Positions 1-64,000 of a stretch of 64,000 nt of DNA are shown here, piece by piece. The notes under the pieces were generated by a model. The model was not told where the DNA came from. It saw nothing but the letters and a program-made list of their open reading frames with translations, and made no database searches. Source of the stretch: Pandoraea faecigallinarum (GTDB lineage: Bacteria; Pseudomonadota; Gammaproteobacteria; Burkholderiales; Burkholderiaceae); NCBI RefSeq assembly GCF_001029105.3, contig NZ_CP011808.2:310001-374000 (forward strand), given 5' to 3'. The position numbers were made by a program, and so were the translations under genes. Within the stretch, counting starts at the first letter, position 1, and the number at the start of each line of letters is the position of its first letter.

Positions 1-141
1 CTCGAGGCCGACCGGTTCATCTGGCCCGGGGGCGATGACGTCGTGACGCTCAGTATCGAACAGCTGCACTGGTTGCTCGAAGGAATCGATCTGTCCGTGA
101 TTCAGAAACATCCTCAGCGCCATTACCTGCGCATGAGCTGA
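1..141 (+). pseudogene. tnpB: IS66-family tnpB, 3' fragment
   Basis: The frame is open from the window edge to a TGA at 139-141. Its 47 residues, containing FIWPGGDDVV and ending HYLRMS, match the C-terminus of IS66 TnpB, the accessory protein encoded between tnpA and tnpC. It lies 16 bases before the start of the tnpC fragment at 158, which is the normal IS66 order. The rest of the gene is outside the window, so only the fragment can be judged. Confidence 0.8.
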
Positions 142-157
142 ACGTCGCGCTTACCGC

Positions 158-641
158 ATGGTCAAACTGGCCATGCCAGAAAACACCATCATGCTCAGCG
201 CCGCAGAATATCAGGCGCTGATCGCCGCCAGTGCCGAGCGCGACGCCTTACGAGGCGAGCTTCGGTTCGTGACGGCGCAGCGTGACCTCGCACAGGAGAA
301 GCTTCGCGCCTACAAACACGAACTGTTCGGCGCATCGAGTGAAGCCCGTCATGCCGACCAACTCGGTCTATTCAACGAAGCCGAGTCGCTGGCCTCAAGC
401 ACTGGCTCCGCGCGCGAAGAATTGCCGGGCACAACCGTCACCGCCCACACGCGCAGCAAACGCGGGCGCAAACCGCTCGATCCAAACCTGCCGCGCGAAG
501 TCGTTCGACACGAACTGCCCGCATCTGAGCAGTTCTGCTCGCACGATGGCCACGCCCTAGTGGTAATTGGCGTCGAGACGAGCGAACAACTGGATGTGAT
601 TCCCGAGCAGGTTCGTGTGATCCAGCATCCGCGCGTCAAAT
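158..641 (+). pseudogene. tnpC: IS66-family tnpC, N-terminal fragment
   Basis: About 160 residues match the N-terminal part of the IS66 transposase: the coiled-coil start, the GLFNEAE segment and the RVIQHPRVK stretch just before the zinc-binding region. The closely related intact TnpC at 712-2292 continues with YACPCC at this point. Here the match stops at 641, where the end of a second IS66 begins (GTAAGCGGTCCG at 642). The catalytic domain is lost, so the fragment cannot be active. Confidence 0.85.
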
Positions 642-711
642 GTAAGCGGTCCGCGAAAAACGTCCCTCAGAGAAAAATCACGAGGAACGTGAGGTGTGAC
701 AACGCAGCGAG

Positions 712-2292
712 TCAGCGGAGATCGGCAGGCATTTTCCATGGCAGCAGGGCGTCGTAGTCGTCGACGCTCTGCGCCAGTGGCAGACGCTGGAACAGCCAGG
801 TGAGATAGCGATACGGATCGATGTCGTTCGCTTTGCAGGTCTCGACGAGCGAATAGAGGTTGGCGCTGGCGTTCGCGCCATCCACGGTGTCAGAGAACAG
901 CCACGAGCGACGGCCGACGCAGAACGGTCGAATCGAGTTCTCGCAGGGATTGTTCGAGATGGGCCAACTGCCATTCTCGACGTAGCGCACCAGCTTGGGC
1001 CACTGTGCACGCAGGTAGGTAAGCGCCTTGCCGAGCAAGCCCTGCGGCACAACACCGGGCGATTGCTCAAGCATCAGTGCGTGGATGACGTCGAGCACCC
1101 GAACGCTGTATCGTCGTCGCAATCGCTGTCGTCGCTCGGCCTCCCACATTTCAGTGCGCGCCTCGGCGGCAAACAGCTTGCCGATCAACTTGATGAAGCG
1201 CGTCGCAAGCAGTTCAGGAGTACGCGCGACTTTCGGTACGTTCTCCTCCGCCTTGACGAAGTAGCGTCTGGCATGAACCCAGCATCCGAGATGCACGAGT
1301 TGGTAACGCCGCGCGATATCGTTATAGGGCTCGTAGCCGTCTGTCATCAGCACTGCCCCCTGACGGATGTCAGTGAACAGCCTGTCAGCCAGTTTGGCGC
1401 CGCGTCCGGGCGTGTAGGTGAAACACCGGATCGGCGTTCCCGACCCCGTCATCTGCGACCAGAGATAGCTCTTCGATTGCGCTCGTCGGTTTTCTTCTTT
1501 GAGCACCTGGAACGTGGTCTCGTCACAATAAACGATCCCGGCCTCGAGCAGTGCATCACGCATCAGGTTGATCACCGGCTGCGTGGCGAGACCGACGCGG
1601 ACCATACTCGCGGCAAGCGTGTTCGACGAGATGTCACCGCCGAAGCGGCGCAGCAGGCCAGCCTGGCGGTACAGGGGCATGCCGAACTGATACTTGCCGG
1701 TGGCAATCCACGCGAGCGCCGATTCGGTAAGCAGCCCACGCGCAATGATGCGCGGCGGTGCCGGAGTGACCTTGATGCCCAGATCGCAGCATGGGCATGC
1801 GTACTTGACGCGCTGGTGCTGGATCACACGAAGCTGCTCCGGGATCACGTCGAGTTGCTCGCTGACTTCGACGCCGAACTCGACGAGTGCATGGCCATCG
1901 TTCGCACAGAAACGTTCAGCTTCAGGCAATTCGTGCCGCACGACCTCGCGCGGTAGGCTCGGATCGAGCGGCTTGCGCTTGCCGCGCTTCTTGCGTGTGT
2001 GCGCAGCGACCGTCGACTCCGGAATATCTTCCCGCGCGGGGGCGCTGTTCTTGCCAAGCACTTCGGCTTCGTTGAACAAGCCGAGCTGATTGTCGCCCCG
2101 CGCCTCACTCTTTGCACCGAACAGCTCGCGGCGATAGGCCAGAAGCCGTTCTTCGGCGAGATCGCGCTCTGCCGTCACGAGCCGAAGAGCACTGCACAAT
2201 GCCTCTTTTTCTTCTCGTAGCGCACGAGCGGAATCGCGCTCGGCAAGCAGCGCTTTCAGTTCATCGGCGGTGATCGTGACGTTGATCGGCAT
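712..2292 (-). CDS. tnpC: IS66-family transposase TnpC
   Basis: This 526-residue protein has the length and order of a full IS66 transposase. It has an N-terminal coiled coil, a GLFNEAE segment, a Cys-pair zinc region at about 160-165 (ACPCC), and a DDE catalytic core with D in YCDETTF, D in MTDGYEPY and E in NNPCENSIRPF. The C-terminus (LPLAQSVDDYDALLPWK) is the usual IS66 tail. It follows tnpB by about 30 bases on the same strand and would cut and join the ends at 642 and 4713. No frameshift is visible, so it may be functional in trans. Confidence 0.95.
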   Translation of the reverse strand: MPINVTITADELKALLAERDSARALREEKEALCSALRLVTAERDLAEERLLAYRRELFGAKSEARGDNQLGLFNEAEVLGKNSAPAREDIPESTVAAHTRKKRGKRKPLDPSLPREVVRHELPEAERFCANDGHALVEFGVEVSEQLDVIPEQLRVIQHQRVKYACPCCDLGIKVTPAPPRIIARGLLTESALAWIATGKYQFGMPLYRQAGLLRRFGGDISSNTLAASMVRVGLATQPVINLMRDALLEAGIVYCDETTFQVLKEENRRAQSKSYLWSQMTGSGTPIRCFTYTPGRGAKLADRLFTDIRQGAVLMTDGYEPYNDIARRYQLVHLGCWVHARRYFVKAEENVPKVARTPELLATRFIKLIGKLFAAEARTEMWEAERRQRLRRRYSVRVLDVIHALMLEQSPGVVPQGLLGKALTYLRAQWPKLVRYVENGSWPISNNPCENSIRPFCVGRRSWLFSDTVDGANASANLYSLVETCKANDIDPYRYLTWLFQRLPLAQSVDDYDALLPWKMPADLR

Positions 2293-2324
2293 GCGCGATT
2301 AGACCGGAATGCCACTTGCCTGTT

Positions 2325-2678
2325 TCAGCTTACCCGCAGATATTCTTGCCGCGTATGACGCCGGATCGCGGTGATGTCGTCGCCGTCGAGCAGCGCGTGC
2401 AGCACATCGGTCGTCATCGTGACGACATCGGTCTTGTTGTCGGGCCAGATGAAGCTGCTAGCTTCCAGGCGTTTCATCAATAGCCAGAAACCGCTACCGT
2501 CCCATCCAAGAATCTTGATCCGGTCGCGACGCCGGTTGCCAAAGATGTAGAGCGAGCCGTCCATCGGGCCCAGTTGCATCGACTGCTCGACGAGGATCGA
2601 CAGGCTGTTCATGCCATAGCGGAAGTCGACCGGATCGCGGTGCAGGTAGACCTTCAGGCCTTCGTCGAACCGGAACAC
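2325..2678 (-). CDS. tnpB: IS66-family accessory protein TnpB
   Basis: The 117-residue protein contains the IS66 Orf2 signature: VDFRYGMNSL near residue 20, LYIFGNRRRDRIKIL in the middle and a WPDNKTDVV segment near the end. It is needed with TnpA and TnpC for IS66 transposition, although its biochemical role is not established. It overlaps the 3' end of tnpA by about 25 bases, suggesting translational coupling. Length and motifs are normal. Confidence 0.95.
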   Translation of the reverse strand: MFRFDEGLKVYLHRDPVDFRYGMNSLSILVEQSMQLGPMDGSLYIFGNRRRDRIKILGWDGSGFWLLMKRLEASSFIWPDNKTDVVTMTTDVLHALLDGDDITAIRRHTRQEYLRVS

Positions 2679-3178
2679 GGCATCCTCCCCAGAATCTGGA
2701 CCAGGGTGGTCAGCTCCTCGATCGACGCGATGGCGCGCCCCATCTCGAGCTCGACACCGTTGGCCAGGCGCACATGTAGTTCGAGTTGCATCGACACAGC
2801 CGACGGTGCTGGCACCGGCGCAGATGCGGCTGGCGTCGAAACGACCGGTACGAAAGCCGGAGACGCCGCGGTGGCTGGAGCGAGACTGCGCGAATCCGGC
2901 AAGTCGATGGTCACGCTCTCGATCTCGCTCGACAAAAGCCCGTCGTCATCTCCAGCGCGTTTCCTCGGCAAGATGCCTTGCTCACGCGCCATCAGGTACT
3001 TCGTGATCCATTTGCGCAGCAGGTTGGCATTGACCCCGTGCTCTTGTGCCAGCCTCGCCACCGATACGCCAGGTCGCAATGCCGCTTCGATCAGTGCCTG
3101 TTTGCTTTTCTCATCGTAACGGCGGCGGCCGTCGCGACTTTGTCGAACGACTCTCAACTCTGAGTCTTTGTCAGCCAT
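2654..3178 (-). CDS. tnpA: IS66-family TnpA, helix-turn-helix protein
   Basis: The start is the ATG at 3178-3176, giving about 174 residues (MADKDSELRVVRQ...). The N-terminal third has the helix-turn-helix of IS66 Orf1, with ALRPGVSVARLAQEHGVNAN followed by LLRKWI. The rest is a low-complexity Ala/Pro linker and a LANGVELEMG segment typical of the family. The start codon lies inside one arm of a 15-bp inverted repeat (3176-3190 with 4650-4664). The IS3 at 3197-4644 now separates the gene from its promoter-side sequence, so it is probably silent or transcribed from the IS3. Confidence 0.85.
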   Translation of the reverse strand: MADKDSELRVVRQSRDGRRRYDEKSKQALIEAALRPGVSVARLAQEHGVNANLLRKWITKYLMAREQGILPRKRAGDDDGLLSSEIESVTIDLPDSRSLAPATAASPAFVPVVSTPAASAPVPAPSAVSMQLELHVRLANGVELEMGRAIASIEELTTLVQILGRMPCSGSTKA

Positions 3179-3236
3179 AGGTGTCCACCTCAATAGTGAA
3201 CTGAACCCCAGAAGTTGGACGGTGGTTGAACGAATT

Positions 3237-4067
3237 TCACGCGAAGCGAATCCGGTATTCGACGGGGCTTAGGCCTTTGAGCTTCAGCTTGATCCGATCG
3301 TGATTGTAGTACCGGATGTAGTGATCAATGCCTGCTTGCAGCTCCTCTACGCTGCGGAATGTCTCCAGGTAATAAAGCTCCGACTTTAACGTGCCGAAGA
3401 AGCTTTCCATCGCGGCATTATCAAGGCAATTACCTTTTCGCGACATGCTTTGCTTCGCCGCGTGTGCGTCAAGCAGCCGCCGATATTCGGGCATTTTGTA
3501 TTGCCAGCCCTGGTCCGAATGCAGCATCGGCCGGTCATCAGCTTTCAACCTGCTAAAGGCTTTCTTGAGCATCCCGCCAACCATGCCGAAAAGTGGTCGA
3601 GAGGACATCTCGTACGAAACGATTTCGCCATTGAAGAGATCTAGCACGGGAGACAGGTACAGTTTCCGACCGCCCACGTTGAACTCGGTCACATCTGTCA
3701 CCCACTTTTCATTTGGCCGATTGGCATAAAACTGACGCGCCAGGTCGTTTGGGGCAACGTGTCCGAGTTGACCTTTGTAGGAACGGTATTTCTTCACTCG
3801 TACCCGGCATCGCAACTGAAGCTGCACCATCAGTCGGCGAACCGTCTTGTGATTCACGAGGTCACCACCACGGCGGACAGCAGCCGTGATACGACGATAG
3901 CCATAACGCCCTTTGTGCCGGTCAGACAACTCCCGAATCTTCAACTTCAAGTCGGCATATTTGTCATTTCCCTGCAACGTCCTTTGCTGATAGTAGAACG
4001 TGCTGCGGGCAAGGCCGGCTAGCTGCAGCAGACCGGCAAGCGGGTAATGTTGCCTCAGCTCAAGCAC
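3237..4067 (-). CDS. IS3-family transposase OrfB (catalytic part)
   Basis: The 276-residue protein carries the integrase-type DDE core of IS150-like OrfB: D in WVTDVTEF, D in LHSDQGWQY and E in NAAMESFFGTLK. An N-terminal HTH_21 segment contains GRYGYRRITAAV. In this family the active transposase is an OrfA-OrfB fusion made by programmed -1 frameshifting, and orfB follows orfA directly (4070) in another frame. No disabling mutation is visible. Confidence 0.93.
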   Translation of the reverse strand: MLELRQHYPLAGLLQLAGLARSTFYYQQRTLQGNDKYADLKLKIRELSDRHKGRYGYRRITAAVRRGGDLVNHKTVRRLMVQLQLRCRVRVKKYRSYKGQLGHVAPNDLARQFYANRPNEKWVTDVTEFNVGGRKLYLSPVLDLFNGEIVSYEMSSRPLFGMVGGMLKKAFSRLKADDRPMLHSDQGWQYKMPEYRRLLDAHAAKQSMSRKGNCLDNAAMESFFGTLKSELYYLETFRSVEELQAGIDHYIRYYNHDRIKLKLKGLSPVEYRIRFA

Positions 4068-4069
4068 GA

Positions 4070-4603
4070 TCAGCGTCCGCTCTTTTGCGGTTGCCGAGCA
4101 TTCGCCCGAACCAAGGCCTCGAGCTTTTTTAGATATGCATTCTCCATTCGGAGACTCTTGAGCTCGTCGATCAGATCCTGTCGACTGCGGTCATGGTCGG
4201 AATTCGGTTGCTTTGCTTGGTCAGAGGAGGCTTTTGACATCGTCTTGCGGCGCTCTCTGGGCACTCGCCCGAGAGCTTTCGGACCGCCTTGATTGAATTT
4301 ATCTTCCCACTCGCCAATCACGTTGAAGCGGCGGATGTTGAACAGTGCTGCAGTTTGACGCTGCGACAAGCCTTCTTCGCGCATCCGCTTCAGCACCGAA
4401 AGTTTGAATTCAGCACTGAAATTCGTGGGAATCCGCTTCTTCGTTCGCACGCCTTCTTCACCATGAGCCCGATAGCCGGCAATCCATTGACGCAACGATG
4501 AAACATTGACGCTATGCCGTTGGGCAACCGCTTTTAGGCCGGCCTCGCCGCTGCAGTAATCTCTAACGGCCGCCAACTTGGCTTGATCCGTGTATTTTCC
4601 CAT
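4070..4603 (-). CDS. IS3-family OrfA (DNA-binding part)
   Basis: The 177-residue protein has two helix-turn-helix segments (AVAQRHSVNVSSLRQWI near residue 25 and LSQRQTAALFNI near 80) and a C-terminal leucine-rich coiled coil (LIDELKSLRMENAYLKKLEA). This is the arrangement of OrfA in the IS150 subgroup. It binds the element ends and supplies the N-terminus of the fused transposase. It starts 41 bases inside the right terminal repeat. Confidence 0.92.
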   Translation of the reverse strand: MGKYTDQAKLAAVRDYCSGEAGLKAVAQRHSVNVSSLRQWIAGYRAHGEEGVRTKKRIPTNFSAEFKLSVLKRMREEGLSQRQTAALFNIRRFNVIGEWEDKFNQGGPKALGRVPRERRKTMSKASSDQAKQPNSDHDRSRQDLIDELKSLRMENAYLKKLEALVRANARQPQKSGR

Positions 4604-5201
4604 AAACTCTTCAGGTCGGAGTCCAACCTTCGGGGTTCAGTTCAATAGTAGGTGGACACCTATGCTCCTCCATCACCAGGACCTTGGGTAGACGTCGTTA
4701 CCGGACCGCTTACAATACATCGACAATTGTCAGCGCGCGAAACTTCGAGCCATCTGCGAGTTGATCGGCGACGAAATCCATACTCCAGGCATCATTCGGT
4801 TTGCGCGGCATGATTTTCTGCACGCGCGTGACGACCGTCTTGCGGCGCTTGGGAAGTTTCGATCGTAATTGCAATTGCTCTTCGCAATACAGCCGATATG
4901 CTTGATCCCTGCCCAACTGCCAGCCTTCACGCCGCAGCAGTACATGCACGCGCCGATAGCCATAGCGCACCCGCGTATAGGCAATTTCGCGCATGCGGGC
5001 ACGAAGCTCGGGCGAGGATCTTTCACGCTTTGGTAGTACTGCGTGCTGCGAGGTTGCTTCACCAAACGACAGGCCCGCCTCATTGTCAATCCATAGTGGC
5101 TTATCACGTAATCCACTACGTCTTTCCTCAGCGCGGGCCGGGCCACTTTTTTGAAGCAACATCCTGCAGAATGGCCTTGTCCAGGCTTAGCTCGGCCACT
5201 A

Positions 5202-6027
5202 GGGTCTGTTTACATTTGTTGAAATGTGTTTACATCTCGTCTTTTGCGCGAGCGAGACAAGATGATTCGAACGTTGTTGAGCGACGAGGTATGGGCGCGA
5301 ATCAAATCGGTATTGCCGGGCAAGGAAGGCGATCCTGGGCGAACGGCGGTCGACAACCGCTGGTTTGTCGAAGCCGTCCTGTGGATCGGCCGAACCGGCT
5401 GCCCGTGGCGTGATTTGCCCAAGGCCTTCGGGCGGTGGCACACGGTGTACATGCGCTTCTCGCGCTGGCGGCGCAATGGTGTCTGGGAGCGCGTGGTGCA
5501 CGCCCTAGCCGACGAAACGGAAATCAGATGTGTGCTGATCGACTCAACCATTGTGCGTGCGCACCAACATTCAGCCGGTGCTCGAAAAAAAGCGGCCCGC
5601 AAGCACTCGGCCGCTCCCGCGGAGGACTGACAACCAAGCTGCACCTGGCCGTCGATGAAGCCGGACGTCCTCTGCGAATGATCGTTACCGAGGGACAAGT
5701 TTCCGATATTTCGCGCGCGAATGAACTGGTTGAGCACTTGCGCACCGGTGCAGTCATCGCTGACAAGGGTTACGACTCGGATGCCTTCGTCAACACTATC
5801 CGGGCTACTCGTGCGAAGGCCGTTATCCCGCCGCGCTCAAATAGAAAGACCAAGCGTCGGTACAGCCGAAAGCTGTACCGAACTCGCAATATCGTCGAAC
5901 GATTTTTCGGTCGTATCAAACATTTTCGTCGTGTCGCCACTCGCTATGACAAGCTCGCACAGAACTATCTCGCCTTCGCTTCCCTTGCCTGCGCGTTCGG
6001 GCCGCTGGTGAGAATGTGAACAGAACC
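5202..6027 (+). mobile_element. IS5-family element (IS427-like), copy 1
   Basis: The ends are GGGTCTGTTTAC at 5202 and the near-complement GTGAACAGAACC ending at 6027, with a TA duplication (5200-5201 and 6028-6029) at a CTAG target. The 826-bp element interrupts the orfA of the IS407-type remnant. An almost identical copy lies at 46317-47142. Confidence 0.95.
5262..6019 (+). CDS. IS5-family (IS427-like) transposase, programmed frameshift
   Basis: The first frame (ATG at 5262, stop at 5628-5630) begins MIRTLLSDEVWARIKSVLPG and carries the first catalytic Asp in LIDSTIVRAHQH. The second frame continues through LHLAVDEAGRPL, then IADKGYDSDAF (second Asp) and YRTRNIVERFFGRIKHFR (Glu), ending at 6019. 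A run of seven A at 5585-5591 lies in the overlap and is the likely slippage site, as in other IS427-group elements. A GTG at 5226 is an alternative, less likely start. The element appears intact. Confidence 0.9.
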
Positions 6028-6290
6028 TAGCTTCTCGAGCCGTGCGTTCTCGTCTTGCAACTGTTTGAGCTCGCGTACCTGATCTGACCGCATACCGGCG
6101 TATTGCTTCTTCCAGCGATAAAACGTCTGCTCCGAAATACCGACGTGACGGATGAAATCGGCCACCGGCATACCCAACTCGGCCTGCTTCAGTACCGCCA
6201 CGATCTGCTCGACTGAAAAGCGCTTACGTTTCATAGCAAACTCCTCCTTTTTCCAAGGGGAAAGTTTGCCGAAAAACTAACGTCCTAGGT

Positions 6291-6494
6291 GGTCCAGATT
6301 TCTCATTGCAGATCATGGTCGGGGCCGGCTCTCGCCGGCTTTGCTCGGTGTGCCTTCGTCAAGCAGCATTCTCAGCTAAACGGCCACCACCTTCTCATAT
6401 TCCCAACGATTCCACCGTACACCAGATTCGACAATAACTCTCATGCCAGCGTCTGGGTGGTTTTTCGAGGTGCCCGAGTGTGTAATGGAATGCC
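6291..6494. other. Intergenic stretch without a recognised gene
   Basis: This lies between the IS407-type remnant and the stop codon of the AT-rich gene at 6495. I see no convincing coding frame, and no strong hairpin that would serve as a terminator for the gene on the minus strand. Confidence 0.4.
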
Positions 6495-7844
6495 CTATAT
6501 CTCCATCACACCGACGACATTCATGTCGGGGAAGATCAAGACGTCAGGCATTTCAATACGTGAATCGTCGTATATGCCTCGCATATCTCTATCCTTAATA
6601 AAATCAAGCTCGTTACTCACTACTTCCCTGCCGTTCTTATTTACAATTTCTTCCCAAGCTTGTTTGCAGCTAAATTCTTCCCCTTCCAGAACATCGTCAA
6701 ATTTCGAATTGGAGTGCATTGTTAGTAGATCGGCATAAGTTAAATTACACTTAGCCAAAGTCACAATAAACTCCTTGAGGTCAGCCAAAGTTGACGGCTC
6801 CGTCCTCTCAAAACCTTGAAACATAAGCTGATGATCTGCCGCTGGATTTTTGCCGATGCAAATTAAATTATGAGAATTCATTGTGGCCGCAGGGTGAAAC
6901 ACGCGAGCATTTACGGCTTCAATATAAAGGATGTCACCTTTATTAATTTGATTAACGGATTTCACGGCAATTTTTAGGCCAATTTCTTCCAATAACTTAT
7001 TGACGTTCGATGCGTCTAAGGAAAATTTTCCGCCAAGCTTGCTGGACAACAATTCGTTAAAACGCTCATCGCCAAGCTCATCCCTCAAAGATAAAGTCAT
7101 GCACAGATTAACAAACAACGCGCAATCCAACACAAAAGGATCGTGAGCAATCAACTTATTCAAAGCCCCAGATAAATCCTTACCTTCATAGATATAAGCG
7201 ATGCTTCCATCTTCTTCTATTTTCTGCCGCATCCCCTCAATCCCCTTACTTAAGACGTCCTGATATATTTTATATATTTTTCTATTTTCTTCGCAAAGAT
7301 TTTTAAAGTTACCTGCTTTTCTATCGGCGCCATTTGAGCTAAGAAATTCGTCCTCGTATCTAAGGTTATTTTTTTTATTTAACTCGCCAACATAGTGAAT
7401 CATTCTATTTCTAAATCGACTATTCTTCAATGATTCATAACTAGTTTTTTTGTCTACTGGCTTTATTTCTATATCGGTATCGGCAAATTTTTTAATTACA
7501 ATTTCTTTGATCTCACTCGCCCTTGCCGGTGAGTCGTTATCAAAACTGTGAAATTTGACATTTACACACTTGCATTCAGGATTTTTTTTCAAAAAACTCT
7601 TAATATTGCCCTCTATTATTTCGGCTATTTTTGCAGTGGCAACGTCAGAGCCCACATTCAAAGAATAGAATCCTGGATTGTTTTTGCACGAGTCGGTCTT
7701 CTGAATTTTTTCTTCCGTTGAAGGATCTCCATCATGAAAATATAAGTGGGCCGTATTGGTGCACCCAATAGAAGAAGCCTCGTCATTCGGATCTTGTTTT
7801 TGGTATATGGATTTGTATCCGCCTATATTCATTGAAGTGAACAT
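6495..7844 (-). CDS. Transglutaminase-like protein, possible secreted effector
   Basis: The gene encodes 449 residues and is visibly AT-rich compared with everything around it, which suggests recent transfer. I do not recognise the whole protein. The middle resembles the catalytic region of Bacillus Tgl-type protein-glutamine gamma-glutamyltransferases: DPFVLDCALFVNLCM with Cys241 after an acidic residue, then KGDILYIEA at 302-310, then SHNLICIGKN with His325. The order Cys, then GD-hydrophobic-Y, then a polar residue before N-[hydrophobic]-I-x-x-G matches Tgl, where a Glu occupies the place of His325. The first 220 residues are Lys/Glu/Asn-rich with no known domain. There is no signal peptide or membrane segment. 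If enzymatic, it could cross-link or deamidate host proteins; this is inference. It stands alone between IS debris. Confidence 0.5.
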   Translation of the reverse strand: MFTSMNIGGYKSIYQKQDPNDEASSIGCTNTAHLYFHDGDPSTEEKIQKTDSCKNNPGFYSLNVGSDVATAKIAEIIEGNIKSFLKKNPECKCVNVKFHSFDNDSPARASEIKEIVIKKFADTDIEIKPVDKKTSYESLKNSRFRNRMIHYVGELNKKNNLRYEDEFLSSNGADRKAGNFKNLCEENRKIYKIYQDVLSKGIEGMRQKIEEDGSIAYIYEGKDLSGALNKLIAHDPFVLDCALFVNLCMTLSLRDELGDERFNELLSSKLGGKFSLDASNVNKLLEEIGLKIAVKSVNQINKGDILYIEAVNARVFHPAATMNSHNLICIGKNPAADHQLMFQGFERTEPSTLADLKEFIVTLAKCNLTYADLLTMHSNSKFDDVLEGEEFSCKQAWEEIVNKNGREVVSNELDFIKDRDMRGIYDDSRIEMPDVLIFPDMNVVGVMEI

Positions 7845-7939
7845 ATGAAAACCCCTATTGAAAAATTAACTAGGAAACCAAAAGGCATTATTGATTAGAA
7901 ACACATGAACTTTAATCAAGCGGCATAGCGAATTGGCTG

Positions 7940-7990
7940 GTATTGTCAGGTTGTTCGGATGGGCGAGGTGGGAGGATAGAATGGCGCCTC
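7940..7990 (+). repeat. IS6-type terminal remnant
   Basis: The sequence beginning GGTATTGTCAGGTTGTT is the same as the ends of the IS6 element at 49999-51745, and GAGGATAGAATG follows at a similar distance as in that element. No transposase sequence remains next to it. It marks an old insertion upstream of the transglutaminase-like gene. Confidence 0.6.
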
Positions 7991-8003
7991 CATTTCCACA
8001 ATG

Positions 8004-9210
8004 TGTAATAGCCTAGACTAAATCTGACAGCTGTCGGTTTCTCCCGGGGCGCAGCGTTGTTCGTCGCATCCAGTGACGGCAACGTTGCGGTCCCTGAACC
8101 GCAAGGAGTCCACCATGACGCAACCTCAGAAAGTCATTCGTGCCAAAGTCGGAATTCTCGAGCTAGCCCGCCAACTCGGTAATGTCAGTCAAGCGTGTGG
8201 CGTGATGGGCTATTCACGCGACAGTTTTTACCGATTCAAAGAACTGGACGAGACGGGCGGCGAAGCCGCCCTGCAGGAAATCTCTCGGCGGCGCCCGCAG
8301 CCCAAGAATCGCGCGGATCCGCAGGTCGAAGCCGCAGTGGTCGAGCTGGCCCTGGAGTTGCCCGCCTGCGGCCAGATCCGCATCGCCAATGAGGGGCTCA
8401 AGCGTCATGCGCTGCACGTCTCGCCTCAGGGCGTGCGCAGCATCCGGCTACGTCACGACCTCGAGACCATGAACAAACGCCTGACGGCGTTGGAGGCCAA
8501 ATCTGCGCAGGAAGGGCTGGTGCTCACCGAGACCCAACTCGCCTCGCTCGAGCGGGCCAAGCTTGAGAAAGAAACGCACGGCGAATTCGCGTCAGAGTGT
8601 CCCGGCTACTGCGGCGCTCAGGACACCTTCTACGTCGGCACGCTCAAAGGGGTGGGCCGGGTCTACCAGCAGACGTTCGTCGATACCTACTCGAAGGTCG
8701 CATTCGCCAAGCTCTACGATCGCAAGACGCCACTGCCGGCGGCTGATCTGCTCAACGACCGCGTTCTGCCATTCTTCGATAGCCACGGCATCCCGCTTAT
8801 GCGCATCCCGACCGATCGTGGCACCGAATATTGCGGTAACCCCGAGCATCACGAGTATGAGCTCTATCTGGCGGTGAAAAACATCGACCACACCCGTACT
8901 CGGGCCAGCTCGCCCCAGACCAACGGCATCGTCGAGCGGTTGCACAAGACGATGCTCAACGAGTTCTATCGCATCGCCTTTCGCAGAAAAATCTACGACT
9001 GCATCCCCGCACTGCAGGCCGACCTCGACCACTGGCTTGACGAGTACAACACGCGGCGAGAACATCAAGGTCGATGGTGCTATGGCAAGACGCCCATGCA
9101 GACTTTCCTCGATTCTCTCTCGCTCGCCAAGGAGAAACTCATTCCTCATTCAGCTGCCGTGGCCGCTTAATCCTTCCGACTACCTCTCAGATCAAGTCTC
9201 AGCTAATACA
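8004..9210 (+). mobile_element. IS481-family element
   Basis: The inverted ends begin TGTAATAGCCTAGAC at 8004 and, on the other strand, TGTATTAGCTGAGAC at 9210. The element is 1207 bp. Flanking bases do not form a direct repeat, so the insertion is old or has recombined. The ends resemble those of the palindrome at 25944-26024 and of the 193-bp elements at 45802 and 52040. Confidence 0.85.
8115..9170 (+). CDS. IS481-family transposase
   Basis: The ATG at 8115 follows AAGGAG at 8103-8108 and gives 351 residues. An N-terminal helix-turn-helix ([20 protein letters not shown]) is followed by the DDE core: D in [13 protein letters not shown] in [11 protein letters not shown] and E in [11 protein letters not shown]. 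The protein ends with the family's [20 protein letters not shown] region. It is complete and may act in trans on related ends elsewhere in the window. Confidence 0.93.
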
Positions 9211-9382
9211 CCTTAACGTGCATGAATTCGTCACGCTATACGACCTCCGAGAAAAAATGACGGCTTGGCAGCACGACTACAACCATCATCGTCCCCACAG
9301 CTCGCTCGGCCATCTGACCCCAAGCGAGTTCGTCCAAAAGTGGTCAGTACAACCCAAAGAGGCAGCCCCTCTCCAGTTTTAA
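9211..9382 (+). pseudogene. IS3-family orfB, C-terminal remnant
   Basis: The frame LNVHEFVTLYDLREKMTAWQ, then YNHHRPHSSLGHLTPSEF, ending at a TAA at 9380-9382, is the C-terminus of an IS407-type OrfB. It begins directly at the IS481 end, and no matching N-terminal part is found on the other side of the IS481. Confidence 0.85.
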
Positions 9383-9506
9383 ACTGTCCAGTTTCCGCGG
9401 GCACTTCACTCAGCCCCTAACGGCATAACTTTCCCGTCCAACTTTACGGAGTCAGTGCAAGCTCACGTTGTTGTAGTGGTATTTTTCGAAATCGGCATCA
9501 ATAAAA

Positions 9507-12395
9507 TCAAATAGTTGTGCGTTTAACTGTCGAACTCAAGTGGCCCGGCGCTGTTTCACGGACGACCTGGTCTGCGTGGGCTGAATTTTCCCGCGCCAAC
9601 GCAACTACGGCCGACTCATCGGGCAGACCCGCGCGCCGAAAAGCAGCTGCGGCCAGTGCGAACTGACCCGCTTGCATGTACTCGGCTGCGACCCGCGCGT
9701 AGGCGTCCTGCTCGGTCAGGCCAGCTTGCCGGTAGGCGTGTACGGCTTTCTCGGTCGACCCCGCAAGTACGTAGGCGTGTGCGGCTCGCTCGCGCCAACG
9801 CACAGCATCGTGCGGTTCAATCGCGCGCTCTCCCGCCTCCATATACTTGTCCCCGGCCCTCTCGAAGTCCTCTGCGGCGCGCTCGGGCCGCCTCAGCGCC
9901 AAGTAGGCTTTGGCGGCCTGCTCGTAGCTAAATGCGGCCATCGAGACAAGATCTTTGGCCGCGTAGGCTGCGACCTTCTGCCAGGCGTGCGCGGCCCGCA
10001 GGTACTGATGATCCTGCATGAACGCTCGTGCGACCCGCTCGTAGGCTTCAAGCTCGGTCAGGCCGGCCTCCCGGTAGGCATGTTCGGCCAGTTCAGGCCG
10101 ACCCGCCCGCACGTAGAAGTATGCGGCCCGCTCGCGGCAACGCACCACCTCGTACCGACCAATGGCACGACTGCCCGCCTCCATCAGCTGGTCTCCGGCT
10201 AACTCGAGGGCTTCTTCGGCCTGATCGCCCCGCCCCCCCTCCATAGCGTAAGCGTAGGCGACATGTTCGTAGGCGTCGACGACATGTTCGTACGCGTCGG
10301 CGGCCTTCTCATGCCAATTTTGCTGCGAGTAAATTTGCGCGGCCTGCTCATAAAGTTTTGCGGCCCGCTCGTAAAGTTTTGCGGCATGCAGGTACATCCC
10401 CGACGCCATGTAACATGTTGCAGCGCTTGAACAGGCTCTTGCAGCGGCCCCGAACTCACCTGTTCCCTCGTAGAGTCCTGCGGCCCTCTCGAGGACTCGT
10501 GCAGCCTCCGCGTCCAACTCATTCCGCATAGAGACGGTTGCTTGGACCTCGAGGGAGGCCGCGCCAGCGTGCTGCAACTGATGACCCTGCCTGAAGGCTG
10601 TTTCGGCATTCGTGAACGCTATTTGGGCCGACACGCGCCGTTTCGCCTGCGTGTAGAAATATGCTGCCTCGTGCCAAGCGAGGGCAACCAAGTATTCCAT
10701 AGGAGGAACACATCGCTGGTAGGCTTTCGCGCAGCTCTCAAGGGCACCTGCGCTCTGCACGTGCTTCCCCTGTTTCGCGTAGACACCTGCCAGCGACCTG
10801 TAGGCGATTGCGACCGAATGGTGGTCTCCCGCCTCCGAGTGAGCTTTTGCGGCCATCGAGTAAGCTTCTTCGGCATGCGTAAACTGACGCGTCTGGATGA
10901 AGATGAGTGCAGCAAAGGAGTAGGCTACTCCGGCCCGCTTATGCTGCCCCGCTTCCGAGAAGGCTTTCGCGGCACTCCAATAGGCTCGTGCGGCCATCCC
11001 CAACGCTTCGTCAGACCGTTCGAACAGCGCCGCGTGCTCATATGAAGTTGCGGCCTTCTTATAGCTTTTTCCTGCCTCATCGTGCCAATCGGCTCGCGCA
11101 AGGGCTTTGGCGCCCCTCGTGTAAAGGTCCGCGCACACGGCGAAGACGCGTGCTGCCTGCTCGTGCAGCTTCTGCTTCTCGTAGTCTTGCGCGGCCTTGC
11201 TCAAGGCCTTTGCGGCCTCATTAAAGATGGCTTCGGCCGGCTCGCGTAAACCTCTCTCCAGGTAGGCGCCTGCCACCGCCGCGGAGGTGTCTGCCACCGC
11301 TGCGTAGGCGCCCACGACGTTCTCGTGCAGTTGCTGGTCCGCATAGGCTTTCGCCGCATCCATCAAGAGGTCTACGGCCCGTTTATGGTGTTTGTCGGCC
11401 AGCTCGCGTTGATCCCCCTTCGCATAGGCTTGCGCTGCCGCCGTATAGAGGGCGGCGGCCCGCTCGCGCAGCCCCATGTTCTCGTAGACTCCTCCGGCCT
11501 TGCTCAAGGCCCTTGCGGCCTCCCTAAAGATTGCTTTCGCCGGCTCGCGCAGGCCCTCCTCGTGATGGGCGTCTGCGATCCCTTGGAGGTCCCGTGCGGC
11601 TGCCTCATTAGCTTTTGCAGCGGCCTCACCGGCTTTTGCGGCTGCCTCATTGGCTTTTGCGACCTGCGCAGGCTGATCAATTCGCAAATAGGCTGTCGCG
11701 GCCTTCAGGTAGCATGCTGCGCTCTTCGCGTAGGCCTCTGCCGCCTGCGCGAACAGCCCCGCCCGGTCGTAGGCGAGCGCGGCCGTCCGATAGGCAAGCG
11801 CGGCCTGCATGTAGGCGTCGGGAGCCGGTCCGTGGGCTTTTATTGCCAATGCGGTGCTTTCGACTTCCGTTTTGCCGCGGGCGCGAGCCCGGTCAAAGTG
11901 CAAATAATAATCATTTGCGTCACCTTCTTTGAGGTGCAGCTCGCCACCTAGCCAATTGATGTGGGCGGCCAGACAAAGCGTATCCCGATACGCGAGGGAT
12001 TCTGAAAATTGGTTCGCTTCGGCGGGGTTGTCAAGGCTTTGCAGCGACGCCTCTAGCCCGGTGTGTGAGAGACCTTCGGCCAGCGTCGTGAGGGCCTTAT
12101 CCCGGCTGCTTGGAATGAACATAGTGCTCGCCCCTTGCCCATCGGCGAACCTGCGAAGGGTTAGCGAGGCTAAGGCGGCCACGCAGTCAGGTTTGGCACC
12201 GCTTTTAAAGTGCGTATCGTTGATGCTGGCACCGATTTTCGTCTGCATTGCCTGATAGGCTGCTTCGACTTCAAGCGCACAAGTAAAGTCAACCGTAGCG
12301 AGGTTAACTTCAGGCGCAGCCGCGTTGGTTTCCTGAGCGCTTTGATAGGCTAGGCGGGCAGTACCTAAGCGCTGGGCGGAGAAGTTTTGCCCCAT
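9507..12395 (-). CDS. Giant TPR/SNAP-like helical-repeat protein, family A
   Basis: I chose the ATG at 12395 (962 residues). It follows a GAGGT ribosome site in a leader (CGTCT-AGGT-CT-TCTTATG) nearly identical to that of the paralog at 16434; an upstream in-frame ATG exists at 12506. After an N-terminal region of about 190 residues, the protein is an unbroken array of Ala-, Tyr- and Glu-rich helical pairs of the form A-x-x-Y-x-x-A-A, the pattern of tetratricopeptide and alpha-SNAP proteins. Two segments are tandemly duplicated: one beginning GLREPA-AIF-EAA-ALSKA and one of about 105 residues near the C-terminus (GDQLMEAGSRAIGRYEV and GDKYMEAGERAIEPHDA). It has no signal peptide, membrane segment or enzyme motif. 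Paralogs lie at 16434-17363 and 40718-43237. A scaffold or SNAP-mimicking secreted effector is possible; function is unknown. Confidence 0.75.
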   Translation of the reverse strand: MGQNFSAQRLGTARLAYQSAQETNAAAPEVNLATVDFTCALEVEAAYQAMQTKIGASINDTHFKSGAKPDCVAALASLTLRRFADGQGASTMFIPSSRDKALTTLAEGLSHTGLEASLQSLDNPAEANQFSESLAYRDTLCLAAHINWLGGELHLKEGDANDYYLHFDRARARGKTEVESTALAIKAHGPAPDAYMQAALAYRTAALAYDRAGLFAQAAEAYAKSAACYLKAATAYLRIDQPAQVAKANEAAAKAGEAAAKANEAAARDLQGIADAHHEEGLREPAKAIFREAARALSKAGGVYENMGLRERAAALYTAAAQAYAKGDQRELADKHHKRAVDLLMDAAKAYADQQLHENVVGAYAAVADTSAAVAGAYLERGLREPAEAIFNEAAKALSKAAQDYEKQKLHEQAARVFAVCADLYTRGAKALARADWHDEAGKSYKKAATSYEHAALFERSDEALGMAARAYWSAAKAFSEAGQHKRAGVAYSFAALIFIQTRQFTHAEEAYSMAAKAHSEAGDHHSVAIAYRSLAGVYAKQGKHVQSAGALESCAKAYQRCVPPMEYLVALAWHEAAYFYTQAKRRVSAQIAFTNAETAFRQGHQLQHAGAASLEVQATVSMRNELDAEAARVLERAAGLYEGTGEFGAAARACSSAATCYMASGMYLHAAKLYERAAKLYEQAAQIYSQQNWHEKAADAYEHVVDAYEHVAYAYAMEGGRGDQAEEALELAGDQLMEAGSRAIGRYEVVRCRERAAYFYVRAGRPELAEHAYREAGLTELEAYERVARAFMQDHQYLRAAHAWQKVAAYAAKDLVSMAAFSYEQAAKAYLALRRPERAAEDFERAGDKYMEAGERAIEPHDAVRWRERAAHAYVLAGSTEKAVHAYRQAGLTEQDAYARVAAEYMQAGQFALAAAAFRRAGLPDESAVVALARENSAHADQVVRETAPGHLSSTVKRTTI

Positions 12396-12551
12396 AAGAC
12401 AGTACCTCAGACGAGCATGGGTGAAGCCGATTAGTACCACAGCCAACCCTATGCCGTGTTCGTATTTCGGCCAAAACCTACGGATCTCGGAAAAAGGCGT
12501 TGTCATGCATGGTGTCAGAAACGGGGGTGAAATGCCCCCCTTTTGAGGAAA

Positions 12552-12790
12552 TTACGGCCGATATTGACAGTCGTGGTCATGTTCACCCGCATCGAGACCG
12601 AACAGGCTGATCTTGCCGCGCATAAGATCGGAGATACGCGGCTGAGTCACGCCGAATAGCCTGGCCGCTTGTGCCGGCCCCATGTCGTTGCGAAGGGGTG
12701 ATGCTTCAGCGCCCTCAATTTCATATTTTCCGCTTCTTCCCAAGTATCCTCGATGGCCTCCCAGACGCTGGCAAATCGTTGGAGGCTCAT
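12552..12790 (-). pseudogene. XRE-family antitoxin-like regulator, frameshifted
   Basis: The first frame from the ATG at 12790 reads MSLQRFASVWEAIEDTWEEAENMKLRAL. The helix-turn-helix part (AARLFGVTQPRISDLMRGKI, then LFGLDAG) is in another frame ending at 12552. Intact relatives have both parts in one frame of about 95 codons, so this copy carries a frameshift between about 12690 and 12720. It follows mqsA by 19 bases on the same strand and may once have been co-transcribed. Confidence 0.75.
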
Positions 12791-12809
12791 TAGCGAGCCC
12801 TTCGACTTG

Positions 12810-13217
12810 TCAGGCGGTTCTGAGCTCGTGGAGCAGGTCGGGGTGCCGATCCAGCAGCTTGAACAGCTTGACCAAGGCCAGCGGGGGCTTCGTCTTGCCG
12901 TTCTCGTAACGCGAGAAGGCATTGATGCCGCCGCCGAAGATTTCGGCGGCCTCACGCTGTCCCAGGTCGAGCTTTTTGCGCACCTTGACGATGAAGGCGG
13001 GGTCAACGATAGCCGCGTTCACCTGTCTGTGGAACGCCCGCATTTCACGCATGACGCGCTCGGCTTCGGCCATGTCGGTGATGGACTCATCGCAGGCGGG
13101 GCAAAAGTCAGCCGTCAACGCAGGAATCATCGTGGTTTCGCCCTTGTAGGTGTAGGGCAGGTCGCGGGTGTCATGGATCAGTTCCGCCGCGCCGCAAACC
13201 GGACATTTCATGGTCAT
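12810..13217 (-). CDS. mqsA: Type II antitoxin MqsA
   Basis: This 135-residue protein has the two-domain layout of MqsA. The N-terminal zinc domain carries CPVC (residues 5-8) and CPAC (about 39-42). The C-terminal XRE helix-turn-helix contains LGQREAAEIFGGGINAFSRY and the conserved ENGKTKPP. MqsA binds and neutralises the MqsR RNase through the zinc domain and represses its operon through the C-terminal domain. It overlaps mqsR by four bases, implying translational coupling. It appears intact. Confidence 0.93.
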   Translation of the reverse strand: MTMKCPVCGAAELIHDTRDLPYTYKGETTMIPALTADFCPACDESITDMAEAERVMREMRAFHRQVNAAIVDPAFIVKVRKKLDLGQREAAEIFGGGINAFSRYENGKTKPPLALVKLFKLLDRHPDLLHELRTA

Positions 13218-13516
13218 AGCTCCTTGAAGGACACGATCAACACGTCATCGATGACCGTCAGCTTCAGATACACGTCGCCCGCTTGCGTGCTGGGGCGGCA
13301 CACGTCCTGCCATACCGTGTGGTCGGCATGGGTAGCCATGCTCTTGAAGAAGTCCGCTGGCGTGAGTGCCCTCACCACAGCCAGCATGTCGGAGAGCTCC
13401 AAACTCAAGGCAGCGGCCCCAAGCCTGGCCGAATGGGTTGCGCGGACTTTGCCGGCTGCTATGAAGGTTTTGCCTACAGGCAACTTGCAATGCGGGGTAG
13501 GCTTCTCCACGAACAT
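13214..13516 (-). CDS. mqsR: Type II toxin MqsR, mRNA interferase
   Basis: The 100-residue protein matches MqsR in length and ending: TPADFFKSM, HTVWQDVCRP and DVYLKLTVIDDVLIVSFKEL. Family members are RelE-fold RNases that cut mRNA, preferentially at GCU. It is the first gene of the mqsR-mqsA pair, the usual order for this system. The ATG at 13516 lies 70 bases from the Tn3-type inverted repeat at 13587, so the module lies just outside that transposon's end. It appears functional. Confidence 0.92.
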   Translation of the reverse strand: MFVEKPTPHCKLPVGKTFIAAGKVRATHSARLGAAALSLELSDMLAVVRALTPADFFKSMATHADHTVWQDVCRPSTQAGDVYLKLTVIDDVLIVSFKEL

Positions 13517-13586
13517 AATCTGACCTAGTTGGTATTAGTTGGCAAGTTGGTTAGCCCGGAAACTCTGGTTTCGGCTCCTCCCCATA

Positions 13587-13624
13587 GGGGTCGTCTCAGA
13601 AAACGGAAAACAAAGCACGCTAAG
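13587..13624 (+). repeat. Terminal inverted repeat of a Tn3-family (Tn21-type) transposon
   Basis: These 38 bases begin GGGGTCGTCTCAG and end AAAGCACGCTAAG, which I recognise as a Tn21-subgroup terminal repeat with at most one or two changes. The GGGG outer end points left, so the transposon body lay to the right, over the arsenic genes. No second repeat, transposase or resolvase of this family is in the window. Confidence 0.8.
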
Positions 13625-14685
13625 GTGATTGTTGATACCAGCCCTTTGAGCGATTCACCATACGCACGACCAGGAGCATCACCGGCACTTCAACCAGGAC
13701 ACCGACCACGGCTGCCAGTGCCGCACCGGAGTGCAGGCCGAACAAGCTGATGCCAGCCGCCACGGCCAGCTCGAAGAAGTTGCTGGCACCGATCAAAGCT
13801 GATGGGCAGGCGACCGAGTGCTTCTCCCCCGTGCGCTTGTTGAGCCAGTATGCCAACCCGGAATTGAAGAACACTTGAATCAGGATCGGCACGGCCAACA
13901 TGGCGATCACCAGCGGCTGCCGGATGATGGCCTCGCCCTGGAAGGCGAACAACAGAACCAACGTCAGCAGCAGCGCGGCCATCGACCACGGCCCGACCTT
14001 CTGCATGGCCCGCTCAAAGGTGGCCTGCCCTTGCTTGAGCAGATGCCACCGCCAGAGCTGCGCCAAGATCACCGGCACGACGATGTAAAGCACGACCGAA
14101 ATCATCAGCGTGTCCCAGGGCACCGAGATCGAGGACATGCCTAGCGGCAGCCCGACGATGGGCGCGAAGGCCACGATCATAATGGCGTCGATCAAGGCCA
14201 CCTGCGAGAGCGTGAAAAGCGGGTCGCCATTGGTGAGCCGGCTCCACACGAATACCACTGCCGTGCAGGGCGCGGCGGCCAACCAAGACCAAGCCTGCAA
14301 TGTAGCTGTCCAGTTGATCGGCCGGCAGGAACGGGGCAAACACCTGCCGGATGAACAGCCACCCGAGCAGGGCCATCGAGAACGGCTTGACGGCCCAATT
14401 CACGAACAGCGTGACGCCGATGCCGCGCCAATGCTCTTTGACCTGATGCAGTGCCCCGAAGTCGACCTTGACCAGCATCGGAACGATCATCACCCAAATC
14501 AGCAGGCCTACCGGCAACTTGACCCGGGCCACTTCCATGCGGCCGATGGCCTGGAACACGGCCGGGAGGCCCTGGCCGAGCACAACGCCAGCGACGATGC
14601 ACAAGGCCACCCACAGGGTTAGATTCCGCTCGAACCCGCTCATGGGCGCTCGAGCCGCGCCCTGGCTCTGCGCGGCCACGCTCAT
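13620..14685 (-). pseudogene. acr3: Arsenite efflux transporter Acr3, frameshifted
   Basis: The N-terminal part from the ATG at 14685 reads GFERNLTLWVALCIVAGVVL and continues to DSYIAGLVLVG near 14285. The rest (LAAAPCTAVVFVWSRLTNGD onward, ending at 13620) is in another frame. Together they cover the ten-helix Acr3 permease, which exports arsenite from the cytoplasm and has its essential Cys in the AAPCTA motif. A small deletion near 14283 joins the two parts out of frame, so no full transporter can be made. It overlaps arsC by four bases and ends at the Tn21-type repeat. Confidence 0.88.
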
Positions 14686-15174
14686 TCCGCCGCGTCGGTC
14701 TTGCCGATGTTCAGCAGCTCGCGCTTGATGGCCGTCTGATCGAGGATGCCAAAGGACAGGTTCACAAACAGCCGAACACGGTTCGTCATGAGCCGGAAAA
14801 CCTTGTCGAAGGCCCGGCGCTTCTCGTCGTCGGTGCCTTCGACGGCGGCCGGGTCTTCAAATCCCCAATGCGCGGAAATGGGTTGTCCCGGCCACACGGG
14901 GCAAACCTCGCCGGCCGCGGTGTCGCAAACGGTGATGATGAAATCCATCTTCGGCGCGTCGGACGTGGCGAACTCGTCCCAATTTTTGCTGCGCAAGCTG
15001 TCGGTCGAATACTTGCTTGACTGCACCTTTTCGATGGCGAATGAATTGACCTTGCCAGTCGGATGACTGCCAGCGCTGTAGGCGCGGAAACGGCCCTGCC
15101 CCATCGTGTTGAGGAGGGCCTCGGCCATGATGCTGCGGACTGAATTGCAGGACGTTGTAGGTTCTCTCGGTCAT
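14682..15174 (-). pseudogene. arsC: Arsenate reductase ArsC, active-site deletion
   Basis: The gene starts MTERTYNVL at 15174 and then jumps straight to NSVRSIMAEALLN in another frame. Family members read FLCTGNSAR here, so about 14 bases have been lost. The deletion removes the catalytic Cys of the CX5R phosphatase-type loop and shifts the frame. The rest is normal low-molecular-weight-phosphatase ArsC (ITVCDTAAGEVCPVWPGQP, then HWGFEDPAA) to the stop at 14682. The enzyme would have reduced arsenate to arsenite for Acr3. It overlaps arsH by four bases. Confidence 0.9.
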
Positions 15175-15959
15175 AGCGTTTGGCCTTCGGGTGGCGGTTG
15201 GGCAGCAATGGCAATGGATGAAAGATCGGTGGCCCGGTCGACGACGCGGCCCGCCGCTTTCCGTTCGGAATAGCGGTCAGTCAGGGCTTCCCGGTGTGGA
15301 CGCAGCAGCACCGTGAAACGCCCCAGTTCTTCCATCACATCGGCGATTCGGTCGTAGTAAGGCGAGGGCTTCATGCGGCCCGCCGCGTCGAACTCCTGGA
15401 ACGCCTTGGCGACACTCGACTAGTTCGGGATGGTGAACATCCGCATCCAGCGGCCTAGCACGCGCAAGGTATTCACGGCGTTGAAGCTCTGCGAGCCGCC
15501 CGATACCTGCATCACGGCCAGCGTACAGCCTTGCGTTGGCCGAATGCCAGCTATTTCAAGGGGCAGATGGTCGATCTGCGCCTTCATGAGGCTGGTAATC
15601 TGGCCGTGGCGTTCCGGGCTGCATCAGACTTGCCCCTCCGACCACTCGGACAGGGCGCGCAGTTCCTTGACGGCGGGGTGATCGTCGCTTTGCACCTGAT
15701 CGGGCAACGGAAAATCGGACGGGTCGAAGATGCGCGTTTCCGCGCCGAAGAATTGCAGCAGCCGGGCCGCTTCCTCGACAGCCCGCCGGGAGAACGAGCG
15801 GGCACGTAGCGAGCCATACAGCAGCAAGATACGAACCGGCGTGGCGTCGGGTGCCAGTCCGAGCGCTGGGCGCTCGATGGCAAAGGACTTGTCCAGCGCT
15901 GGCAGGAAATCACGGGCAGGCAGGTCTCGGGTTCTCATGCGGACACCCCTTCTCGGCAT
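15171..15959 (-). pseudogene. arsH: ArsH NADPH-flavin oxidoreductase, two nonsense mutations
   Basis: A single frame runs from the ATG at 15938 ([19 protein letters not shown]; an earlier ATG is at 15959) to 15171 and has ArsH features: [15 protein letters not shown] at the flavin phosphate site, then [16 protein letters not shown], then [17 protein letters not shown]. Two in-frame stops break it. One is TGA at 15626-15624 where relatives have Trp before CSPERHG; the other is TAG at 15422-15420 where relatives have Gln in IPNQSSVAK. Both are single-base transitions. ArsH proteins oxidise trivalent organoarsenicals. Confidence 0.9.
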
Positions 15960-16037
15960 CCGTTGTGCAAGACAGGTCGCAATCGCGGCCGCCGCAACAG
16001 TTCTCGGTGAGAAATGTCACAAGGGCGGCGGAGATGC
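15910..16037 (-). pseudogene. arsR: ArsR repressor, C-terminal fragment
   Basis: About 42 codons read [17 protein letters not shown] and a Cys-containing tail, similar to the C-termini of arsenic-responsive ArsR repressors (LTENCC). The frame overlaps the start of arsH and ends at 15910. The DNA-binding part is missing because an IS6 transposase fragment joins at about 16038. Without it the operon has lost its regulator and promoter. Confidence 0.65.
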
Positions 16038-16309
16038 CACGTCCTCCCGGGCTTGCGGCGTGCCGCTTTGACCCGGTGAGCAAAGCCCGCGCCAAACTTG
16101 TCGCACCAGCGGCGGATCGTCTCGTAGCTGACTCCCACCCCGCGCTCGAATAGCAACGCTTCGATGTCGCGCAGGCTGAGCTGAAATCGGAAGTACCAAC
16201 GCACAGCATGGCTGATGACCGACGCCGGGAATCGGTGGCCGTGATAGAGCGATTTCGGTTTTCTCATCGCTTCATCGTACGCGAACTTACCGATAACGTG
16301 ATAGTGCCC
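16038..16309 (-). pseudogene. IS6-family transposase, N-terminal fragment
   Basis: The sequence from MRKPKSLYHGHRFPASVISH (ATG at 16267) to KAARRKPGRTWHL is almost identical to the first 75 residues of the intact transposase at 20598-21332. It stops at the arsR junction, before the first catalytic Asp. The outer IS end (GGCACTATCACGTTATCGG on the minus strand) is at 16309. An IS6-mediated deletion into arsR is likely. Confidence 0.88.
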
Positions 16310-16433
16310 TGGGTCAGCATTGGCGTGAAGCTTCCCAATTCCACGTGTTTTTTCCGAAATCTGAAAGTTGTGCGGGGCTCACTATGCCATCCTTCTCTCA
16401 CTTAACCCCGAAACGCGTCTAAGGTGCTTTCTT

Positions 16434-17363
16434 ATGTATCACGGTGTCTCTTCCACAAAGCCCCACCCGTCGACTGCCGGCACCACTGGGGCCTCGGCCA
16501 ATCAGAACGTCGCCACCGACGCGATCACTGAGCTCACGCAGAACGTTGACTTCGCCAACCTGACACAGGTCGACGCGGTGTGTCATAGCCTCGCCGACGT
16601 GCAAGCTGTGAGGGACTTCTGCGCGACGGTCTTGGACGGCGACGAACAGGCCAAGAGCGAGGCCGCGGCCGCCACCCTGATCGCTTGCCAGTGCGCCGAG
16701 GCACGCGACCAGCGCATTGAGAAGTTTTCGGAACGGCGCGATGAGGCGCTGACGAGATTTGCCCGTCATCTCTCGGCCACCAGCAAAGCCACGCTGGCAC
16801 AAACCGTTTCAGGCAATGCGCAGGAGAACGTTTATTCAAACTTCTTCAGCGTTCACGACCAGCAGTGTCTGGTCGGTCTTGTGTGCCTCGAGCAAGCGCG
16901 CACCATGAAAGGGCCGGATGAACTCCAGCAGGCTTCCGACAAACTCGCGGCGGCTGTAACAGCGTTCCAAAATGGGGGCCGGGATGATCTGGTCGGCAAG
17001 GCCATTCGGGACGCCGCCATGCTCTACAATGAGGCGCTTGGGATCGTGGCAGCGAAACCGTACTATGTGGACGCAGCAAAACACCTCGAGAAGGCCGCGG
17101 CAACCTTCGAGCAGAACGAGGAGTACGGTCCGGCCGCAAAATGCCGCGCGGAAGCGGCAATTACCTACATGAAGGGACAACTTCTGGACAAAGCGAGAGA
17201 AGCCCTTATTGCGGCCTCAACGAACTATGAGAAGGCGGGCCGCCCCGAAGCACAAGCGGCAGCATTGAAGGTGGTCGACAGCTATGATGCGGGGCGGCTC
17301 GTGGACGCGGAGGCAGAAATGAAGGTTATCGAGGGCTATTGTGCGGGGACCGACAACGCTTAA
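16434..17363 (+). CDS. Small TPR/SNAP-like protein, family A paralog
   Basis: The ATG at 16434 follows AAGGTG at 16421-16426 and gives 309 residues. The N-terminal 170 residues align with the other two family members: ARHLSATSKATLAQTV, then NVYSNFFSVHDQQCLVGLV corresponds to ESLTETAKADLLQT, then GLNEFSIFLADQDRCSMAG at 40718-43237. The rest holds only about four helical pairs (AAKHLEKAAATFEQNEEYG, then AAKCRAEAAITYMKG) and ends DNA. It may be a minimal form of the family or a shortened copy. It has no membrane segment, signal peptide or enzyme motif. It lies between IS6 debris and a composite IS6/IS256/IS110. Confidence 0.7.
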   Translation: MYHGVSSTKPHPSTAGTTGASANQNVATDAITELTQNVDFANLTQVDAVCHSLADVQAVRDFCATVLDGDEQAKSEAAAATLIACQCAEARDQRIEKFSERRDEALTRFARHLSATSKATLAQTVSGNAQENVYSNFFSVHDQQCLVGLVCLEQARTMKGPDELQQASDKLAAAVTAFQNGGRDDLVGKAIRDAAMLYNEALGIVAAKPYYVDAAKHLEKAAATFEQNEEYGPAAKCRAEAAITYMKGQLLDKAREALIAASTNYEKAGRPEAQAAALKVVDSYDAGRLVDAEAEMKVIEGYCAGTDNA

Positions 17364-17647
17364 GCCCCCGCATGAACACGACAGCAAGGGCGATCCCTCG
17401 GCGCACCGAGCACCAGGCGGTAGCAGGCGATGCTGCGCTTCGCCCCCGCGCGACGGGACGACCGAGCGGAATCGAGCTCGGAATCCGGCGGATGCGGGGC
17501 CGGGATCGCGGCTGACGCCGAAACGAAACGGGGGGCGCCAGCCGGGGCGGCATACGGGATAGCGGTAGGAGAGAACGCGGCTGATCGTTGATGCCATCGC
17601 ACAGCCGCACGGCCGGGGCGGGCTCGTCCTGCCCCGGGTTTCGACGG
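17364..17647. other. Non-coding stretch with a strong GC hairpin
   Basis: I see no gene here. A GC-rich inverted repeat near 17612-17640 (CCGGGGC-GG pairing with CCTGCCCCGG) could end transcription from the gene at 16434, but no T-run follows it. Confidence 0.3.
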
Positions 17648-18792
17648 GGCACTGGGGACTGTCAGGAATTTTGTGTGTGAGGCTACCATTATGGAAATGG
17701 AGCCGCCATGCCACGCAAACCTAAGACACCACCACGCGAACTGCCGTCAATTCCTAAAGCGCTGATCGATCAATTGGCCTCAGGCCCGATGACAGCCGGC
17801 TCAATTGAGGACCTGTCTGCGGCCTTGAAGAAGGCGCTCATTGAGCGCGCTCTGGGCACAGAACTCGGTCGGCATCTGGGTTACGAGTTCGGGGCTGAGA
17901 AGCCAACCACCGCCACGAATCAGCGCAACGGGCATAGCACCAAGAAGGTGCTGACCTCCGACGGCCCCCTGCATTCGCAGATCCCACGAGACCGCGATTC
18001 CACCTTCGAGCCGATCCTGATCCCGAAGCACGAGCGCCGTTTCACGGGCTTCGACGACAAAGTTATCGCGATGTACGCACGCGGTATGACGGTGCGCGAG
18101 ATCCAAGCGTTTTTGCAAGAGCAATACGGCACCGAGGTGTCACCGGAGTTCATTAGCTCGGTCACCGACGCCGTACGGGACGAGCTCCTTGCCTGGCAGA
18201 GCCGTCCGCTTGAACCGATGTATCCGGTGGTCTTCTTCGACGCGTTACGGGTAAAAATCCGCGCCGATGGCTTGGTACGCAACAAAGCGGTCTATCTGGC
18301 GCTGGGCGTACTGCCGGACGGGTCGCGCGATATTCTTGGCCTGTGGATTGAGAATACCGAGGGGGCCAAGTTCTGGATGAAGGTCTTCAACGACCTGAAA
18401 ACGCGCGGCGTGCACGACATCCTGATCGCGGTCACGGACGGCCTGCAAGGCATGGAGCAAGCGCTGGGCGCCGTATTCCCGAAAACTACGTTACAGACCT
18501 GCATCGTACATCTGATTCGCAGCAGTCTGGATTACGCGAACTGGAAGGACCGCAAAGCACTCGCGCTGCGCTCAAGCCGGTGTACACCGCGCCAAGTGCC
18601 GAAGCCGCTGCTGGCGAACTTAATGCATTCGACGAAGGTGACTGGGGGCGTCGCTATCCGACGGTGGCCGCAGCATGGCGACGCGTATGGGAGCGTGTTA
18701 TTCCCTTCTTTACGTTCCCGCCAGCAGTACGCAAGGTCATTTACACCACGGATGAAATACACAAGCCCCCCACGCCGTACTTCGCTCGTTCG

Positions 18793-20028
18793 CTATGTCC
18801 GCGCTTCCGGCCACCGTATCGGCGCGCTGTCTGATTTGGGGCGCGACTGCTTCCACCGGTTAAACAGTCTTTGATAGGTTCGCTCAGACTGCTCAGCCAC
18901 GGCTCGCTCTTGCTGACGGACACTCTTCAGACTGTAGGCGGCAGCCGAGCCTTTTCGCGAGCCATGCTGCGCCGGCATTCCAGCCTGCAGTTCCAGCGCA
19001 CGTAACTTGTGTGCGGTCAACGCGGGACGGTCCCACGCGAACGGCTCGTCGCGTGTCAGCACATACCATACGATCACTGCGAGTTTGCGAGCGGTCGCGA
19101 CGACGGCGATTTGCTGGCCGCGGCGATCGCGCACGCGTAGGAAGAAGGCGCGCAGCGGCCCAGGCGCCTGCGTGGCGCCCCAGGCAGCCTCGACCAGCAT
19201 CGCCCGTGCGTAAGAGCGCCCGCGCTTGGTGATGTGGCCGTGCCTGGCCGGTGTCGGGCCGGACTGATAGACCGACGGATTGAGCCCGAAGTAGCTCACC
19301 AGCTTCTCCGGATTCGGAAACCGCTCGATGTCGCCAATGGCAGATAGCAGCCCGATCGCTACCGTGGTGTTGACGCCGGTGATCGTCAGCATCACGCGCA
19401 ATCGCGCGTCGTCGATGGTCGCTTGCGCGAGTGCTTGCTCCACCTCGCTCAGATCCTCACCGAGGCGGTCCAGTTCGCGCAGCCGCTGCTCAACACCGAG
19501 TCGCTCGTCCAACGGAAGCGGTTGAACGCCGAGCCAGGCACGCCCCTTCTTGCCAAACAGATCGGTGGCGGGGCATCGCTCGATCAGATGCGCGGCCAGA
19601 ACCGCATGAATCTCGTTCTTCAGCCGCGTGCGCTGCCGCACCAGCTGTGAACGACGCGAGATCTGTCGACGCAACGCCAGCGTGTGCTCGTCCGGCATCC
19701 ATACTTCCGGCAGAAAGCCGCTTGCATACAGCTGTGCCAGTACGGCTGCATCGATCTTGTCCGTCTTGACGCGAGCCTCCGCGATCAGCCGAACTTGCAG
19801 CGGATTGGCAATCGCCACGCGCGCGACGTGCCGACGAAGCACGTTGACGATGGCGGCAGTGTTGCCGGTTGCTTCGAGCACCACATGATCGGTGGCGCGC
19901 AGCTTCTCGGCAAAACGCTCCAGTTCGTCGCGTCGCAACCCGGTGCGGCCGCCTGCATGAAGCGTGCCATCCTCCAGGTACGCGATCTCGGCCACTGAGC
20001 GCGAGACATCAAACCCCACGATTCGCAT
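18793..20028 (-). CDS. IS110-family DEDD recombinase, copy 1
   Basis: The 411-residue protein starts MRIVGFDVSRSVAEIAYLED (first Asp), with VVLEATGN (Glu) and KTDKIDAAVLAQL (two Asp) completing the RuvC-like DEDD site. The C-terminal Transposase_20 domain contains LTITGVNTTVAIGLLSAIGD, then SYFGLNPSVYQSG, and the region of the catalytic Ser, HITKRGRSYARAMLVEAAW. Family members recombine DNA under the guidance of a bridge RNA. The gene is intact and identical to copy 2 at 38178-39413. Confidence 0.95.
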   Translation of the reverse strand: MRIVGFDVSRSVAEIAYLEDGTLHAGGRTGLRRDELERFAEKLRATDHVVLEATGNTAAIVNVLRRHVARVAIANPLQVRLIAEARVKTDKIDAAVLAQLYASGFLPEVWMPDEHTLALRRQISRRSQLVRQRTRLKNEIHAVLAAHLIERCPATDLFGKKGRAWLGVQPLPLDERLGVEQRLRELDRLGEDLSEVEQALAQATIDDARLRVMLTITGVNTTVAIGLLSAIGDIERFPNPEKLVSYFGLNPSVYQSGPTPARHGHITKRGRSYARAMLVEAAWGATQAPGPLRAFFLRVRDRRGQQIAVVATARKLAVIVWYVLTRDEPFAWDRPALTAHKLRALELQAGMPAQHGSRKGSAAAYSLKSVRQQERAVAEQSERTYQRLFNRWKQSRPKSDSAPIRWPEART

Positions 20029-20274
20029 AACCGTCTCCCGTATCAGATCACTGTTGGGAGCCGGTGGGACAGCACGACAACTACGGATTCGCGCTCACAG
20101 CGCAACCGGGCGGGTCGCAGGGGCGGCCAACTACTAACACGAGCTCGCGGCTCATCGTGTAACAACGGCCTGCCCACCCGAAGTGCTCCCCAGTGCCCCT
20201 GTCCCGGATGGTCACACCATACGCTCAAACCACTCGGCGCGGAAACGCGAGGCACCGGCTATATCATGCCGGTT
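20029..20274 (-). ncRNA. Candidate bridge RNA region of IS110 copy 1
   Basis: The 246 bases between the IS110 left end and the recombinase start have no gene. In the IS110 subgroup this region encodes the bridge RNA with target- and donor-binding loops. Copy 2 has the same sequence at 37932-38177, where short matches to target and donor are listed. The RNA itself is inferred from family knowledge. Confidence 0.5.
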
Positions 20275-20597
20275 ACGAACGCTATCGAGAATATCAACTC
20301 GCAACTGCGCAAGATCATCAAGACGCGCGGTCACTTCCCGACCGATGACGCAGCGACCAAGCTGCTATGGCTGCTGCCGCGCAACATCACTGCAGGCTGG
20401 ACGCGCGCCGCACCCGATTGGAAGGCCGCCATGAATCAATTCGCGATACTGTACGCGGAGCGCTTCACGCACCCTTACGACTGAGATATCCTCAAACCGC
20501 TGCCCGCTGAGAAGCGGGTTGCGTTAATCGCCTCGAACACAAAAAATCTGACAGTCCCCACTGTCACGTTATCGGTAAGTTCGCGTACGATGAAGCG

Positions 20598-21332
20598 ATG
20601 AGAAAACCGAAATCGCTCTATCACGGCCACCGATTCCCGGCGTCGGTCATCGGCCATGCTGTGCGTTGGTACTTCCGATTTCAGCTCAGCCTGCGCGACA
20701 TCGAAGAATTGCTATTCGAGCGCGGGGTGAGAGTCAGCTACGAGACGATCCGCCGCTGGTGCGACAAGTTTGGCGCGGGCTTTGCTCACCGGGTCAAAGC
20801 GGCACGCCGCAAGCCCGGGAGCACGTGGCACCTCGACGAGATGTTCGTGAGCCTGCGCGGTGAACCATACCTGCTGTGGCGCGCCGTCGACGAGCATCGC
20901 GCGGAACTCGACATCCTGCTGCGAAAACGGCGCGACACGGCGGCCGCCAAACGCTTCTTCAAGCGCGTGCTGCGCTCGAACCCGGTGCCACGCAAGATCG
21001 TGACCGATCAACTGCGCAGCTATCCAGCAGCCGAAGCCGACCTCCCGGCGCTGGCCACTGTGAAGCATGTGTTCGTCAAAGCGGCGGCCCGGGTCAACAA
21101 CCGCGCGGAGAATAGCCATCAACCTACGCGGGAGCGCGAGCGACGCATGCGGGGCTTTCGCGACCCAGCGCGCACGCAAACCTTCCTGTCGAGCTTCGGG
21201 CCAATCCGGCAGCACTTCGCACTCAAACGCCATTTGCTGCGCGCGACGCTCTACCGCAATCAGCTCGCGGTGTGCTTTGCTGCATGGCGAGAATTCACCC
21301 ACGTGACCCAAAATCCGTCCAATGTTTTTTGA
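20598..21332 (+). CDS. IS6-family transposase
   Basis: The 244-residue protein begins MRKPKSLYHGHRFPASVIGH and has the IS6 layout: helix-turn-helix (VSYETIRRWCDKFG), then DDE catalysis with D in WHLDEMFVSLRGE, D in IVTDQLRSYPAA and E in NNRAENSHQPTRERE. The C-terminal part FGPIRQHFALKRHLL recurs as remnants elsewhere in the window. It is complete; the element was later split upstream of the gene by IS256, which could block its promoter. Confidence 0.95.
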   Translation: MRKPKSLYHGHRFPASVIGHAVRWYFRFQLSLRDIEELLFERGVRVSYETIRRWCDKFGAGFAHRVKAARRKPGSTWHLDEMFVSLRGEPYLLWRAVDEHRAELDILLRKRRDTAAAKRFFKRVLRSNPVPRKIVTDQLRSYPAAEADLPALATVKHVFVKAAARVNNRAENSHQPTRERERRMRGFRDPARTQTFLSSFGPIRQHFALKRHLLRATLYRNQLAVCFAAWREFTHVTQNPSNVF

Positions 21333-21387
21333 GACGCGGTGGATTCATGCCTCGGCTTCGACTTACCTTCTTAAGTTGACAGCGCCG

Positions 21388-21442
21388 TCCTCCGTTCAAC
21401 AGATTATCCAACTTCTCTGCTGTACGTCGTTTCGAGGCAAGG
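21388..21442 (-). repeat. IS3 terminal fragment
   Basis: These bases match the outer end of the IS3 elements at 54019 and 46310 (CTCCGTTCAACAGATTATCC through GGCAAGGTCA). No orfA sequence remains. The fragment abuts the IS6 right end. Confidence 0.8.
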
Positions 21443-21514
21443 TCACCGCCGCTTGCATTGGTCTTTCGGAGGCCCCACGCGTGTTGTGAATTGCGGCATC
21501 GGGCGGATGGGGAG

Positions 21515-21892
21515 TCAGGCGTCGACAAACTCGATGACTGTACCGCGGTGCATGCCTTCGAAGAGCTTTGCGCAGTCGATCTTCGACGCACAAATCACGC
21601 CCGGACGCTCATCGGCGCGTGAGCCGTTGAACGTGATCACGACATGCCCGAGCGCGCTCACGTTGTTCCACGCGCCAGGCCCCACGGCCGTTACCGCGAC
21701 GGAGAGCTCGCCGATCCGCAGCACCGATCCCACGCGCGGAGCGCGGGCGCCTACGTGCTCGACGCGGTGCAGAATTGAGACTTCGGCCAATTCGGCAGGT
21801 GCGCCATCTGCGAACAGAATCAGCACGCCTCCTTCGAGGAGCGCACTGACCTCGGCACCGATGCTGGCAATTGTCGTCCTGTAGTAATGCAT
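21515..21892 (-). CDS. srlB: PTS glucitol/sorbitol-specific IIA component
   Basis: From the ATG at 21892 the protein has about 125 residues, close to the usual 123 of SrlB (GutB). It contains ILFADGAPAELAEVSILHRV, with the His that accepts phosphate from HPr, and ends GTVIEFVDA. IIA passes the phosphate to the IIB domain of SrlE during sorbitol uptake. Its partners srlE and srlA immediately upstream are broken, so this intact gene probably has no role left unless partners exist elsewhere. Confidence 0.88.
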   Translation of the reverse strand: MHYYRTTIASIGAEVSALLEGGVLILFADGAPAELAEVSILHRVEHVGARAPRVGSVLRIGELSVAVTAVGPGAWNNVSALGHVVITFNGSRADERPGVICASKIDCAKLFEGMHRGTVIEFVDA

Positions 21893-21908
21893 ATCGATCC
21901 CCGATATA

Positions 21909-22925
21909 TCAAAGAGCGAAGCTGACGACCTAGGCGACAAGCACCGAAACGGGTCCCATCATTTGCCGACTGATCAGCACCGCCGGCACGTCAAAGCGTA
22001 TCGTTTCGGGCTTCGCCTGGCCAAGTGCCAGGCCCACCGGTACGAAATCGCAGCCGACCTGCGTGTCATATGCGAACAATGCGGGTAGGGCCATGTGCGG
22101 CGCAAACGTGCCACTGGCGATAGCAGGACCGATGACCGCGGCGCCAATCACCTGGGCGAGCACGGCACCCGGTCCCAACACCGGCGACAGGGCCACGAGG
22201 CCGACGATATTGTCCACGAGCGGCGCGAGCAGTGGTGTGAGCGCCGTACCCACCCCTGTGGCGTGGATCACGCCGATGAGCATCGCCACAAACGCCATAA
22301 ACGGCAGTGCGTTGCGGATGAGGGTGTCGATCAATTTCCGGCCACTGGCGTGCAGGACGTTGACAACACCGCCCATGCCGCAGGCCATGGTGGTGAGCAT
22401 GTCAACGAACCCGCCGCCGCGTTGCTCGACCTACGCTTTTTGCGGCGCTTGCGCTGCGTTTGCACTTCCCGCCTCCAGGCGCGGGGACCGCGAACCGATG
22501 ACCCCAGGTGGCATTGCTTCGTCAACGCGATGCAAACCATCGCCACGCACATCGGACACATAGATGTCTTCCGTGATGAACTGCGCGAGCGGGCCCGATG
22601 GGCCCACTGGACTTAAATTAATCGTCGGAATCCGCTTTCGCGGATAGACGCCGCAACGAGCCGTTCCTGCGCAATCGATGACAACGGCCGCCACTTCGGA
22701 TTCGTGCGGCGGATTGCGAAAGCCATCCGCGAGCGTCGCGCCGGTCAATTCAGCCAGACGTTGAGCGACTTTCGGGATAGCGCCTGCGGTGACAACAACG
22801 ATCTTGTTGCGCGCGCCTGTCGGCGTAATGACGAGCGGCCCTCCCCAGCCGTTCGGCCCTCGCCAGACCTCGACAGAGAAGTGAGCTCGCGCCTCGCCGT
22901 GGGTCTTCTCCGATCCGGCCGGCAT
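21909..22925 (-). pseudogene. srlE: PTS glucitol/sorbitol IIBC component, two nonsense mutations
   Basis: One frame covers SrlE. The N-terminal IIB region has GPNGWGGPLVITP, IDCAGTARCGVYPRKRIPTI and GPLAQFITEDIYVS, with the phosphorylated Cys in RCGVYP. The membrane part has NALPFMAFVAMLIGVIHATG and GPGAVLAQVIG. A TAG at 22433-22431 separates IIB from the membrane part. A second TAG at 21932-21930 replaces a C-terminal Trp (VLIAW in relatives). An exact start is uncertain because no stop separates it from the srlA frame; the ATG at 22925 is used. Confidence 0.85.
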
Positions 22926-23493
22926 AGGGTCGGATGTTCGACTCGGCGGACCTTCGCGCCTCATGATCATCCGCGTCAGCGCCTCGGCCACGACGCCTCT
23001 GAGCAAATTGACGAGCAGCCCGACACCCAGATAGTAAAGCGCGAGCTTCGGCAACTAAAACGAGACGGCGTGCGTTTACGCAAGCTTTGTGGCTCCGCTG
23101 GTCACCCCCAGCCAGACGAACAGCTCGCCCGCATTGCAGTGCGGAAACAAACCAGTGATCGGGTGACAAAGCGAAACCGTGGCGTCATAAAACGCCGGCT
23201 TATGACGTTCCTCCAGGAACACGCCGAAGGTATAAGCCATCGGGTTGGTCACGAAGAACATCGCGAGCAGTGGCAGCAACGAGTATCTCGTCACGATATT
23301 TTTCGAAAGAAAGCAGGCCAGCGACTGAACGCGTCGCTCGCCCGCGAGGGTGATGAGCGTATAGGTGGCCGTGAGCAGAACGATCAATGTCGGAACAATG
23401 CCAATCACGAACGCGACGAGCGTTTCCCCGCCGACACGGAAGACGCCGATAAATGCCCCCGGGTGCGTGAGTCAGAAAATCGAGCCAGACCAA
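22926..23493 (-). pseudogene. srlA: PTS glucitol/sorbitol IIC component, multiply broken
   Basis: The sequence FIGVFRVGGETLVAFVIG, then VIGIVPTLIVLLTATYTL, then HPITGLFPHCNAGELFVWLG is the SrlA membrane component. An extra G in a run near 23460 puts the first codons (WLDFLTHAPG) in a different frame. Two in-frame stops (near 23077 and 23056) precede the last segment, LALYYLGVGLLVNLLRG. SrlA would form the sorbitol channel together with SrlE. Confidence 0.82.
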
Positions 23494-23641
23494 ATTTTTT
23501 CGTATGACCGTCTCCCGCTTGCGTAGGTCTTCCTGTGTTGCGACGACTTGTCATTCCACACGAAACGCCCGCGCAAGCTTTCGACGTGCCACTCCCGTAG
23601 ACGTTGAACGTCGAGGCGGCGCTGCGCCCGCTCGCCCCAAG

Positions 23642-24895
23642 CTAAGATGAGCGCTTGTAGCAAAGCAGGGAAAGCGCGCCTACACTCAGAAAGAAAAACA
23701 TATAGTGCGCCGGCATCATGGGGTCGCCGGTTTTTGCCGCCAGCCAGGTGAGAATGAAGGGAGTGAAGCCGCCGAGAAGCGACGCGGTGAGGTTGGAAGT
23801 CAATGACATCCCGGTCGCGCGCACGCCGGTCGGAAACAGGTTTGCGAGCGTGGCAGCAAACGGGCCCATGAGCGCGGCGATCAGCACAGCAAAGACAAAC
23901 GCCAGGACAAGCAGGCTCGCGACGCCGGGGACGCGAGTCAGCCACATGAAGGCTGGATGCACCAGCGCGATAAAAATGATCAGCGCCGCTCCCATCACCC
24001 TGCGGGCCCCCACTTTGTCCGACAGATGCCCGAAGAGGGGAATTAACAGCAAGCGCACCGGCATTGTCACGGCGAGAATCACGAACGGGGTATTCAATGG
24101 TAGATGGAGCATCTGCACCGCGAATATTGGCAGGTAGCCGACCAGCACGTACACCGCGACGCTCACCGCCGCGCCAAGGGCGAGGGAGATGAACAGGGCT
24201 GTCGGATAATCGGAGAGCAGACAGCGAAATGGCATGAACTCATGCTTCGCCGCTGCCTCAAACGCGTCCGATTCATCAATATTGCGGCGAATCCAGTACC
24301 CTGCCGGACCAAGGATGAGGCCTGCGAGGAAGGGCAGGCGCCAGCCCCAGGATGCCAAGGCTTCGGGCGAGAATCCGCTCGTGATTGCGGCCGCGGCGAG
24401 CGTTGCCATGAACGCCCCCATGGACTGGGCGACCATCTGCCAACTGCCGTATAGTCCCGTTTTGTCCCGGGGGGCCAGTTCGACCAGAAGCGCGGTCGCG
24501 CAGCCAAATTCACCGCCTGCCGAAATGCCTTGAAGCACGCGGGACGTCACGACGATGGCTGGCGCCCATAACCCCGCCTGCGCATAGGTGGGCGCAAACG
24601 CCAGCATTGCCGTTGCAATGAACATCAAAAGGATCACGAACGACAGCGCAGCGCTGCGTCCGCGTCGGTCGGCGTACATGCCAATCCAAAGACCTGCAAT
24701 GGGACGGAACACGAATCCGACGCCAAAAGTGGCCGTCGTCAGAAGCATCGAAGTGAGCGGTGCGTCACTGGGGAAAAACTGTTTTGCGATCAGTACTGAC
24801 ACGTAGCCGAAAATTAGGAAGTCATACCACTCAAGCGCATTGCCGATCGTGGTGCCGATGACAGTTTTCCATGGGAGTGGCACGCGTTTATTCAT
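23642..24895 (-). CDS. MFS transporter, metabolite:H+ symporter (MHS) subfamily
   Basis: I start at the ATG at 24895 (417 residues), because the in-frame extension upstream has no transporter features. Twelve hydrophobic segments are readable. The N-terminus IGTTIGNALEWYDFLIFGY and the loop motif WIGMYADRRGRSAALSF (motif A of the major facilitator superfamily), plus VLQGISAGGEFGCAT, place it with citrate-, tricarballylate- and proline/betaine-type proton symporters. The substrate cannot be fixed from sequence. It is intact and lies upstream of the decayed srl genes on the same strand, about 150 bp away. Confidence 0.88.
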   Translation of the reverse strand: MNKRVPLPWKTVIGTTIGNALEWYDFLIFGYVSVLIAKQFFPSDAPLTSMLLTTATFGVGFVFRPIAGLWIGMYADRRGRSAALSFVILLMFIATAMLAFAPTYAQAGLWAPAIVVTSRVLQGISAGGEFGCATALLVELAPRDKTGLYGSWQMVAQSMGAFMATLAAAAITSGFSPEALASWGWRLPFLAGLILGPAGYWIRRNIDESDAFEAAAKHEFMPFRCLLSDYPTALFISLALGAAVSVAVYVLVGYLPIFAVQMLHLPLNTPFVILAVTMPVRLLLIPLFGHLSDKVGARRVMGAALIIFIALVHPAFMWLTRVPGVASLLVLAFVFAVLIAALMGPFAATLANLFPTGVRATGMSLTSNLTASLLGGFTPFILTWLAAKTGDPMMPAHYMFFFLSVGALSLLCYKRSS

Positions 24896-25884
24896 GGTTT
24901 GATCGTCGTCAGCGAGGTAGCTTGCCAGCGCGGTGGACGTGTTTTTTTTGCAAAAAAACTGCGTGACGGTAGTGCTACCGTGGGCCATGGCAGCTGCCAG
25001 GCGGCCCCCGCACAGGGACGGTGGATACCCATCGCCGGCGCTCGGGGCACCGGAGGCGACGCGCTCGCAGGCGACGCCGACATCCGGCGCCCGTCCGGTG
25101 TGCCGCTCACAGGGGCGGGCAAACGGCGGACCAGGGGCCGGAGGCCGCGGACTCGCCCGACAGTGGGGCGAGCCAGTGGCGTGGCGGCGGTGCGACGTGC
25201 TTCGGTTCAGCGCCATCTGGTTATCGCGACATAACCCCGACGGCATGGCGACACGATTTCAAGGGATTGCGAATCGGTTTCGAACACCTCGCAATCGTTC
25301 ACGAAGGGTTCCTGAAAAGGGCTGCGTGAATCGTCTGCCGCCGCCATGTCAGGAGTTCCGTTGGGCGTTCCTGTCAGGTGCCATCGCTTCAGGACCTTCC
25401 CGATGCCAGCGGACCCGGGGCTTTCGCGGCGCTTTTCACGCTTTGGCGGCGTGCATGAGCCGACCTGCATGCGTGCAGGCCGCCGCGGGCAGCGCGCAGA
25501 TTGCCGTGGCGCGCACGTAGGGCTCGGTGCGTGTCGGGCATGGTGTCGCGACCTGTTGCGGACACCAGCAGCCCGCAGGGGACGCTGCGAACGGGGGCCG
25601 TGCGACTGCCAGACATAGAAAGCTCCTGGGTAAGCATTCGCGATGTCTATGGATACCACGCTCGGCAGGCCCGCGCATCCCAATTTCGGAAAAAACATGC
25701 GTATTTGGCCGATTTCCCCGTCGCGGCGGTCGTCCCGCCACGCGCCGTTGCGCTCTTCGGGGGCGCTAAGCGCGTCCTCCACCGCGCGCGAGACGATATC
25801 GCGAGACTGGACGGCAGAGGTGACGCGAACTTGCCGTCCGCACACCAACGCTACACGAATGACCTCCCCCCAAAAACCGTAGCA
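24896..25884. other. Long stretch without an intact gene
   Basis: Several long open frames exist in this GC-rich DNA on both strands, but none resembles a known protein or shows a convincing start. The only recognisable content is an IS5 tail at 25249-25365. The promoter of the MFS transporter should lie at the low end, where a T8/A6 tract occurs near 24943-24959. Confidence 0.45.
25249..25365 (+). pseudogene. IS5-family transposase, C-terminal remnant
   Basis: The frame HDFKGLRIGFEHLAIVHEGF, then LKRAA, matches the C-terminus of the IS5-type transposases at 36536 and 50229 (LHNFKRLRVRFERLAIIHEAF). It is interrupted by stops and has no terminal repeat. Confidence 0.75.
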
Positions 25885-25943
25885 CCTGACACTAGTGACC
25901 CTGTCTCGTTTCCACGTACATCAAGTCATGCAGCCAAGCAGGC
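25885..25943 (-). repeat. IS3 right-end fragment
   Basis: These bases are the complement of the right end of the IS3 at 44452-45725: the last orfB codons (ACLAA stop) and the terminal GACCCTGTCTCGTTTCCACG. The fragment abuts the palindrome at 25944. Confidence 0.8.
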
Positions 25944-26024
25944 ATTGTAGAAGTCGCGACCCGATCTGACAGTCACGCACCATCGGAATGGGTACCTGTC
26001 AGATCGGGTCGCGACTTCTACAAT
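25944..26024. repeat. Perfect 29-bp inverted repeat with 23-bp spacer
   Basis: Bases 25944-25972 and 25996-26024 are exact complements (ATTGTAGAAGTCGCGACCCG and nine more). Starting at TGTA, each arm resembles the ends of the IS481 element at 8004-9210: TGTA--AG-C---AC, then ATCTGACAG. It looks like a pair of IS481-type ends with the element body lost, or a minimal non-autonomous element. It separates two IS3 fragments lying in opposite orientation. Confidence 0.7.
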
Positions 26025-26137
26025 TGAAGGCTATTACAATCGACGACGCATGCACACCTCAACCGACTTTCGCTCCCCTGTCGACTACGAGGCTACGTTG
26101 GTCGCTGCATGACTCGCTGTACGTGAAAACGACGCAG
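26025..26137 (+). pseudogene. IS3-family orfB, C-terminal remnant
   Basis: The frame EGYYNRRRMHTSTDFRSPVD, then YEATLVAA and a stop, matches the end of OrfB at 55627-56490 (EGFYNRQRIHSSIGYRTSCD). The IS end with GTACGTGAAAACGA follows as in that element. The rest of orfB is missing. Confidence 0.82.
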
Positions 26138-26144
26138 GGACATG

Positions 26145-26246
26145 GCGTGCATTCACCAACGTTACCCAAACTCCATCTCATGCTTTTTGAGACCCGGTGG
26201 ACTCATACATTGGCTTCGACGAACCGCGATAAGTTGACAACGCCAG
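26145..26246 (+). repeat. IS6 3'-end remnant
   Basis: The sequence GTGCATTCACCAACGTTACC through TAAGTTGACAACGCC corresponds to the 3' end of the IS6 at 20598-21386 (last codons and right terminal repeat), with several substitutions. Confidence 0.75.
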
Positions 26247-26252
26247 CGTGTC

Positions 26253-29200
26253 CTACGTCACACTGGCTGCGACTGAGGTCGATTGTGGCTGTTTTGGCGG
26301 GTTACCTTTAAGTGCTGCACGGAACCGTACATAGTCCAGTTCAAAGCCTTCAGCCGAGACGCGCACCTGCGCCGAAGCTTCCACCTTCACGGTCTCCAGA
26401 TTCTCCTCCTTGATGACCTCGACGCCGAGTCTCGCCGTGCCGCCTTTGCCGAGCGCCCCGTGGTACTGGGTGAACGTGATCAAGGCTGAATCATGAGCAA
26501 CGCTCGCGTTTGTCCACCGTGTGGCGATGGAGACAACGTGTTCCTCGGCGGCTTGCGGGGCCGAGATCCAGGGGCCGCCACGGGCGTGGATGACGGCGTA
26601 CGTGGCCGTCTCCACGTGCATAACCGCCGTAATCACTTGGTCTCGCGCGCGTTTGTTGGGAAACGCGTGCCCAATCGCCTGGATCACCGCGTCGAATAAG
26701 CGCGCCTTCACCGCCGCTATCTGCATCTCCAGCGGTAATTTCGATAGCCCGACCTCCGGCGCCAACTTATTGACGACACCCTGCCAATACGGCTTATGGT
26801 GCTCAGGCTCGGCCGGTGACGACAGATGTCTTAACGCCGAGGCGTACAGGCGCAATGCCTGGTGCGGAGCCAATATGTTCTCCTGGTCCAGAAGGAGGAC
26901 AGGTTTCCCCGTGCCGCACCGCTCGAACAAGATATTCTCTAGCGCGGACCGTGCGTTGGCCTGCGTTGCCGCATTCGCGCTCGCGTTACGCAAATGCTCC
27001 GTGCCCAAGTCATGAAGGGAATTGCCCCCCCCGAAGTCCGAAAGCCGCACCTTGTCCCCGCGCATCAAAGTCTGGTGCGCCTCGACGGCGTGCTTGGACC
27101 TGAGTGCGAGTTCCGCCATCAGATCCGACGTCGCACCGGCGCTGGGCGCGGAGGCGCTTTCCTTCTTGATCCCGTGCGGCTTATCCGGTTTTTTTTTCTT
27201 AGCCTCTCGCTCACGCCGCGCCTGCTCCAGCGCCAGCTTTTCCTGATCGAGCGCAAGGTGCGCATCGTAATTCAAAGAGGAGAGCTCGGCCTTCTCGGCC
27301 GAGACCGTCCAACGCGAACGGATCGTCATCGTCGCGGTCTGCAGTGCTGCCTGCTCGACGCTTTTCTCTCCGAGGTATATCACACCGTCACCGAGCTTGT
27401 CGTGGCGCACGTTAAACTCGACGCGTACCGCTTCGCGGGGGATCGTTTCGTCTGATCTCCGAGTGCGGATGGCGATGGTGCGGCGCACAGCTTGCATGTT
27501 CGAGAACTGGGGCGCTCCAATGCCTTGCACGACGGGCATCGCGTCATCCGCGTGCAATAGCACCGAGAGCACTTGCTCTCGCGTGCGTTTGTCGGTAACC
27601 ACGCCCTCAAGCCGTTGATCCACTATGTCAAGCAGGCGCTTCTCGACCTCCGCCCTCTGCACCCCCAGCGACCACTTCGCGGACAAGCGAAGCTTTTTCG
27701 CACAACCATTGACGGCGTCTCGCAACGCTGCCTCTCGCCTATAATGCTTCGTCATTAGCACGTCCAACCGCTCCTGCTTATCTGACGCAGACTCATCGAA
27801 CCCCAACTTCGTTAGTTTCGTTGTCGTCGATTCCGTGTCCCACTCCTTTTTCGCTGAGGCGATGTATTGGTCCAGGGCCAATGTCGCGCGGGCGTACGCG
27901 CGTAAGTGCGGCAAGTCTCCTTCCGCCCCCCCCAATACGTCTTGCTCGTCCAGCTTGATCACAGGGAGCTCTGTCCCCAGCCTGGTCTGCCCGCACGCGT
28001 GGAATAGGCTCGCCCCCAGCCTGGTCCGCGCGTCGATGATTCGCCTTGACGTGTCCGGCTTGCTGGCGGCCGCGACGTATTCGGTGCCCAGGGCACACTT
28101 TGACGCCTCGACGCTGCCATTCTTGACCCGTAATGTGTGCGTTCTTTGCAAAACGTCGTAGAGCTCACCGCCGCGCCTCAAGCCGCTTGCGCGAAAGTCG
28201 CCAAGTTTTTCATGGGCAGCCTGCACCGACATGGCGTTGCGTTGCACCTCTGCATCCCGGGCCGGCTGAGCGCGAAGTTGCACTATGGCAGCCGTTGTTC
28301 GCTGGGTCAAACGTGGTGGCGCCCAGGCCTCCCACCCTGCGTCCGCAGGGGCAACTTCCGGTGCCCTTACGGCGAGAACCCGCGCCTTGGCAGCCGCCGT
28401 TAGATGCGTCAAGAAACGATGCGCGCCACTATCCTTATAGCGATGCCGCGCAGACACGCGCGCGGCCGGTTTGAAGTTCTGAAGGTCGTTGAGAAGGACG
28501 CGGTCCCCTTGGCGGGCGGCTTTCGCGGCTTCAAGCTCTGCTGGAGTGCTCACCACAAACTGAATGCCCCGCGTGCTAAAAAATGAGGCCAGCCACGCGA
28601 ACCACATTCCTAAACGGGTCGTCGGCACCCCGAGGCGATCCATGCGCTCACGCACGGCCTCTGGCTCCAGCGCGTCGCTCAGCTCCACCGCGACGTCGGT
28701 CACCTTTGCCTCAAGCGTCCAACGACCATCCGCGCCCGAGCCAATAAACTTGCTCGAGAATTTCATCTCCAGTTCGACAACTTCCGTCACCACGGAATCC
28801 GCCTGCCCGACAAAAAACGACTCCGCCCGCGTGCCCCCTGCCGAATTTACGTCCAGGCCCTTTAAGCATGAACGATCCCCGGCCACATACGTCGTCGTTT
28901 TGCGAATGTAGATGTCTGCGCCGTCGATTTGTATGTCAATGGCCTGCTCATGAACCTTGTGCTTGTCGTCCGGTGGGTGCAGCGCGCGATCCGCGTCCAA
29001 GAACTCCTTGGATCCGAACAGGCTGGCGATGACTTCGGCATTTTGCGCCGCAACTTCCGACGGCATGTTAGAAGCATGCGCGGAGAAGGCATCTTCAAAT
29101 CTCTTGTGCAGCAGGCCCAGGAGGACGTCGCCGCGCGCGTCCCCCGCGTCACGCTGCGCTGGGTCAAACGCTTCCAAAATCAACTTCCCATCCACGCGGA

Positions 29201-29369
29201 GCACGGTCACGGAGGACGCCTGCGATTTTTCGCTGCCCGACGAGAAATAGCGCGTGTTCATTTCCGCGCCAACCTCTTCGCGGTTGCTCACGTCAAAATT
29301 GAATTTCCAGTTCAGCGTGTCACGCATCGCCATTCCACGCGGGGTCGGACCGACGGTGGGTTTGAGCAT
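26253..29369 (-). CDS. Giant family-B protein with a duplicated C-terminal module
   Basis: I chose the ATG at 29369, which follows AAGGAG by nine bases and gives 1038 residues; an ATG 24 bases upstream lacks such a site. Residues 1-300 form a domain shared with the proteins at 47817 and 58644: NTRYFSSGSE, then VIASLFGSKEFLDADRAL, then IYIRKTTTYVAGD, then FFSTRGIQFVVS. Residues about 425-705 and 785-1020 are two diverged copies of one module. Matching parts are LPVIKLDEQDVL and KPVLLLDQENIL; KRLLDIVDQRLE and ARLFDAVIQAIG; VVQGIGAPQFSN and VIHARGGPWISA. The module occurs once in the protein at 47817. A Lys/Glu-rich linker (REREAKKKKPDKPHGIKK) separates the copies. There is no signal peptide, membrane segment or known enzyme motif. 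Its role is unknown; a secreted host-directed protein is possible. Confidence 0.72.
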   Translation of the reverse strand: MLKPTVGPTPRGMAMRDTLNWKFNFDVSNREEVGAEMNTRYFSSGSEKSQASSVTVLRVDGKLILEAFDPAQRDAGDARGDVLLGLLHKRFEDAFSAHASNMPSEVAAQNAEVIASLFGSKEFLDADRALHPPDDKHKVHEQAIDIQIDGADIYIRKTTTYVAGDRSCLKGLDVNSAGGTRAESFFVGQADSVVTEVVELEMKFSSKFIGSGADGRWTLEAKVTDVAVELSDALEPEAVRERMDRLGVPTTRLGMWFAWLASFFSTRGIQFVVSTPAELEAAKAARQGDRVLLNDLQNFKPAARVSARHRYKDSGAHRFLTHLTAAAKARVLAVRAPEVAPADAGWEAWAPPRLTQRTTAAIVQLRAQPARDAEVQRNAMSVQAAHEKLGDFRASGLRRGGELYDVLQRTHTLRVKNGSVEASKCALGTEYVAAASKPDTSRRIIDARTRLGASLFHACGQTRLGTELPVIKLDEQDVLGGAEGDLPHLRAYARATLALDQYIASAKKEWDTESTTTKLTKLGFDESASDKQERLDVLMTKHYRREAALRDAVNGCAKKLRLSAKWSLGVQRAEVEKRLLDIVDQRLEGVVTDKRTREQVLSVLLHADDAMPVVQGIGAPQFSNMQAVRRTIAIRTRRSDETIPREAVRVEFNVRHDKLGDGVIYLGEKSVEQAALQTATMTIRSRWTVSAEKAELSSLNYDAHLALDQEKLALEQARREREAKKKKPDKPHGIKKESASAPSAGATSDLMAELALRSKHAVEAHQTLMRGDKVRLSDFGGGNSLHDLGTEHLRNASANAATQANARSALENILFERCGTGKPVLLLDQENILAPHQALRLYASALRHLSSPAEPEHHKPYWQGVVNKLAPEVGLSKLPLEMQIAAVKARLFDAVIQAIGHAFPNKRARDQVITAVMHVETATYAVIHARGGPWISAPQAAEEHVVSIATRWTNASVAHDSALITFTQYHGALGKGGTARLGVEVIKEENLETVKVEASAQVRVSAEGFELDYVRFRAALKGNPPKQPQSTSVAASVT

Positions 29370-29415
29370 GCTGCGAATCTCCTTCAAGATCAATTCAAAA
29401 GCCCGGTGAGACGGT

Positions 29416-29455
29416 AATGCCGTTCAGTTAAGACTGGACGGCATTTATGTTTTTT
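29416..29455 (+). terminator. Hairpin followed by a T-run
   Basis: Arms 29416-29428 and 29433-29445 pair at 12 of 13 positions around a TAAG loop, and a T6 run follows at 29450-29455. On the plus strand this looks like a Rho-independent terminator, but no plus-strand gene ends here. On the minus strand it lies in the leader of the gene starting at 29369. Confidence 0.35.
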
Positions 29456-29499
29456 CAGTGAGTGTACCGGCTCCGGTTGTTTGGACCCGTTTTTGTAGC

Positions 29500-29777
29500 T
29501 CAGGCGGCCAGTTTCATCAGCCGTTCCTGAGGGGCTTCGAGGAGGGTAAAGCCCCGCTTTTCAAGACGCCAATCGCGATGGTATCGGTCCTTGAACGCGA
29601 TGGCGGCAGCACGAACCTTCTCCAGGTTTTTGAAGATGCGCCCAAGAATCGTCTGTTCTTTCATTGTCCGGTTGCACCGCTGTGCGACGCCGTGGGTCTG
29701 GGGTTCAGCGACGAAGGCGTAGCTCGCGGTGATGCCCCAGCGCCGGATCTGGTCGCGAAAATCGTCCGAAGTGTATT
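29500..29777 (-). pseudogene. Transposase C-terminal remnant (integrase-core type)
   Basis: The frame FRDQIRRWGITASYAFVAEP, then RTMKEQTILGRIFKNLEKVR, then FKDRYHRDWRLEKRGF, ending LAA at 29500, resembles the last third of IS481/IS3-like transposases, with the catalytic Glu position replaced by Gln (GVAQRCNRTMKE). The upstream part is missing at the end of the IS481 at 29781. Confidence 0.7.
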
Positions 29778-29780
29778 ACG

Positions 29781-30878
29781 TGTGCGATTCACAGACATCG
29801 TTTCACTTCTTGCTTCGCCGTTTCGTTGCTGCGTCAGAAGGTGGCGTCGCAGCTGACGCGGCCGCCTCTGATATGCGTCGGTGCTGCTCTGCAAGAATTT
29901 TGTCGACTCGCCATTCGCGGTGCCGAAACCGCTCTTTCCGTTTGTCGTAGGAGCGCGCGACGTCTTCTTTGAGGGAAGTAATTTCAGTCAGCTCGGTAAT
30001 TCGATCAACGGGAGTTTTTCCGCCGAGAGAGCCGTGAGGCCGGCGCCAGTTGTAGTCGAATTGCCACTCCTCAATCATCTCGCCGATCCCGCATCCTTTC
30101 GGTTCATGGTGGAACCAGAATTCGTGGCGATCAGTGAGCTGCGAACGTTCGACCTTGCCATTGAGATGCGAGGCGAGCGCGGCGGAATCGGTCGAAATTT
30201 GATGCCGTCCTCCATCAATCGTCGCTGCACGGATTCGGCAAAAAATTCACCGCCGCGATCCGACTGGATACGCTGGATCGGAAATGGCATTTCTTCGATG
30301 ACCCGATCCAGGAAAGCCAATATATTTCGGGCATTTCTACGCGGATAGACCGCCAGTACGCGGAAGCGAGAGCAATCGTCCACGGCCGTGTATTGGTAGA
30401 CGCCTGGAGCAATTTTCATCGTGTCCATCTGGACTCGATCCCCTGGCACTGGCCTGCTGTAGCGCTTCGGCTGTAGGGGCCGCCTAGCGCGGATCAACGG
30501 CTTTACGGCGGCCCCGCACAGGATCTTGTGGATCGTCGCAAGGGACAGTTCGCGTTGCTCGTATAGCCGCAACTCGTTCTGAATTCGGCGTGCCCCATTG
30601 CGCTCGGCGCGTAGACGAAGAGTCGTTCCTCGATCAGCCTTAGAAATTTTCCGATTGGGGCTATGCAGGGGGCGGCGGCTTTGAGAACGAAGGCCTGCTT
30701 CACCGGCATCCTGATAGCGACGTAGCCACTTGCGCAGCGTTGGACTCGATATGCCGCAACGTACACAAACGAGACCGGCGTTGCCGACCTCCTCATACAT
30801 CTTCACCCATCGTAATCGCATCGCAATTTCGCGGTCCATCGCTGCATTCTAGTTGAAACGATGTCTGTGAATCGCACA
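29781..30878 (-). mobile_element. IS481-family element, second type
   Basis: Perfect terminal inverted repeats TGTGCGATTCACAGACATCG (plus TTT) lie at 29781 and, as the complement, end at 30878. The element is 1098 bp. Flanks show no direct repeat. These ends differ from those of the IS481 at 8004. Confidence 0.88.
29803..30839 (-). pseudogene. IS481-family transposase, frameshifted
   Basis: The first 230 residues from 30839 contain the helix-turn-helix (GISSPTLRKWLRRYQDAGEA) and two catalytic Asp (YTAVDDCSRFRVL and RIQSDRGGEFFAE). One base is lost near 30165, after IPPRSPR. The continuation (HLNGKVERSQLTDRHEF with the catalytic Glu, then MIEEWQFDYNWRRPHGSLGG) is in another frame ending at 29803. 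An active enzyme cannot be made without frameshifting. Confidence 0.88.
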
Positions 30879-30990
30879 TTTAATGTATAGCTGAACCGCC
30901 TTAATACGGGCTGCGTATGAACACATGAATTATCTCCGGGGTAGTCCGAGATTTTGACCGCCCCCCCTTGCTCTAACCCTCCGCTAAACG

Positions 30991-31575
30991 CTATGTGCTG
31001 ATAAATTCACGCTTACCCATCAGCGCGGTCATGTCCGCCTCGCGATTGGCCACATCTACCCGTCGCGTCGCCGGCAGATTCGATGCGATGCGCGCCCCGC
31101 TCGTAACCTTCGATCCAGCGCAGGCTCTGCTTGAGGCCGCCGCGCTTGTCTTGCGCGTCCTGGACTCACGCGCCGACATCCACGCGTCAAGTACGCGCAG
31201 CGGCGCCCGCTGCGGCATCACCGCGGAGGTTGGACGCAAATACATCGCGCGCTGCGCTTCGTCAGATAGTGGCCCAAGGTCCGTTGCCCGCCGCGCGTTG
31301 AAGTCCAGCTCCGTCGTGTCTTGCAGGCATGGCGCGACCGACTGGGCTGCCATGCGTTGTTCGGTCTGCCGCCATGCCGCTCCAGAATCGCTGCCTACTC
31401 AAGCTCGTCGATATCGAAGAAGCAGCATGCCGCCCTCGTCTCGCCCCAGCTCGGCAGGGCTGGGGCACGCCGGCCGTGGGCTTGGACGCCAGTCATTCCC
31501 TCAATGTTCTCGCTCGCTTGTTCAGGCGCGCGTCGTCAAGATCGAAGTGGGCGAATTCGGTTTGCGTTCAGCGGG
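30991..31575 (-). pseudogene. IS4-family (Tn5-like) transposase remnant
   Basis: Fragments in different frames match IS4/Tn5-type transposases in order: EFAHFDLDDARLNKRARTLR at the N-terminus near 31555, then LQDTTELDFNARRATDLGPL with the first catalytic Asp near 31325, then AQRAMYLRPTSAVMPQRAPL, then VDVANREADMTALMGKRE with the second Asp near 31020. The match stops at 30991, so the part with the catalytic Glu is missing. No IS ends were found. Confidence 0.75.
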
Positions 31576-31690
31576 GTGCTTTCAGGGCGAAGGCGTTCAC
31601 GCAAAAATGCACCCGCAAGCGCGTCGCACCGAAAGTTGACAAGCCCCGCGCTATCTCATGGATTTAAAACGCTTCGTTCCGCTCTACGGC

Positions 31691-32815
31691 GGCGTTGTTG
31701 CATAAATCCGGCTGCGTCGCAGTGACGCTTACGCGCAACGACCGGGGCGATGCCTCTGTTAACAATACGGTTTCCTGCGTAGATTCTCGATTTTTGCCGA
31801 GAAGATGCGTAGGGACACAAGCAAAACGCGTGAGCCGAAGGCGCGCTACCGCGTCAGGAACTGGGCAGCCTATAACACTGGTCTGATCAACCGAGGTAAC
31901 GTGACAATGTGGATCGACGAAGCTGCCCTTGCGAGTACGCCCGCGGCCGATCCGACGCGTGGTCGTCCGCGTCTGTACAGCGATGCGCTGATTCAGGCGT
32001 TGCTGGGCCTGAAGAGCGTGTTCCGCTTGCCGCTGCGCGCCCTGCAAGGCTTCGTGCAAAGCCTGCGCGATTTGGCTTTCGCCACCTTGCCGGTACCGAA
32101 CTACACGACGCTGTGCCGTCGCGCGCAAACGCTCGAAGTCCAACTGCCGATCATCCGCGACCGCGAGGTAATCCGTCCGGCGGTCGACAGCACGGGCGTG
32201 AAGGTCTACGGCGAAGGCGAATGGAAGGTGCGCCAGCACGGTTACTCGAAGCGTCGCACGTGGCGCAAGGTCCATCTCGCGCTCGACGCGAACACCGGCC
32301 AAGTGCGTGCCGCGCTGATGACGCATCAGGACGTTGCCGACGGTGACGTCCTTACCGAGTTGCTCGAACAGATCCCGGGCGACGAGCAGATCGATGTCAT
32401 CGGTGGTGACGGGGCCTACGACACCAAACCGTGCCATGCGGCCATTGCCGCGCGCAGCGCAGTGCCCTCGATTCCGCCGCGTGAAGGCGCCGCTCATTGG
32501 CCCACGCACACACCGGGGGCGACGTGGCGCAACGAGGCTGTCGATTCGATTGCCCGAATCGGTCGTCGCGAATGGAAGAAAGGTGGCGGCTACCACCGGC
32601 GCTCGCTCGCGGAGAATGCGATGTATCGACTCAAGACGCTTACGGGCGACAGCCTGTGGGCACGCCGCACCGACTCGCAGGCGACCGAGGTCGCCATCCG
32701 CGTGGGCGTGCTCAATCGCATGGCGGACCTCGCACGTCCGCAGTCGGTTCGCGTTACCTGAGATCGTGAACATGACGGCTACCTCGTCCTCACATTCGAT
32801 TTATGCAACGACGCC
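31691..32815 (+). mobile_element. IS5-family element, IS903 group
   Basis: The inverted ends are GGCGTTGTTGCATAAATC at 31691 and its near-complement ending at 32815, flanked by the 9-bp duplication CTCTACGGC (31682-31690 and 32816-32824). The 9-bp target repeat and GGC-TTGTTG ends are hallmarks of the IS903 group. Being perfect, the duplication suggests a recent insertion. Confidence 0.95.
31805..32761 (+). CDS. IS5-family (IS903-group) transposase
   Basis: The 318-residue protein begins MRRDTSKTREPKARYRVRNW and has the group's NRGNVTMWIDEAALAS entry. The DDE residues are D in PAVDSTGVKVYGEGEW, D in VIGGDGAYDTKPCH and E in RRSLAENAMYRLKTLTG. It is uninterrupted and fills most of the element, so the element is probably active. 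Confidence 0.95.
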   Translation: MRRDTSKTREPKARYRVRNWAAYNTGLINRGNVTMWIDEAALASTPAADPTRGRPRLYSDALIQALLGLKSVFRLPLRALQGFVQSLRDLAFATLPVPNYTTLCRRAQTLEVQLPIIRDREVIRPAVDSTGVKVYGEGEWKVRQHGYSKRRTWRKVHLALDANTGQVRAALMTHQDVADGDVLTELLEQIPGDEQIDVIGGDGAYDTKPCHAAIAARSAVPSIPPREGAAHWPTHTPGATWRNEAVDSIARIGRREWKKGGGYHRRSLAENAMYRLKTLTGDSLWARRTDSQATEVAIRVGVLNRMADLARPQSVRVT

Positions 32816-32824
32816 CTCTACGGC

Positions 32825-33321
32825 TGCAACGTGAAGACTTGTGTACAAAACGATGCCCTTGATCACGATCAATTTCCATGAATCGGGCATCACGACATAA
32901 TTTCGAAAGTAATTTCCCGGGCCATGATTTAAAAAGCACCCTCCACGCCGATTGTTCGAGTAAGCCGATGGGTGACAGAAATTTCAATACGTTCGCCGGG
33001 GTTGCGTTCGCCGCGGGCGCGGTGTGCGTGATGGGCGGCGCACGTCGCCGAGAACATATTTCAGAAGCGGGGGACTGCTCGGCCGAGGGAAGCGGACCAG
33101 GATAGCTGCGCCTCATGTCGCCCAATGCGCGCGCGGCACGGCTCACCTCTGCCGCCGCTCCCGGGCGCCGCAGTCGATGTGAATACCAACGCGGATTGAC
33201 TTTGCATTAAGCAATGCGGCGTGTCCGCGAGGGAGAGCTGAGCACGCACGGATATGGCTTACGTGCTCACCCGGAATGAATTTGGGTGGGCAGTCGGCGT
33301 AAAAAATGACTCGGAGACGAA
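32825..33321. other. Stretch without a recognised gene, upstream of the permease
   Basis: I see no gene that I can name. Joining 31658-31690 to 32825-32881 (undoing the IS903-type insertion) would give a 29-codon frame, MDLKRFVPLYGC onward, which may be chance. The last 100 bases before 33322 presumably hold the permease promoter; a GGAGA site precedes its ATG. Confidence 0.35.
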
Positions 33322-34740
33322 ATGCAACACATGCAACACATACCGAACGCCCGCTTAAGTTCGGGGCTCAAGCAGCGACATGTCACGATGATGTCCATTG
33401 GGGGTGTCATCGGGGCGGGCCTTTTTGTCGGGTCGGGAATCGCAATCTCGAACGCCGGGCCGGCAGCAATCATCGCTTACGCGCTGACTGGTGCATTGGT
33501 GGGCCTGGTGATGAGAATGCTCGGCGAGATGGCGGTGGCGATGCCGGACAGCGGCTCGTTTTCAACCTATGCGGACAAAGCGATCGGGCGTTGGGCGGGC
33601 TTCTCCATTGGCTGGCTTTACTGGTGGTTCTGGGTATTGGTGATTCCGATCGAAGCGACGGCGGCGGCATCCATCCTCAATGCATGGATGCAAGCCATTC
33701 CCACCTGGGTTTTTGCGCTGGGTATCACTTCGCTGTTGACCCTCAGCAATTTGCTATCGGTCAAGAATTACGGCGAGTTCGAATTCTGGTTGTGCATCGT
33801 CAAGGTGATAGCCATTGTTGCGTTCTTGTGTGTGGGCACAGCAGCGATCATGGGCTGGCTACCATTCTCATCTGTTTCCGGGGTGTCGAAACTGGTCTCG
33901 AATGGTGGATTCATGCCGCACGGCGTCGGCGCGATCTTTTCCGCCATGTTGGCGACGATGTTTTGTTTCGTAGGGACTGAAATCGTCACCATTGCGGCTG
34001 CAGAGTCTGACGACCCCAAGTCGCAGATCGTGAAGGCCACGAACTCTGTCATCTGGCGAATCCTGTTGTTTTACCTTGGCTCCGTGTTCATCATCTCGTC
34101 GCTTGTGGCCTGGGATGACCCATTGATTCGCTCGCAAGGTGCGTATCACCGTACGCTCGAGTTGATCGGAATCCCGAACGCGAGCCTCATTATCGATTTG
34201 CTGATTCTAGTCGCCGTTGCCAGTGCGCTAAATTCTGCCCTCTACACGGCTTCGCGGATGGTTTATTCGCTCGCCTCACGCGGTGACGCGCCGCGCCTTC
34301 TGACACGGATCGATGAGAGGGGCACGCCACGGTTGGCTGTTCTTGCATCGACGGCAGTCGGCTTCCTGACCGTTTTTGCCAACTACTTTCTCCCGGAGTA
34401 CGTCTTTAACTTCTTGTTGTCGACGTCGGGGGGAATTGGCTTGCTTGTGTATTTGGTGATTGCGGTGTCCCAGCTTCGTATGCGCTCGAAGTTTCGGGCC
34501 ATGGGCGTGGAGCTGCCTATTCGGATGTGGCTCTATCCTTGGTTGACCTGGGGCGTGATCGTGTTCATTTGCGCGATTCTGCTGACGATGGTTTGGCGCC
34601 TTGAACAGCGCTGCGAGATGCTCACCACCGGCGCGTTGGCCGTATGCGTGGTCGCAGCGTCGCTGATTCACAAGTGGCTGCGTGGGCGTAGGGCTAGGCA
34701 AGCGACGCGCAGCACTGCGCAAGCCGCTCTTGGGGCGTAA
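33322..34740 (+). CDS. Amino-acid permease of the APC family (GabP/AnsP-like)
   Basis: The 472-residue protein has about twelve membrane segments. It carries the APC N-terminal signature GGVIGAGLFVGSGIAISNAG in TM1, then MLGEMAVAMPDSGSFSTYAD and GRWAGFSIGWLYWWFWVLV. It also has the conserved FCFVGTEIVTIAAAESDDP in TM6, shared by GABA, lysine and aromatic amino-acid permeases. GGAGA lies six bases before the ATG. It imports an amino acid by proton symport at the inner membrane; the substrate cannot be fixed, though GABA permease is the closest match I recall. It is intact and stands alone. Confidence 0.85.
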   Translation: MQHMQHIPNARLSSGLKQRHVTMMSIGGVIGAGLFVGSGIAISNAGPAAIIAYALTGALVGLVMRMLGEMAVAMPDSGSFSTYADKAIGRWAGFSIGWLYWWFWVLVIPIEATAAASILNAWMQAIPTWVFALGITSLLTLSNLLSVKNYGEFEFWLCIVKVIAIVAFLCVGTAAIMGWLPFSSVSGVSKLVSNGGFMPHGVGAIFSAMLATMFCFVGTEIVTIAAAESDDPKSQIVKATNSVIWRILLFYLGSVFIISSLVAWDDPLIRSQGAYHRTLELIGIPNASLIIDLLILVAVASALNSALYTASRMVYSLASRGDAPRLLTRIDERGTPRLAVLASTAVGFLTVFANYFLPEYVFNFLLSTSGGIGLLVYLVIAVSQLRMRSKFRAMGVELPIRMWLYPWLTWGVIVFICAILLTMVWRLEQRCEMLTTGALAVCVVAASLIHKWLRGRRARQATRSTAQAALGA

Positions 34741-35120
34741 CGTCGACCTGAGTGCGGCGTCATGCCAAGTTGTAGGCGATCACCGAGGCGGGCCAAGCCA
34801 TTGCCGTGCGGCCCGCCGATAGGAGGGATATGCGCCTGGGTCTTTCGTGTGCGATGCCATGCCCCTGGCGGCCGAGGCCGGGGCCTCATCAGGCATCGGG
34901 CAATGACGTTGTTGTGACGCCCTACGGCTACCGAAACAGGTGATCATGCGGACCGAAATGCGTACCGGACGCGTCAAAAATCAGTGCCGACGTCCCATGG
35001 GGCAGTCGGCACGATTTGACGGTATCGGTCGCACGAGTCTTTGACGTCGCGCCCATGGGTGACGTGCGCGAGTGAATTCGCGGCCTTCCCAAGGGTGGCC
35101 AGCTCAGGAGTGAGACGACG
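34741..35120. other. Intergenic stretch with one hairpin
   Basis: No gene is recognisable. An inverted repeat near 34789-34819 (GGCGGGCC pairing with GGCCCGCC) may act on transcripts from the permease, although it has no T-run. AGGAG at 35105-35109 is the ribosome site of the next gene. Confidence 0.4.
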
Positions 35121-36173
35121 ATGGGTTTGGAAGTAGGCGCGAGTTCGAGCATATCGGCAGCGAATGTGACGGGAGTCCGTCTGGTGGACGGGTTGGGGCT
35201 ACGCGTAACGGCGGCGATTGACACGAAAATGGTCGAGCTTCAAAACAGTCTGCGAGACTTAAACAATGCACTCGAAGCGCCGTCGTTCAACGGTATCGGC
35301 CGAAATGAATTGCAGGACTGTAAAAAGAAGTTGGACCAGTTAGGAACCAATTTTTTCGACCCGCCGACGGGCCGTACAGCCCTTGCGCTGCTGACGAGGA
35401 CGGCCAGCGAATTAGACAGGCTCGGCCACGAGATTGCGAATGAACCCGAGTCGGACCGGAAGTGGGAGTGGCTCACTCACGTGGCCGTTGCCCTCGCGCT
35501 CACATTCTCGCTGGTCGCTGTCGCGGCCATCATTGTGGCTACAGTGGGGGGAAGTGGCGCTCCGGCGCTAGTGAGCTGGCTCGCGACAATGGAGCGAATC
35601 GCCCACTTCAACTCGAGATCCTCGCGCGCGCAGGAACGGGCGGCGCAAGGCACCCGTCTGCCAGACGAAATCGCACGCCCGCTAAAACCCATCGCGGACT
35701 CGCTCAACCGCGTGAAAACCCAGGTGTATCGCCTGGAAGGTACCGCGATGATCGATCGCGTTGGCGTTGGCCTCGACGCGCGCGCGCGCGACTATCTTGC
35801 TACCCAACTTGAGAGCGCCGGTGCGGACCCACTCACCGAGGGTGCGGCAGACAGGGTGCTCCATCGCGACTATATCGACTCAGATATCGTGCGCTCCCTG
35901 ATCCACGCGCTTTGGCGCGGCGAGCTCACGTTCCGCGCCGAGCATGTAGAGACCGGACTCCAGCATTTGGGCGTAGTCCTCGCGCTCGCAGCCGCCGCAC
36001 CTCAAGACATGAACACGAAGGTTCGAGCCGCGTGGCAGGAACTGATGCCGTGCCTGGAACGTCGCGAGGGCATTGCGAAGCCGAGCGGTGCGCACGCCAG
36101 TCCCGCAGTGGGACAACAGCCGCGGCCCCATACTGCGCTGCCGCCGTATCCACACGGGGCTCCACTTGCGTGA
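35121..36173 (+). CDS. Orphan protein with one membrane hairpin, unknown function
   Basis: The ATG at 35121 follows AGGAG and gives 350 residues; I do not recognise the family. The first 110 residues are polar and helix-rich (MVELQNSLRDLNNALEAPSF). A hydrophobic stretch follows at about 116-153 (VAVALALTFSLVAVAAIIVA, then LVSWLATM), long enough for one or two membrane passes. The rest is helical (IADSLNRVKTQVYRLEGTAM), and the tail is Pro- and His-rich. There is no N-terminal signal peptide. Single internal hydrophobic hairpins flanked by helices occur in secreted translocator and effector proteins, but nothing here proves that role. Confidence 0.6.
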   Translation: MGLEVGASSSISAANVTGVRLVDGLGLRVTAAIDTKMVELQNSLRDLNNALEAPSFNGIGRNELQDCKKKLDQLGTNFFDPPTGRTALALLTRTASELDRLGHEIANEPESDRKWEWLTHVAVALALTFSLVAVAAIIVATVGGSGAPALVSWLATMERIAHFNSRSSRAQERAAQGTRLPDEIARPLKPIADSLNRVKTQVYRLEGTAMIDRVGVGLDARARDYLATQLESAGADPLTEGAADRVLHRDYIDSDIVRSLIHALWRGELTFRAEHVETGLQHLGVVLALAAAAPQDMNTKVRAAWQELMPCLERREGIAKPSGAHASPAVGQQPRPHTALPPYPHGAPLA

Positions 36174-36239
36174 GGCCATTACTCACCGATCGGGAGCGCT
36201 CGGCAGCGCGCTAACGACTTCCGGAAGCCTCTCTCGGAT

Positions 36240-36366
36240 GATAGCCTGATCCAATACCCCGACAGGGGGAGGCAATATTGCACCTATGACTACCGGAAGC
36301 TGCTCAGGCAATTTCAGATGCAAGCATCGATGCGTCACAAAGGCAATTGTTCCGATAACGCCCTAA
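36240..36366 (+). pseudogene. IS3-family orfB internal fragment
   Basis: The frame PDRGRQYCTYDYRKLLRQFQ, then MQASMRHKGNCSDNAL, matches the second catalytic Asp region of IS3-type OrfB (HSDRGSQYC), with His and Ser already altered. It is cut at 36367 by an IS5 end. Confidence 0.75.
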
Positions 36367-36512
36367 GAGGCCAGTTCAAAAATCCCGAGAGGGGCTGTTA
36401 ACTTTCGAGGCGTCTGTCAATCTCAGGTATCCAGGCAACGGGGACTGAGGGAATGCAAGCGCCGATCATCGACGACGATTTGTGGCAACTGATCGAACCG
36501 TTACTGCCAGTG
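36367..36512 (+). pseudogene. 5' end of an IS5 element
   Basis: The terminal repeat GAGGCCAGTTCAAAAATCCC and the first 19 codons (MQAPIIDDDLWQLIEPLLP, ATG at 36453) match the upstream end of the IS5 at 61586-62499. The match stops at about 36510. Confidence 0.85.
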
Positions 36513-36529
36513 ACCTGCCCCCAGTCTTA

Positions 36530-37433
36530 GAAGCTCTAACAAAATGATTTCCTGAGATGGCGCCAGCAGATGATGCAACCAGCCATTTTCAGGAAGGCTT
36601 CGTGAATGATTGCGAGGCGCTCGAAGCGGACTCGCAATCGCTTGAAGTTGTGCAGCCACGCGATCGTTCGCTCGACAACCCAACGCGTCTTGCCAAGACC
36701 GCTGCCGTGAGGCTCGCCGCGGCGAGCAATCTCGGTGGCGATGCCGACGGCGTGCAGGGGCTTGCGGTACTTGTCGTGGTCGTAGCCGCGATCACCCTGA
36801 ACGATGTGCGGTTTAGACAAGGGGCGACCGCGCTTGCCTCGAATCGGAGGAATCGCCTCGATCAGTGGCAGCAGTTGGGTAATGTCGTTGCGGTTGGCGC
36901 CCGTGAGTATCAGCGACAGTGGAATGCCTTGGGCGTCGGTCAGGACGTGGTGCTTTGAACCTGGTCGCGCGCGATCTGTGGGGTTAGGTCCTGTTTTTGA
37001 CCCGACCCCACTGCCCGGATAGAAGAGGAATCGACGACTACACGAGACCAGTCGATGCGATCGGCCGCACGGAGCTTGGCCAGAAGTACCTCGTGCAGAC
37101 GATCCCAGACGCCAGCCTTCTGCCAGGCATGTAGCCGTCGTCAGCAACTCATGCCTGAGCCGCAGCCCATTTCCTGCGGCAGCATTTCCCAAGGGATGCC
37201 GGATTGCAGAACGAACAGGATGCCCGTGAGCACGGCACGATCGTCCAGCGGCTTGCGCCCGGGATAGCGGGCGCGCCGAGGCTTCGGTGGCGGCAGCAGT
37301 GGCTGGATGATTGCCCACAGTTCGTCGTCGAGTATTGGTTTGGCCATGTCCTTTGCGCAGCGATGACTGCGCAAAGGTTAACAAAAATCACTTTGAGTTA
37401 ACAGCCCCCGTAAACTCATTTTGTTAGAGATTC
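36530..37433 (-). mobile_element. IS5-family element (IS427-like, second type), copy 1
   Basis: The ends GAAGCTCTAACAAAATGA at 36530 and, inverted, GAATCTCTAACAAAATGA ending at 37433 are flanked by TTA (36527-36529 and 37434-37436). The element is 904 bp. A second copy with one extra base lies at 50223-51127. Confidence 0.93.
36536..37347 (-). pseudogene. IS5-family transposase with a nonsense mutation in its first frame
   Basis: The first frame (MAKPILDDELWAIIQPLLPP, ATG at 37347) stops at 37143-37141, after GMSC, where the copy at 50229 has Trp; the change is TGG to TGA. The second frame (TGPNPTDRARPGSKHHVLTD, then HIVQGDRGYDHDKYRKPL, then RWVVERTIAWLHNFKRLRVR) is intact to 36536. A slippery A-run in GTCAAAAACAGG near 36993 would join the frames. 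This copy cannot make a full transposase. Confidence 0.88.
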
Positions 37434-37682
37434 TTAGTCCGAAACGCTTTTAGAGTCCGAGGTTAAAAACTTCTGCTCTTCATGCGCCCGAGCAAACTGC
37501 TCGGGCGTCAGGTAGCCGAGAGAGCTGTGAGGCCGCTCCGTGTTGTACTCGATACGCCACGATTCAATCAAGTGCTTGGCGTGACGCAGCGAGACGAACC
37601 AGTGTTCGTTCAGACATTCGTCACGGAACCGCCCGTTGGAGCTCTCGATGTAGGCGTTCTCCACAGGTTTGCCGGGACGGAT
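37434..37682 (-). pseudogene. IS407-type orfB, C-terminal remnant
   Basis: The frame PGKPVENAYIESSNGRFRDE, then YNTERPHSSLGYLTPEQFAR, ending near 37434, is the end of an IS407-type OrfB including the catalytic Glu (YIES). It is bounded by an IS256 end on one side and an IS5 end on the other. Confidence 0.85.
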
Positions 37683-37931
37683 GGGGGTGTCAGAAATTCC
37701 GTGTTCAAGGCGGGTTGAGAATCACACGGACGGTCGCACGAAACGATCGGCGTAGAGGTTAGCGAATTGGTTCGTGGCCGCTTTCCAGTCCTTGGCTGCA
37801 CGCCCACAATCAGCGGTGATATTGCGCAGTGCCAGCCAAATGAGTTTCGTCGCTGCGTCATCGGTCGGGAAGTGACCGCGCGTCTTGATGATCTTGCGCA
37901 GTTGCGAGTTGATATTCTCGATAGCGTTCGT

Positions 37932-38177
37932 AACCGGCATGATATAGCCGGTGCCTCGCGTTTCCGCGCCGAGTGGTTTGAGCGTATGGTGTGACCATCC
38001 GGGACAGGGGCACTGGGGAGCACTTCGGGTGGGCAGGCCGTTGTTACACGATGAGCCGCGAGCTCGTGTTAGTAGTTGGCCGCCCCTGCGACCCGCCCGG
38101 TTGCGCTGTGAGCGCGAATCCGTAGTTGTCGTGCTGTCCCACCGGCTCCCAACAGTGATCTGATACGGGAGACGGTT
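37932..38177 (+). ncRNA. Candidate bridge RNA region of IS110 copy 2
   Basis: This is the non-coding left end upstream of the recombinase. Short matches fit a bridge RNA. AGCGT at 37981-37985 equals part of the left half of the target. TTACAC at 38044-38049 is complementary to GTGTAA in the right half of the target in copy 1. CCGGTT at 38097-38102 is complementary to the left end of the element (AACCGG at 37932). ATCCGT at 38118-38123 equals its right end plus core (39453-39458). Each match is only five or six bases, so the assignment is tentative, and their order differs from that known for IS621. Confidence 0.45.
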
Positions 38178-39413
38178 ATGCGAATCGTGGGGTTTGATGT
38201 CTCGCGCTCAGTGGCCGAGATCGCGTACCTGGAGGATGGCACGCTTCATGCAGGCGGCCGCACCGGGTTGCGACGCGACGAACTGGAGCGTTTTGCCGAG
38301 AAGCTGCGCGCCACCGATCATGTGGTGCTCGAAGCAACCGGCAACACTGCCGCCATCGTCAACGTGCTTCGTCGGCACGTCGCGCGCGTGGCGATTGCCA
38401 ATCCGCTGCAAGTTCGGCTGATCGCGGAGGCTCGCGTCAAGACGGACAAGATCGATGCAGCCGTACTGGCACAGCTGTATGCAAGCGGCTTTCTGCCGGA
38501 AGTATGGATGCCGGACGAGCACACGCTGGCGTTGCGTCGACAGATCTCGCGTCGTTCACAGCTGGTGCGGCAGCGCACGCGGCTGAAGAACGAGATTCAT
38601 GCGGTTCTGGCCGCGCATCTGATCGAGCGATGCCCCGCCACCGATCTGTTTGGCAAGAAGGGGCGTGCCTGGCTCGGCGTTCAACCGCTTCCGTTGGACG
38701 AGCGACTCGGTGTTGAGCAGCGGCTGCGCGAACTGGACCGCCTCGGTGAGGATCTGAGCGAGGTGGAGCAAGCACTCGCGCAAGCGACCATCGACGACGC
38801 GCGATTGCGCGTGATGCTGACGATCACCGGCGTCAACACCACGGTAGCGATCGGGCTGCTATCTGCCATTGGCGACATCGAGCGGTTTCCGAATCCGGAG
38901 AAGCTGGTGAGCTACTTCGGGCTCAATCCGTCGGTCTATCAGTCCGGCCCGACACCGGCCAGGCACGGCCACATCACCAAGCGCGGGCGCTCTTACGCAC
39001 GGGCGATGCTGGTCGAGGCTGCCTGGGGCGCCACGCAGGCGCCTGGGCCGCTGCGCGCCTTCTTCCTACGCGTGCGCGATCGCCGCGGCCAGCAAATCGC
39101 CGTCGTCGCGACCGCTCGCAAACTCGCAGTGATCGTATGGTATGTGCTGACACGCGACGAGCCGTTCGCGTGGGACCGTCCCGCGTTGACCGCACACAAG
39201 TTACGTGCGCTGGAACTGCAGGCTGGAATGCCGGCGCAGCATGGCTCGCGAAAAGGCTCGGCTGCCGCCTACAGTCTGAAGAGTGTCCGTCAGCAAGAGC
39301 GAGCCGTGGCTGAGCAGTCTGAGCGAACCTATCAAAGACTGTTTAACCGGTGGAAGCAGTCGCGCCCCAAATCAGACAGCGCGCCGATACGGTGGCCGGA
39401 AGCGCGGACATAG
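38178..39413 (+). CDS. IS110-family DEDD recombinase, copy 2
   Basis: The 411 residues are identical to those of copy 1 at 18793-20028, with the RuvC-like DEDD residues in the N-terminal half and the Ser-containing Transposase_20 domain in the C-terminal half. The ATG follows GGGAGA at 38167-38172. Identity of the two copies against the divergence of their hosts suggests recent spread. It is likely active. Confidence 0.95.
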   Translation: MRIVGFDVSRSVAEIAYLEDGTLHAGGRTGLRRDELERFAEKLRATDHVVLEATGNTAAIVNVLRRHVARVAIANPLQVRLIAEARVKTDKIDAAVLAQLYASGFLPEVWMPDEHTLALRRQISRRSQLVRQRTRLKNEIHAVLAAHLIERCPATDLFGKKGRAWLGVQPLPLDERLGVEQRLRELDRLGEDLSEVEQALAQATIDDARLRVMLTITGVNTTVAIGLLSAIGDIERFPNPEKLVSYFGLNPSVYQSGPTPARHGHITKRGRSYARAMLVEAAWGATQAPGPLRAFFLRVRDRRGQQIAVVATARKLAVIVWYVLTRDEPFAWDRPALTAHKLRALELQAGMPAQHGSRKGSAAAYSLKSVRQQERAVAEQSERTYQRLFNRWKQSRPKSDSAPIRWPEART

Positions 39414-40554
39414 CGAACGAGCGAAGTACGGCGTGGGGGGCTTGTGTATTTCATCCGTAGTGTATATAACCTTGCGAATGTCCGGGGGGAACGCGAAGAA
39501 CGGTATCACGCGGTCCCAGGCGCTGCGCCAGGCAACACTGACTGTCGGGAATTTCTGACCCCATGGGCTTTCGGCAAAGGCATCGAGTTCGGCCTGCGCG
39601 GCCTCAGCGCTCGGCGCGATGTAGATCGGCCGAATCGCGGCCGCCAGCGCCTTGCGGTCTTTCCAGCTCGCGTAGGCCAGACTATTGCGGATCAGATGGA
39701 CAATACAGGTTTGCAGCGTCGTTGCAGGAAACACCGTTGCCAGCGCCTCGGGCATGCCTTTGAGGCCGTCGGTCACGGCAATCAGAATGTCGCCAATGCC
39801 GCGCGTCTTCAAATCATTGAACACCTTCATCCAGAATTTGGCGCCTTCGGTGTTCTCGATCCACAAACCGAGAATGTCACGCGAACCATCGGGCAGCACG
39901 CCCAAGGCCAGATAGACAGCCTTGTTGCGGACCACGGCATCTTCGCGGATCTTGACACGCAAGGCGTCGAAGAACACGACCGGATACATCGGCTCAAGCG
40001 GCCGGCTTTGCCAGGCGGTGACTTCGGCCATGACTTCGTCGGTGACAGAACTGATGAACTCGGGCGAGACTTCGGTGCCGTATTGCTCAAGCAGAAAGCC
40101 CTGGATTTCTCGGACCGTCATGCCGCGGGCGTACATGGCGACGATCTTGTCGTCGAAGCCGGTGAAGCGTCGTTCGTGTTTGGGTATCAAGATCGGCTGG
40201 AAGCTACCGTCACGATCGCGCGGCACCTCGATACGGACAGGACCATGCTCGGTTAGAACCGTCTTGGCGCCTCGGCCGTTGCGCTGATTGGTGACGTTGG
40301 CCGGTTTGGCCCCGCCGGCCGGGTAGCCGAGATGATGGTTCATCTCTCCGTTCAGCGCCCGCTCGATCAAGGCCTTCTTGAAGGCCATCGTCGCGGCGCT
40401 AATGGTTACGGCTGTCATCGGGCCGTTGCCGAACTGCTCAAGCAACTCGGCGGGAATCGCCGGCAGATCCGCCGGCTGGGCTTTCGGTTTGCGTGGCATA
40501 AACTCTCCTTGGGAGCATGTTATGCCTCAAACACGAAATTCCGGACGGGCCCAA

Positions 40555-40665
40555 CTTGACCGCCTCGAGCTTGAACTCGAGACTGAACATGCTTCTCGTT
40601 CCCAACTGCCATCTCCGGTTTCACCTTCACACTTTAACAAGGTGTCCACCGGAACGGCTGCAGCT
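40555..40665 (-). pseudogene. IS3-type left end and first codons of orfA
   Basis: On the minus strand a putative IS end (GTGGCCCCATTTTGAGCTGC) is followed by the start of a frame MFSLEFKLEAVKLG, which resembles IS3-type OrfA N-termini. It runs into the IS256 end after 14 codons. Confidence 0.5.
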
Positions 40666-40717
40666 CAAAATGGGGCCACCTCTTTTATCGGCATCTTCGA
40701 CGGTCTCCGGGCTGCAG

Positions 40718-43237
40718 CTAACTGTTGTTATCCGCAGCCAACGCTGCGGCTGCCGCAGCTTCCTTGAGCAGACCCGCATCCTTGTAAGCGGTTTCAGCAA
40801 GCGTATACCACCCAGCGGCGTGCCTCTGCCAATCAGCACGCCTGCGCCCCTTAATGTCACCGTTTACCTCGCTATGACCAGCCTTCATAAAGGCCTCTGC
40901 GGAGCTCACAAGAGCTTCTTTAGCTCGGTCGGGCAGATCGGCCTTCGCGTAGGCGCGTGCGGCGAGCCCGTAGCGTCTTCCGGCCAAAGCGTCCATACCG
41001 TCCTGCGTGTCGGCTTGCGCGCCTTTCGAGAAGGCTTTCGCGGCAGACTCGTATCCGCCCGGCCCGCCCACCAACTCCCATTCCTGCCCAGCCATTTCGT
41101 AGATTACTGCCGCTTGGCTGAACCCACGAACTCCCTCGTGGACTTCTGCGGCGCTCTCAAGGGCTCGTGCAACCTGCGCGCGCTGACCAGGCACCCTCTC
41201 GAAGGCGGTCGCGGCGTTCATGTAGGTAAGGATAGCCTCTTCCTGCTGATCCGCCTCGTGTGAGTAGACTTCGGCGGCCTGCAGGTAGGCGAGTGCGGCT
41301 TGCGTGTGCTGGTCCGCGTCCCTATGAGCTATTGCGGCCTGCAGGTAGGCGGCTGCGGCCTGCGTGGGCAGCCCAGCCTCCTTGAAGGTCTTTGCAGCCT
41401 CCAGGTAACTTCTCGCGGCCAGAATGGAATCACGAGCCAACACGTGGGCTGTTGCGACCCTGTTGTGGACTTCTGCGGCGCTCTCGAGGGCCATCGTGAC
41501 TTGCGCGAGCAGACCACCCACCCTCGCATAAGCGTCTGCTGCGTTCCGGTAGGCGCGTACAGTCAGATTAGCCAGATCTACTAGATCGGCCAGATCGTGC
41601 CGTTCAGCCTTCATGTATTCCTTCGCGGCCTTCATAAAGGTTTTTGCGGCCTTTTCGTAGGCTGGTCCAGCCGGCGAATGTAACTCCATCTGCTGAAGAA
41701 AAAGAGCTTCTGCACCCTCGTCGTAACACTTTGCAGCGGCCCTGTGATCACCGACCTCCGAGTAGAGTTTCGCGGCCTGCGTAGAGAATTTTGCGGCCTC
41801 CGCGGGCGAAACCTTTTGGGTCTCCACAGCCTGCTTATAGACTTCTAAAGCGCTCCCGATAGCTTCTGTGACCTGCGCGTGCTTATCATCCACCTTCGCA
41901 AAGGCCTTTGCGACGTTCAAGTAGGCGCGTGCAGCCAGTTCGGGTTGTTCAGCCGCCATGTATTCCTTCACGGCCTGCGTATAGGATTCTGCAGCCTGCG
42001 TATAGAAATTTAGGGCCTCCTGGCGAGGTTGCAGACCAGCAAGGTGCGTAAGGGCTGCTGCGACCATCTCATAAGCGTCTCCGGCCAGCTTCTGCTGATT
42101 AAGTGTTTTATAAGCTTCTGCTGCCAGTCTGAAGTTGACTCTAGCCAGATCGTACCGTTTGCGCTCCAGGTAGTATTGTGCGGCCTCCCAGTAGGCTTTT
42201 GCCGCCTTCCCGCGGGCGGCTTTGCCCTGCTCGTGCTGTCCAGCGTCCATGTAAGCTTGCGCGTTGGCCTGGCGGGCTGCCGCGACCTGCTCATAGGCTT
42301 TTTCAGCTAGATCGCGCCGATGCCCTTTTACATAGGCTGTCACGACATCCCCGTAGGCCTGTGCAGCCAGATCGTACCGCCCCTCGTCTCTGTAGGCTTC
42401 CGCCACCTCCAGGTAGGCATCCCCGGCCTGCGTGTAAGCTTGTTGGGCTTGAGCGGGATAGTCCCCCTTCATGTAGGCTTGTGCGGCATTCATAAAGTTT
42501 TGTGCAGCCAGATCGTGCCGCCCCTCGTGTCTGTAGGCTTCCGCGACCTTCAGGTAGGCGTCCCCGCCCTGCTTGTAGGCTCGTGCAGCTAGATCGCGCC
42601 GATTAACATCCACACCCTCATAGGCTTCCGCGGCCGCGCCGAAGGCTTTTGCGGCCTGCCAATAGGCGGTTATGGCGCGCCGAACCTCACCGCGGTAGTG
42701 GTACACCTCCCCTTGTGCGGAGGCCACCTGTCCGGCCATGGAACACCTGTCTTGATCAGCAAGGAAGATTGAAAACTCGTTGAGGCCAGTGCCGGATTCA
42801 GTGGTTTGCAGGAGATCGGCTTTCGCCGTCTCCGTGAGCGATTCCCCCAGCAGGCTCGCGACCCTTTCGCGGCTTACTACCTGTGAGTCTTCGCGGCCTA
42901 TCAGGGTATCGTTATCGTGGTGCACCTTAAAATTCACATGAATAAAATCCGTCAGCTTCTTCACCGCGTCTTCGCTCTCTGCGTCGGCATGCTTATAAAG
43001 CGCTAGGATGCCGAAGGCGAGCAGACTCGTGGCTTTGCTTTTGTGATGAAAGGCACGGTCGAAGAAGCGATCCGCCCCTCCCATGTGGGTGATATCCCCA
43101 AGGGAAGCTCTGATCGATTCCGCACTATTGAAGTCAACGGACTTCAGCGCCCTGTTGGTGTACCCGTGACGTGGCTCGGACACGCATGAATTCCAATGGG
43201 CGTAGCGGCGAAACAAGCGAACGGGACTGTCAACCAT
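40718..43237 (-). CDS. Giant TPR/SNAP-like helical-repeat protein, family A
   Basis: The ATG at 43237 follows AAGGAG by seven bases and gives 839 residues. Residues 1-185 form the N-terminal region shared with the proteins at 9507 and 16434 (SLTETAKADLLQTTESGTGL, then FLADQDRCSMAGQVASAQGE). From about 190 to the end there is a continuous array of helical pairs rich in Ala, Tyr and Glu. Close duplications occur at about 48-residue spacing (GDAYLKVAEAYRHEGRHDLA and GDAYLEVAEAYRDEGRYDLA). The pattern matches TPR and alpha-SNAP proteins, which bind partner proteins through a superhelical groove. No catalytic motif, membrane segment or signal peptide is visible. IS256 and IS6 debris flank it. A role in host membrane traffic would be a guess from the fold. 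Confidence 0.75.
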   Translation of the reverse strand: MVDSPVRLFRRYAHWNSCVSEPRHGYTNRALKSVDFNSAESIRASLGDITHMGGADRFFDRAFHHKSKATSLLAFGILALYKHADAESEDAVKKLTDFIHVNFKVHHDNDTLIGREDSQVVSRERVASLLGESLTETAKADLLQTTESGTGLNEFSIFLADQDRCSMAGQVASAQGEVYHYRGEVRRAITAYWQAAKAFGAAAEAYEGVDVNRRDLAARAYKQGGDAYLKVAEAYRHEGRHDLAAQNFMNAAQAYMKGDYPAQAQQAYTQAGDAYLEVAEAYRDEGRYDLAAQAYGDVVTAYVKGHRRDLAEKAYEQVAAARQANAQAYMDAGQHEQGKAARGKAAKAYWEAAQYYLERKRYDLARVNFRLAAEAYKTLNQQKLAGDAYEMVAAALTHLAGLQPRQEALNFYTQAAESYTQAVKEYMAAEQPELAARAYLNVAKAFAKVDDKHAQVTEAIGSALEVYKQAVETQKVSPAEAAKFSTQAAKLYSEVGDHRAAAKCYDEGAEALFLQQMELHSPAGPAYEKAAKTFMKAAKEYMKAERHDLADLVDLANLTVRAYRNAADAYARVGGLLAQVTMALESAAEVHNRVATAHVLARDSILAARSYLEAAKTFKEAGLPTQAAAAYLQAAIAHRDADQHTQAALAYLQAAEVYSHEADQQEEAILTYMNAATAFERVPGQRAQVARALESAAEVHEGVRGFSQAAVIYEMAGQEWELVGGPGGYESAAKAFSKGAQADTQDGMDALAGRRYGLAARAYAKADLPDRAKEALVSSAEAFMKAGHSEVNGDIKGRRRADWQRHAAGWYTLAETAYKDAGLLKEAAAAAALAADNNS

Positions 43238-43391
43238 GAGAAAGCTCCTTAAACCAACATCGGGGAACGCCGATTGAGACCACCGTTAGCCACCATACCC
43301 CGATTCTCGTATCGTTCGGAAGGCAAGAAAACGACGCCCCTGCGCCGCCAGGCTTACGGGGGCGAACCTTTTGTTAAGAATTTATCCGTAA

Positions 43392-43545
43392 TTTAGGCGT
43401 TGTCAACTTAGGGAGGTTTGGCCGAAGCCGATGCATGAGTCCTCAGCGTCTCAAAAAGCATTGGACGGATTTTGGGTAACGTGGTGAATTCTCGCCATGC
43501 AGCAAAGCACACCGCGAGCTGATTGCGGTAAAGGCTTGATTTTCA
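43392..43545 (-). repeat. IS6 3'-end remnant
   Basis: On the minus strand the last codons of an IS6 transposase (TAYRNQLAVCFAAW-like, frameshifted) are followed by the right end GGCGTTGTCAACTTA near 43396-43410, as in the element at 20598-21386. Confidence 0.7.
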
Positions 43546-43937
43546 GCGGTTGCGCCGAAGCGCGCTGCAAGGTTGGTGTTTGCAGTTAATGCTGTCCCAT
43601 TGATTAGCGAGGTGACGGGTCCTCGGCATGCCCTGACTGCTTCGTGACCCCTGTCGAAACCAGGTCGCCCCCGCAGTGGGATGGCCCGTAAACCACGGGC
43701 CAGATATTCATAAAAACAATGTGGTGCAGTAATGCTGAGGAACCCTATGTTTCCGAGGGTTACACTGCGCACCGGCGCGAATGCCGTTGCTGATGCTGTA
43801 TTGTCCGTAGCGTCGCCGAGCACCGCATCGGGTGAACACCTGAGATGTGCGCGGCACGCGCACGGCCCGGACGCCTTCGCGCCCTGGCACGCGGCGACCC
43901 GCAGGCGTGCACCGGAACTTCAGGACGACAGCCCTAA
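43546..43937. other. Stretch without a recognised gene
   Basis: Open frames on both strands show no known domain. I see no repeat or RNA structure that I can support. Confidence 0.4.
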
Positions 43938-44277
43938 GAAACTCTAACAAAATGATTTTCTGAGACGACGCCAGCAGATGATACAGGCAGCAATTTTGAG
44001 GAAGGCTTCATGGATGATGGCCAGACGTTCAAAGCGCACCCGCAGTCTCTTGAAATGGTGTAGCCAAGCAATGGTCCGCTCAACGATCCAGCGTGTTTTG
44101 CCCAGACCACTGCCATGCGGCTCACCGCGCCGGGCGATCTGCGTGGCGATGCCCGCGGCGTGCAAGGGGCGGCGATACTTATCATGGTCGTACCCGCGAT
44201 CGCCTTGCACAATTTTGGGTTTGCACAGGGGCCGCCCGCGCTTGCCGCGAATCGGTGGGATAGCGTCGACTGGAGTT
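43938..44277 (-). pseudogene. IS5-family transposase, C-terminal remnant with one IS end
   Basis: The terminal repeat GAAACTCTAACAAAATGA at 43938 and the frame VQGDRGYDHDKYRRPLHAAG, then RWIVERTIAWLHHFKRLRVR match the element at 36530-37433 with several substitutions. The N-terminal half is missing beyond about 44277. Confidence 0.88.
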
Positions 44278-44283
44278 GCCCCT

Positions 44284-44451
44284 GTAACTCAGGACAGGCG
44301 GACACCGTTAGGTTGATGACACCGCATTACACCTGAACTCGCGAGGCGAGCGGTATTTCAGGGCTTTGTGCGGGTGGCGCTCATTGTAGTGTTCAAACGC
44401 GATAGCCAGACGCGAGAGCGCGGCTGGTGCGTCAGACTTGTCCATATAGGC
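44284..44451 (-). pseudogene. IS3-family orfB, C-terminal remnant
   Basis: The frame [20 protein letters not shown], then [20 protein letters not shown] and a stop near 44316 is the C-terminus of an IS3-type OrfB, followed by its outer end. It is cut at 44452 by the next IS3. Confidence 0.8.
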
Positions 44452-44514
44452 TGACCCTGCCTCGATTTCACGTACACCAAGAAGTGGTTAACTTCTGAGG
44501 TACGGAGAATCGAA

Positions 44515-44835
44515 ATGAAAGATGGGAAACTGCCCAAGCGGCAGTACACAGAGGAATTCAAGGCTGAAGCCGTCAGGCTTGCGGCGTCGGTGGGCGGGCT
44601 CGAGGCCGCACGGCGCCTTGGTGTGCCGGTGGCCACGGTGGGCAACTGGTCAAGGCGCGGCGTTGCTTCGTCCGGCCCGGGCGGTGGGCCAGCCCCTGGA
44701 GAGGCGCCGGCCCGTCGCCCCGTCAGTGAGCTGGAGGCGGAGAACAGTCGCCTTCGTAGGGAATTGGCCGAAGCGAAGCTGGATGTAGAAATCCTGCGAA
44801 AAGCGACGGCGTACTTCGCCAAAGTGTCGCGATGA
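44515..44835 (+). CDS. IS3-family OrfA
   Basis: The 106-residue protein begins MKDGKLPKRQYTEEFKAEAV and contains the helix-turn-helix GLEAARRLGVPVATVGNWSR, a Gly/Pro linker and a leucine zipper (LEAENSRLRRELAEAKLDVE). It overlaps orfB at GTGTCGCGATGAAG, so OrfB may be made both by frameshift fusion and by coupled initiation. It is intact. Confidence 0.92.
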   Translation: MKDGKLPKRQYTEEFKAEAVRLAASVGGLEAARRLGVPVATVGNWSRRGVASSGPGGGPAPGEAPARRPVSELEAENSRLRRELAEAKLDVEILRKATAYFAKVSR

Positions 44836-45695
44836 AGTACGCCTGGATCGACAAACATCGCGACCAGTACCCTGTCAACCGCTTGTGCCGCGTGTTGGGC
44901 GTATCGCGAAGCGGCTATTGCCAGTGGCGTGTGCGTCCACCGAGCTCCCGGGCGTTGGCCAATCAGGCCCTGGATGCCGAGGTGGCCGCCATCGACCAGG
45001 CCAGCCGCCGTAGCTACGGCCGGCCTCGAATCGTCCAGAGACTGCGCCAGCAGGGCCAGATGGTTGGCGCCGAGCGGGTTCGCAAGCGCCTACGGCGCCA
45101 AGGGCTGAGGCCGGTGTACAGAAGGCCGTTCGTGGTGAGCACCGACTCGGCACATCCTCTGCCGGTGGCCGCGAACCTCCTGGATCGGCGCTTCGATGGC
45201 TGGCAGCCCGATCAGGCCTGGGTGGCCGACATCACGTACGTGCCCACGGGCGAGGGCTGGTTGTACCTTGCGGCAGTGATGGACTTGGCTGGCCGGCGGA
45301 TCGTGGGCTGGTCAATGTCCGAAGCGATAGATGCGAGCTTGGTGTGCGCCGCTCTGAAATCGGCATGGTGGCAACGCAAGCCGGACAAGGGCCTGCTTGT
45401 GCATACCGATCGCGGGTCGCAATATGCCAGTGGGCGCTACCGAGCGCTGGCTGGCGACCTGGACATCACGATGTCCATGAGCAGGAGAGCCAACGCTTGG
45501 GACAACGCGCCGATGGAGAGCTTCTTCAAGACGCTGAAGGTCGAGCGCATCTACCAGGTACGCTACGAAACGCGGGCGCAGGCCAGGCTCGATATCGTGG
45601 ACTGGATCGAGGGTTGGGACAACCGCCAGCGCCTGCACTCGGCCAACGGCTTGCTTGCCCCTGTGGCGTGGGAGAATGCCTGCTTGGCTGCATGA
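44832..45695 (+). CDS. IS3-family transposase OrfB
   Basis: The 287-residue protein has the HTH_21 segment (RSYGRPRIVQRLRQQG) and the integrase core with D in WVADITYVPTGEGW, D in LLVHTDRGSQYASG and E in NAPMESFFKTLKVE. It ends ENACLAA close to the right IS end. It is intact; fragments of the same end occur at 25885-25943. Confidence 0.95.
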   Translation: MKYAWIDKHRDQYPVNRLCRVLGVSRSGYCQWRVRPPSSRALANQALDAEVAAIDQASRRSYGRPRIVQRLRQQGQMVGAERVRKRLRRQGLRPVYRRPFVVSTDSAHPLPVAANLLDRRFDGWQPDQAWVADITYVPTGEGWLYLAAVMDLAGRRIVGWSMSEAIDASLVCAALKSAWWQRKPDKGLLVHTDRGSQYASGRYRALAGDLDITMSMSRRANAWDNAPMESFFKTLKVERIYQVRYETRAQARLDIVDWIEGWDNRQRLHSANGLLAPVAWENACLAA

Positions 45696-45725
45696 CTTGA
45701 TGTACGTGGAAACGAGACAGGGTCA

Positions 45726-46310
45726 AAGGTGTTGCCTCGACCCATTGAACCTACCGTCGCTTTTGAGAGGATTTCCACATCGAGTTTCGCACTGGCTAAT
45801 TTGAAAGAGACTGGATTTGACCTGACCGACAGTGTCCGATAGTTCTGCGCTCGGGTTCGTTAACCACTTTTCCGTGCAGACTGTTTCTCGCCGTTCAAAA
45901 CCGGCCCAGGGTCGTCAGGATAGGACAACTCGAGCACCACACCGGACGGCAACACTTCGCACATTGTCCGTCAGGTCAAGTACCGGCTGATACAGCTAAT
46001 TCCTTGCGTAGCCGACTGACTTCCGCCTCCAGCTCCGATACGCCGGGCTTGGCGCGGCTCACAGAGGCTGCCGCGCCTGGCGTGGCCGCCCCGCCTTCGC
46101 GCTGCTTGCGCGCCCAGTTTCCGAGGGTCGCCATCGGCACCCCCAAACGGCGTGCCGCCTCATTGTGTCCCACCGAATTTGCCAGTCTTGCCGCCTCCAC
46201 CCGGAACTCATCCGTGTAGCGACGATTCGGTACCCCTTTTTCGCCCATACCCACCTCCGTTCAACAGATTATCCAACTTCTCTGCTGTACATCGTTTCGA
46301 GGCAAGGTCA
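45726..46310 (-). pseudogene. IS3 orfA fragment carrying an IS30 relic and a 193-bp insertion
   Basis: OrfA starts at 46248 (MGEKGVPNRRYTDEFRVEAA). It is interrupted by the 193-bp element at 45802-45994, resumes as LASAKLDVEILSKA and is cut at 45754 by 29 bases of an IS30 end (45726-45754). The outer IS3 end GGCAAGGTCA is at 46310. OrfB is absent. The related copy at 54081 shows the uninterrupted orfA sequence at the 193-bp insertion point. Confidence 0.9.
45802..45994. mobile_element. 193-bp non-autonomous element, copy A
   Basis: The element begins TGAAAGAGACTGG and ends CGGCTGATACA. Its 38-base ends are imperfect inverted repeats sharing TTGACCTGAC-GACA-TGT. The 7-bp direct repeat GCTAATT flanks it (45795-45801 and 45995-46001). 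The empty site is seen in the homologous IS3 orfA at 54320-54350. It encodes no transposase; a 34-codon frame (MCEVLPSGVVLELSYPDDPG onward) lies on the minus strand at 45964-45860. Copy B at 52040-52232 differs at about four positions. Confidence 0.88.
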
Positions 46311-46316
46311 AGCCTA

Positions 46317-47142
46317 GGGTCTGTTTACATTTGTTGAAACGTGTTTACATCTCGTCTTTTGCGCGAGCGAGACAAGATGATTCGAACGTTGTTGAGCGAC
46401 GAGGTATGGGCGCGAATCAAATCGGTATTGCCGGGCAAGGAAGGCGATCCTGGGCGAACGGCGGTCGACAACCGCTGGTTTGTCGAAGCCGTCCTGTGGA
46501 TCGGCCGAACCGGCTGCCCGTGGCGTGATTTGCCCAAGGCCTTCGGGCGGTGGCACACGGTGTACATGCGCTTCTCGCGCTGGCGGCGCAATGGTGTCTG
46601 GGAGCGCGTGGTGCACGCCCTAGCCGACGAAACGGAAATCAGATGTGTGCTGATCGACTCAACCATTGTGCGTGCGCACCAACATTCAGCCGGTGCTCGA
46701 AAAAAAGCGGCCCGCAAGCACTCGGCCGCTCCCGCGGAGGACTGAGAACCAAGCTGCACCTGGCCGTCGATGAAGCCGGACGTCCTCTGCGAATGATCGT
46801 TACCGAGGGACAAGTTTCCGATATTTCGCGCGCGAATGAAATGGTTGAGCACTTGCGCACCGGTGCAGTCATCGCTGACAAGGGTTACGACTCGGATGCC
46901 TTCGTCAACACTATCCGGGCTACCCGTGCGAAGGCCGTTATCCCGCCGCACTCGAATAGAAAGGCCAAGCGTCGGTACAGCCGAAAGCTGTACCGAACTC
47001 GCAACATCGTCGAACGATTTTTCGGTCGTATCAAACATTTTCGTCGTGTCGCCACTCGCTATGACAAGCTCGCACAGAACTATCTCGCCTTCGCTTCCCT
47101 TGCCTGCGCGTTCGGGCCGCTGGTGAGAATGTGAACAGAACC
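46317..47142 (+). mobile_element. IS5-family element (IS427-like), copy 2
   Basis: Same ends and length (826 bp) as the copy at 5202-6027, flanked by TA (46315-46316 and 47143-47144). The few base differences show it is a separate copy. It sits between an IS3 end and an IS6 remnant. Confidence 0.94.
46377..47134 (+). CDS. IS5-family (IS427-like) transposase, programmed frameshift
   Basis: The first frame runs from the ATG at 46377 to 46745, and the second frame continues to 47134 after a seven-A slippery run at 46700-46706. The catalytic Asp, Asp and Glu lie in LIDSTIVRAHQH, IADKGYDSDAF and NIVERFFGRIKHFR. Small differences from copy 1 include AHSNRKAKRR-type changes near the C-terminus (PPHSNRKAKRRYSRKL). 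No stop is added, so it appears intact. Confidence 0.9.
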
Positions 47143-47144
47143 TA

Positions 47145-47560
47145 AATTGACAACGCCGCAGCGGGAGTGACGCCTACGATAACGCCGTGGCGGAAACGAT
47201 CCACGGCGCGTCCACGGCGGAAGTGCTCCCTCCCATTGGCCCGGGGCGTCATCGGCGGGCCGGTGGAACCGGCAATCCTCGAATGGGGGAGACGGGGTCA
47301 ACGATCGTCGGCCGAGGTGGTCAACTTGCCGCGATGCGAGGACGCCCATGCATGCGTCTACCGGGGCGCAAAAAGCAGGAGAGGGCATTGGAGTCACGTT
47401 GGCGCATGCACGCCATGCAGCAAAGCGCACCACGAGCGGCTGGCGATAAAGGCCTGCGCGCCCCGCATGGCGTTGGCGTGCGAAGTGCTGTCGGATCGGC
47501 CCGAAGCATGACCGGGCGGCCGGCGTGCGCGCAAGCTTGCGAATCCGGGCAATCATGACG
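47145..47560 (-). pseudogene. IS6-family transposase, C-terminal remnant
   Basis: The frame CFGPIRQHFARQRHAGRAGL, then YRQPLVVRFAAWRACANVT corresponds to FGPIRQHFALKRHLLRATL, then YRNQLAVCFAAWREFTHVT of the IS6 at 20598. The end GGCGTTGTCAATT lies at 47145-47157, where the IS5 copy 2 is inserted. The upstream part is lost at about 47560. Confidence 0.8.
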
Positions 47561-47816
47561 TTCGCGCCCTGGTGAATTGAGCGCCGCGCAAACGGCGGGC
47601 GTTCAGGGTCGGAGTCCGGCGGAGGGTGATCACGTTCGCCGAACTACGTAATCAACGAAATCAGCGAAAACAGGGTTGCAAAATCTGTCCAAAAACCGCA
47701 TTCTTGAGGCCCTTTAAAAGCGCATTTCGGCGGCATGATGAGAGGACTCATGATGCCAATCATCCGCGGCCCGGCCACGCCGCTCCGAGATACGCAGTCA
47801 CACGCCGCAACCGATC

Positions 47817-49700
47817 ATGAGAGTGAGTCGCCCTTGGCTGCCCACGGGATCTTTGGACCGGGCACTAAATCATCAAGTCTCATTTGACGAATTAAGCCAC
47901 GCCAGCGTTTGTGAGGGAATAGATCGCCACTTTTTTTCCTCGCTCGGCGCTACGGCTGCCCCGATCCGGCTGCGCGTGAATGAGGTGTGGGCGGACGCGG
48001 CGCACGGCGCCGTCGCGCTTAACGCGCCGCCCCGCACCGGCAGCGAACTTCTCGAGCAGGTCAGCGCGACAATTAGCGCAGCCTTCGTGGGCGCGGACGT
48101 GCCGGGAAACATCGCCCACGTACAGGCTTTTGTGATCGCGAGCCAGCTGGCATGCGAGGAGTTCTTGAATGTGGACCGCCTATTGAGCCTGCCAAATGTC
48201 GAGCAAATTGCGTATCAGCAAGTCCTTGACGTCAGCGTCCGGGGCACCGAGGTTTGCTTTCACAAGACGACGACCTACAAGGCGAAGGGGAGTGAGACAC
48301 TGGCGCAGGTCGTCGACCTGGGGATGAAGATATGGACCGAGCGCAGTTACCTTGGTTTTGGCGACAGTTGGCGGCTCCACGCCCAGGTGACCAATGCGGC
48401 GGTGCGTCTGAGCGGCGCACTTGAGCGCGACGTTCTGCTTGGCGCCGACGAGACGCTCACCCCCGCGGGGCGGCATTTCAAGGTGCCGATGGCGCCGAAC
48501 GGTTTCTGGGGATGTATTACACAGGTATTTTCGCGGCTCGCCGGCCTGCTTGGCAAGCGGGGCATTGAGGTGGTCGTGGGCAATGCGGAAAATCTAGCCA
48601 GTGTGAAAGCCGTTACGCGCCCAGGGCAGCTCGAACTGAATTACCTGGATGAGGATTTCGATCGATCGGCCTTACTCGTGTGCGCAGAGCAAGACTACGG
48701 CTGGTGGAACAATGGCGTGGCGGAATATCGAAGCGTTGGCGGTCAGGTCATGCGCGGCAATTATCTCCTGGACGACGAGTTACAATTTAAAGCCTATATG
48801 GCGAACGGGGAGGCGAAAGCCGATCGGCAGGCCGGCCTTTTGCTAGCGTCGAAAAAACTGACCGTGGGGGATGATCTTCGTGCCGGGGGCCGCTTTGCGC
48901 TTGCGTCGCATACCAATCGCTATGCCGACGAGTACCTCACTCGGACCGTTCTCGCTGCCCAATCGACGGCGACGCTGTTCAAAGACCTCGTAGACGCGCT
49001 CGGGGGCGATCTGTTTCGGTACAGCATGACGAGCCATGATTTCATCACGCTGGACGCGGAGAACATCATGTCGCGACATGACGCGGAGTTGCTCGAGTAT
49101 GCCCGGGGGTTAAGCCGCCTGGAGCGCGCGCAAACGGCCGAGGGATCGGCGATGGCGGCCGAGCTGGCGGAATTAAGGCGGCGCGTTGACGCGTTGGCGC
49201 GTGCGCACGACCTATCGGGGCTGAGTGAGCCCGAGCAGATAACGCAGGTGAAAAAACGCTTGGTCGTGGCGGTCATCGATCGGATTTCGGAGGCGTTTCC
49301 CGGTGATCCGGGGGGGGCCTTTCAAGTGCTCACAACGCTCGCCTATGCAGAGAAAGCCTCGCACGTCGTCATTCAGGGCGACGGTGGTCCTCAGTTTTTG
49401 AACGGACGCGATGAGACGCGCCAAATCTCCATCTTCATCAAAAGCCCCGCAGGGGCGAATTTTGCAGGTAAGGCTTTTATCAAGTTTTACTCGTCGGTAA
49501 AAACGCTCGGTGAGCGCGGCGCAGTTCGATTCGGCCGCACGACCTTGGCAAAGGACAGGTTTAACGAAGCGAAGATGTCCTCCGGTTCGCTTTGGTGCGT
49601 GGACGACAACGATGAGCCCATCTTGGTGAATGCCTGGTACAACGCAACATTCGTGCTTAACGTTCCGGCAACGCCACCGCTTAGCCCGTGGCCAGTGTGA
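47817..49700 (+). CDS. Large family-B protein with one C-terminal module
   Basis: The open frame from the ATG at 47817 has 627 residues. Residues 35-260 match the N-terminal domain at 26253-29369: DRHFFSSLGA, then VIASQLACEEFLNVDRLL, then VCFHKTTTYKAKG, then GLLGKRGIEVVVG. Residues about 355-617 are one copy of the C-terminal module (FITLDAENIMSRHDAELLEY, then KRLVVAVIDRISEAFPGD, then VVIQGDGGPQFLNG). The ATG at 47817 has a poor ribosome site. An ATG pair at 47750, after GAGAGG, opens a different frame (MMPIIRGPATPLRDTQSHAA) resembling the start of the paralog (MLKPTVGPTPRG), so the true N-terminus has probably been lost by a frameshift near 47820-47880. No signal peptide, membrane segment or known enzyme motif is seen. 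Confidence 0.68.
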   Translation: MRVSRPWLPTGSLDRALNHQVSFDELSHASVCEGIDRHFFSSLGATAAPIRLRVNEVWADAAHGAVALNAPPRTGSELLEQVSATISAAFVGADVPGNIAHVQAFVIASQLACEEFLNVDRLLSLPNVEQIAYQQVLDVSVRGTEVCFHKTTTYKAKGSETLAQVVDLGMKIWTERSYLGFGDSWRLHAQVTNAAVRLSGALERDVLLGADETLTPAGRHFKVPMAPNGFWGCITQVFSRLAGLLGKRGIEVVVGNAENLASVKAVTRPGQLELNYLDEDFDRSALLVCAEQDYGWWNNGVAEYRSVGGQVMRGNYLLDDELQFKAYMANGEAKADRQAGLLLASKKLTVGDDLRAGGRFALASHTNRYADEYLTRTVLAAQSTATLFKDLVDALGGDLFRYSMTSHDFITLDAENIMSRHDAELLEYARGLSRLERAQTAEGSAMAAELAELRRRVDALARAHDLSGLSEPEQITQVKKRLVVAVIDRISEAFPGDPGGAFQVLTTLAYAEKASHVVIQGDGGPQFLNGRDETRQISIFIKSPAGANFAGKAFIKFYSSVKTLGERGAVRFGRTTLAKDRFNEAKMSSGSLWCVDDNDEPILVNAWYNATFVLNVPATPPLSPWPV

Positions 49701-49732
49701 CGCAGTATGTCGTCCCGCGATGGTCGCCATTG

Positions 49733-49998
49733 TCACGCCCCTGCGGCCGGCTGAGGCCGGTCGGAGAAAATGGAAGCCAACGTTTCGTAAAATCGAGAAA
49801 CGGAGGCATGGGTGAATCGAATTCCAAGAGCGGTCTATACGAAGGAGCTTCGCGACGAAGCGGTCAAGTTGGCGTTGGCCGAAGGTGTGGGGGTATCGGA
49901 AGCTTCCCGGCGCTTGTCGATCCCAATCAAGACGCTGGCAAACTGGATGCGCGCGGCGAAGGCCGGTAAGCTGAAAGATGTCGGCCGGCACCAGAGGC
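49733..49998 (+). pseudogene. IS3-family orfA, N-terminal fragment
   Basis: The frame MNRIPRAVYTKELRDEAVKL (start at 49812), then EASRRLSIPIKTLANWMRAA and KLKDVGRHQR, is the first half of an IS3-type OrfA. It ends where the IS6 element begins at 49999. No orfB remains. Confidence 0.85.
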
Positions 49999-50222
49999 GG
50001 TATTGTCAGGTTGTTTGGTTGACGATGCGCCAATAGGGAGTTGCAGAAAACGATGCTCGTTATGCCGCCATACGGGCGGAGCAAGCCCATTGCCAGGCGG
50101 CGAAGGCCTGGGTGTGTACCGCGCGTTTATGCTCGGCATTGCGGTGATAGCGGCACGCCATGAATAGGTTCGAAACCTGACCGTGGATCGAGGTGAAGCG
50201 CTGCAATTGGCGTGCTGACTTA

Positions 50223-51127
50223 GAAGCTCTAACAAAATGATTTCCTGAGATGGCGCCAGCAGATGATGCAACCAGCCATTTTCAGGAAGGCTTCGTGAAT
50301 GATTGCGAGGCGCTCGAAGCGAACTCGCAATCGCTTGAAGTTGTGCAGCCACGCGATCGTTCGCTCGACAACCCAACGCGTCTTGCCAAGACCGCTGCCG
50401 TGAGGCTCGCCGCGGCGAGCAATCTCGGTGGCGATGCCGACGGCGTGCAGGGGCTTGCGGTACTTGTCGTGGTCGTAGCCGCGATCACCCTGAACGATGT
50501 GCGGTTTAGACAAGGGGGCGACCGCGCTTGCCTCGAATCGGAGGAATCGCCTCGATCAGTGGCAGCAGTTGGGTAATGTCGTTGCGGTTGGCGCCCGTGA
50601 GTATCAGCGACAGTGGAATGCCTTGGGCGTCGGTCAGGACGTGGTGCTTTGAACCTGGTCGCGCGCGATCTGTGGGGTTAGGTCCTGTTTTTGACCCGAC
50701 CCCACTGCCCGGGTAGAAGAGGAATCGACGACTACACGAGACCAGTCGATGCGATCGGCCGCACGGAGCTTGGCCAGAAGTACCTCGTGCAGACGATCCC
50801 AGACGCCAGCCTTCTGCCAGGCATGTAGCCGTCGCCAGCAACTCATGCCTGAGCCGCAGCCCATTTCCTGCGGCAGCATTTCCCAAGGGATGCCGGATTG
50901 CAGAACGAACAGGATGCCCGTGAGCACGGCACGATCGTCCAGCGGCTTGCGCCCGGGATAGCGGGCGCGCCGAGGCTTCGGTGGCGGCAGCAGTGGCTGG
51001 ATGATTGCCCACAGTTCGTCGTCGAGTATTGGTTTGGCCATGTCCTTTGCGCAGCGATGACTGCGCAAAGGTTAACAAAAATCACTTTGAGTTAACAGCC
51101 CCCGTAAACTCATTTTGTTAGAGATTC
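50223..51127 (-). mobile_element. IS5-family element (IS427-like, second type), copy 2
   Basis: Ends and TTA duplication (50220-50222 and 51128-51130) are as in the copy at 36530-37433. It is one base longer because a run of four G has become five near 50514-50518. Confidence 0.93.
50229..51041 (-). pseudogene. IS5-family transposase with a frameshift in its second frame
   Basis: The first frame (MAKPILDDELWAIIQPLLPP, ATG at 51041) has the Trp that is a stop in copy 1 and is open through GMSCWRRLHAWQKAGVWDRL. The second frame breaks at KRGRPL because of the extra G near 50515; SKPHIVQGDRGYDHDKYRKP follows in another frame to 50229. The two copies therefore carry different inactivating changes. 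Confidence 0.88.
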
Positions 51128-51745
51128 TTAAAGCGGCGCATCACCTTCTCCCGCACCCGCGTAGGCTGATGCGAATTCTCCGCACGGTTGTTCAACCCTT
51201 TATGCTGGCGGTGTTCGGCGCTTAGCCCGAGCTCGTGGTGGGCCGCCGCATAGCTGCGCAGTTTGTCTGTGACGATCACGCGCGCACCGCCATGGCGCTT
51301 GAGCAGGCGGCGCATGAGCCGTTTGGCGGCGGCCGTGTCGCGACGGCTTTGCACCAGCACCTCAAGCAATGCGCCGTGTTCGTCGACCGCCCGCCACAGC
51401 CAGTGCTTTTTGCCGGGGATCGTCACGACCACTTCGTCAAGATGCCACTTTTCGCCGCGCCCCGCGGACCTCGCTCGAATACGCCCCGCGATGGCCAGAC
51501 CGAACTTCGTCGCCCAGCACCGTACCGTTTCGTACGTGAGTTCGATCCCGTGGGCGGCCAGCATCTCCTCAACCATGCGCAGGCTCGGCGGGAATCGGTA
51601 ATATAGCCACACTGCGTAGCTGATGACGTCGGGCGGAAAACGGTAGCCTATGAATGAGATCACGACCTCGCTCGAGCGCGCGGGGCTGACTGAGGTTTTT
51701 TTCATGTCGCATTCTATCCTCCATCGCTAACAACCTGACAATACC

Positions 51746-52745
51746 GTGGGCACTGATCGAACCTTTGCTGCCGACGCCAACACCGCGACGCCAGAAATAT
51801 CCAGGGCGGCTACCGGTTTCAAACCGAGCTGCACTGAACGGCATCCTGTTCGTGTTCAAGACCGGGATACGCTGGTGCGACCTGTCGACCAAGTTGGGAT
51901 TCGGTTCGGGGCCAACCTGCTGGAGGCGCTTGTGCGACTGGCAGAAAGCCGGCGTATGGATCAGGTTGCACCAGCTACTGCTGGACAAGTTACGCGAGGC
52001 GGGCGAGCTCGATTTCTCACGAGCAGCCGTCGATTCATCTGAAAGAGACTGGATTTGACCTGACCGACAGTGTCCGATAGTTCTGCGCTCAGGCTCGTTA
52101 ACCACTTTTCCGTGCAGACTGTTTCTCGCCGTTCAAAACCGGCCCGGGGTCGTCGGGATAGGACAACTCGAGCACCACACCGGACGGCAACACTTCGCAC
52201 ATTGTCCGTCAGGTCAAGTACCGGCTGATACAATTCATCGTCGGTGCGAGCCGTTGGGGCGGGCGAAAAACGGACCCGAACCCCACGGATCGCTCGCGAC
52301 CAGGTTCCAAGCATCACATCCTCGTCGATGCAAATGGCATCCCCGTCAGGGCAATCCTGACCGGCGCGAACCGCAACGACGTCACCCAGTTGCTGCCGCT
52401 CGTCGACGCGATCCCACCCATTCGCGGCGTGCGCGGCCAACCGCTTCTGAAGCCCAAAGTCATCTACGCAGACCGTGGCTACGATTCCGGGCCGCATCGT
52501 CAGCGGCTTCGCGAGCGCGGCATCAAACCGGTGATCGCCAGGCGCCGGACAGAACACGGCAGTGGCTTGGGCAAATTCCGCTGGGTTGTCGAACGTACTC
52601 ATGCGTGGCTTCACAACTCTCGCCGTCTTCGCATTCGCTTCGAACGTCGGGCTGACATTCACGAGGCATTCCTCAAACTCGGCTGTTCTCTCGTCTGCTG
52701 GAACATCTTCCGGCGCGCTGAGCCGTCTTTTTGAAACAGTCTCTT
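51746..52745 (+). pseudogene. IS5-family element (IS427-like) truncated and carrying the 193-bp insertion
   Basis: The first frame begins without its start (WALIEPLLPTPTPRRQKYPG) at the IS6 end and runs to SRAAVDSS at about 52036, where the 193-bp element is inserted. The second frame continues (GGRKTDPNPTDRSRPGSKHH, then VIYADRGYDSGPHRQRLRER, then RWVVERTHAWLHNSRRLRIR) to 52734. The right IS end AAACAGTCTCTTA is near 52733-52745. The catalytic Asp of VDSS is split by the insertion. Confidence 0.88.
52040..52232. mobile_element. 193-bp non-autonomous element, copy B
   Basis: Same ends and length as copy A at 45802-45994, flanked by the 7-bp direct repeat ATTCATC (52033-52039 and 52233-52239). 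It interrupts an IS5 transposase gene. About four substitutions separate the copies (for example GCTCAGGCTCG against GCTCGGGTTCG). Confidence 0.88.
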
Positions 52746-52898
52746 AACGAGCACTGGTTCACGACGCTCGCGCACGCTCGGGCTGTCATCGCGGCATGGC
52801 GTCAGGACTATAACGAGCAAAGGCCACACAGCGCACTGAACTACCTTGCGCCGTCAGAGTTTGGGGTTCCACGCCGGAACCCCGGAAGATTTCGTTAG
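52745..52898 (+). pseudogene. IS407-type orfB, C-terminal remnant
   Basis: The frame LNEHWFTTLAHARAVIAAWR, then YNEQRPHSALNYLAPSEFGV and a TAG near 52897 is the C-terminus of an IS407-type OrfB. It directly follows the IS5 end. Confidence 0.85.
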
Positions 52899-53206
52899 TG
52901 CGCTGGATGCATCGGCTGTGCCACCAGGCGCACGCCCAAGGCAGCGCAAACGCGGCTGATCGTCTCGAAGCGCGGTTCGCTGCCGGGCCGAAGCGCTTTG
53001 TACAGCGCTTCGCGCGCGATGCCAGAATCCTTCGCCACCTGCGACATCCCTCGTGCACGGGCAATGTCACCGATAGCAGCGGCCAGCAATGCCGGATCGT
53101 TCTCTTCAAGAACGGTTGTCAGGTACGCCGCCACTTCCTCTTCGCTGTTCAGATATTCGGCCGCATCGAACTCGGAGAGTTCGGAAACCTTAATTCTCTT
53201 GGTCAT
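52895..53206 (-). CDS. HigA-like antitoxin of a type II toxin-antitoxin pair
   Basis: The ATG at 53206 follows GGAGG by seven bases and gives 103 residues. The N-terminal half (FDAAEYLNSEEEVAAYLTTV) is the toxin-contacting part of this antidote family. The C-terminal half is an XRE helix-turn-helix (ARARGMSQVAKDSGIAREAL, then YKALRPGSEPRFETISRV). It neutralises the toxin encoded just upstream and probably represses the pair. A second ATG six bases upstream is possible. It appears intact. Confidence 0.9.
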   Translation of the reverse strand: MTKRIKVSELSEFDAAEYLNSEEEVAAYLTTVLEENDPALLAAAIGDIARARGMSQVAKDSGIAREALYKALRPGSEPRFETISRVCAALGVRLVAQPMHPAH

Positions 53207-53208
53207 AA

Positions 53209-53508
53209 TCAATCCTCCAGGGATTTCGCCAACGCAATGGCTCGCCGAATGTCGGCCTGCTGGGTGGACTTGTCACCGCCTCCCAGCATCACGATCACCA
53301 GCTCGCCGCGCTGAACGTAGTACAAGCGCCAGCCTGGCCCGAAATGTTCGCGCATCTCGAACACGCCTTCGCCTACAGGCGCCACGTCGCCCAAGTTGCC
53401 AAGCTGGGCCTTGCGCAGCCGCTTAACGAGGCGCTGCCGTGTCAGGCCGTTCTTCAGGCCTTGGAGCCAATCGGAGAACTCGCCGAGTTGTTTCACCGTA
53501 TAGGTCAT
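53209..53508 (-). CDS. RelE/HigB-like toxin of a type II toxin-antitoxin pair
   Basis: The 99-residue protein has the RelE-superfamily addiction-killer pattern: FSDWLQGLKNGLTRQRLVKR, then GVFEMREHFGPGWRLYYVQR, then LVIVMLGGGDKSTQQADIRR. Members are ribosome-dependent mRNA interferases. It is the first gene of the pair and ends two bases before the antitoxin start. A palindrome at 53518-53533 lies upstream. It appears intact. Confidence 0.9.
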   Translation of the reverse strand: MTYTVKQLGEFSDWLQGLKNGLTRQRLVKRLRKAQLGNLGDVAPVGEGVFEMREHFGPGWRLYYVQRGELVIVMLGGGDKSTQQADIRRAIALAKSLED

Positions 53509-53517
53509 AAATCAACT

Positions 53518-53533
53518 GTAATCGATTGATTAC
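53518..53533. promoter_or_regulatory. Palindrome upstream of the toxin-antitoxin pair, likely operator
   Basis: GTAATCGATTGATTAC is a perfect 6-bp inverted repeat around GATT, ten bases before the toxin ATG. Antitoxins of this type usually bind such sites to repress their own operon. The assignment rests on position and symmetry only. Confidence 0.5.
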
Positions 53534-53628
53534 GCAATGTCAAACCGATGCGGACGGCTTCGGCCGCTTATTGTCGGATAACAAGTGGTTTGCGACATTG
53601 AGGTCGGACGGAATTCGTGGAGGCCAAC

Positions 53629-53960
53629 GGGTTAGGCAGCGATGTGATTCAAATAGAAGCGCTGCGTGAACGCGACAGGCGATTGGTAGTTCAGACGCGC
53701 CTGCGTGCGCTGCTGATTGTAGAAGATTTCGATGTATTCGCTAATCGCCAGGCGCGCCTGCTCGCGCGTGGCGAAGCGTTGATGATTGACCAGTTCATTC
53801 TTCAGCGTTCCTCAGAAGGATTCGATGGGCGCGTTGTCGTAGCAGTTGCCACGGCGGCTCATCGACGCGCGCATGTCGAACCGGCCGTTGAGTGCTTGAT
53901 AAGCCAGCGCACAATATTTGGGCGGATTCAACCGGTCGTCGCAACACCATTGATCGACGA
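53629..53960 (-). pseudogene. IS3-family orfB, C-terminal remnant with a nonsense mutation
   Basis: The frame MRASMSRRGNCYDNAPIESF, stop, GTLKNELVNHQRFATREQAR, then YNQQRTQARLNYQSPVAFTQ ends near 53629. The in-frame TGA at about 53820 replaces the Trp after ESF, next to the catalytic Glu. The N-terminal part is not present. Confidence 0.85.
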
Positions 53961-54373
53961 GGTGTTGCGTGAGAAGAAGTGCAAAGCAGGTATATCGGTT
54001 GTCAGGGCGAGCAGCGATTGACCTTGCCTCGAAACGACGTACAGCAGAGAAGTTGGATAATCTGTTGAACGGAGGTGGGTATGGGCGAAAAAGGGGTACC
54101 GAATCGTCGCTACACGGATGAGTTCCGGGTGGAGGCGGCAAGACTGGCAAATTCGGTGGGACACAATGAGGCGGCACGCCGTTTGGGGGTGCCGATGGCG
54201 ACCCTCGGAAACTGGGCGCGCAAGCAGCGCGAAGGCGGGGCGGCCACGCCAGGCGCGGCAGCCTCTGTGAGCCGCGCCAAGCCCGGCGTATCGGAGCTGG
54301 AGGCGGAAGTCAGTCGGCTACGCAAGGAATTAGCCAGTGCGAAACTCGATGTGGAAATCCTCTCAAAAGCGAC

Positions 54374-55600
54374 GGTAGGTTCAATGGGTCGCTGCAACAG
54401 CCTCGCGTAGTTTATCGGCCGGAGACATGAAGCCCAATGTTTTTCTGGGCCTTTCATTGAGCCGCGCTGCAATTTTGTTCAGCTCCGCCTGCGAGTATTG
54501 ATCAAGTTGCGTACCGTGGGGCAAGTACTGACGCAGGAGTCGGTTCGTGTTTTCGTTGGTGCCGCGTTGCCAAGGACTTCGCGGGTCGCAGAAGTAGACT
54601 TTCACATCCGTGGCGATCGTGAAGTCTTTGTGGTTCGCCAGTTCCATTCCTCGGTCCCAGGTGAGCGACTTGCGTAGATGCTGCGGCAACCGCTTAACCT
54701 CGCGCTTCAGGCCCGCCACGACGCTCAACGTGTCCTTCCCCTTTACCTTGACGATGATGGCGAACCTCGATCGCCGCTCGACCAAAGTGGCGACATGAGT
54801 ATTGTTGGCGCCACTGACGAGATCTCCTTCCCAATGCCCCGGTACCGCACGGTCGGCTGCTTCAGGTGGTCGCTCGTGAATCGAAACCGCGTCAGCAATC
54901 TTATTGCGAGCTCCCTTCGTGCTGGAAAAGCGTGAGTGACGCATCTTCCGTTGGGTCCGCAGGTGATACTGCAGCTCCTTCTTGAGAACGCCGCGCGCTT
55001 GCACGAACAGGCTGCGATAGATCGTCTCGTGAGACACGCGCATCGCCTCGTCATCGGCATATCGGTTCTTAAGCCAACCGCTCACTTGCTCCGGAGACCA
55101 TTCGCGGTAGAGCTTGCGCTCGACCGCATAGCGCAAGCGCCGGTTCTGCTCCAGGAGGCAGCGTTTGGGACGCAGAGCAGCCTGCAAGGCTCGCTCTTGC
55201 GCTTCCAGAGCTCGATAGTGGCCTGTTCCGCCGTTACGCGCAATCTCACGGGACATTGTTGAAGGCGCGCGGTTCAACTGGCGGGCAATCGCTCGAACTG
55301 AAAGCCCAGCCGAGACGCCCCGCGAGATCTCTTCACGTTCGCTCAAGCTCAATGCCCGCAACGACCGCTTACGAACACTAGGGGTGTACCCTCCGCATAG
55401 TCGGATCACGCCGTAGATGGAGCCGGCAGGCTTGCCTAACGCCTTGCCGATGCCAAGAAACGATTCACCTGCTCGCCACCGTCGCCAAACCTCTGACTTG
55501 CCTTCCGGCGGCAAACCTGGCCGTCCCATTTGTGCCATTCCTCAACCCTCCCTCATTCGATATTAATAGGAAGGTGTTGCCTCGACCCATTGAACCTACC
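54374..55600 (-). mobile_element. IS30-family element, copy 1
   Basis: The inverted ends GGTAGGTTCAATGGGTCG at 54374 and, as complement, ending at 55600 bound 1227 bp. The duplication is AC (54372-54373 and 55601-55602). A relic of another IS30 occupies the same position of the related orfA at 45754, in the opposite orientation. Confidence 0.92.
54381..55538 (-). CDS. IS30-family transposase
   Basis: The 385-residue protein starts MAQMGRPGLPPEGKSEVWRR. It has two helix-turn-helix regions, the second being VSAGLSVRAIARQLNRAPST, then SREIARNGG. The DDE core shows WEGDLVSGANNTHVATLVER, TWDRGMELANHKDFTIATDV and the catalytic Glu in QRGTNENTNRLLRQYLP. The stop codon lies within the terminal repeat. 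It is intact. Confidence 0.95.
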   Translation of the reverse strand: MAQMGRPGLPPEGKSEVWRRWRAGESFLGIGKALGKPAGSIYGVIRLCGGYTPSVRKRSLRALSLSEREEISRGVSAGLSVRAIARQLNRAPSTMSREIARNGGTGHYRALEAQERALQAALRPKRCLLEQNRRLRYAVERKLYREWSPEQVSGWLKNRYADDEAMRVSHETIYRSLFVQARGVLKKELQYHLRTQRKMRHSRFSSTKGARNKIADAVSIHERPPEAADRAVPGHWEGDLVSGANNTHVATLVERRSRFAIIVKVKGKDTLSVVAGLKREVKRLPQHLRKSLTWDRGMELANHKDFTIATDVKVYFCDPRSPWQRGTNENTNRLLRQYLPHGTQLDQYSQAELNKIAARLNERPRKTLGFMSPADKLREAVAATH

Positions 55601-55626
55601 ACGGCATACTTCGCGAAGGGGTCGCG

Positions 55627-56490
55627 GTGAAGTATGCATGGATCGACGCTCACCGCGACCAATACGACGTAAGCCGTCTGTGCCGAGTGCTGAGGGTCTC
55701 GCGCAGTGGCTACTGCCAATGGCGGGTACGGAGGCCAAGCGAGCGGCGGCAGCCGCAGGCGGCCTTCGATGACGAAGTCGCCCGTCTGCACGCGCAGAAC
55801 CGCGGCTGCTACGGCCGTCCAAGACTGGTCAAGGCGCTGGCCGCCCAGGGCATGAAGACGAGCGCAGAGCGCGTGCGCCGCAGCTTGATACGTCAAGGTT
55901 TGCGGCCGGCATACCGGCGGGCATGGCAGACGACCACAGACTCGGCTCACCGCTTGCCGGTGGCGCCGAACCTGCTGGCGCGACGCTTCGATGGATGGGG
56001 GCCGAATCAGGCGTGGGTCGCGGATATCACGTACCTAGCGACGGACGAAGGCTGGTTGTATTTGGCGGCCATTCTGGACCTGGGAAGCCGGCGCATCGTT
56101 GGGTGGTCGATGTCCGAGCGCATCGATGCCAAGCTCGTGTGTGCGGCGCTGCGCTCTGCGCACGGGCAACGTCGGCCGCCTCGGGGCTTGATTGTACATA
56201 GCGATCGCGGCGTGCAATACGCGAGTTGGTCGCACCGCGCGCTTGCTCAGGGGTACGGGATGGTCATGTCGATGAGCCGGCGTGCCAATGCTTGGGATAA
56301 TGCGCCGATGGAGAGCTTCTTCAAGACGCTGAAAGTCGAGCAGACGTCGCGATGCCGCTACGAAACACGAGCCCAAGCAAGACTGGATGTGATGAACTGG
56401 ATCGAAGGCTTTTACAATCGTCAACGCATCCATTCATCGATCGGGTACCGCACGTCGTGTGATTACGAAACGATGCTACAAGCGGCGTGA
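55627..56490 (+). CDS. IS3-family transposase OrfB
   Basis: The 287-residue frame starts with GTG at 55627, overlapping the end of orfA. It contains GCYGRPRLVKALAAQGMKTS and the integrase core: D in WVADITYLATDEGW, D in LIVHSDRGVQYASW and E in NAPMESFFKTLKVEQ. It is complete, but OrfA is split by IS30, so the fused transposase cannot be made from this copy. Confidence 0.93.
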   Translation: MKYAWIDAHRDQYDVSRLCRVLRVSRSGYCQWRVRRPSERRQPQAAFDDEVARLHAQNRGCYGRPRLVKALAAQGMKTSAERVRRSLIRQGLRPAYRRAWQTTTDSAHRLPVAPNLLARRFDGWGPNQAWVADITYLATDEGWLYLAAILDLGSRRIVGWSMSERIDAKLVCAALRSAHGQRRPPRGLIVHSDRGVQYASWSHRALAQGYGMVMSMSRRANAWDNAPMESFFKTLKVEQTSRCRYETRAQARLDVMNWIEGFYNRQRIHSSIGYRTSCDYETMLQAA

Positions 56491-56520
56491 GTTGCTGTAC
56501 GTGAAAACGAGGCAAGGTCA

Positions 56521-57476
56521 GATCTCGCGGGGCGTCTCGGCTGGGCTTTCAGTTCGAGCGATTGCCCGCCAGTTGAACCGCGCGCCTTCAACAATGTCCC
56601 GTGAGATTGCGCGTAACGGCGGAACAGGCCACTATCGAGCTCTGGAAGCGCAAGAGCGAGCCTTGCAGGCTGCTCTGCGACCCAAACGCTGCCTCCTGGA
56701 GCAGAACCGGCGCTTGCGCTATGCGGTCGAGCGCAAGCTCTACCGCGAATGGTCTCCGGAGCAAGTGAGCGGTTGGCTTAAGAACCGATATGCCGATGAC
56801 GAGGCGATGCGCGTGTCTCACGAGACGATCTATCGCAGCCTGTTCGTGCAAGCGCGCGGCGTTCTCAAGAAGGAGCTGCAGTATCACCTGCGGACCCAAC
56901 GGAAGATGCGTCACTCACGCTTTTCCAGCACGAAGGGAGCTCGCAATAAGATTGCTGACGCGGTTTCGATTCACGAGCGACCACCTGAAGCAGCCGACCG
57001 TGCGGTACCGAGGCATTGGGAAGGAGATCTCGTCAGTGGCGCCAACAATACTCATGTCGCCACTTTGGTCGAGCGGCGATCGAGGTTCGCCATCATCGTC
57101 AAGGTAAAGGGGAAGGACACGTTGAGCGTCGTGGCGGGCCTGAAGCGCGAGGTTAAGCGGTTGCCGCAGCATCTACGCAAGTCGCTCACCTGGGACCGAG
57201 GAATGGAACTGGCGAACCACAAAGACTTCACGATCGCCACGGATGTGAAAGTCTACTTCTGCGACCCGCGAAGTCCTTGGCAACGCGGCACCAACGAAAA
57301 CACGAACCGACTCCTGCGTCAGTACTTACCCCACGGTACGCAACTTGATCAATACTCGCAGGCGGAGCTGAACAAAATTGCAGCGCGGCTCAATGAAAGG
57401 CCCAGAAAAACATTGGGCTTCATGTCTCCGGCCGATAAACTACGCGAGGCTGTTGCAGCGACCCATTGAACCTACC
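56521..57476 (+). pseudogene. IS30-family transposase, 5'-truncated second copy
   Basis: The match to the IS30 at 54381-55538 starts abruptly inside the gene (ISRGVSAGLSVRAIARQLNR) at the IS3 end and continues to the C-terminus at 57469 and the terminal repeat at 57476. Only two or so residues differ (for example AVPRHWEGD for AVPGHWEGD). The first 70 residues are missing. Confidence 0.92.
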
Positions 57477-58395
57477 ATGCCTTGGTTCTAGCAAAGAAGT
57501 TGGCTCGGCAGAAATAGCCAAAATAGTGCTTGAACTGAGGCAGGAATTCCCCTTGACCGATCTTCTCCAGGCTGCGAGGTTGCCACGCAGTACGTACTAC
57601 TATCGGATCAAAACGCTGGCCACCCCAGACCGGCATGGTGGGCTCAAGGCGAAGATTCAGGCGGTCTATGCTGCACATCGCGGCTTGTATGGCTATCGTC
57701 GCATCACCTTGACTATCCGCAGTGATGGCGAGCTGGTCAATCACAAGAAGGTGCAGCGCCTCATGAACGAATTGGGAATCAGGTCGAGGGTGCGCAGGAA
57801 GAAGTTCCGGTCGTACCAGGGCGAAATCGGCGAGGCCGCGCCAAACCTGCTCAATCGTGAATTCACCGCGTCGGGCCCAAACGAGAAGTGGGTTACCGAT
57901 GTGACCGAGTTCCGGGTCGCGGGGAAAAAGCTGTACCTTTCTCCGGTCATGGACCTCTACAATGGGGAAATTGTTGCCTACGAGTCGAGCTATCGCCCCG
58001 ACTTCCCGATGGTCATGGGCATGCTCAGGAAAGCTGTCAAGAAACGCGGAAATGCGGCTACACCGATGCTTCATTCAGACCAGGGTTGGCACTATCGCAT
58101 GCAACCGTACCGAGCGGCACTGGCGCGCTATGGAATGAAGCAAAGCATGTCGAGAAAAGGAAATCGCTTCGATAACGCGGCCATGGAGAGCTTCTTTGGC
58201 ACTCTGAAGGCCGAGTACTTCCATCTCTCGGACTTCGAAGACGTCGACGCATTACGAGTAGGTCTGAAGGGCTACATCGACTACTACAACCGGCGCCGCA
58301 TCAAATCGAAACTTGGTGGACTGAGTCCCGTGGAATATCGAATGCGAGCGGGAAAAAACTAACGCTTCAACGTCCAACTCTCGGGGTTCAGTTCA
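57477..58395 (+). pseudogene. IS150-like IS3 element, 5'-truncated, with orfB
   Basis: The orfB frame is complete from a GTG at 57526 (VLELRQEFPLTDLLQAARLP) to 58362. Its catalytic residues lie in WVTDVTEFRVAGKK, LHSDQGWHYRM and NAAMESFFGTLKAE. It resembles orfB at 3237-4067. OrfA is missing because the IS30 end lies at 57476. The right IS end with CGGGGTTCAGTTCA finishes at 58395. Confidence 0.9.
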
Positions 58396-58643
58396 AATCC
58401 GGGGCGATTCATCACCCTCCCCGCTCAGCGTCATGACCGAGCAGCGATATGTCAAGCCGTCGGCCCTTGCGGTTTGCGCCCGTGCCCCACCGGGCTGCGC
58501 AGTCGCGCCCCCCGGGCCCACCGCGTTCAAGCCACGCATATCGCGTCGGAGACCGCAGGCCGCGTGGCGCCGATGCTCGTCGTCTGCCGCCGAGCCCGCG
58601 CACGATACTTGCAGGAAAGCGTGTGCAGCGTTAAGCCCCCCGG
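58396..58643. other. Stretch without a recognised gene
   Basis: This lies between the IS3 end and the stop codon of the protein at 58644. The open frames here show no known domain and no terminator-like hairpin is evident. Confidence 0.4.
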
Positions 58644-61460
58644 TTAAGCCGCGTGCGGCTCTGTCACATAGTTGGCGGCCGCGGCGAGTCGCCGCTCCAG
58701 CCCCCTCTTACCCTCGATATGAAGGGCGATACTCGTAACCACATCTACAAACTTCTGCTCATGCTTATCGGGGTTATGAACGGCCGCTTCGGACATATCA
58801 CGAAGCTCACTGAATCCGTCAATCGCGCCTTGCATGAGCAGTCGTTTGGTCACCCTGACGCGCAGTTTCGAACGGGCGACGCTGCGATCGGCCGGTTCCT
58901 GCGCATCGAGTTCCGACGACAACTTTGCCTGCGCATCGAGTTCCGACGAAAACTTTGCCTGCGCATCGGGATTCTTCGACAACGCCAGATATCTCGCCAT
59001 CAGCGCAGCAACGAAGAATTTGTCGGACTCCGGGCCCCCCTCCGCTAGAAACTGCCGCTCGAGCTCACTGAGCTTTTCGTTGGCCCACCCTTTAATCTTC
59101 TCGACATCGTGTAACGACGGTGCCGTGACCTGCTTTTCCTCTCGTCCCGCCCTGACCCATTCGACGACGGCAAAACCTAGCCAGAAGACGGCCAACGTGA
59201 CGACGGCCGTCGTCGCGGCCAGCGCCGCCACACCGCCGATGCCGAGATACGCAAACCCGCCGAGCAGCACTGAGAGCGTCGTTGTCCCCACCCCGACCCC
59301 GATACGAATCTTGGCATTAAGTCGTTGCTTGTCTGCCACTTCGATCGAATGCTCAGCGTTCTTCAACAACTTGGCATGCACGACGTTCGCTAGCTTGTTC
59401 GCGACGAGAAGTGATTGCTTGTCGGATACCTGGAGCAGTTCGTGGAAGCTCGCTTTGCCCGCCGAGCCCGTTTTTTTGTCGACGAGCAGTCTTTCATCGA
59501 GCGCCTTCAAATTTTCGGATGACCACGTGGCTTCATTCGAAGCGGCTAGCCCCTCGCTCGTTATCCCGAGCACTTTCACTTTAAAGTCTGCCAGCGTCTG
59601 CGCGTCCTGGGCGGCACGCGTGTGCTCTATCGTGCCTTGCGCGATATGCAACACACCGCCTATGGCACCGAACACGCCGGTGAACGCGCCCAACAGCGGG
59701 GAAATTAAAAAGCCGAATTTGGTGCCTGCCCAATTCAATAATCGCACCACGGTGGCCCCTGCCTGAACATAGACGTCGCGAACATACCAAACCCTGTTGG
59801 CGCGCGCGGGTAAGCTCGCCACTGCCGAGGCCGCAATGAGCTCCTTCTCTTTGAGGGCCGCTGCCGCCTGGTAGGGGTTCGGGCGCGCGGCTTGTTCGTC
59901 GCTGCCCTGGATGGCGGCATCGGCTTGCCCCTCACCCACGGCGTCCACCTTGGGCGCTTCGCGCCGAGCGGCGCGGGCTTTTTGCTCGGCCGCCTGCCTC
60001 TTGCGCTCGTTCGCTTGTGTCTTGAACTGGGCATGGATCTCACGGAACTCGGCGGCGGCCTTCTCAACTTTGCCGAGCTCTTCGTTGCGCTTTTTTTGCT
60101 CGGCGGCTTGTTGGCGGCCCAGCCACCAAACGGTTAACACTTCGGCGATCGCCCCACCTTGCATGACCGGATAAATCGACATGGTGGCGGCAGAGCCGAG
60201 GGTTCGCACTTTCTCAAAAAACTGCGCGACGGTACCGCTCAAGTAGGCCGCCGCCGCGGCTAGCCAGCTCCCGTATAGGGTCGGCGTCCACCAACCGCGA
60301 GCGCTGGAGGGCACCGGCTTCGAAGCGCTCGCCGGCGCCGCTACCGGCCCGTGCAGAGACGCCCTCAGCGAGACGGGCAAAAGGCCACAACTTAGGCCCC
60401 CTTCCTCTTGAACCCCACCGCCCGGGGGCGGGGCGCTCCCTTTGTGTGACGGCGGTGCGGCATGCTCCGCGACGCGCACGCGCACGCCCCCGCTCGGGGG
60501 ACATTCTGGCTCGCAGGCCCGCTCTTTATTTATTTGCAGCAACGGTCGCCAATTCGCCGCGCCGACTACTACCCTTTTCGGGTCGGAACACTCCGCGGGC
60601 GGGCCGCCGGCCATAATGGGCGCCACGATGTGTAGCCCCGCCTCGCCGCATACGTTCGCCAGCCTATGGCGTACGTGATCGTTGAAATGCGAAGGGGCAG
60701 ATTTAAATTTCTCGACAAGATCTTCGCCCAGGGGGCCGTTGGGCGGCGTCAAGCGACTGTGCTCCACCTGGACATGCAAAGCAAACGGCTGCGCCGGGTC
60801 AGCCTGCGCCGAGGTCTCAGCGCCTCTCTTGGGCTCCAGCCAGAAGATGCTCTCTAGGCATGTGTGCAGACCCCGGAGATCGGACTTGTTGTCCGCAAGA
60901 ACGCCGTCTGCCGGGGGCGAGGCATCGGCAGGCGGTGTCCACCACTCGTCATGGCGCACCCGCACCTTGCCCTCGGACGTCAAAGTCATGTGAGTGGCGC
61001 TTTGAGGCGAGCCCGTCGAGAATATGGGCATCGCATATTCCGCAGCGCGCCGAGGGAGCTCCGCGAACTCACGCGTGCCCATCAGAATCGCGAGCGCGTG
61101 CGCCGCCTTGCGCACGTCACCCTTATCGGCGCCGCTGCGTTGCAGCGCTGAGGCGACGAGCTCGACGATGTGCTCGAACCCCGCCTTGCCGCACGCCACG
61201 GGCGTGAGTGCGTGATTTTTGGCGAGGGTTTCGCGGTCGATGAGGATGGCTCCGTCTTGCGCGAACGTCGTTATCGTCAAGTCTTCCGCCGCGCGTTCCG
61301 TGTCGAAAAACCGATTGGCCAGACATGCGTAGACCTCATCCGTGGGCTCGGGCGCGTCGCATGTCTTGGGTTCGGTCGGCTCGTCGGGGGGGGCTATCTT
61401 GTTAATCCTCTCTTCTTCGGAAATTGAGGCAGTGGCGACAATGGCGTAACCGTGGCGCAT
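58644..61460 (-). CDS. Giant family-B protein with membrane segments and coiled coil
   Basis: The open frame from the ATG at 61460 has 938 residues; the ribosome site is weak, so the start is uncertain. Residues 40-290 match the family-B N-terminal domain: CLANRFFDTER, then ALAILMGTREFAELPRRA, then NVCGEAGLHIVAPI. A Pro-rich linker follows. Residues about 450-505 are a charged coiled coil (AEQKKRNEELGKVEKAAAEF). Two hydrophobic regions lie at about 575-607 (FLISPLLGAFTGVFGAIGGV) and 719-766 (IGVGVGTTTLSVLLGGFAYL, then VVTLAVFWLGFAVVEW), probably membrane hairpins. A decapeptide (DAQAKFSSEL, DAQAKLSSEL) is repeated near 832-851. The C-terminal module of its paralogs is absent. Function is unknown; insertion into a host or bacterial membrane is plausible. 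Confidence 0.68.
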   Translation of the reverse strand: MRHGYAIVATASISEEERINKIAPPDEPTEPKTCDAPEPTDEVYACLANRFFDTERAAEDLTITTFAQDGAILIDRETLAKNHALTPVACGKAGFEHIVELVASALQRSGADKGDVRKAAHALAILMGTREFAELPRRAAEYAMPIFSTGSPQSATHMTLTSEGKVRVRHDEWWTPPADASPPADGVLADNKSDLRGLHTCLESIFWLEPKRGAETSAQADPAQPFALHVQVEHSRLTPPNGPLGEDLVEKFKSAPSHFNDHVRHRLANVCGEAGLHIVAPIMAGGPPAECSDPKRVVVGAANWRPLLQINKERACEPECPPSGGVRVRVAEHAAPPSHKGSAPPPGGGVQEEGGLSCGLLPVSLRASLHGPVAAPASASKPVPSSARGWWTPTLYGSWLAAAAAYLSGTVAQFFEKVRTLGSAATMSIYPVMQGGAIAEVLTVWWLGRQQAAEQKKRNEELGKVEKAAAEFREIHAQFKTQANERKRQAAEQKARAARREAPKVDAVGEGQADAAIQGSDEQAARPNPYQAAAALKEKELIAASAVASLPARANRVWYVRDVYVQAGATVVRLLNWAGTKFGFLISPLLGAFTGVFGAIGGVLHIAQGTIEHTRAAQDAQTLADFKVKVLGITSEGLAASNEATWSSENLKALDERLLVDKKTGSAGKASFHELLQVSDKQSLLVANKLANVVHAKLLKNAEHSIEVADKQRLNAKIRIGVGVGTTTLSVLLGGFAYLGIGGVAALAATTAVVTLAVFWLGFAVVEWVRAGREEKQVTAPSLHDVEKIKGWANEKLSELERQFLAEGGPESDKFFVAALMARYLALSKNPDAQAKFSSELDAQAKLSSELDAQEPADRSVARSKLRVRVTKRLLMQGAIDGFSELRDMSEAAVHNPDKHEQKFVDVVTSIALHIEGKRGLERRLAAAANYVTEPHAA

Positions 61461-61585
61461 AACTGAGAAGGCTTAAAGTCATTGGCAACTCGCGACTTTT
61501 ACCCCAAAACCCGGCAAAAAACTTTCGAAATTGTGCATAAACTTCCATACCGTGTCAGACCACAGCGCCTGATGCACGACGCTTA

Positions 61586-62499
61586 GAGGCCAGTTCAAAA
61601 AGTCAGTTGAGTGTTTCTGAGGATGTTCCAGCAGACGAGAGAACAGCCGAGTTTGAGGAATGCTTCGTGAATATCGGCGCGCCGATCGAAGCGGATGCGA
61701 AGCCGCCGGAAACGATGGAGCCAGGAGTGGGTGCGCTCAACGACCCAACGATATTTGCCCAGCCCGCTGCCGTGTTCGGTCCGACGCTTGGCGATCATAG
61801 GTTTGATGCCTCGCTCGCGCAGTGCGCGCCGGTGCCGGGTGGAATCGTAGCCGCGATCGGCATAGACGATACCGGGCTTCTGAAGCGGGCGGCCGCGAAC
61901 ACCGCGAATCGGTGTAATCTCGTCAACGAGGCGCAGCAACTGTGTGACGTCGGCGGCGTTCGCGCCGGTGAGGATCGCGACGATTGGGATACCGTTGGCG
62001 TCTACGAGGAGGTGGGGCTTGGAACCGGGTCGCGCCCTATCCGTGGGGTTCGGGCCAGTTTTTCGCCCGCCCCAACAGCACGCACCGATGACGAATCGAC
62101 GGCGGCATGTGAGAGATCGATTTGGCCAGCTGCGCGCAGTTTGTCCAGCAGTAACTCGTGTAGCTGCTCCCATACGCCGGCCTTCTGCCAGGCGTTCAAT
62201 CGTCGCCAGCAAGTGGCTCCTGAACCGAAGCCCAGGCGGATCGGCAAATGGTTCCAGCGAATGCCGGTCTTGAGCACGAACAAGATGCCGTCGAGTGCTG
62301 CTCGATCGGGCACGCGCGGGCGACCAGGATCGCTTTTCGCGCGAGGCTTCACCTCTGGCAGTAACGGTTCGATCAGTTGCCACAAATCGTCGTCAATGAT
62401 CGGCGCTTGCATTCCCTCAGTCCCCGTTGCCTGGATACCTGAGCTTGACAGGTCGCCTCGAAAGTTAACAGCCCCTCTCGGGATTTTTGAACTGGCCTC
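61586..62499 (-). mobile_element. IS5-family element (IS427-like, third type)
   Basis: The inverted ends GAGGCCAGTTCAAAAA at 61586 and ending at 62499 are flanked by TTA (61583-61585 and 62500-62502). The element is 914 bp. A 146-bp piece of its upstream end is found at 36367-36512. Confidence 0.93.
61595..62412 (-). CDS. IS5-family (IS427-like) transposase, programmed frameshift
   Basis: The first frame starts at 62412 (MQAPIIDDDLWQLIEPLLPE) and carries SHAAVDSSSVRAVGAG with the first Asp. The second frame continues GGRKTGPNPTDRARPGSKPH, then GIVYADRGYDSTRHRRALRE (Asp) and RWVVERTHSWLHRFRRLRIR (Glu), ending at 61595. The frames overlap near 62060-62100, where an A-run (GCGAAAAACTGG) would allow slippage. 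No lesion is seen, so the element may be active. Confidence 0.9.
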
Positions 62500-62565
62500 T
62501 TAGGCAACAACGTTCGGCGCTGCGGTGCGTGCATACTGCGAGTAATGTTCGGCACCTTATCAGTC

Positions 62566-62612
62566 GTGCTCAGGATCAATACCTCAAATACGAAATTATT
62601 GACAGCCCACGA
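62566..62612 (-). repeat. Possible IS256 terminal relic
   Basis: CCTCAAATACGAAATTATTGACAG resembles the IS256 ends at 20530-20556 (CCTCGAACACAAAAAATCTG, then ACAG) and 40525-40548. No transposase sequence is attached. Confidence 0.4.
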
Positions 62613-62644
62613 CGACGAGCCTCAGTCCCGCTGCGACACCCTCG

Positions 62645-64000
62645 TCAAAACGGCGCTGTCACCGTAAATCTCACACCTTGTTGCAGCCCGCCCATCCCGG
62701 TGCTCGCGCTGTAATCGAGTCCGAACACCAGCGCGCGAGTCCTGAGCTTCGTTCCGACGCCAATCTGCACGCGATCGCTGCCGTAAGGGCTGCCGGGGAC
62801 GAAATACACTGGCCCGCTCGATGCGAGATCCGCATACGCGAGCCCCGCCAGGCTCTGTCCGCTGAAGTCGTGCTGCAATTCGACGCGGATGTAGGGCGAG
62901 AACGTCCCGATGAGCGTCGCCTTCGAAAAACCCCCCGCACACCCAGCGCCCCCGACAGCGTGTTCACGTTCTGCTTGAAATACGTCAGCGCGTTGAGTCC
63001 TGCACCCGACTCGCTGTATTGGTCGAGCGTCGAGCGCGACGCGCTCAGACGTCCGCACGGCGAGAACAACCAGTCGTCGCTGCGGTACTCATACCCGGCC
63101 GACAGCGCCCCGAAGAACTGCTGACCATTGCGCTTGCCCGTCGCGTAATCGTTCGCGTCGATCACCCAGCGTCGCGAATCGAAGCTCAACGTTCCGAAGC
63201 CCGCCACTGCATCGACGAACAACGTCCGCGTCGGACGGAAGCTCGCATACCGCGCACCGCTGTAGCTATCGCCCGTGCTGCGCGTACCCGAACTGCCGAT
63301 AACGGTCAAATCGTGGCCGTAGCCCACGCCCGCCCCCAGCGAGAACTGGTCCGAAAACCGGTAATCCGCGCCCATCGTTACGCCGCCCGTCGCGAAGCGA
63401 AACCCCGAGCGCTGCGCCGACGTGTTGGCCAAACCGAAGTCCACCGTCCCCGCCGTCCAGAACGCGAAACGCCTGTCTTCGTTTGCCCCCGCTCCGGGCA
63501 GGTTCGGCACGCTGCCATCGCCCGTTCCGATCCCGCTCGCGCCCACGGACTTGTCTGGCGCGTCGAGACCGCGCGCCTTGCTCTGCGCCATCGGACTCGC
63601 ATCGCCGCGCAGACAGGCGTCGCGCTCCGAAATGCCGACGACGTCGTCGCAGCACGATGCGTCGCGCTTGCGCTGCGCGTTCGGCAGAATCACGTTAAGC
63701 CCGTTGCCCGACGGCGCGCGTCCCGTGCCGTGCAGCGCTTCGAGACGCGCGTTGTAGTTGCCGATCTGCGTTGTCGCGAGTCGGCGTGCCGCCTCCACCT
63801 GCGCGCCTATCAGGCCGGAGACGTCGGGATCGGTCGACGGATCCTTGCGCGGCGCGGCGGTGACGCGTGCGGTCGCCGGTGCCGATGTCGCGTTGGCGTT
63901 CGACAGCGTGTAGGTGATGATCGCCGTCCCGGCGAACGCGGCCGCTGACGCGAAACGCAACCTGTAGCGGTTGCCCGTCGCTCCGGCCGACGCGGGTGTA
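62645..64000 (-). pseudogene. Autotransporter beta-barrel protein, frameshifted, open at the window edge
   Basis: The frame enters from the window end (TYTLSNANATSAPATARVTA, an Ig-like passenger repeat end). It continues through a linker (LIGAQVEAARRLATTQIGNY) into a C-terminal beta-barrel with alternating strands (FAFWTAGTVDFGLANT, then GADYRFSDQFSLGAGVGYGH). Near 62935, at a run of G and T, the frame shifts. The last strands (GTFSPYIRVELQHDF, then LVFGLDYSASTGMGGLQQGV) and the terminal Phe (RFTVTAPF) are in another frame ending at 62645. Such proteins use the barrel to expose a passenger on the cell surface. Without the last strands the barrel should not assemble. Confidence 0.85.

Follow-up and report, generated by a model that had tools for sequence, protein, structure and literature searches.

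The window, i.e. the whole stretch of 64,000 nucleotides of Pandoraea faecigallinarum DNA analysed here, contains two copies, A and B, of a 193-bp element, each lying between target duplications (Table 1). Of the 38 outermost positions of the inverted ends, 28 match when counted on the aligned copies; the ends are laid out as TG...CA tips, a poorly matched stretch and then TTGACCTGAC(C/G)GACA(G/A)TGT(C/G)CGA. A first-pass annotation had reported two almost identical copies with 38-base imperfect inverted ends, perfect 7-bp direct repeats and an empty site for copy A in a homologous IS3 orfA, all of which our comparison reproduces.

Table 1. Positions in the window of the 193-bp element copies and associated features
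Feature	Position	Strand	Basis or remark
Copy A, 193-bp element, TG...CA	45802..45994	+	sequence comparison
Copy B, 193-bp element, four differences from A	52040..52232	+	sequence comparison
Target duplication of copy A, GCTAATT, left	45795..45801	.	perfect repeat
Target duplication of copy A, GCTAATT, right	45995..46001	.	perfect repeat
Target duplication of copy B, ATTCATC, left	52033..52039	.	perfect repeat
Target duplication of copy B, ATTCATC, right	52233..52239	.	perfect repeat
Left end of copy A	45802..45841	+	ranks 1-2 together with the same end of B (E1 profile)
Right end of copy A	45955..45994	-	ranks 3-4 together with the same end of B (E1 profile)
Empty site of copy A, single GCTAATT	54328..54334	-	inside uninterrupted frame 54075-54410 (+)
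34-codon frame (including stop)	45860..45964	-	not counted as a functional part

Results

Insertion of the element is precise, with 7-bp (once 8-bp) duplications and empty sites for two copies; the tips are TG...CA, and targets of the form NNTNANN are preferred. The empty site of copy A lies in a frame that both the first-pass annotation and we read as an IS3-type orfA, where 382 bp align without gaps at 99.2% identity around a single duplication sequence. For copy B, a homologous P. oxalativorans plasmid sequence (L026:188-881) aligns over 694 bp, ungapped and at 96.8%, around a single ATTCATG, with one mismatch to the repeat. A third copy, C, is identical to A and lies on another replicon of the same genome (G000:C1:1018657-1018849(-)) between its own duplication, CTTAACG; the element is therefore more than a single block duplicated together with its flanks. 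No empty site for copy C was present among the loci examined. The tRNA scan of the window found none.

The 34-codon frame, thought at first to be conserved, does not bear this out. It is the longest closed minus-strand frame of copy A, and is intact only in A, B, C and the G031 copy, four sequences with 98-100% identity to one another; in G018a and G009 a frameshift shortens it to 22 codons, and no frame starts from its ATG in G131 and G018b. Its apparent conservation between A and B thus reflects the near-identity of the copies.

One family-wide search (R1) gave matches in 13 of the 398 family genomes, several of them short or partial only (G082, G155, G332). The 193-bp class comprises eight copies in five genomes, with insertions on several replicons and in several genera. 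Five copies are flanked by perfect 7-bp repeats, one by a perfect 8-bp repeat (GTTAGACC), so that 7 bp is not absolute, and two by repeats with one mismatch (CGTCATG/CGTCATT in G018b and GCTGACG/GCCGACG in G009). In Pandoraea and neighbouring Burkholderiaceae, relatives are 191-193 bp long even at 48-62% identity; they retain the TG...CA ends, and their duplications, mostly of 7 bp, follow NNTNANN. Interior homology to copy A exceeded that of 500 out of 500 shuffles for G131, G009 and G018b. A sister class, mostly 225-227 bp, occurs in the same range of hosts: a first set has five copies of 225-226 bp (four perfect repeats, one with one mismatch), and a further set has three copies of 225-227 bp (one perfect, two with one mismatch), rows L041, L050 and L056, which by species and repeat we took for copies already included, being left out of the count. 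Discarded candidates were end-like 20-mers in G251 and G314 (13 genomes searched), attributed to chance with no TG tip at the expected distance, a 34-bp partial match in G179 that by eye is not a full element, and L007/L022 (G003), where the inner motif alone matched. The 193-bp sequence had no match in the phage collection. Old MITEs rarely have so nearly constant a length, which counts against the explanation that we prefer below.

The 193-bp unit belongs to a MITE family, because its near-constant-length relatives keep TG...CA ends and NNTNANN duplications. It is shorter than about 500 bp, encodes no transposase, and has terminal inverted repeats and a target duplication with empty sites. 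The earlier description of a mobile unit without transposase is upheld by several independent insertions and by the empty sites. No autonomous partner with the MITE ends was seen among those R1, R2 and R3 matches (398 family genomes) whose surroundings were read, nor among end-pattern matches in genome contigs or viral contigs.

Burkholderiaceae also contain larger elements, of 0.8-15 kb, whose ends and duplications are of the same class as those of the MITEs. Their two ends, E1 and E2, are asymmetric and conserved over about 60 and 90 bp. When end pairs were sought within stretches of 12-20 kb, 17 of the 45 facing E1/E2 pairs (L141 and L143 among them being one insertion in related genomes) had perfect duplications against a shuffled mean of 0.47, and 24 had at most one mismatch against a mean of 0.97. 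By our own count, nine of the 32 pairs outside the end-profile training were perfect and 12 had at most one mismatch. Position 3 of the 17 perfect repeats is T in 16, and position 5 is A in 15. The other 21 pairs, whose flanks have two or more mismatches, weaken the case and are read as decayed, base-shifted or chance pairings, and a 52.7-kb candidate pair in G352 had no matching repeats in the 38 kb examined. Of the 65 Burkholderia-genus genomes searched, 50 have one or more E1 or E2 ends, according to a hand-listed union of several searches that includes matches down to E 0.01.

The cargo varies from element to element and includes Septu-like PtuA/HNH, CBASS, TmtA, AbiU2, Mrr and GmrSD-type genes as well as metabolic and efflux genes. 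Twenty-four elements hold 93 ORFs of at least 120 codons, and no transposase was common to the elements among the 52 ORFs compared with Pfam, so that this absence was tested in part. The four transposases that did occur are all read as inserted ISs: L129 has an rve fragment together with an IS110-type protein, L267 has a DDE transposase, and L134 has a relative of the L267 enzyme. Weighing the other way, an rve-type transposase cluster appeared in eight of 70 stretches (L115-L144 and L175-L214, flanks included).

A profile of the E1 end, trained on cargo elements, placed the left ends of A and B at ranks 1-2 and their right ends at ranks 3-4 of 127,920 positions (both strands), a likeness that is partly circular because a pattern derived from the MITE ends had served to collect the earliest cargo elements. 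The E2 profile was built from the second cargo ends, found by repeats and mutual likeness, the candidates having once been sorted by their likeness to a MITE end, with none filtered out on that basis. With this profile the four MITE ends rank 2-5 among 127,920 positions, one unrelated position scoring above them (14.7 vs 11.2). MITEs and cargo elements also have in common the 7-bp duplication with a T-N-A centre. That the larger elements share the end class and duplication rule of the MITEs while carrying varied cargo is thus shown statistically. Within a family in which larger members carry genes, the 193-bp element appears to be the smallest, empty form, and we read the cargo elements as transposase-less units moved in trans. 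The proviso that the 193-bp unit might be part of a known longer element holds in part: longer elements do share its end class, but they were found without a transposase of their own and are not a known IS or transposon.

Several candidates for a helper were followed and rejected. Mu-transpos_C (PF09299) occurs in 32 of the 65 Burkholderia genomes and shows no association with the elements, being missing in 23 of the 50 element-bearing ones (Fisher p = 0.24). A transposase of a family that we take to be IS1182 lies in or beside several elements, and was discarded since the copies that were inspected possess their own type of end, GTGTGAAAAC by eye. A serine resolvase (about 194 aa), preceded by a res-like region, is found in or beside L128, L181, L182, L183, L190, L195 and L209; it was not taken as the helper because a truncated E1 end is joined to it in L182 and L183, and because L181, L182, L183, L190 and L209 share neighbouring genes in what looks like a genomic island. 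A short protein inside L268 and L272, read as a tyrosine recombinase, was not shared by the other loci searched alongside.

Discussion

We consider it very probable that the 193-bp unit is a MITE, a non-autonomous transposable element moved by a transposase supplied in trans. Mobilization in trans is unproven, because no transposase with these ends was found. The unit would have transposed at least three times in the lineage of this Pandoraea strain, and separately in related strains. The enzyme may be of the DDE type, making 7-bp staggered cuts, and could be encoded elsewhere, on another element, on a plasmid, or in an element whose ends are too diverged for our profiles or which is longer than the stretches read. 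The same or a closely related transposase would move the cargo forms as well as the empty forms of 193 and 226 bp. The constancy of 191-193 bp might reflect descent from one 193-bp ancestor, the length being perhaps kept by the spacing needed for pairing of the ends. Tentatively, though as a serious possibility, we propose a cassette-like transposon family in Burkholderiaceae in which no member carries the mobilizing enzyme and one helper moves both the empty forms (193 and 226 bp) and the cargo forms, from one gene to a 15-kb set. If this is true, phage-defence systems and metabolic genes circulate as exchangeable cargo framed by one and the same pair of asymmetric ends, an economy resembling that of integron cassettes, yet based on transposition.

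A rather unlikely alternative, which still deserves weight, is that of an ordinary MITE, i.e. an internally deleted IS or transposon whose full-length parent is missing from the sampled genomes, with a likeness to the cargo elements that is convergent or a superfamily end motif. Internal deletion of an IS or transposon is the usual origin of MITEs, the E1 resemblance was partly selected by the search pattern, and no autonomous copy turned up among the matches read in the family genomes; against this stand the T-N-A-centred 7-bp duplication of both groups and the E2 ranking of the MITE ends. That the unit is instead a functional RNA or a regulatory repeat, which recombination has spread and whose 7-bp repeats are incidental, is hardly credible. 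Its length and interior are preserved at 48-62% identity and it can fold into a long hairpin, but the covariation term is unfavourable (+1.64), the Rfam search gave no match, the DNA fold z-scores are just -1.02, -0.33 and -1.64, the target duplications differ between most sites, and the empty sites effectively refute RNA or recombination as the main account.

It is also very improbable that the partner is a Tn7-like system (TnsAB-TnsC-TniQ) such as lies beside one element in Burkholderia sp. TSV86. There, a 930-aa protein with rve and Mu-transpos_C matches, which we read as TnsAB-like, a TniB/TnsC-like ATPase and TniQ are found less than 1 kb from an E2 end (L131). However, the module only adjoins this one element and was not inside any element seen, its far side has no E-type end in the 1.2 kb of contig there, and Tn7 duplications are 5 bp. 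Relatives of the 930-aa protein occur in four of 14 genomes, including TSV86 itself and G314 (26% identity), and none is present in the four MITE-bearing Pandoraea genomes, G131, G319 or G146; the distribution of Mu-transpos_C given above likewise speaks against such a partner. Tn7-like transposons do carry varied cargo enriched in defence genes, and some use resolvases (PMC8649781, in excerpt), which is a likeness to our elements, but they carry their own tns genes, none of which was seen in the elements here.

The kind of element is known, namely a MITE plus a mobile insertion cassette, whereas the family and its range of cargo are apparently new. The first-pass annotation had called the unit apparently undescribed, and no description was found in the literature searched, a statement limited in strength because subscription papers, preprints and ISfinder were outside the reach of that search. 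Bacterial MITEs are generally short, lack a transposase, have inverted ends, a target duplication and several copies, and can usually be traced to a known full-length parent that shares their ends; those of Pseudomonas syringae (PMC3189936) are an example of such elements. The 193-bp element has the general features of this group, and differs in that no parent was found and in its nearly constant length across genera. The larger relatives, with a passenger between inverted repeats and a target duplication in 24 of 45 pairs (at most one mismatch), resemble mobile insertion cassettes such as MIC231 of Bacillus cereus and mic-qnrD, in which inverted repeats surround a passenger gene, there is no transposase gene and the target is duplicated; the IS231A transposase moves MIC231A1 in trans, as cited in PMC3913671. 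According to the same paper, however, mic-qnrD duplicates 2 bp instead of 7 bp of the form NNTNANN, and the repeats are of 24 bp instead of the long asymmetric ends of the cargo elements, which moreover hold many different cargoes of up to 15 kb, including phage-defence genes. The IS2-like composite element of B. thailandensis is likewise mobile cargo in Burkholderia, but is a composite transposon of about 210 kb, with 5-bp repeats and with ends that carry an IS2-like transposase (PMC6350997, in excerpt).

Finding the helper transposase is a clearly defined problem. If the family is confirmed, its ends offer a simple way of locating mobile cargo which, lacking a transposase, may escape IS and transposon finders. 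For several cargoes that are phage-defence systems the limits are set to the base, which makes unknown cargo between the same ends a candidate source of new defence genes.

Insertion and empty sites of the 193-bp unit

The 193-bp unit of the window is a genuine, recently mobile MITE, that is, a short mobile unit without a transposase, as the first-pass annotation had proposed. Copies A and B, described there as almost identical, indeed differ at only 4 positions over 193 bp, each between perfect 7-bp direct repeats, and a third copy, C, occurs elsewhere in the same genome (see the table). The empty site claimed for A is uninterrupted and carries a single GCTAATT (382 bp ungapped, 99.2%). For B, an empty site with a single ATTCATG, one mismatch from the repeat, was located on a P. 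oxalativorans plasmid (694 bp ungapped, 96.8%); the loci collected contained no such site for C. Given three distinct flanks, three distinct repeats and two empty sites, transposition is the only reasonable account of the three copies. We read the gene disrupted by A as an IS3-type orfA and those disrupted by B and C as IS5-type and IS3-type transposase genes, respectively. A and B lie inside a nest of crowded transposase-like frames, which we read as IS3, IS5 and IS30 types; several of these frames are interrupted, and a gene for a repeat-rich protein, TPR-like by eye, adjoins the nest. No description of this MITE family was found in the literature searched.

Features of the window and of related loci (coordinates without a handle are window positions; G000 is the genome of the window, other G-handles are genomes and L-handles are fetched DNA stretches)
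Feature	Position	Description
Copy A	45802-45994	193 bp; perfect 7-bp repeats GCTAATT on both flanks
Copy B	52040-52232	193 bp; perfect 7-bp repeats ATTCATC on both flanks
Copy C	G000:C1:1018657-1018849 (-)	identical to A in sequence; CTTAACG on each side; separate replicon
Empty site for A	54328-54334	single GCTAATT
IS nest	44358-58362	transposase-like frames
Repeat-rich protein	40718-43237 (-)	839 aa
G131 copy	L028:4810-5002	193-bp class
Array-like stretch, G131	L028:5077-5726	11 repeats, ATCTCCGCGCACGCGGAGGAACC type, period 61-62
Tn7-like module	L131:1192-6555	Burkholderia sp. TSV86
Putative tyrosine recombinase	L268:6086-6708	in pieces
Putative tyrosine recombinase	L272:9266-9892	
Phage KS9 element relative	L081 ~1516-3870	AAA-ATPase and HNH genes
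L124		defence-like: PtuA/PDC-M01A (652 bits), HNH partner (337 bits)
L132		defence-like: TmtA (1406 bits)
L129		defence-like: CBASS cyclase (433 bits), phospholipase effector (557 bits), DACNG/DACNH sensor
L211		defence-like: RelA_SpoT, GmrSD_N
L189		defence-like: HEPN_AbiU2
L179		defence-like: Mrr_cat
L193/L167		defence-like: Mrr_cat, barely above cut-off
L116		no defence match: transporter, gamma-glutamyltranspeptidase, peptidase
L190		no defence match: SDR, hydrolase
L204		no defence match: RND-type efflux, TonB receptor, GST
L058		no defence match: alpha/beta hydrolase
L206		no defence match: GGDEF, response regulator
L268		no defence match

Miniature relatives in other genomes

Matches to the element were present in 4 of 32 Pandoraea genomes. 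Copies 97-98% identical to it lie on two plasmids, P. vervacti pPV15 and P. oxalativorans pPO70-1. Widening the class by its inner inverted-repeat motif and then by a covariance model gave eight copies in five genomes: G000 (3), G031, G018 (2, termed a and b), G009 and G131, the last from a genus other than Pandoraea. Five copies have perfect 7-bp repeats (GCTAATT, ATTCATC, CTTAACG, CGTCATT and AATCAGA), one has a perfect 8-bp repeat (GTTAGACC), and two have repeats with one mismatch (CGTCATG/CGTCATT and GCTGACG/GCCGACG). All are 191-193 bp long, though pairs involving G131 or G018b are only 48-62% identical; the interiors of the diverged copies align to that of A better than 500 of 500 shuffles. 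The G131 copy lies about 75 bp from a CRISPR-array-like stretch.

The 34-codon frame that had been called conserved proved not to be so: the whole frame survives in just four copies, A, B, C and G031, which are 98-100% alike; a frameshift cuts it to 22 codons in G018a and G009, and G131 and G018b lack an equivalent. Nor was there any sign of a selected RNA, with no Rfam match, a covariation term of +1.64 and DNA fold z-scores of -1.02, -0.33 and -1.64.

Other genera of the family carry a second class, with five copies of 225-226 bp and three further copies of 225-227 bp; five repeats are perfect (CCTCATT, CGTAATC, CTTTATG, CATCAAC and GTTAAGT) and three have one mismatch. Two additional copies sit on Paraburkholderia plasmids, one of 226 bp with the perfect repeat CCTTATG and one of 204 bp whose repeat has one mismatch. 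Apart from the latter, length is nearly constant within both classes despite strong divergence.

Larger elements with similar ends

A pattern derived from the right ends of the MITEs matched 17 stretches in 84,980 species genomes (16 from genomes bearing the name Burkholderia, Paraburkholderia or Pandoraea, the remaining one from a Gemmatimonadetes MAG) and two more in viral contigs. Four of these 19 are complete, non-miniature elements, with 1.2-2.4 kb of mostly coding sequence behind the first end (E1), a different second end (E2; TGCGTAAGTCAAGACCTGATC...) and the same 7-bp repeat outside both, in one case with a mismatch. The E2 ends were identified first from the repeats flanking them and later from their resemblance to one another. 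An E1 30-mer with up to 3 mismatches occurred at 30 places in 24 of 65 Burkholderia-genus genomes (reversed control, 0), and at least one E1 or E2 end in 50 of the 65; at E <=0.01 the E1 and E2 profiles matched 63 and 53 of 398 family genomes, some hits cross-matching the other end.

Among 45 facing E1/E2 pairs gathered by script from all loci collected (span 0.8-14.9 kb), which count twice a single insertion present in two related genomes (L141 and L143), the 7-bp flanks were identical in 17 and differed at no more than one position in 24, against shuffled-partner means of 0.47 and 0.97. Since 13 pairs had trained the end profiles, some of them recognised by their repeats, the fair figure is that of the other 32, namely 9 perfect and 12 with at most one mismatch. 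Of the 21 pairs whose flanks differ at two or more positions, some have decayed ends and others are probably paired by chance; one of them, L271, has an 8-bp repeat, GATAGAGG, on both sides. A metagenomic viral contig (L237) holds a complete 1376-bp element with repeats CGTTACC.

There is good, not conclusive, evidence that the ends of the MITEs and of these cargo elements form one superfamily. An E1 profile built exclusively from cargo elements placed the four MITE ends at ranks 1-4 of 127,920 window positions on both strands (21.4, 21.4, 12.6 and 12.6; next position 6.8), a ranking that is partly circular because the E1 elements were gathered by a pattern going back to MITE ends. With the E2 profile they ranked 2-5, below one unrelated position. 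Of the 17 perfect repeats of cargo elements, 16 carry T at the third position and 15 carry A at the fifth; a list of 30 repeats compiled by hand, which includes those of the MITEs and omits the misses, gives 27 and 29, respectively. The window's unit probably represents the smallest version of a group of Burkholderiaceae cassettes that lack a transposase. These have the anatomy of mobile insertion cassettes and would resemble the MIC231 type in their working.

Cargo genes

In the 24 best-delimited elements there are 93 ORFs that are 120 codons or longer. Pfam was applied to 52 of them and PADLOC to some; on that basis, 7 of the 24 elements carry defence-like cargo. A NACHT match in L123, below cut-off, is only suggestive of defence cargo, and several elements encode family-less proteins only. 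That the set is 'defence-rich' is an impression. In the Burkholderia phage KS9 (host B. pyrrocinia), a degenerate-looking relative surrounds gp02 (AAA-ATPase) and gp03 (HNH), which sit between a degenerate E1-like stretch, recognised by eye, and an E2 end; this arrangement suggests that a defence-like cassette may have been brought into the phage genome.

Candidate helper enzymes

The point of most interest is the helper, the transposase supposed to act in trans, and whether one such enzyme serves both the empty and the cargo forms. Mutual comparison of the ORFs of 18 elements revealed no shared helper gene, only three matching pairs, and when 70 stretches were compared over their full length, with their flanks, the widest transposase-like cluster, of rve type, was found in 8. 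The transposases seen within the 24 elements are an IS110-type protein and a fragment of rve type, both in L129, and IS1182-like proteins (L134, L267); the latter were rejected as helpers because the copies inspected are bounded by their own ends. A Tn7-like module (TnsAB-like, TnsC/TniB, TniQ) directly adjoins an E2 end beside one element, L131; no E-type end was present on its far side within the 1.2 kb available, and no relative of its TnsAB-like protein turned up in the four Pandoraea genomes that bear MITEs, nor in G131, G319 or G146.

Inside or next to seven loci (L128, L181, L182, L183, L190, L195 and L209) is a conserved serine resolvase whose upstream region looks res-like. In L182 and L183 it is joined to a truncated E1 end, and L181, L182, L183, L190 and L209 have neighbouring genes in common; the resolvase might point to replicative movement of some members. 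A protein of about 209 aa that we read as a tyrosine recombinase is encoded within two elements whose ends have diverged.
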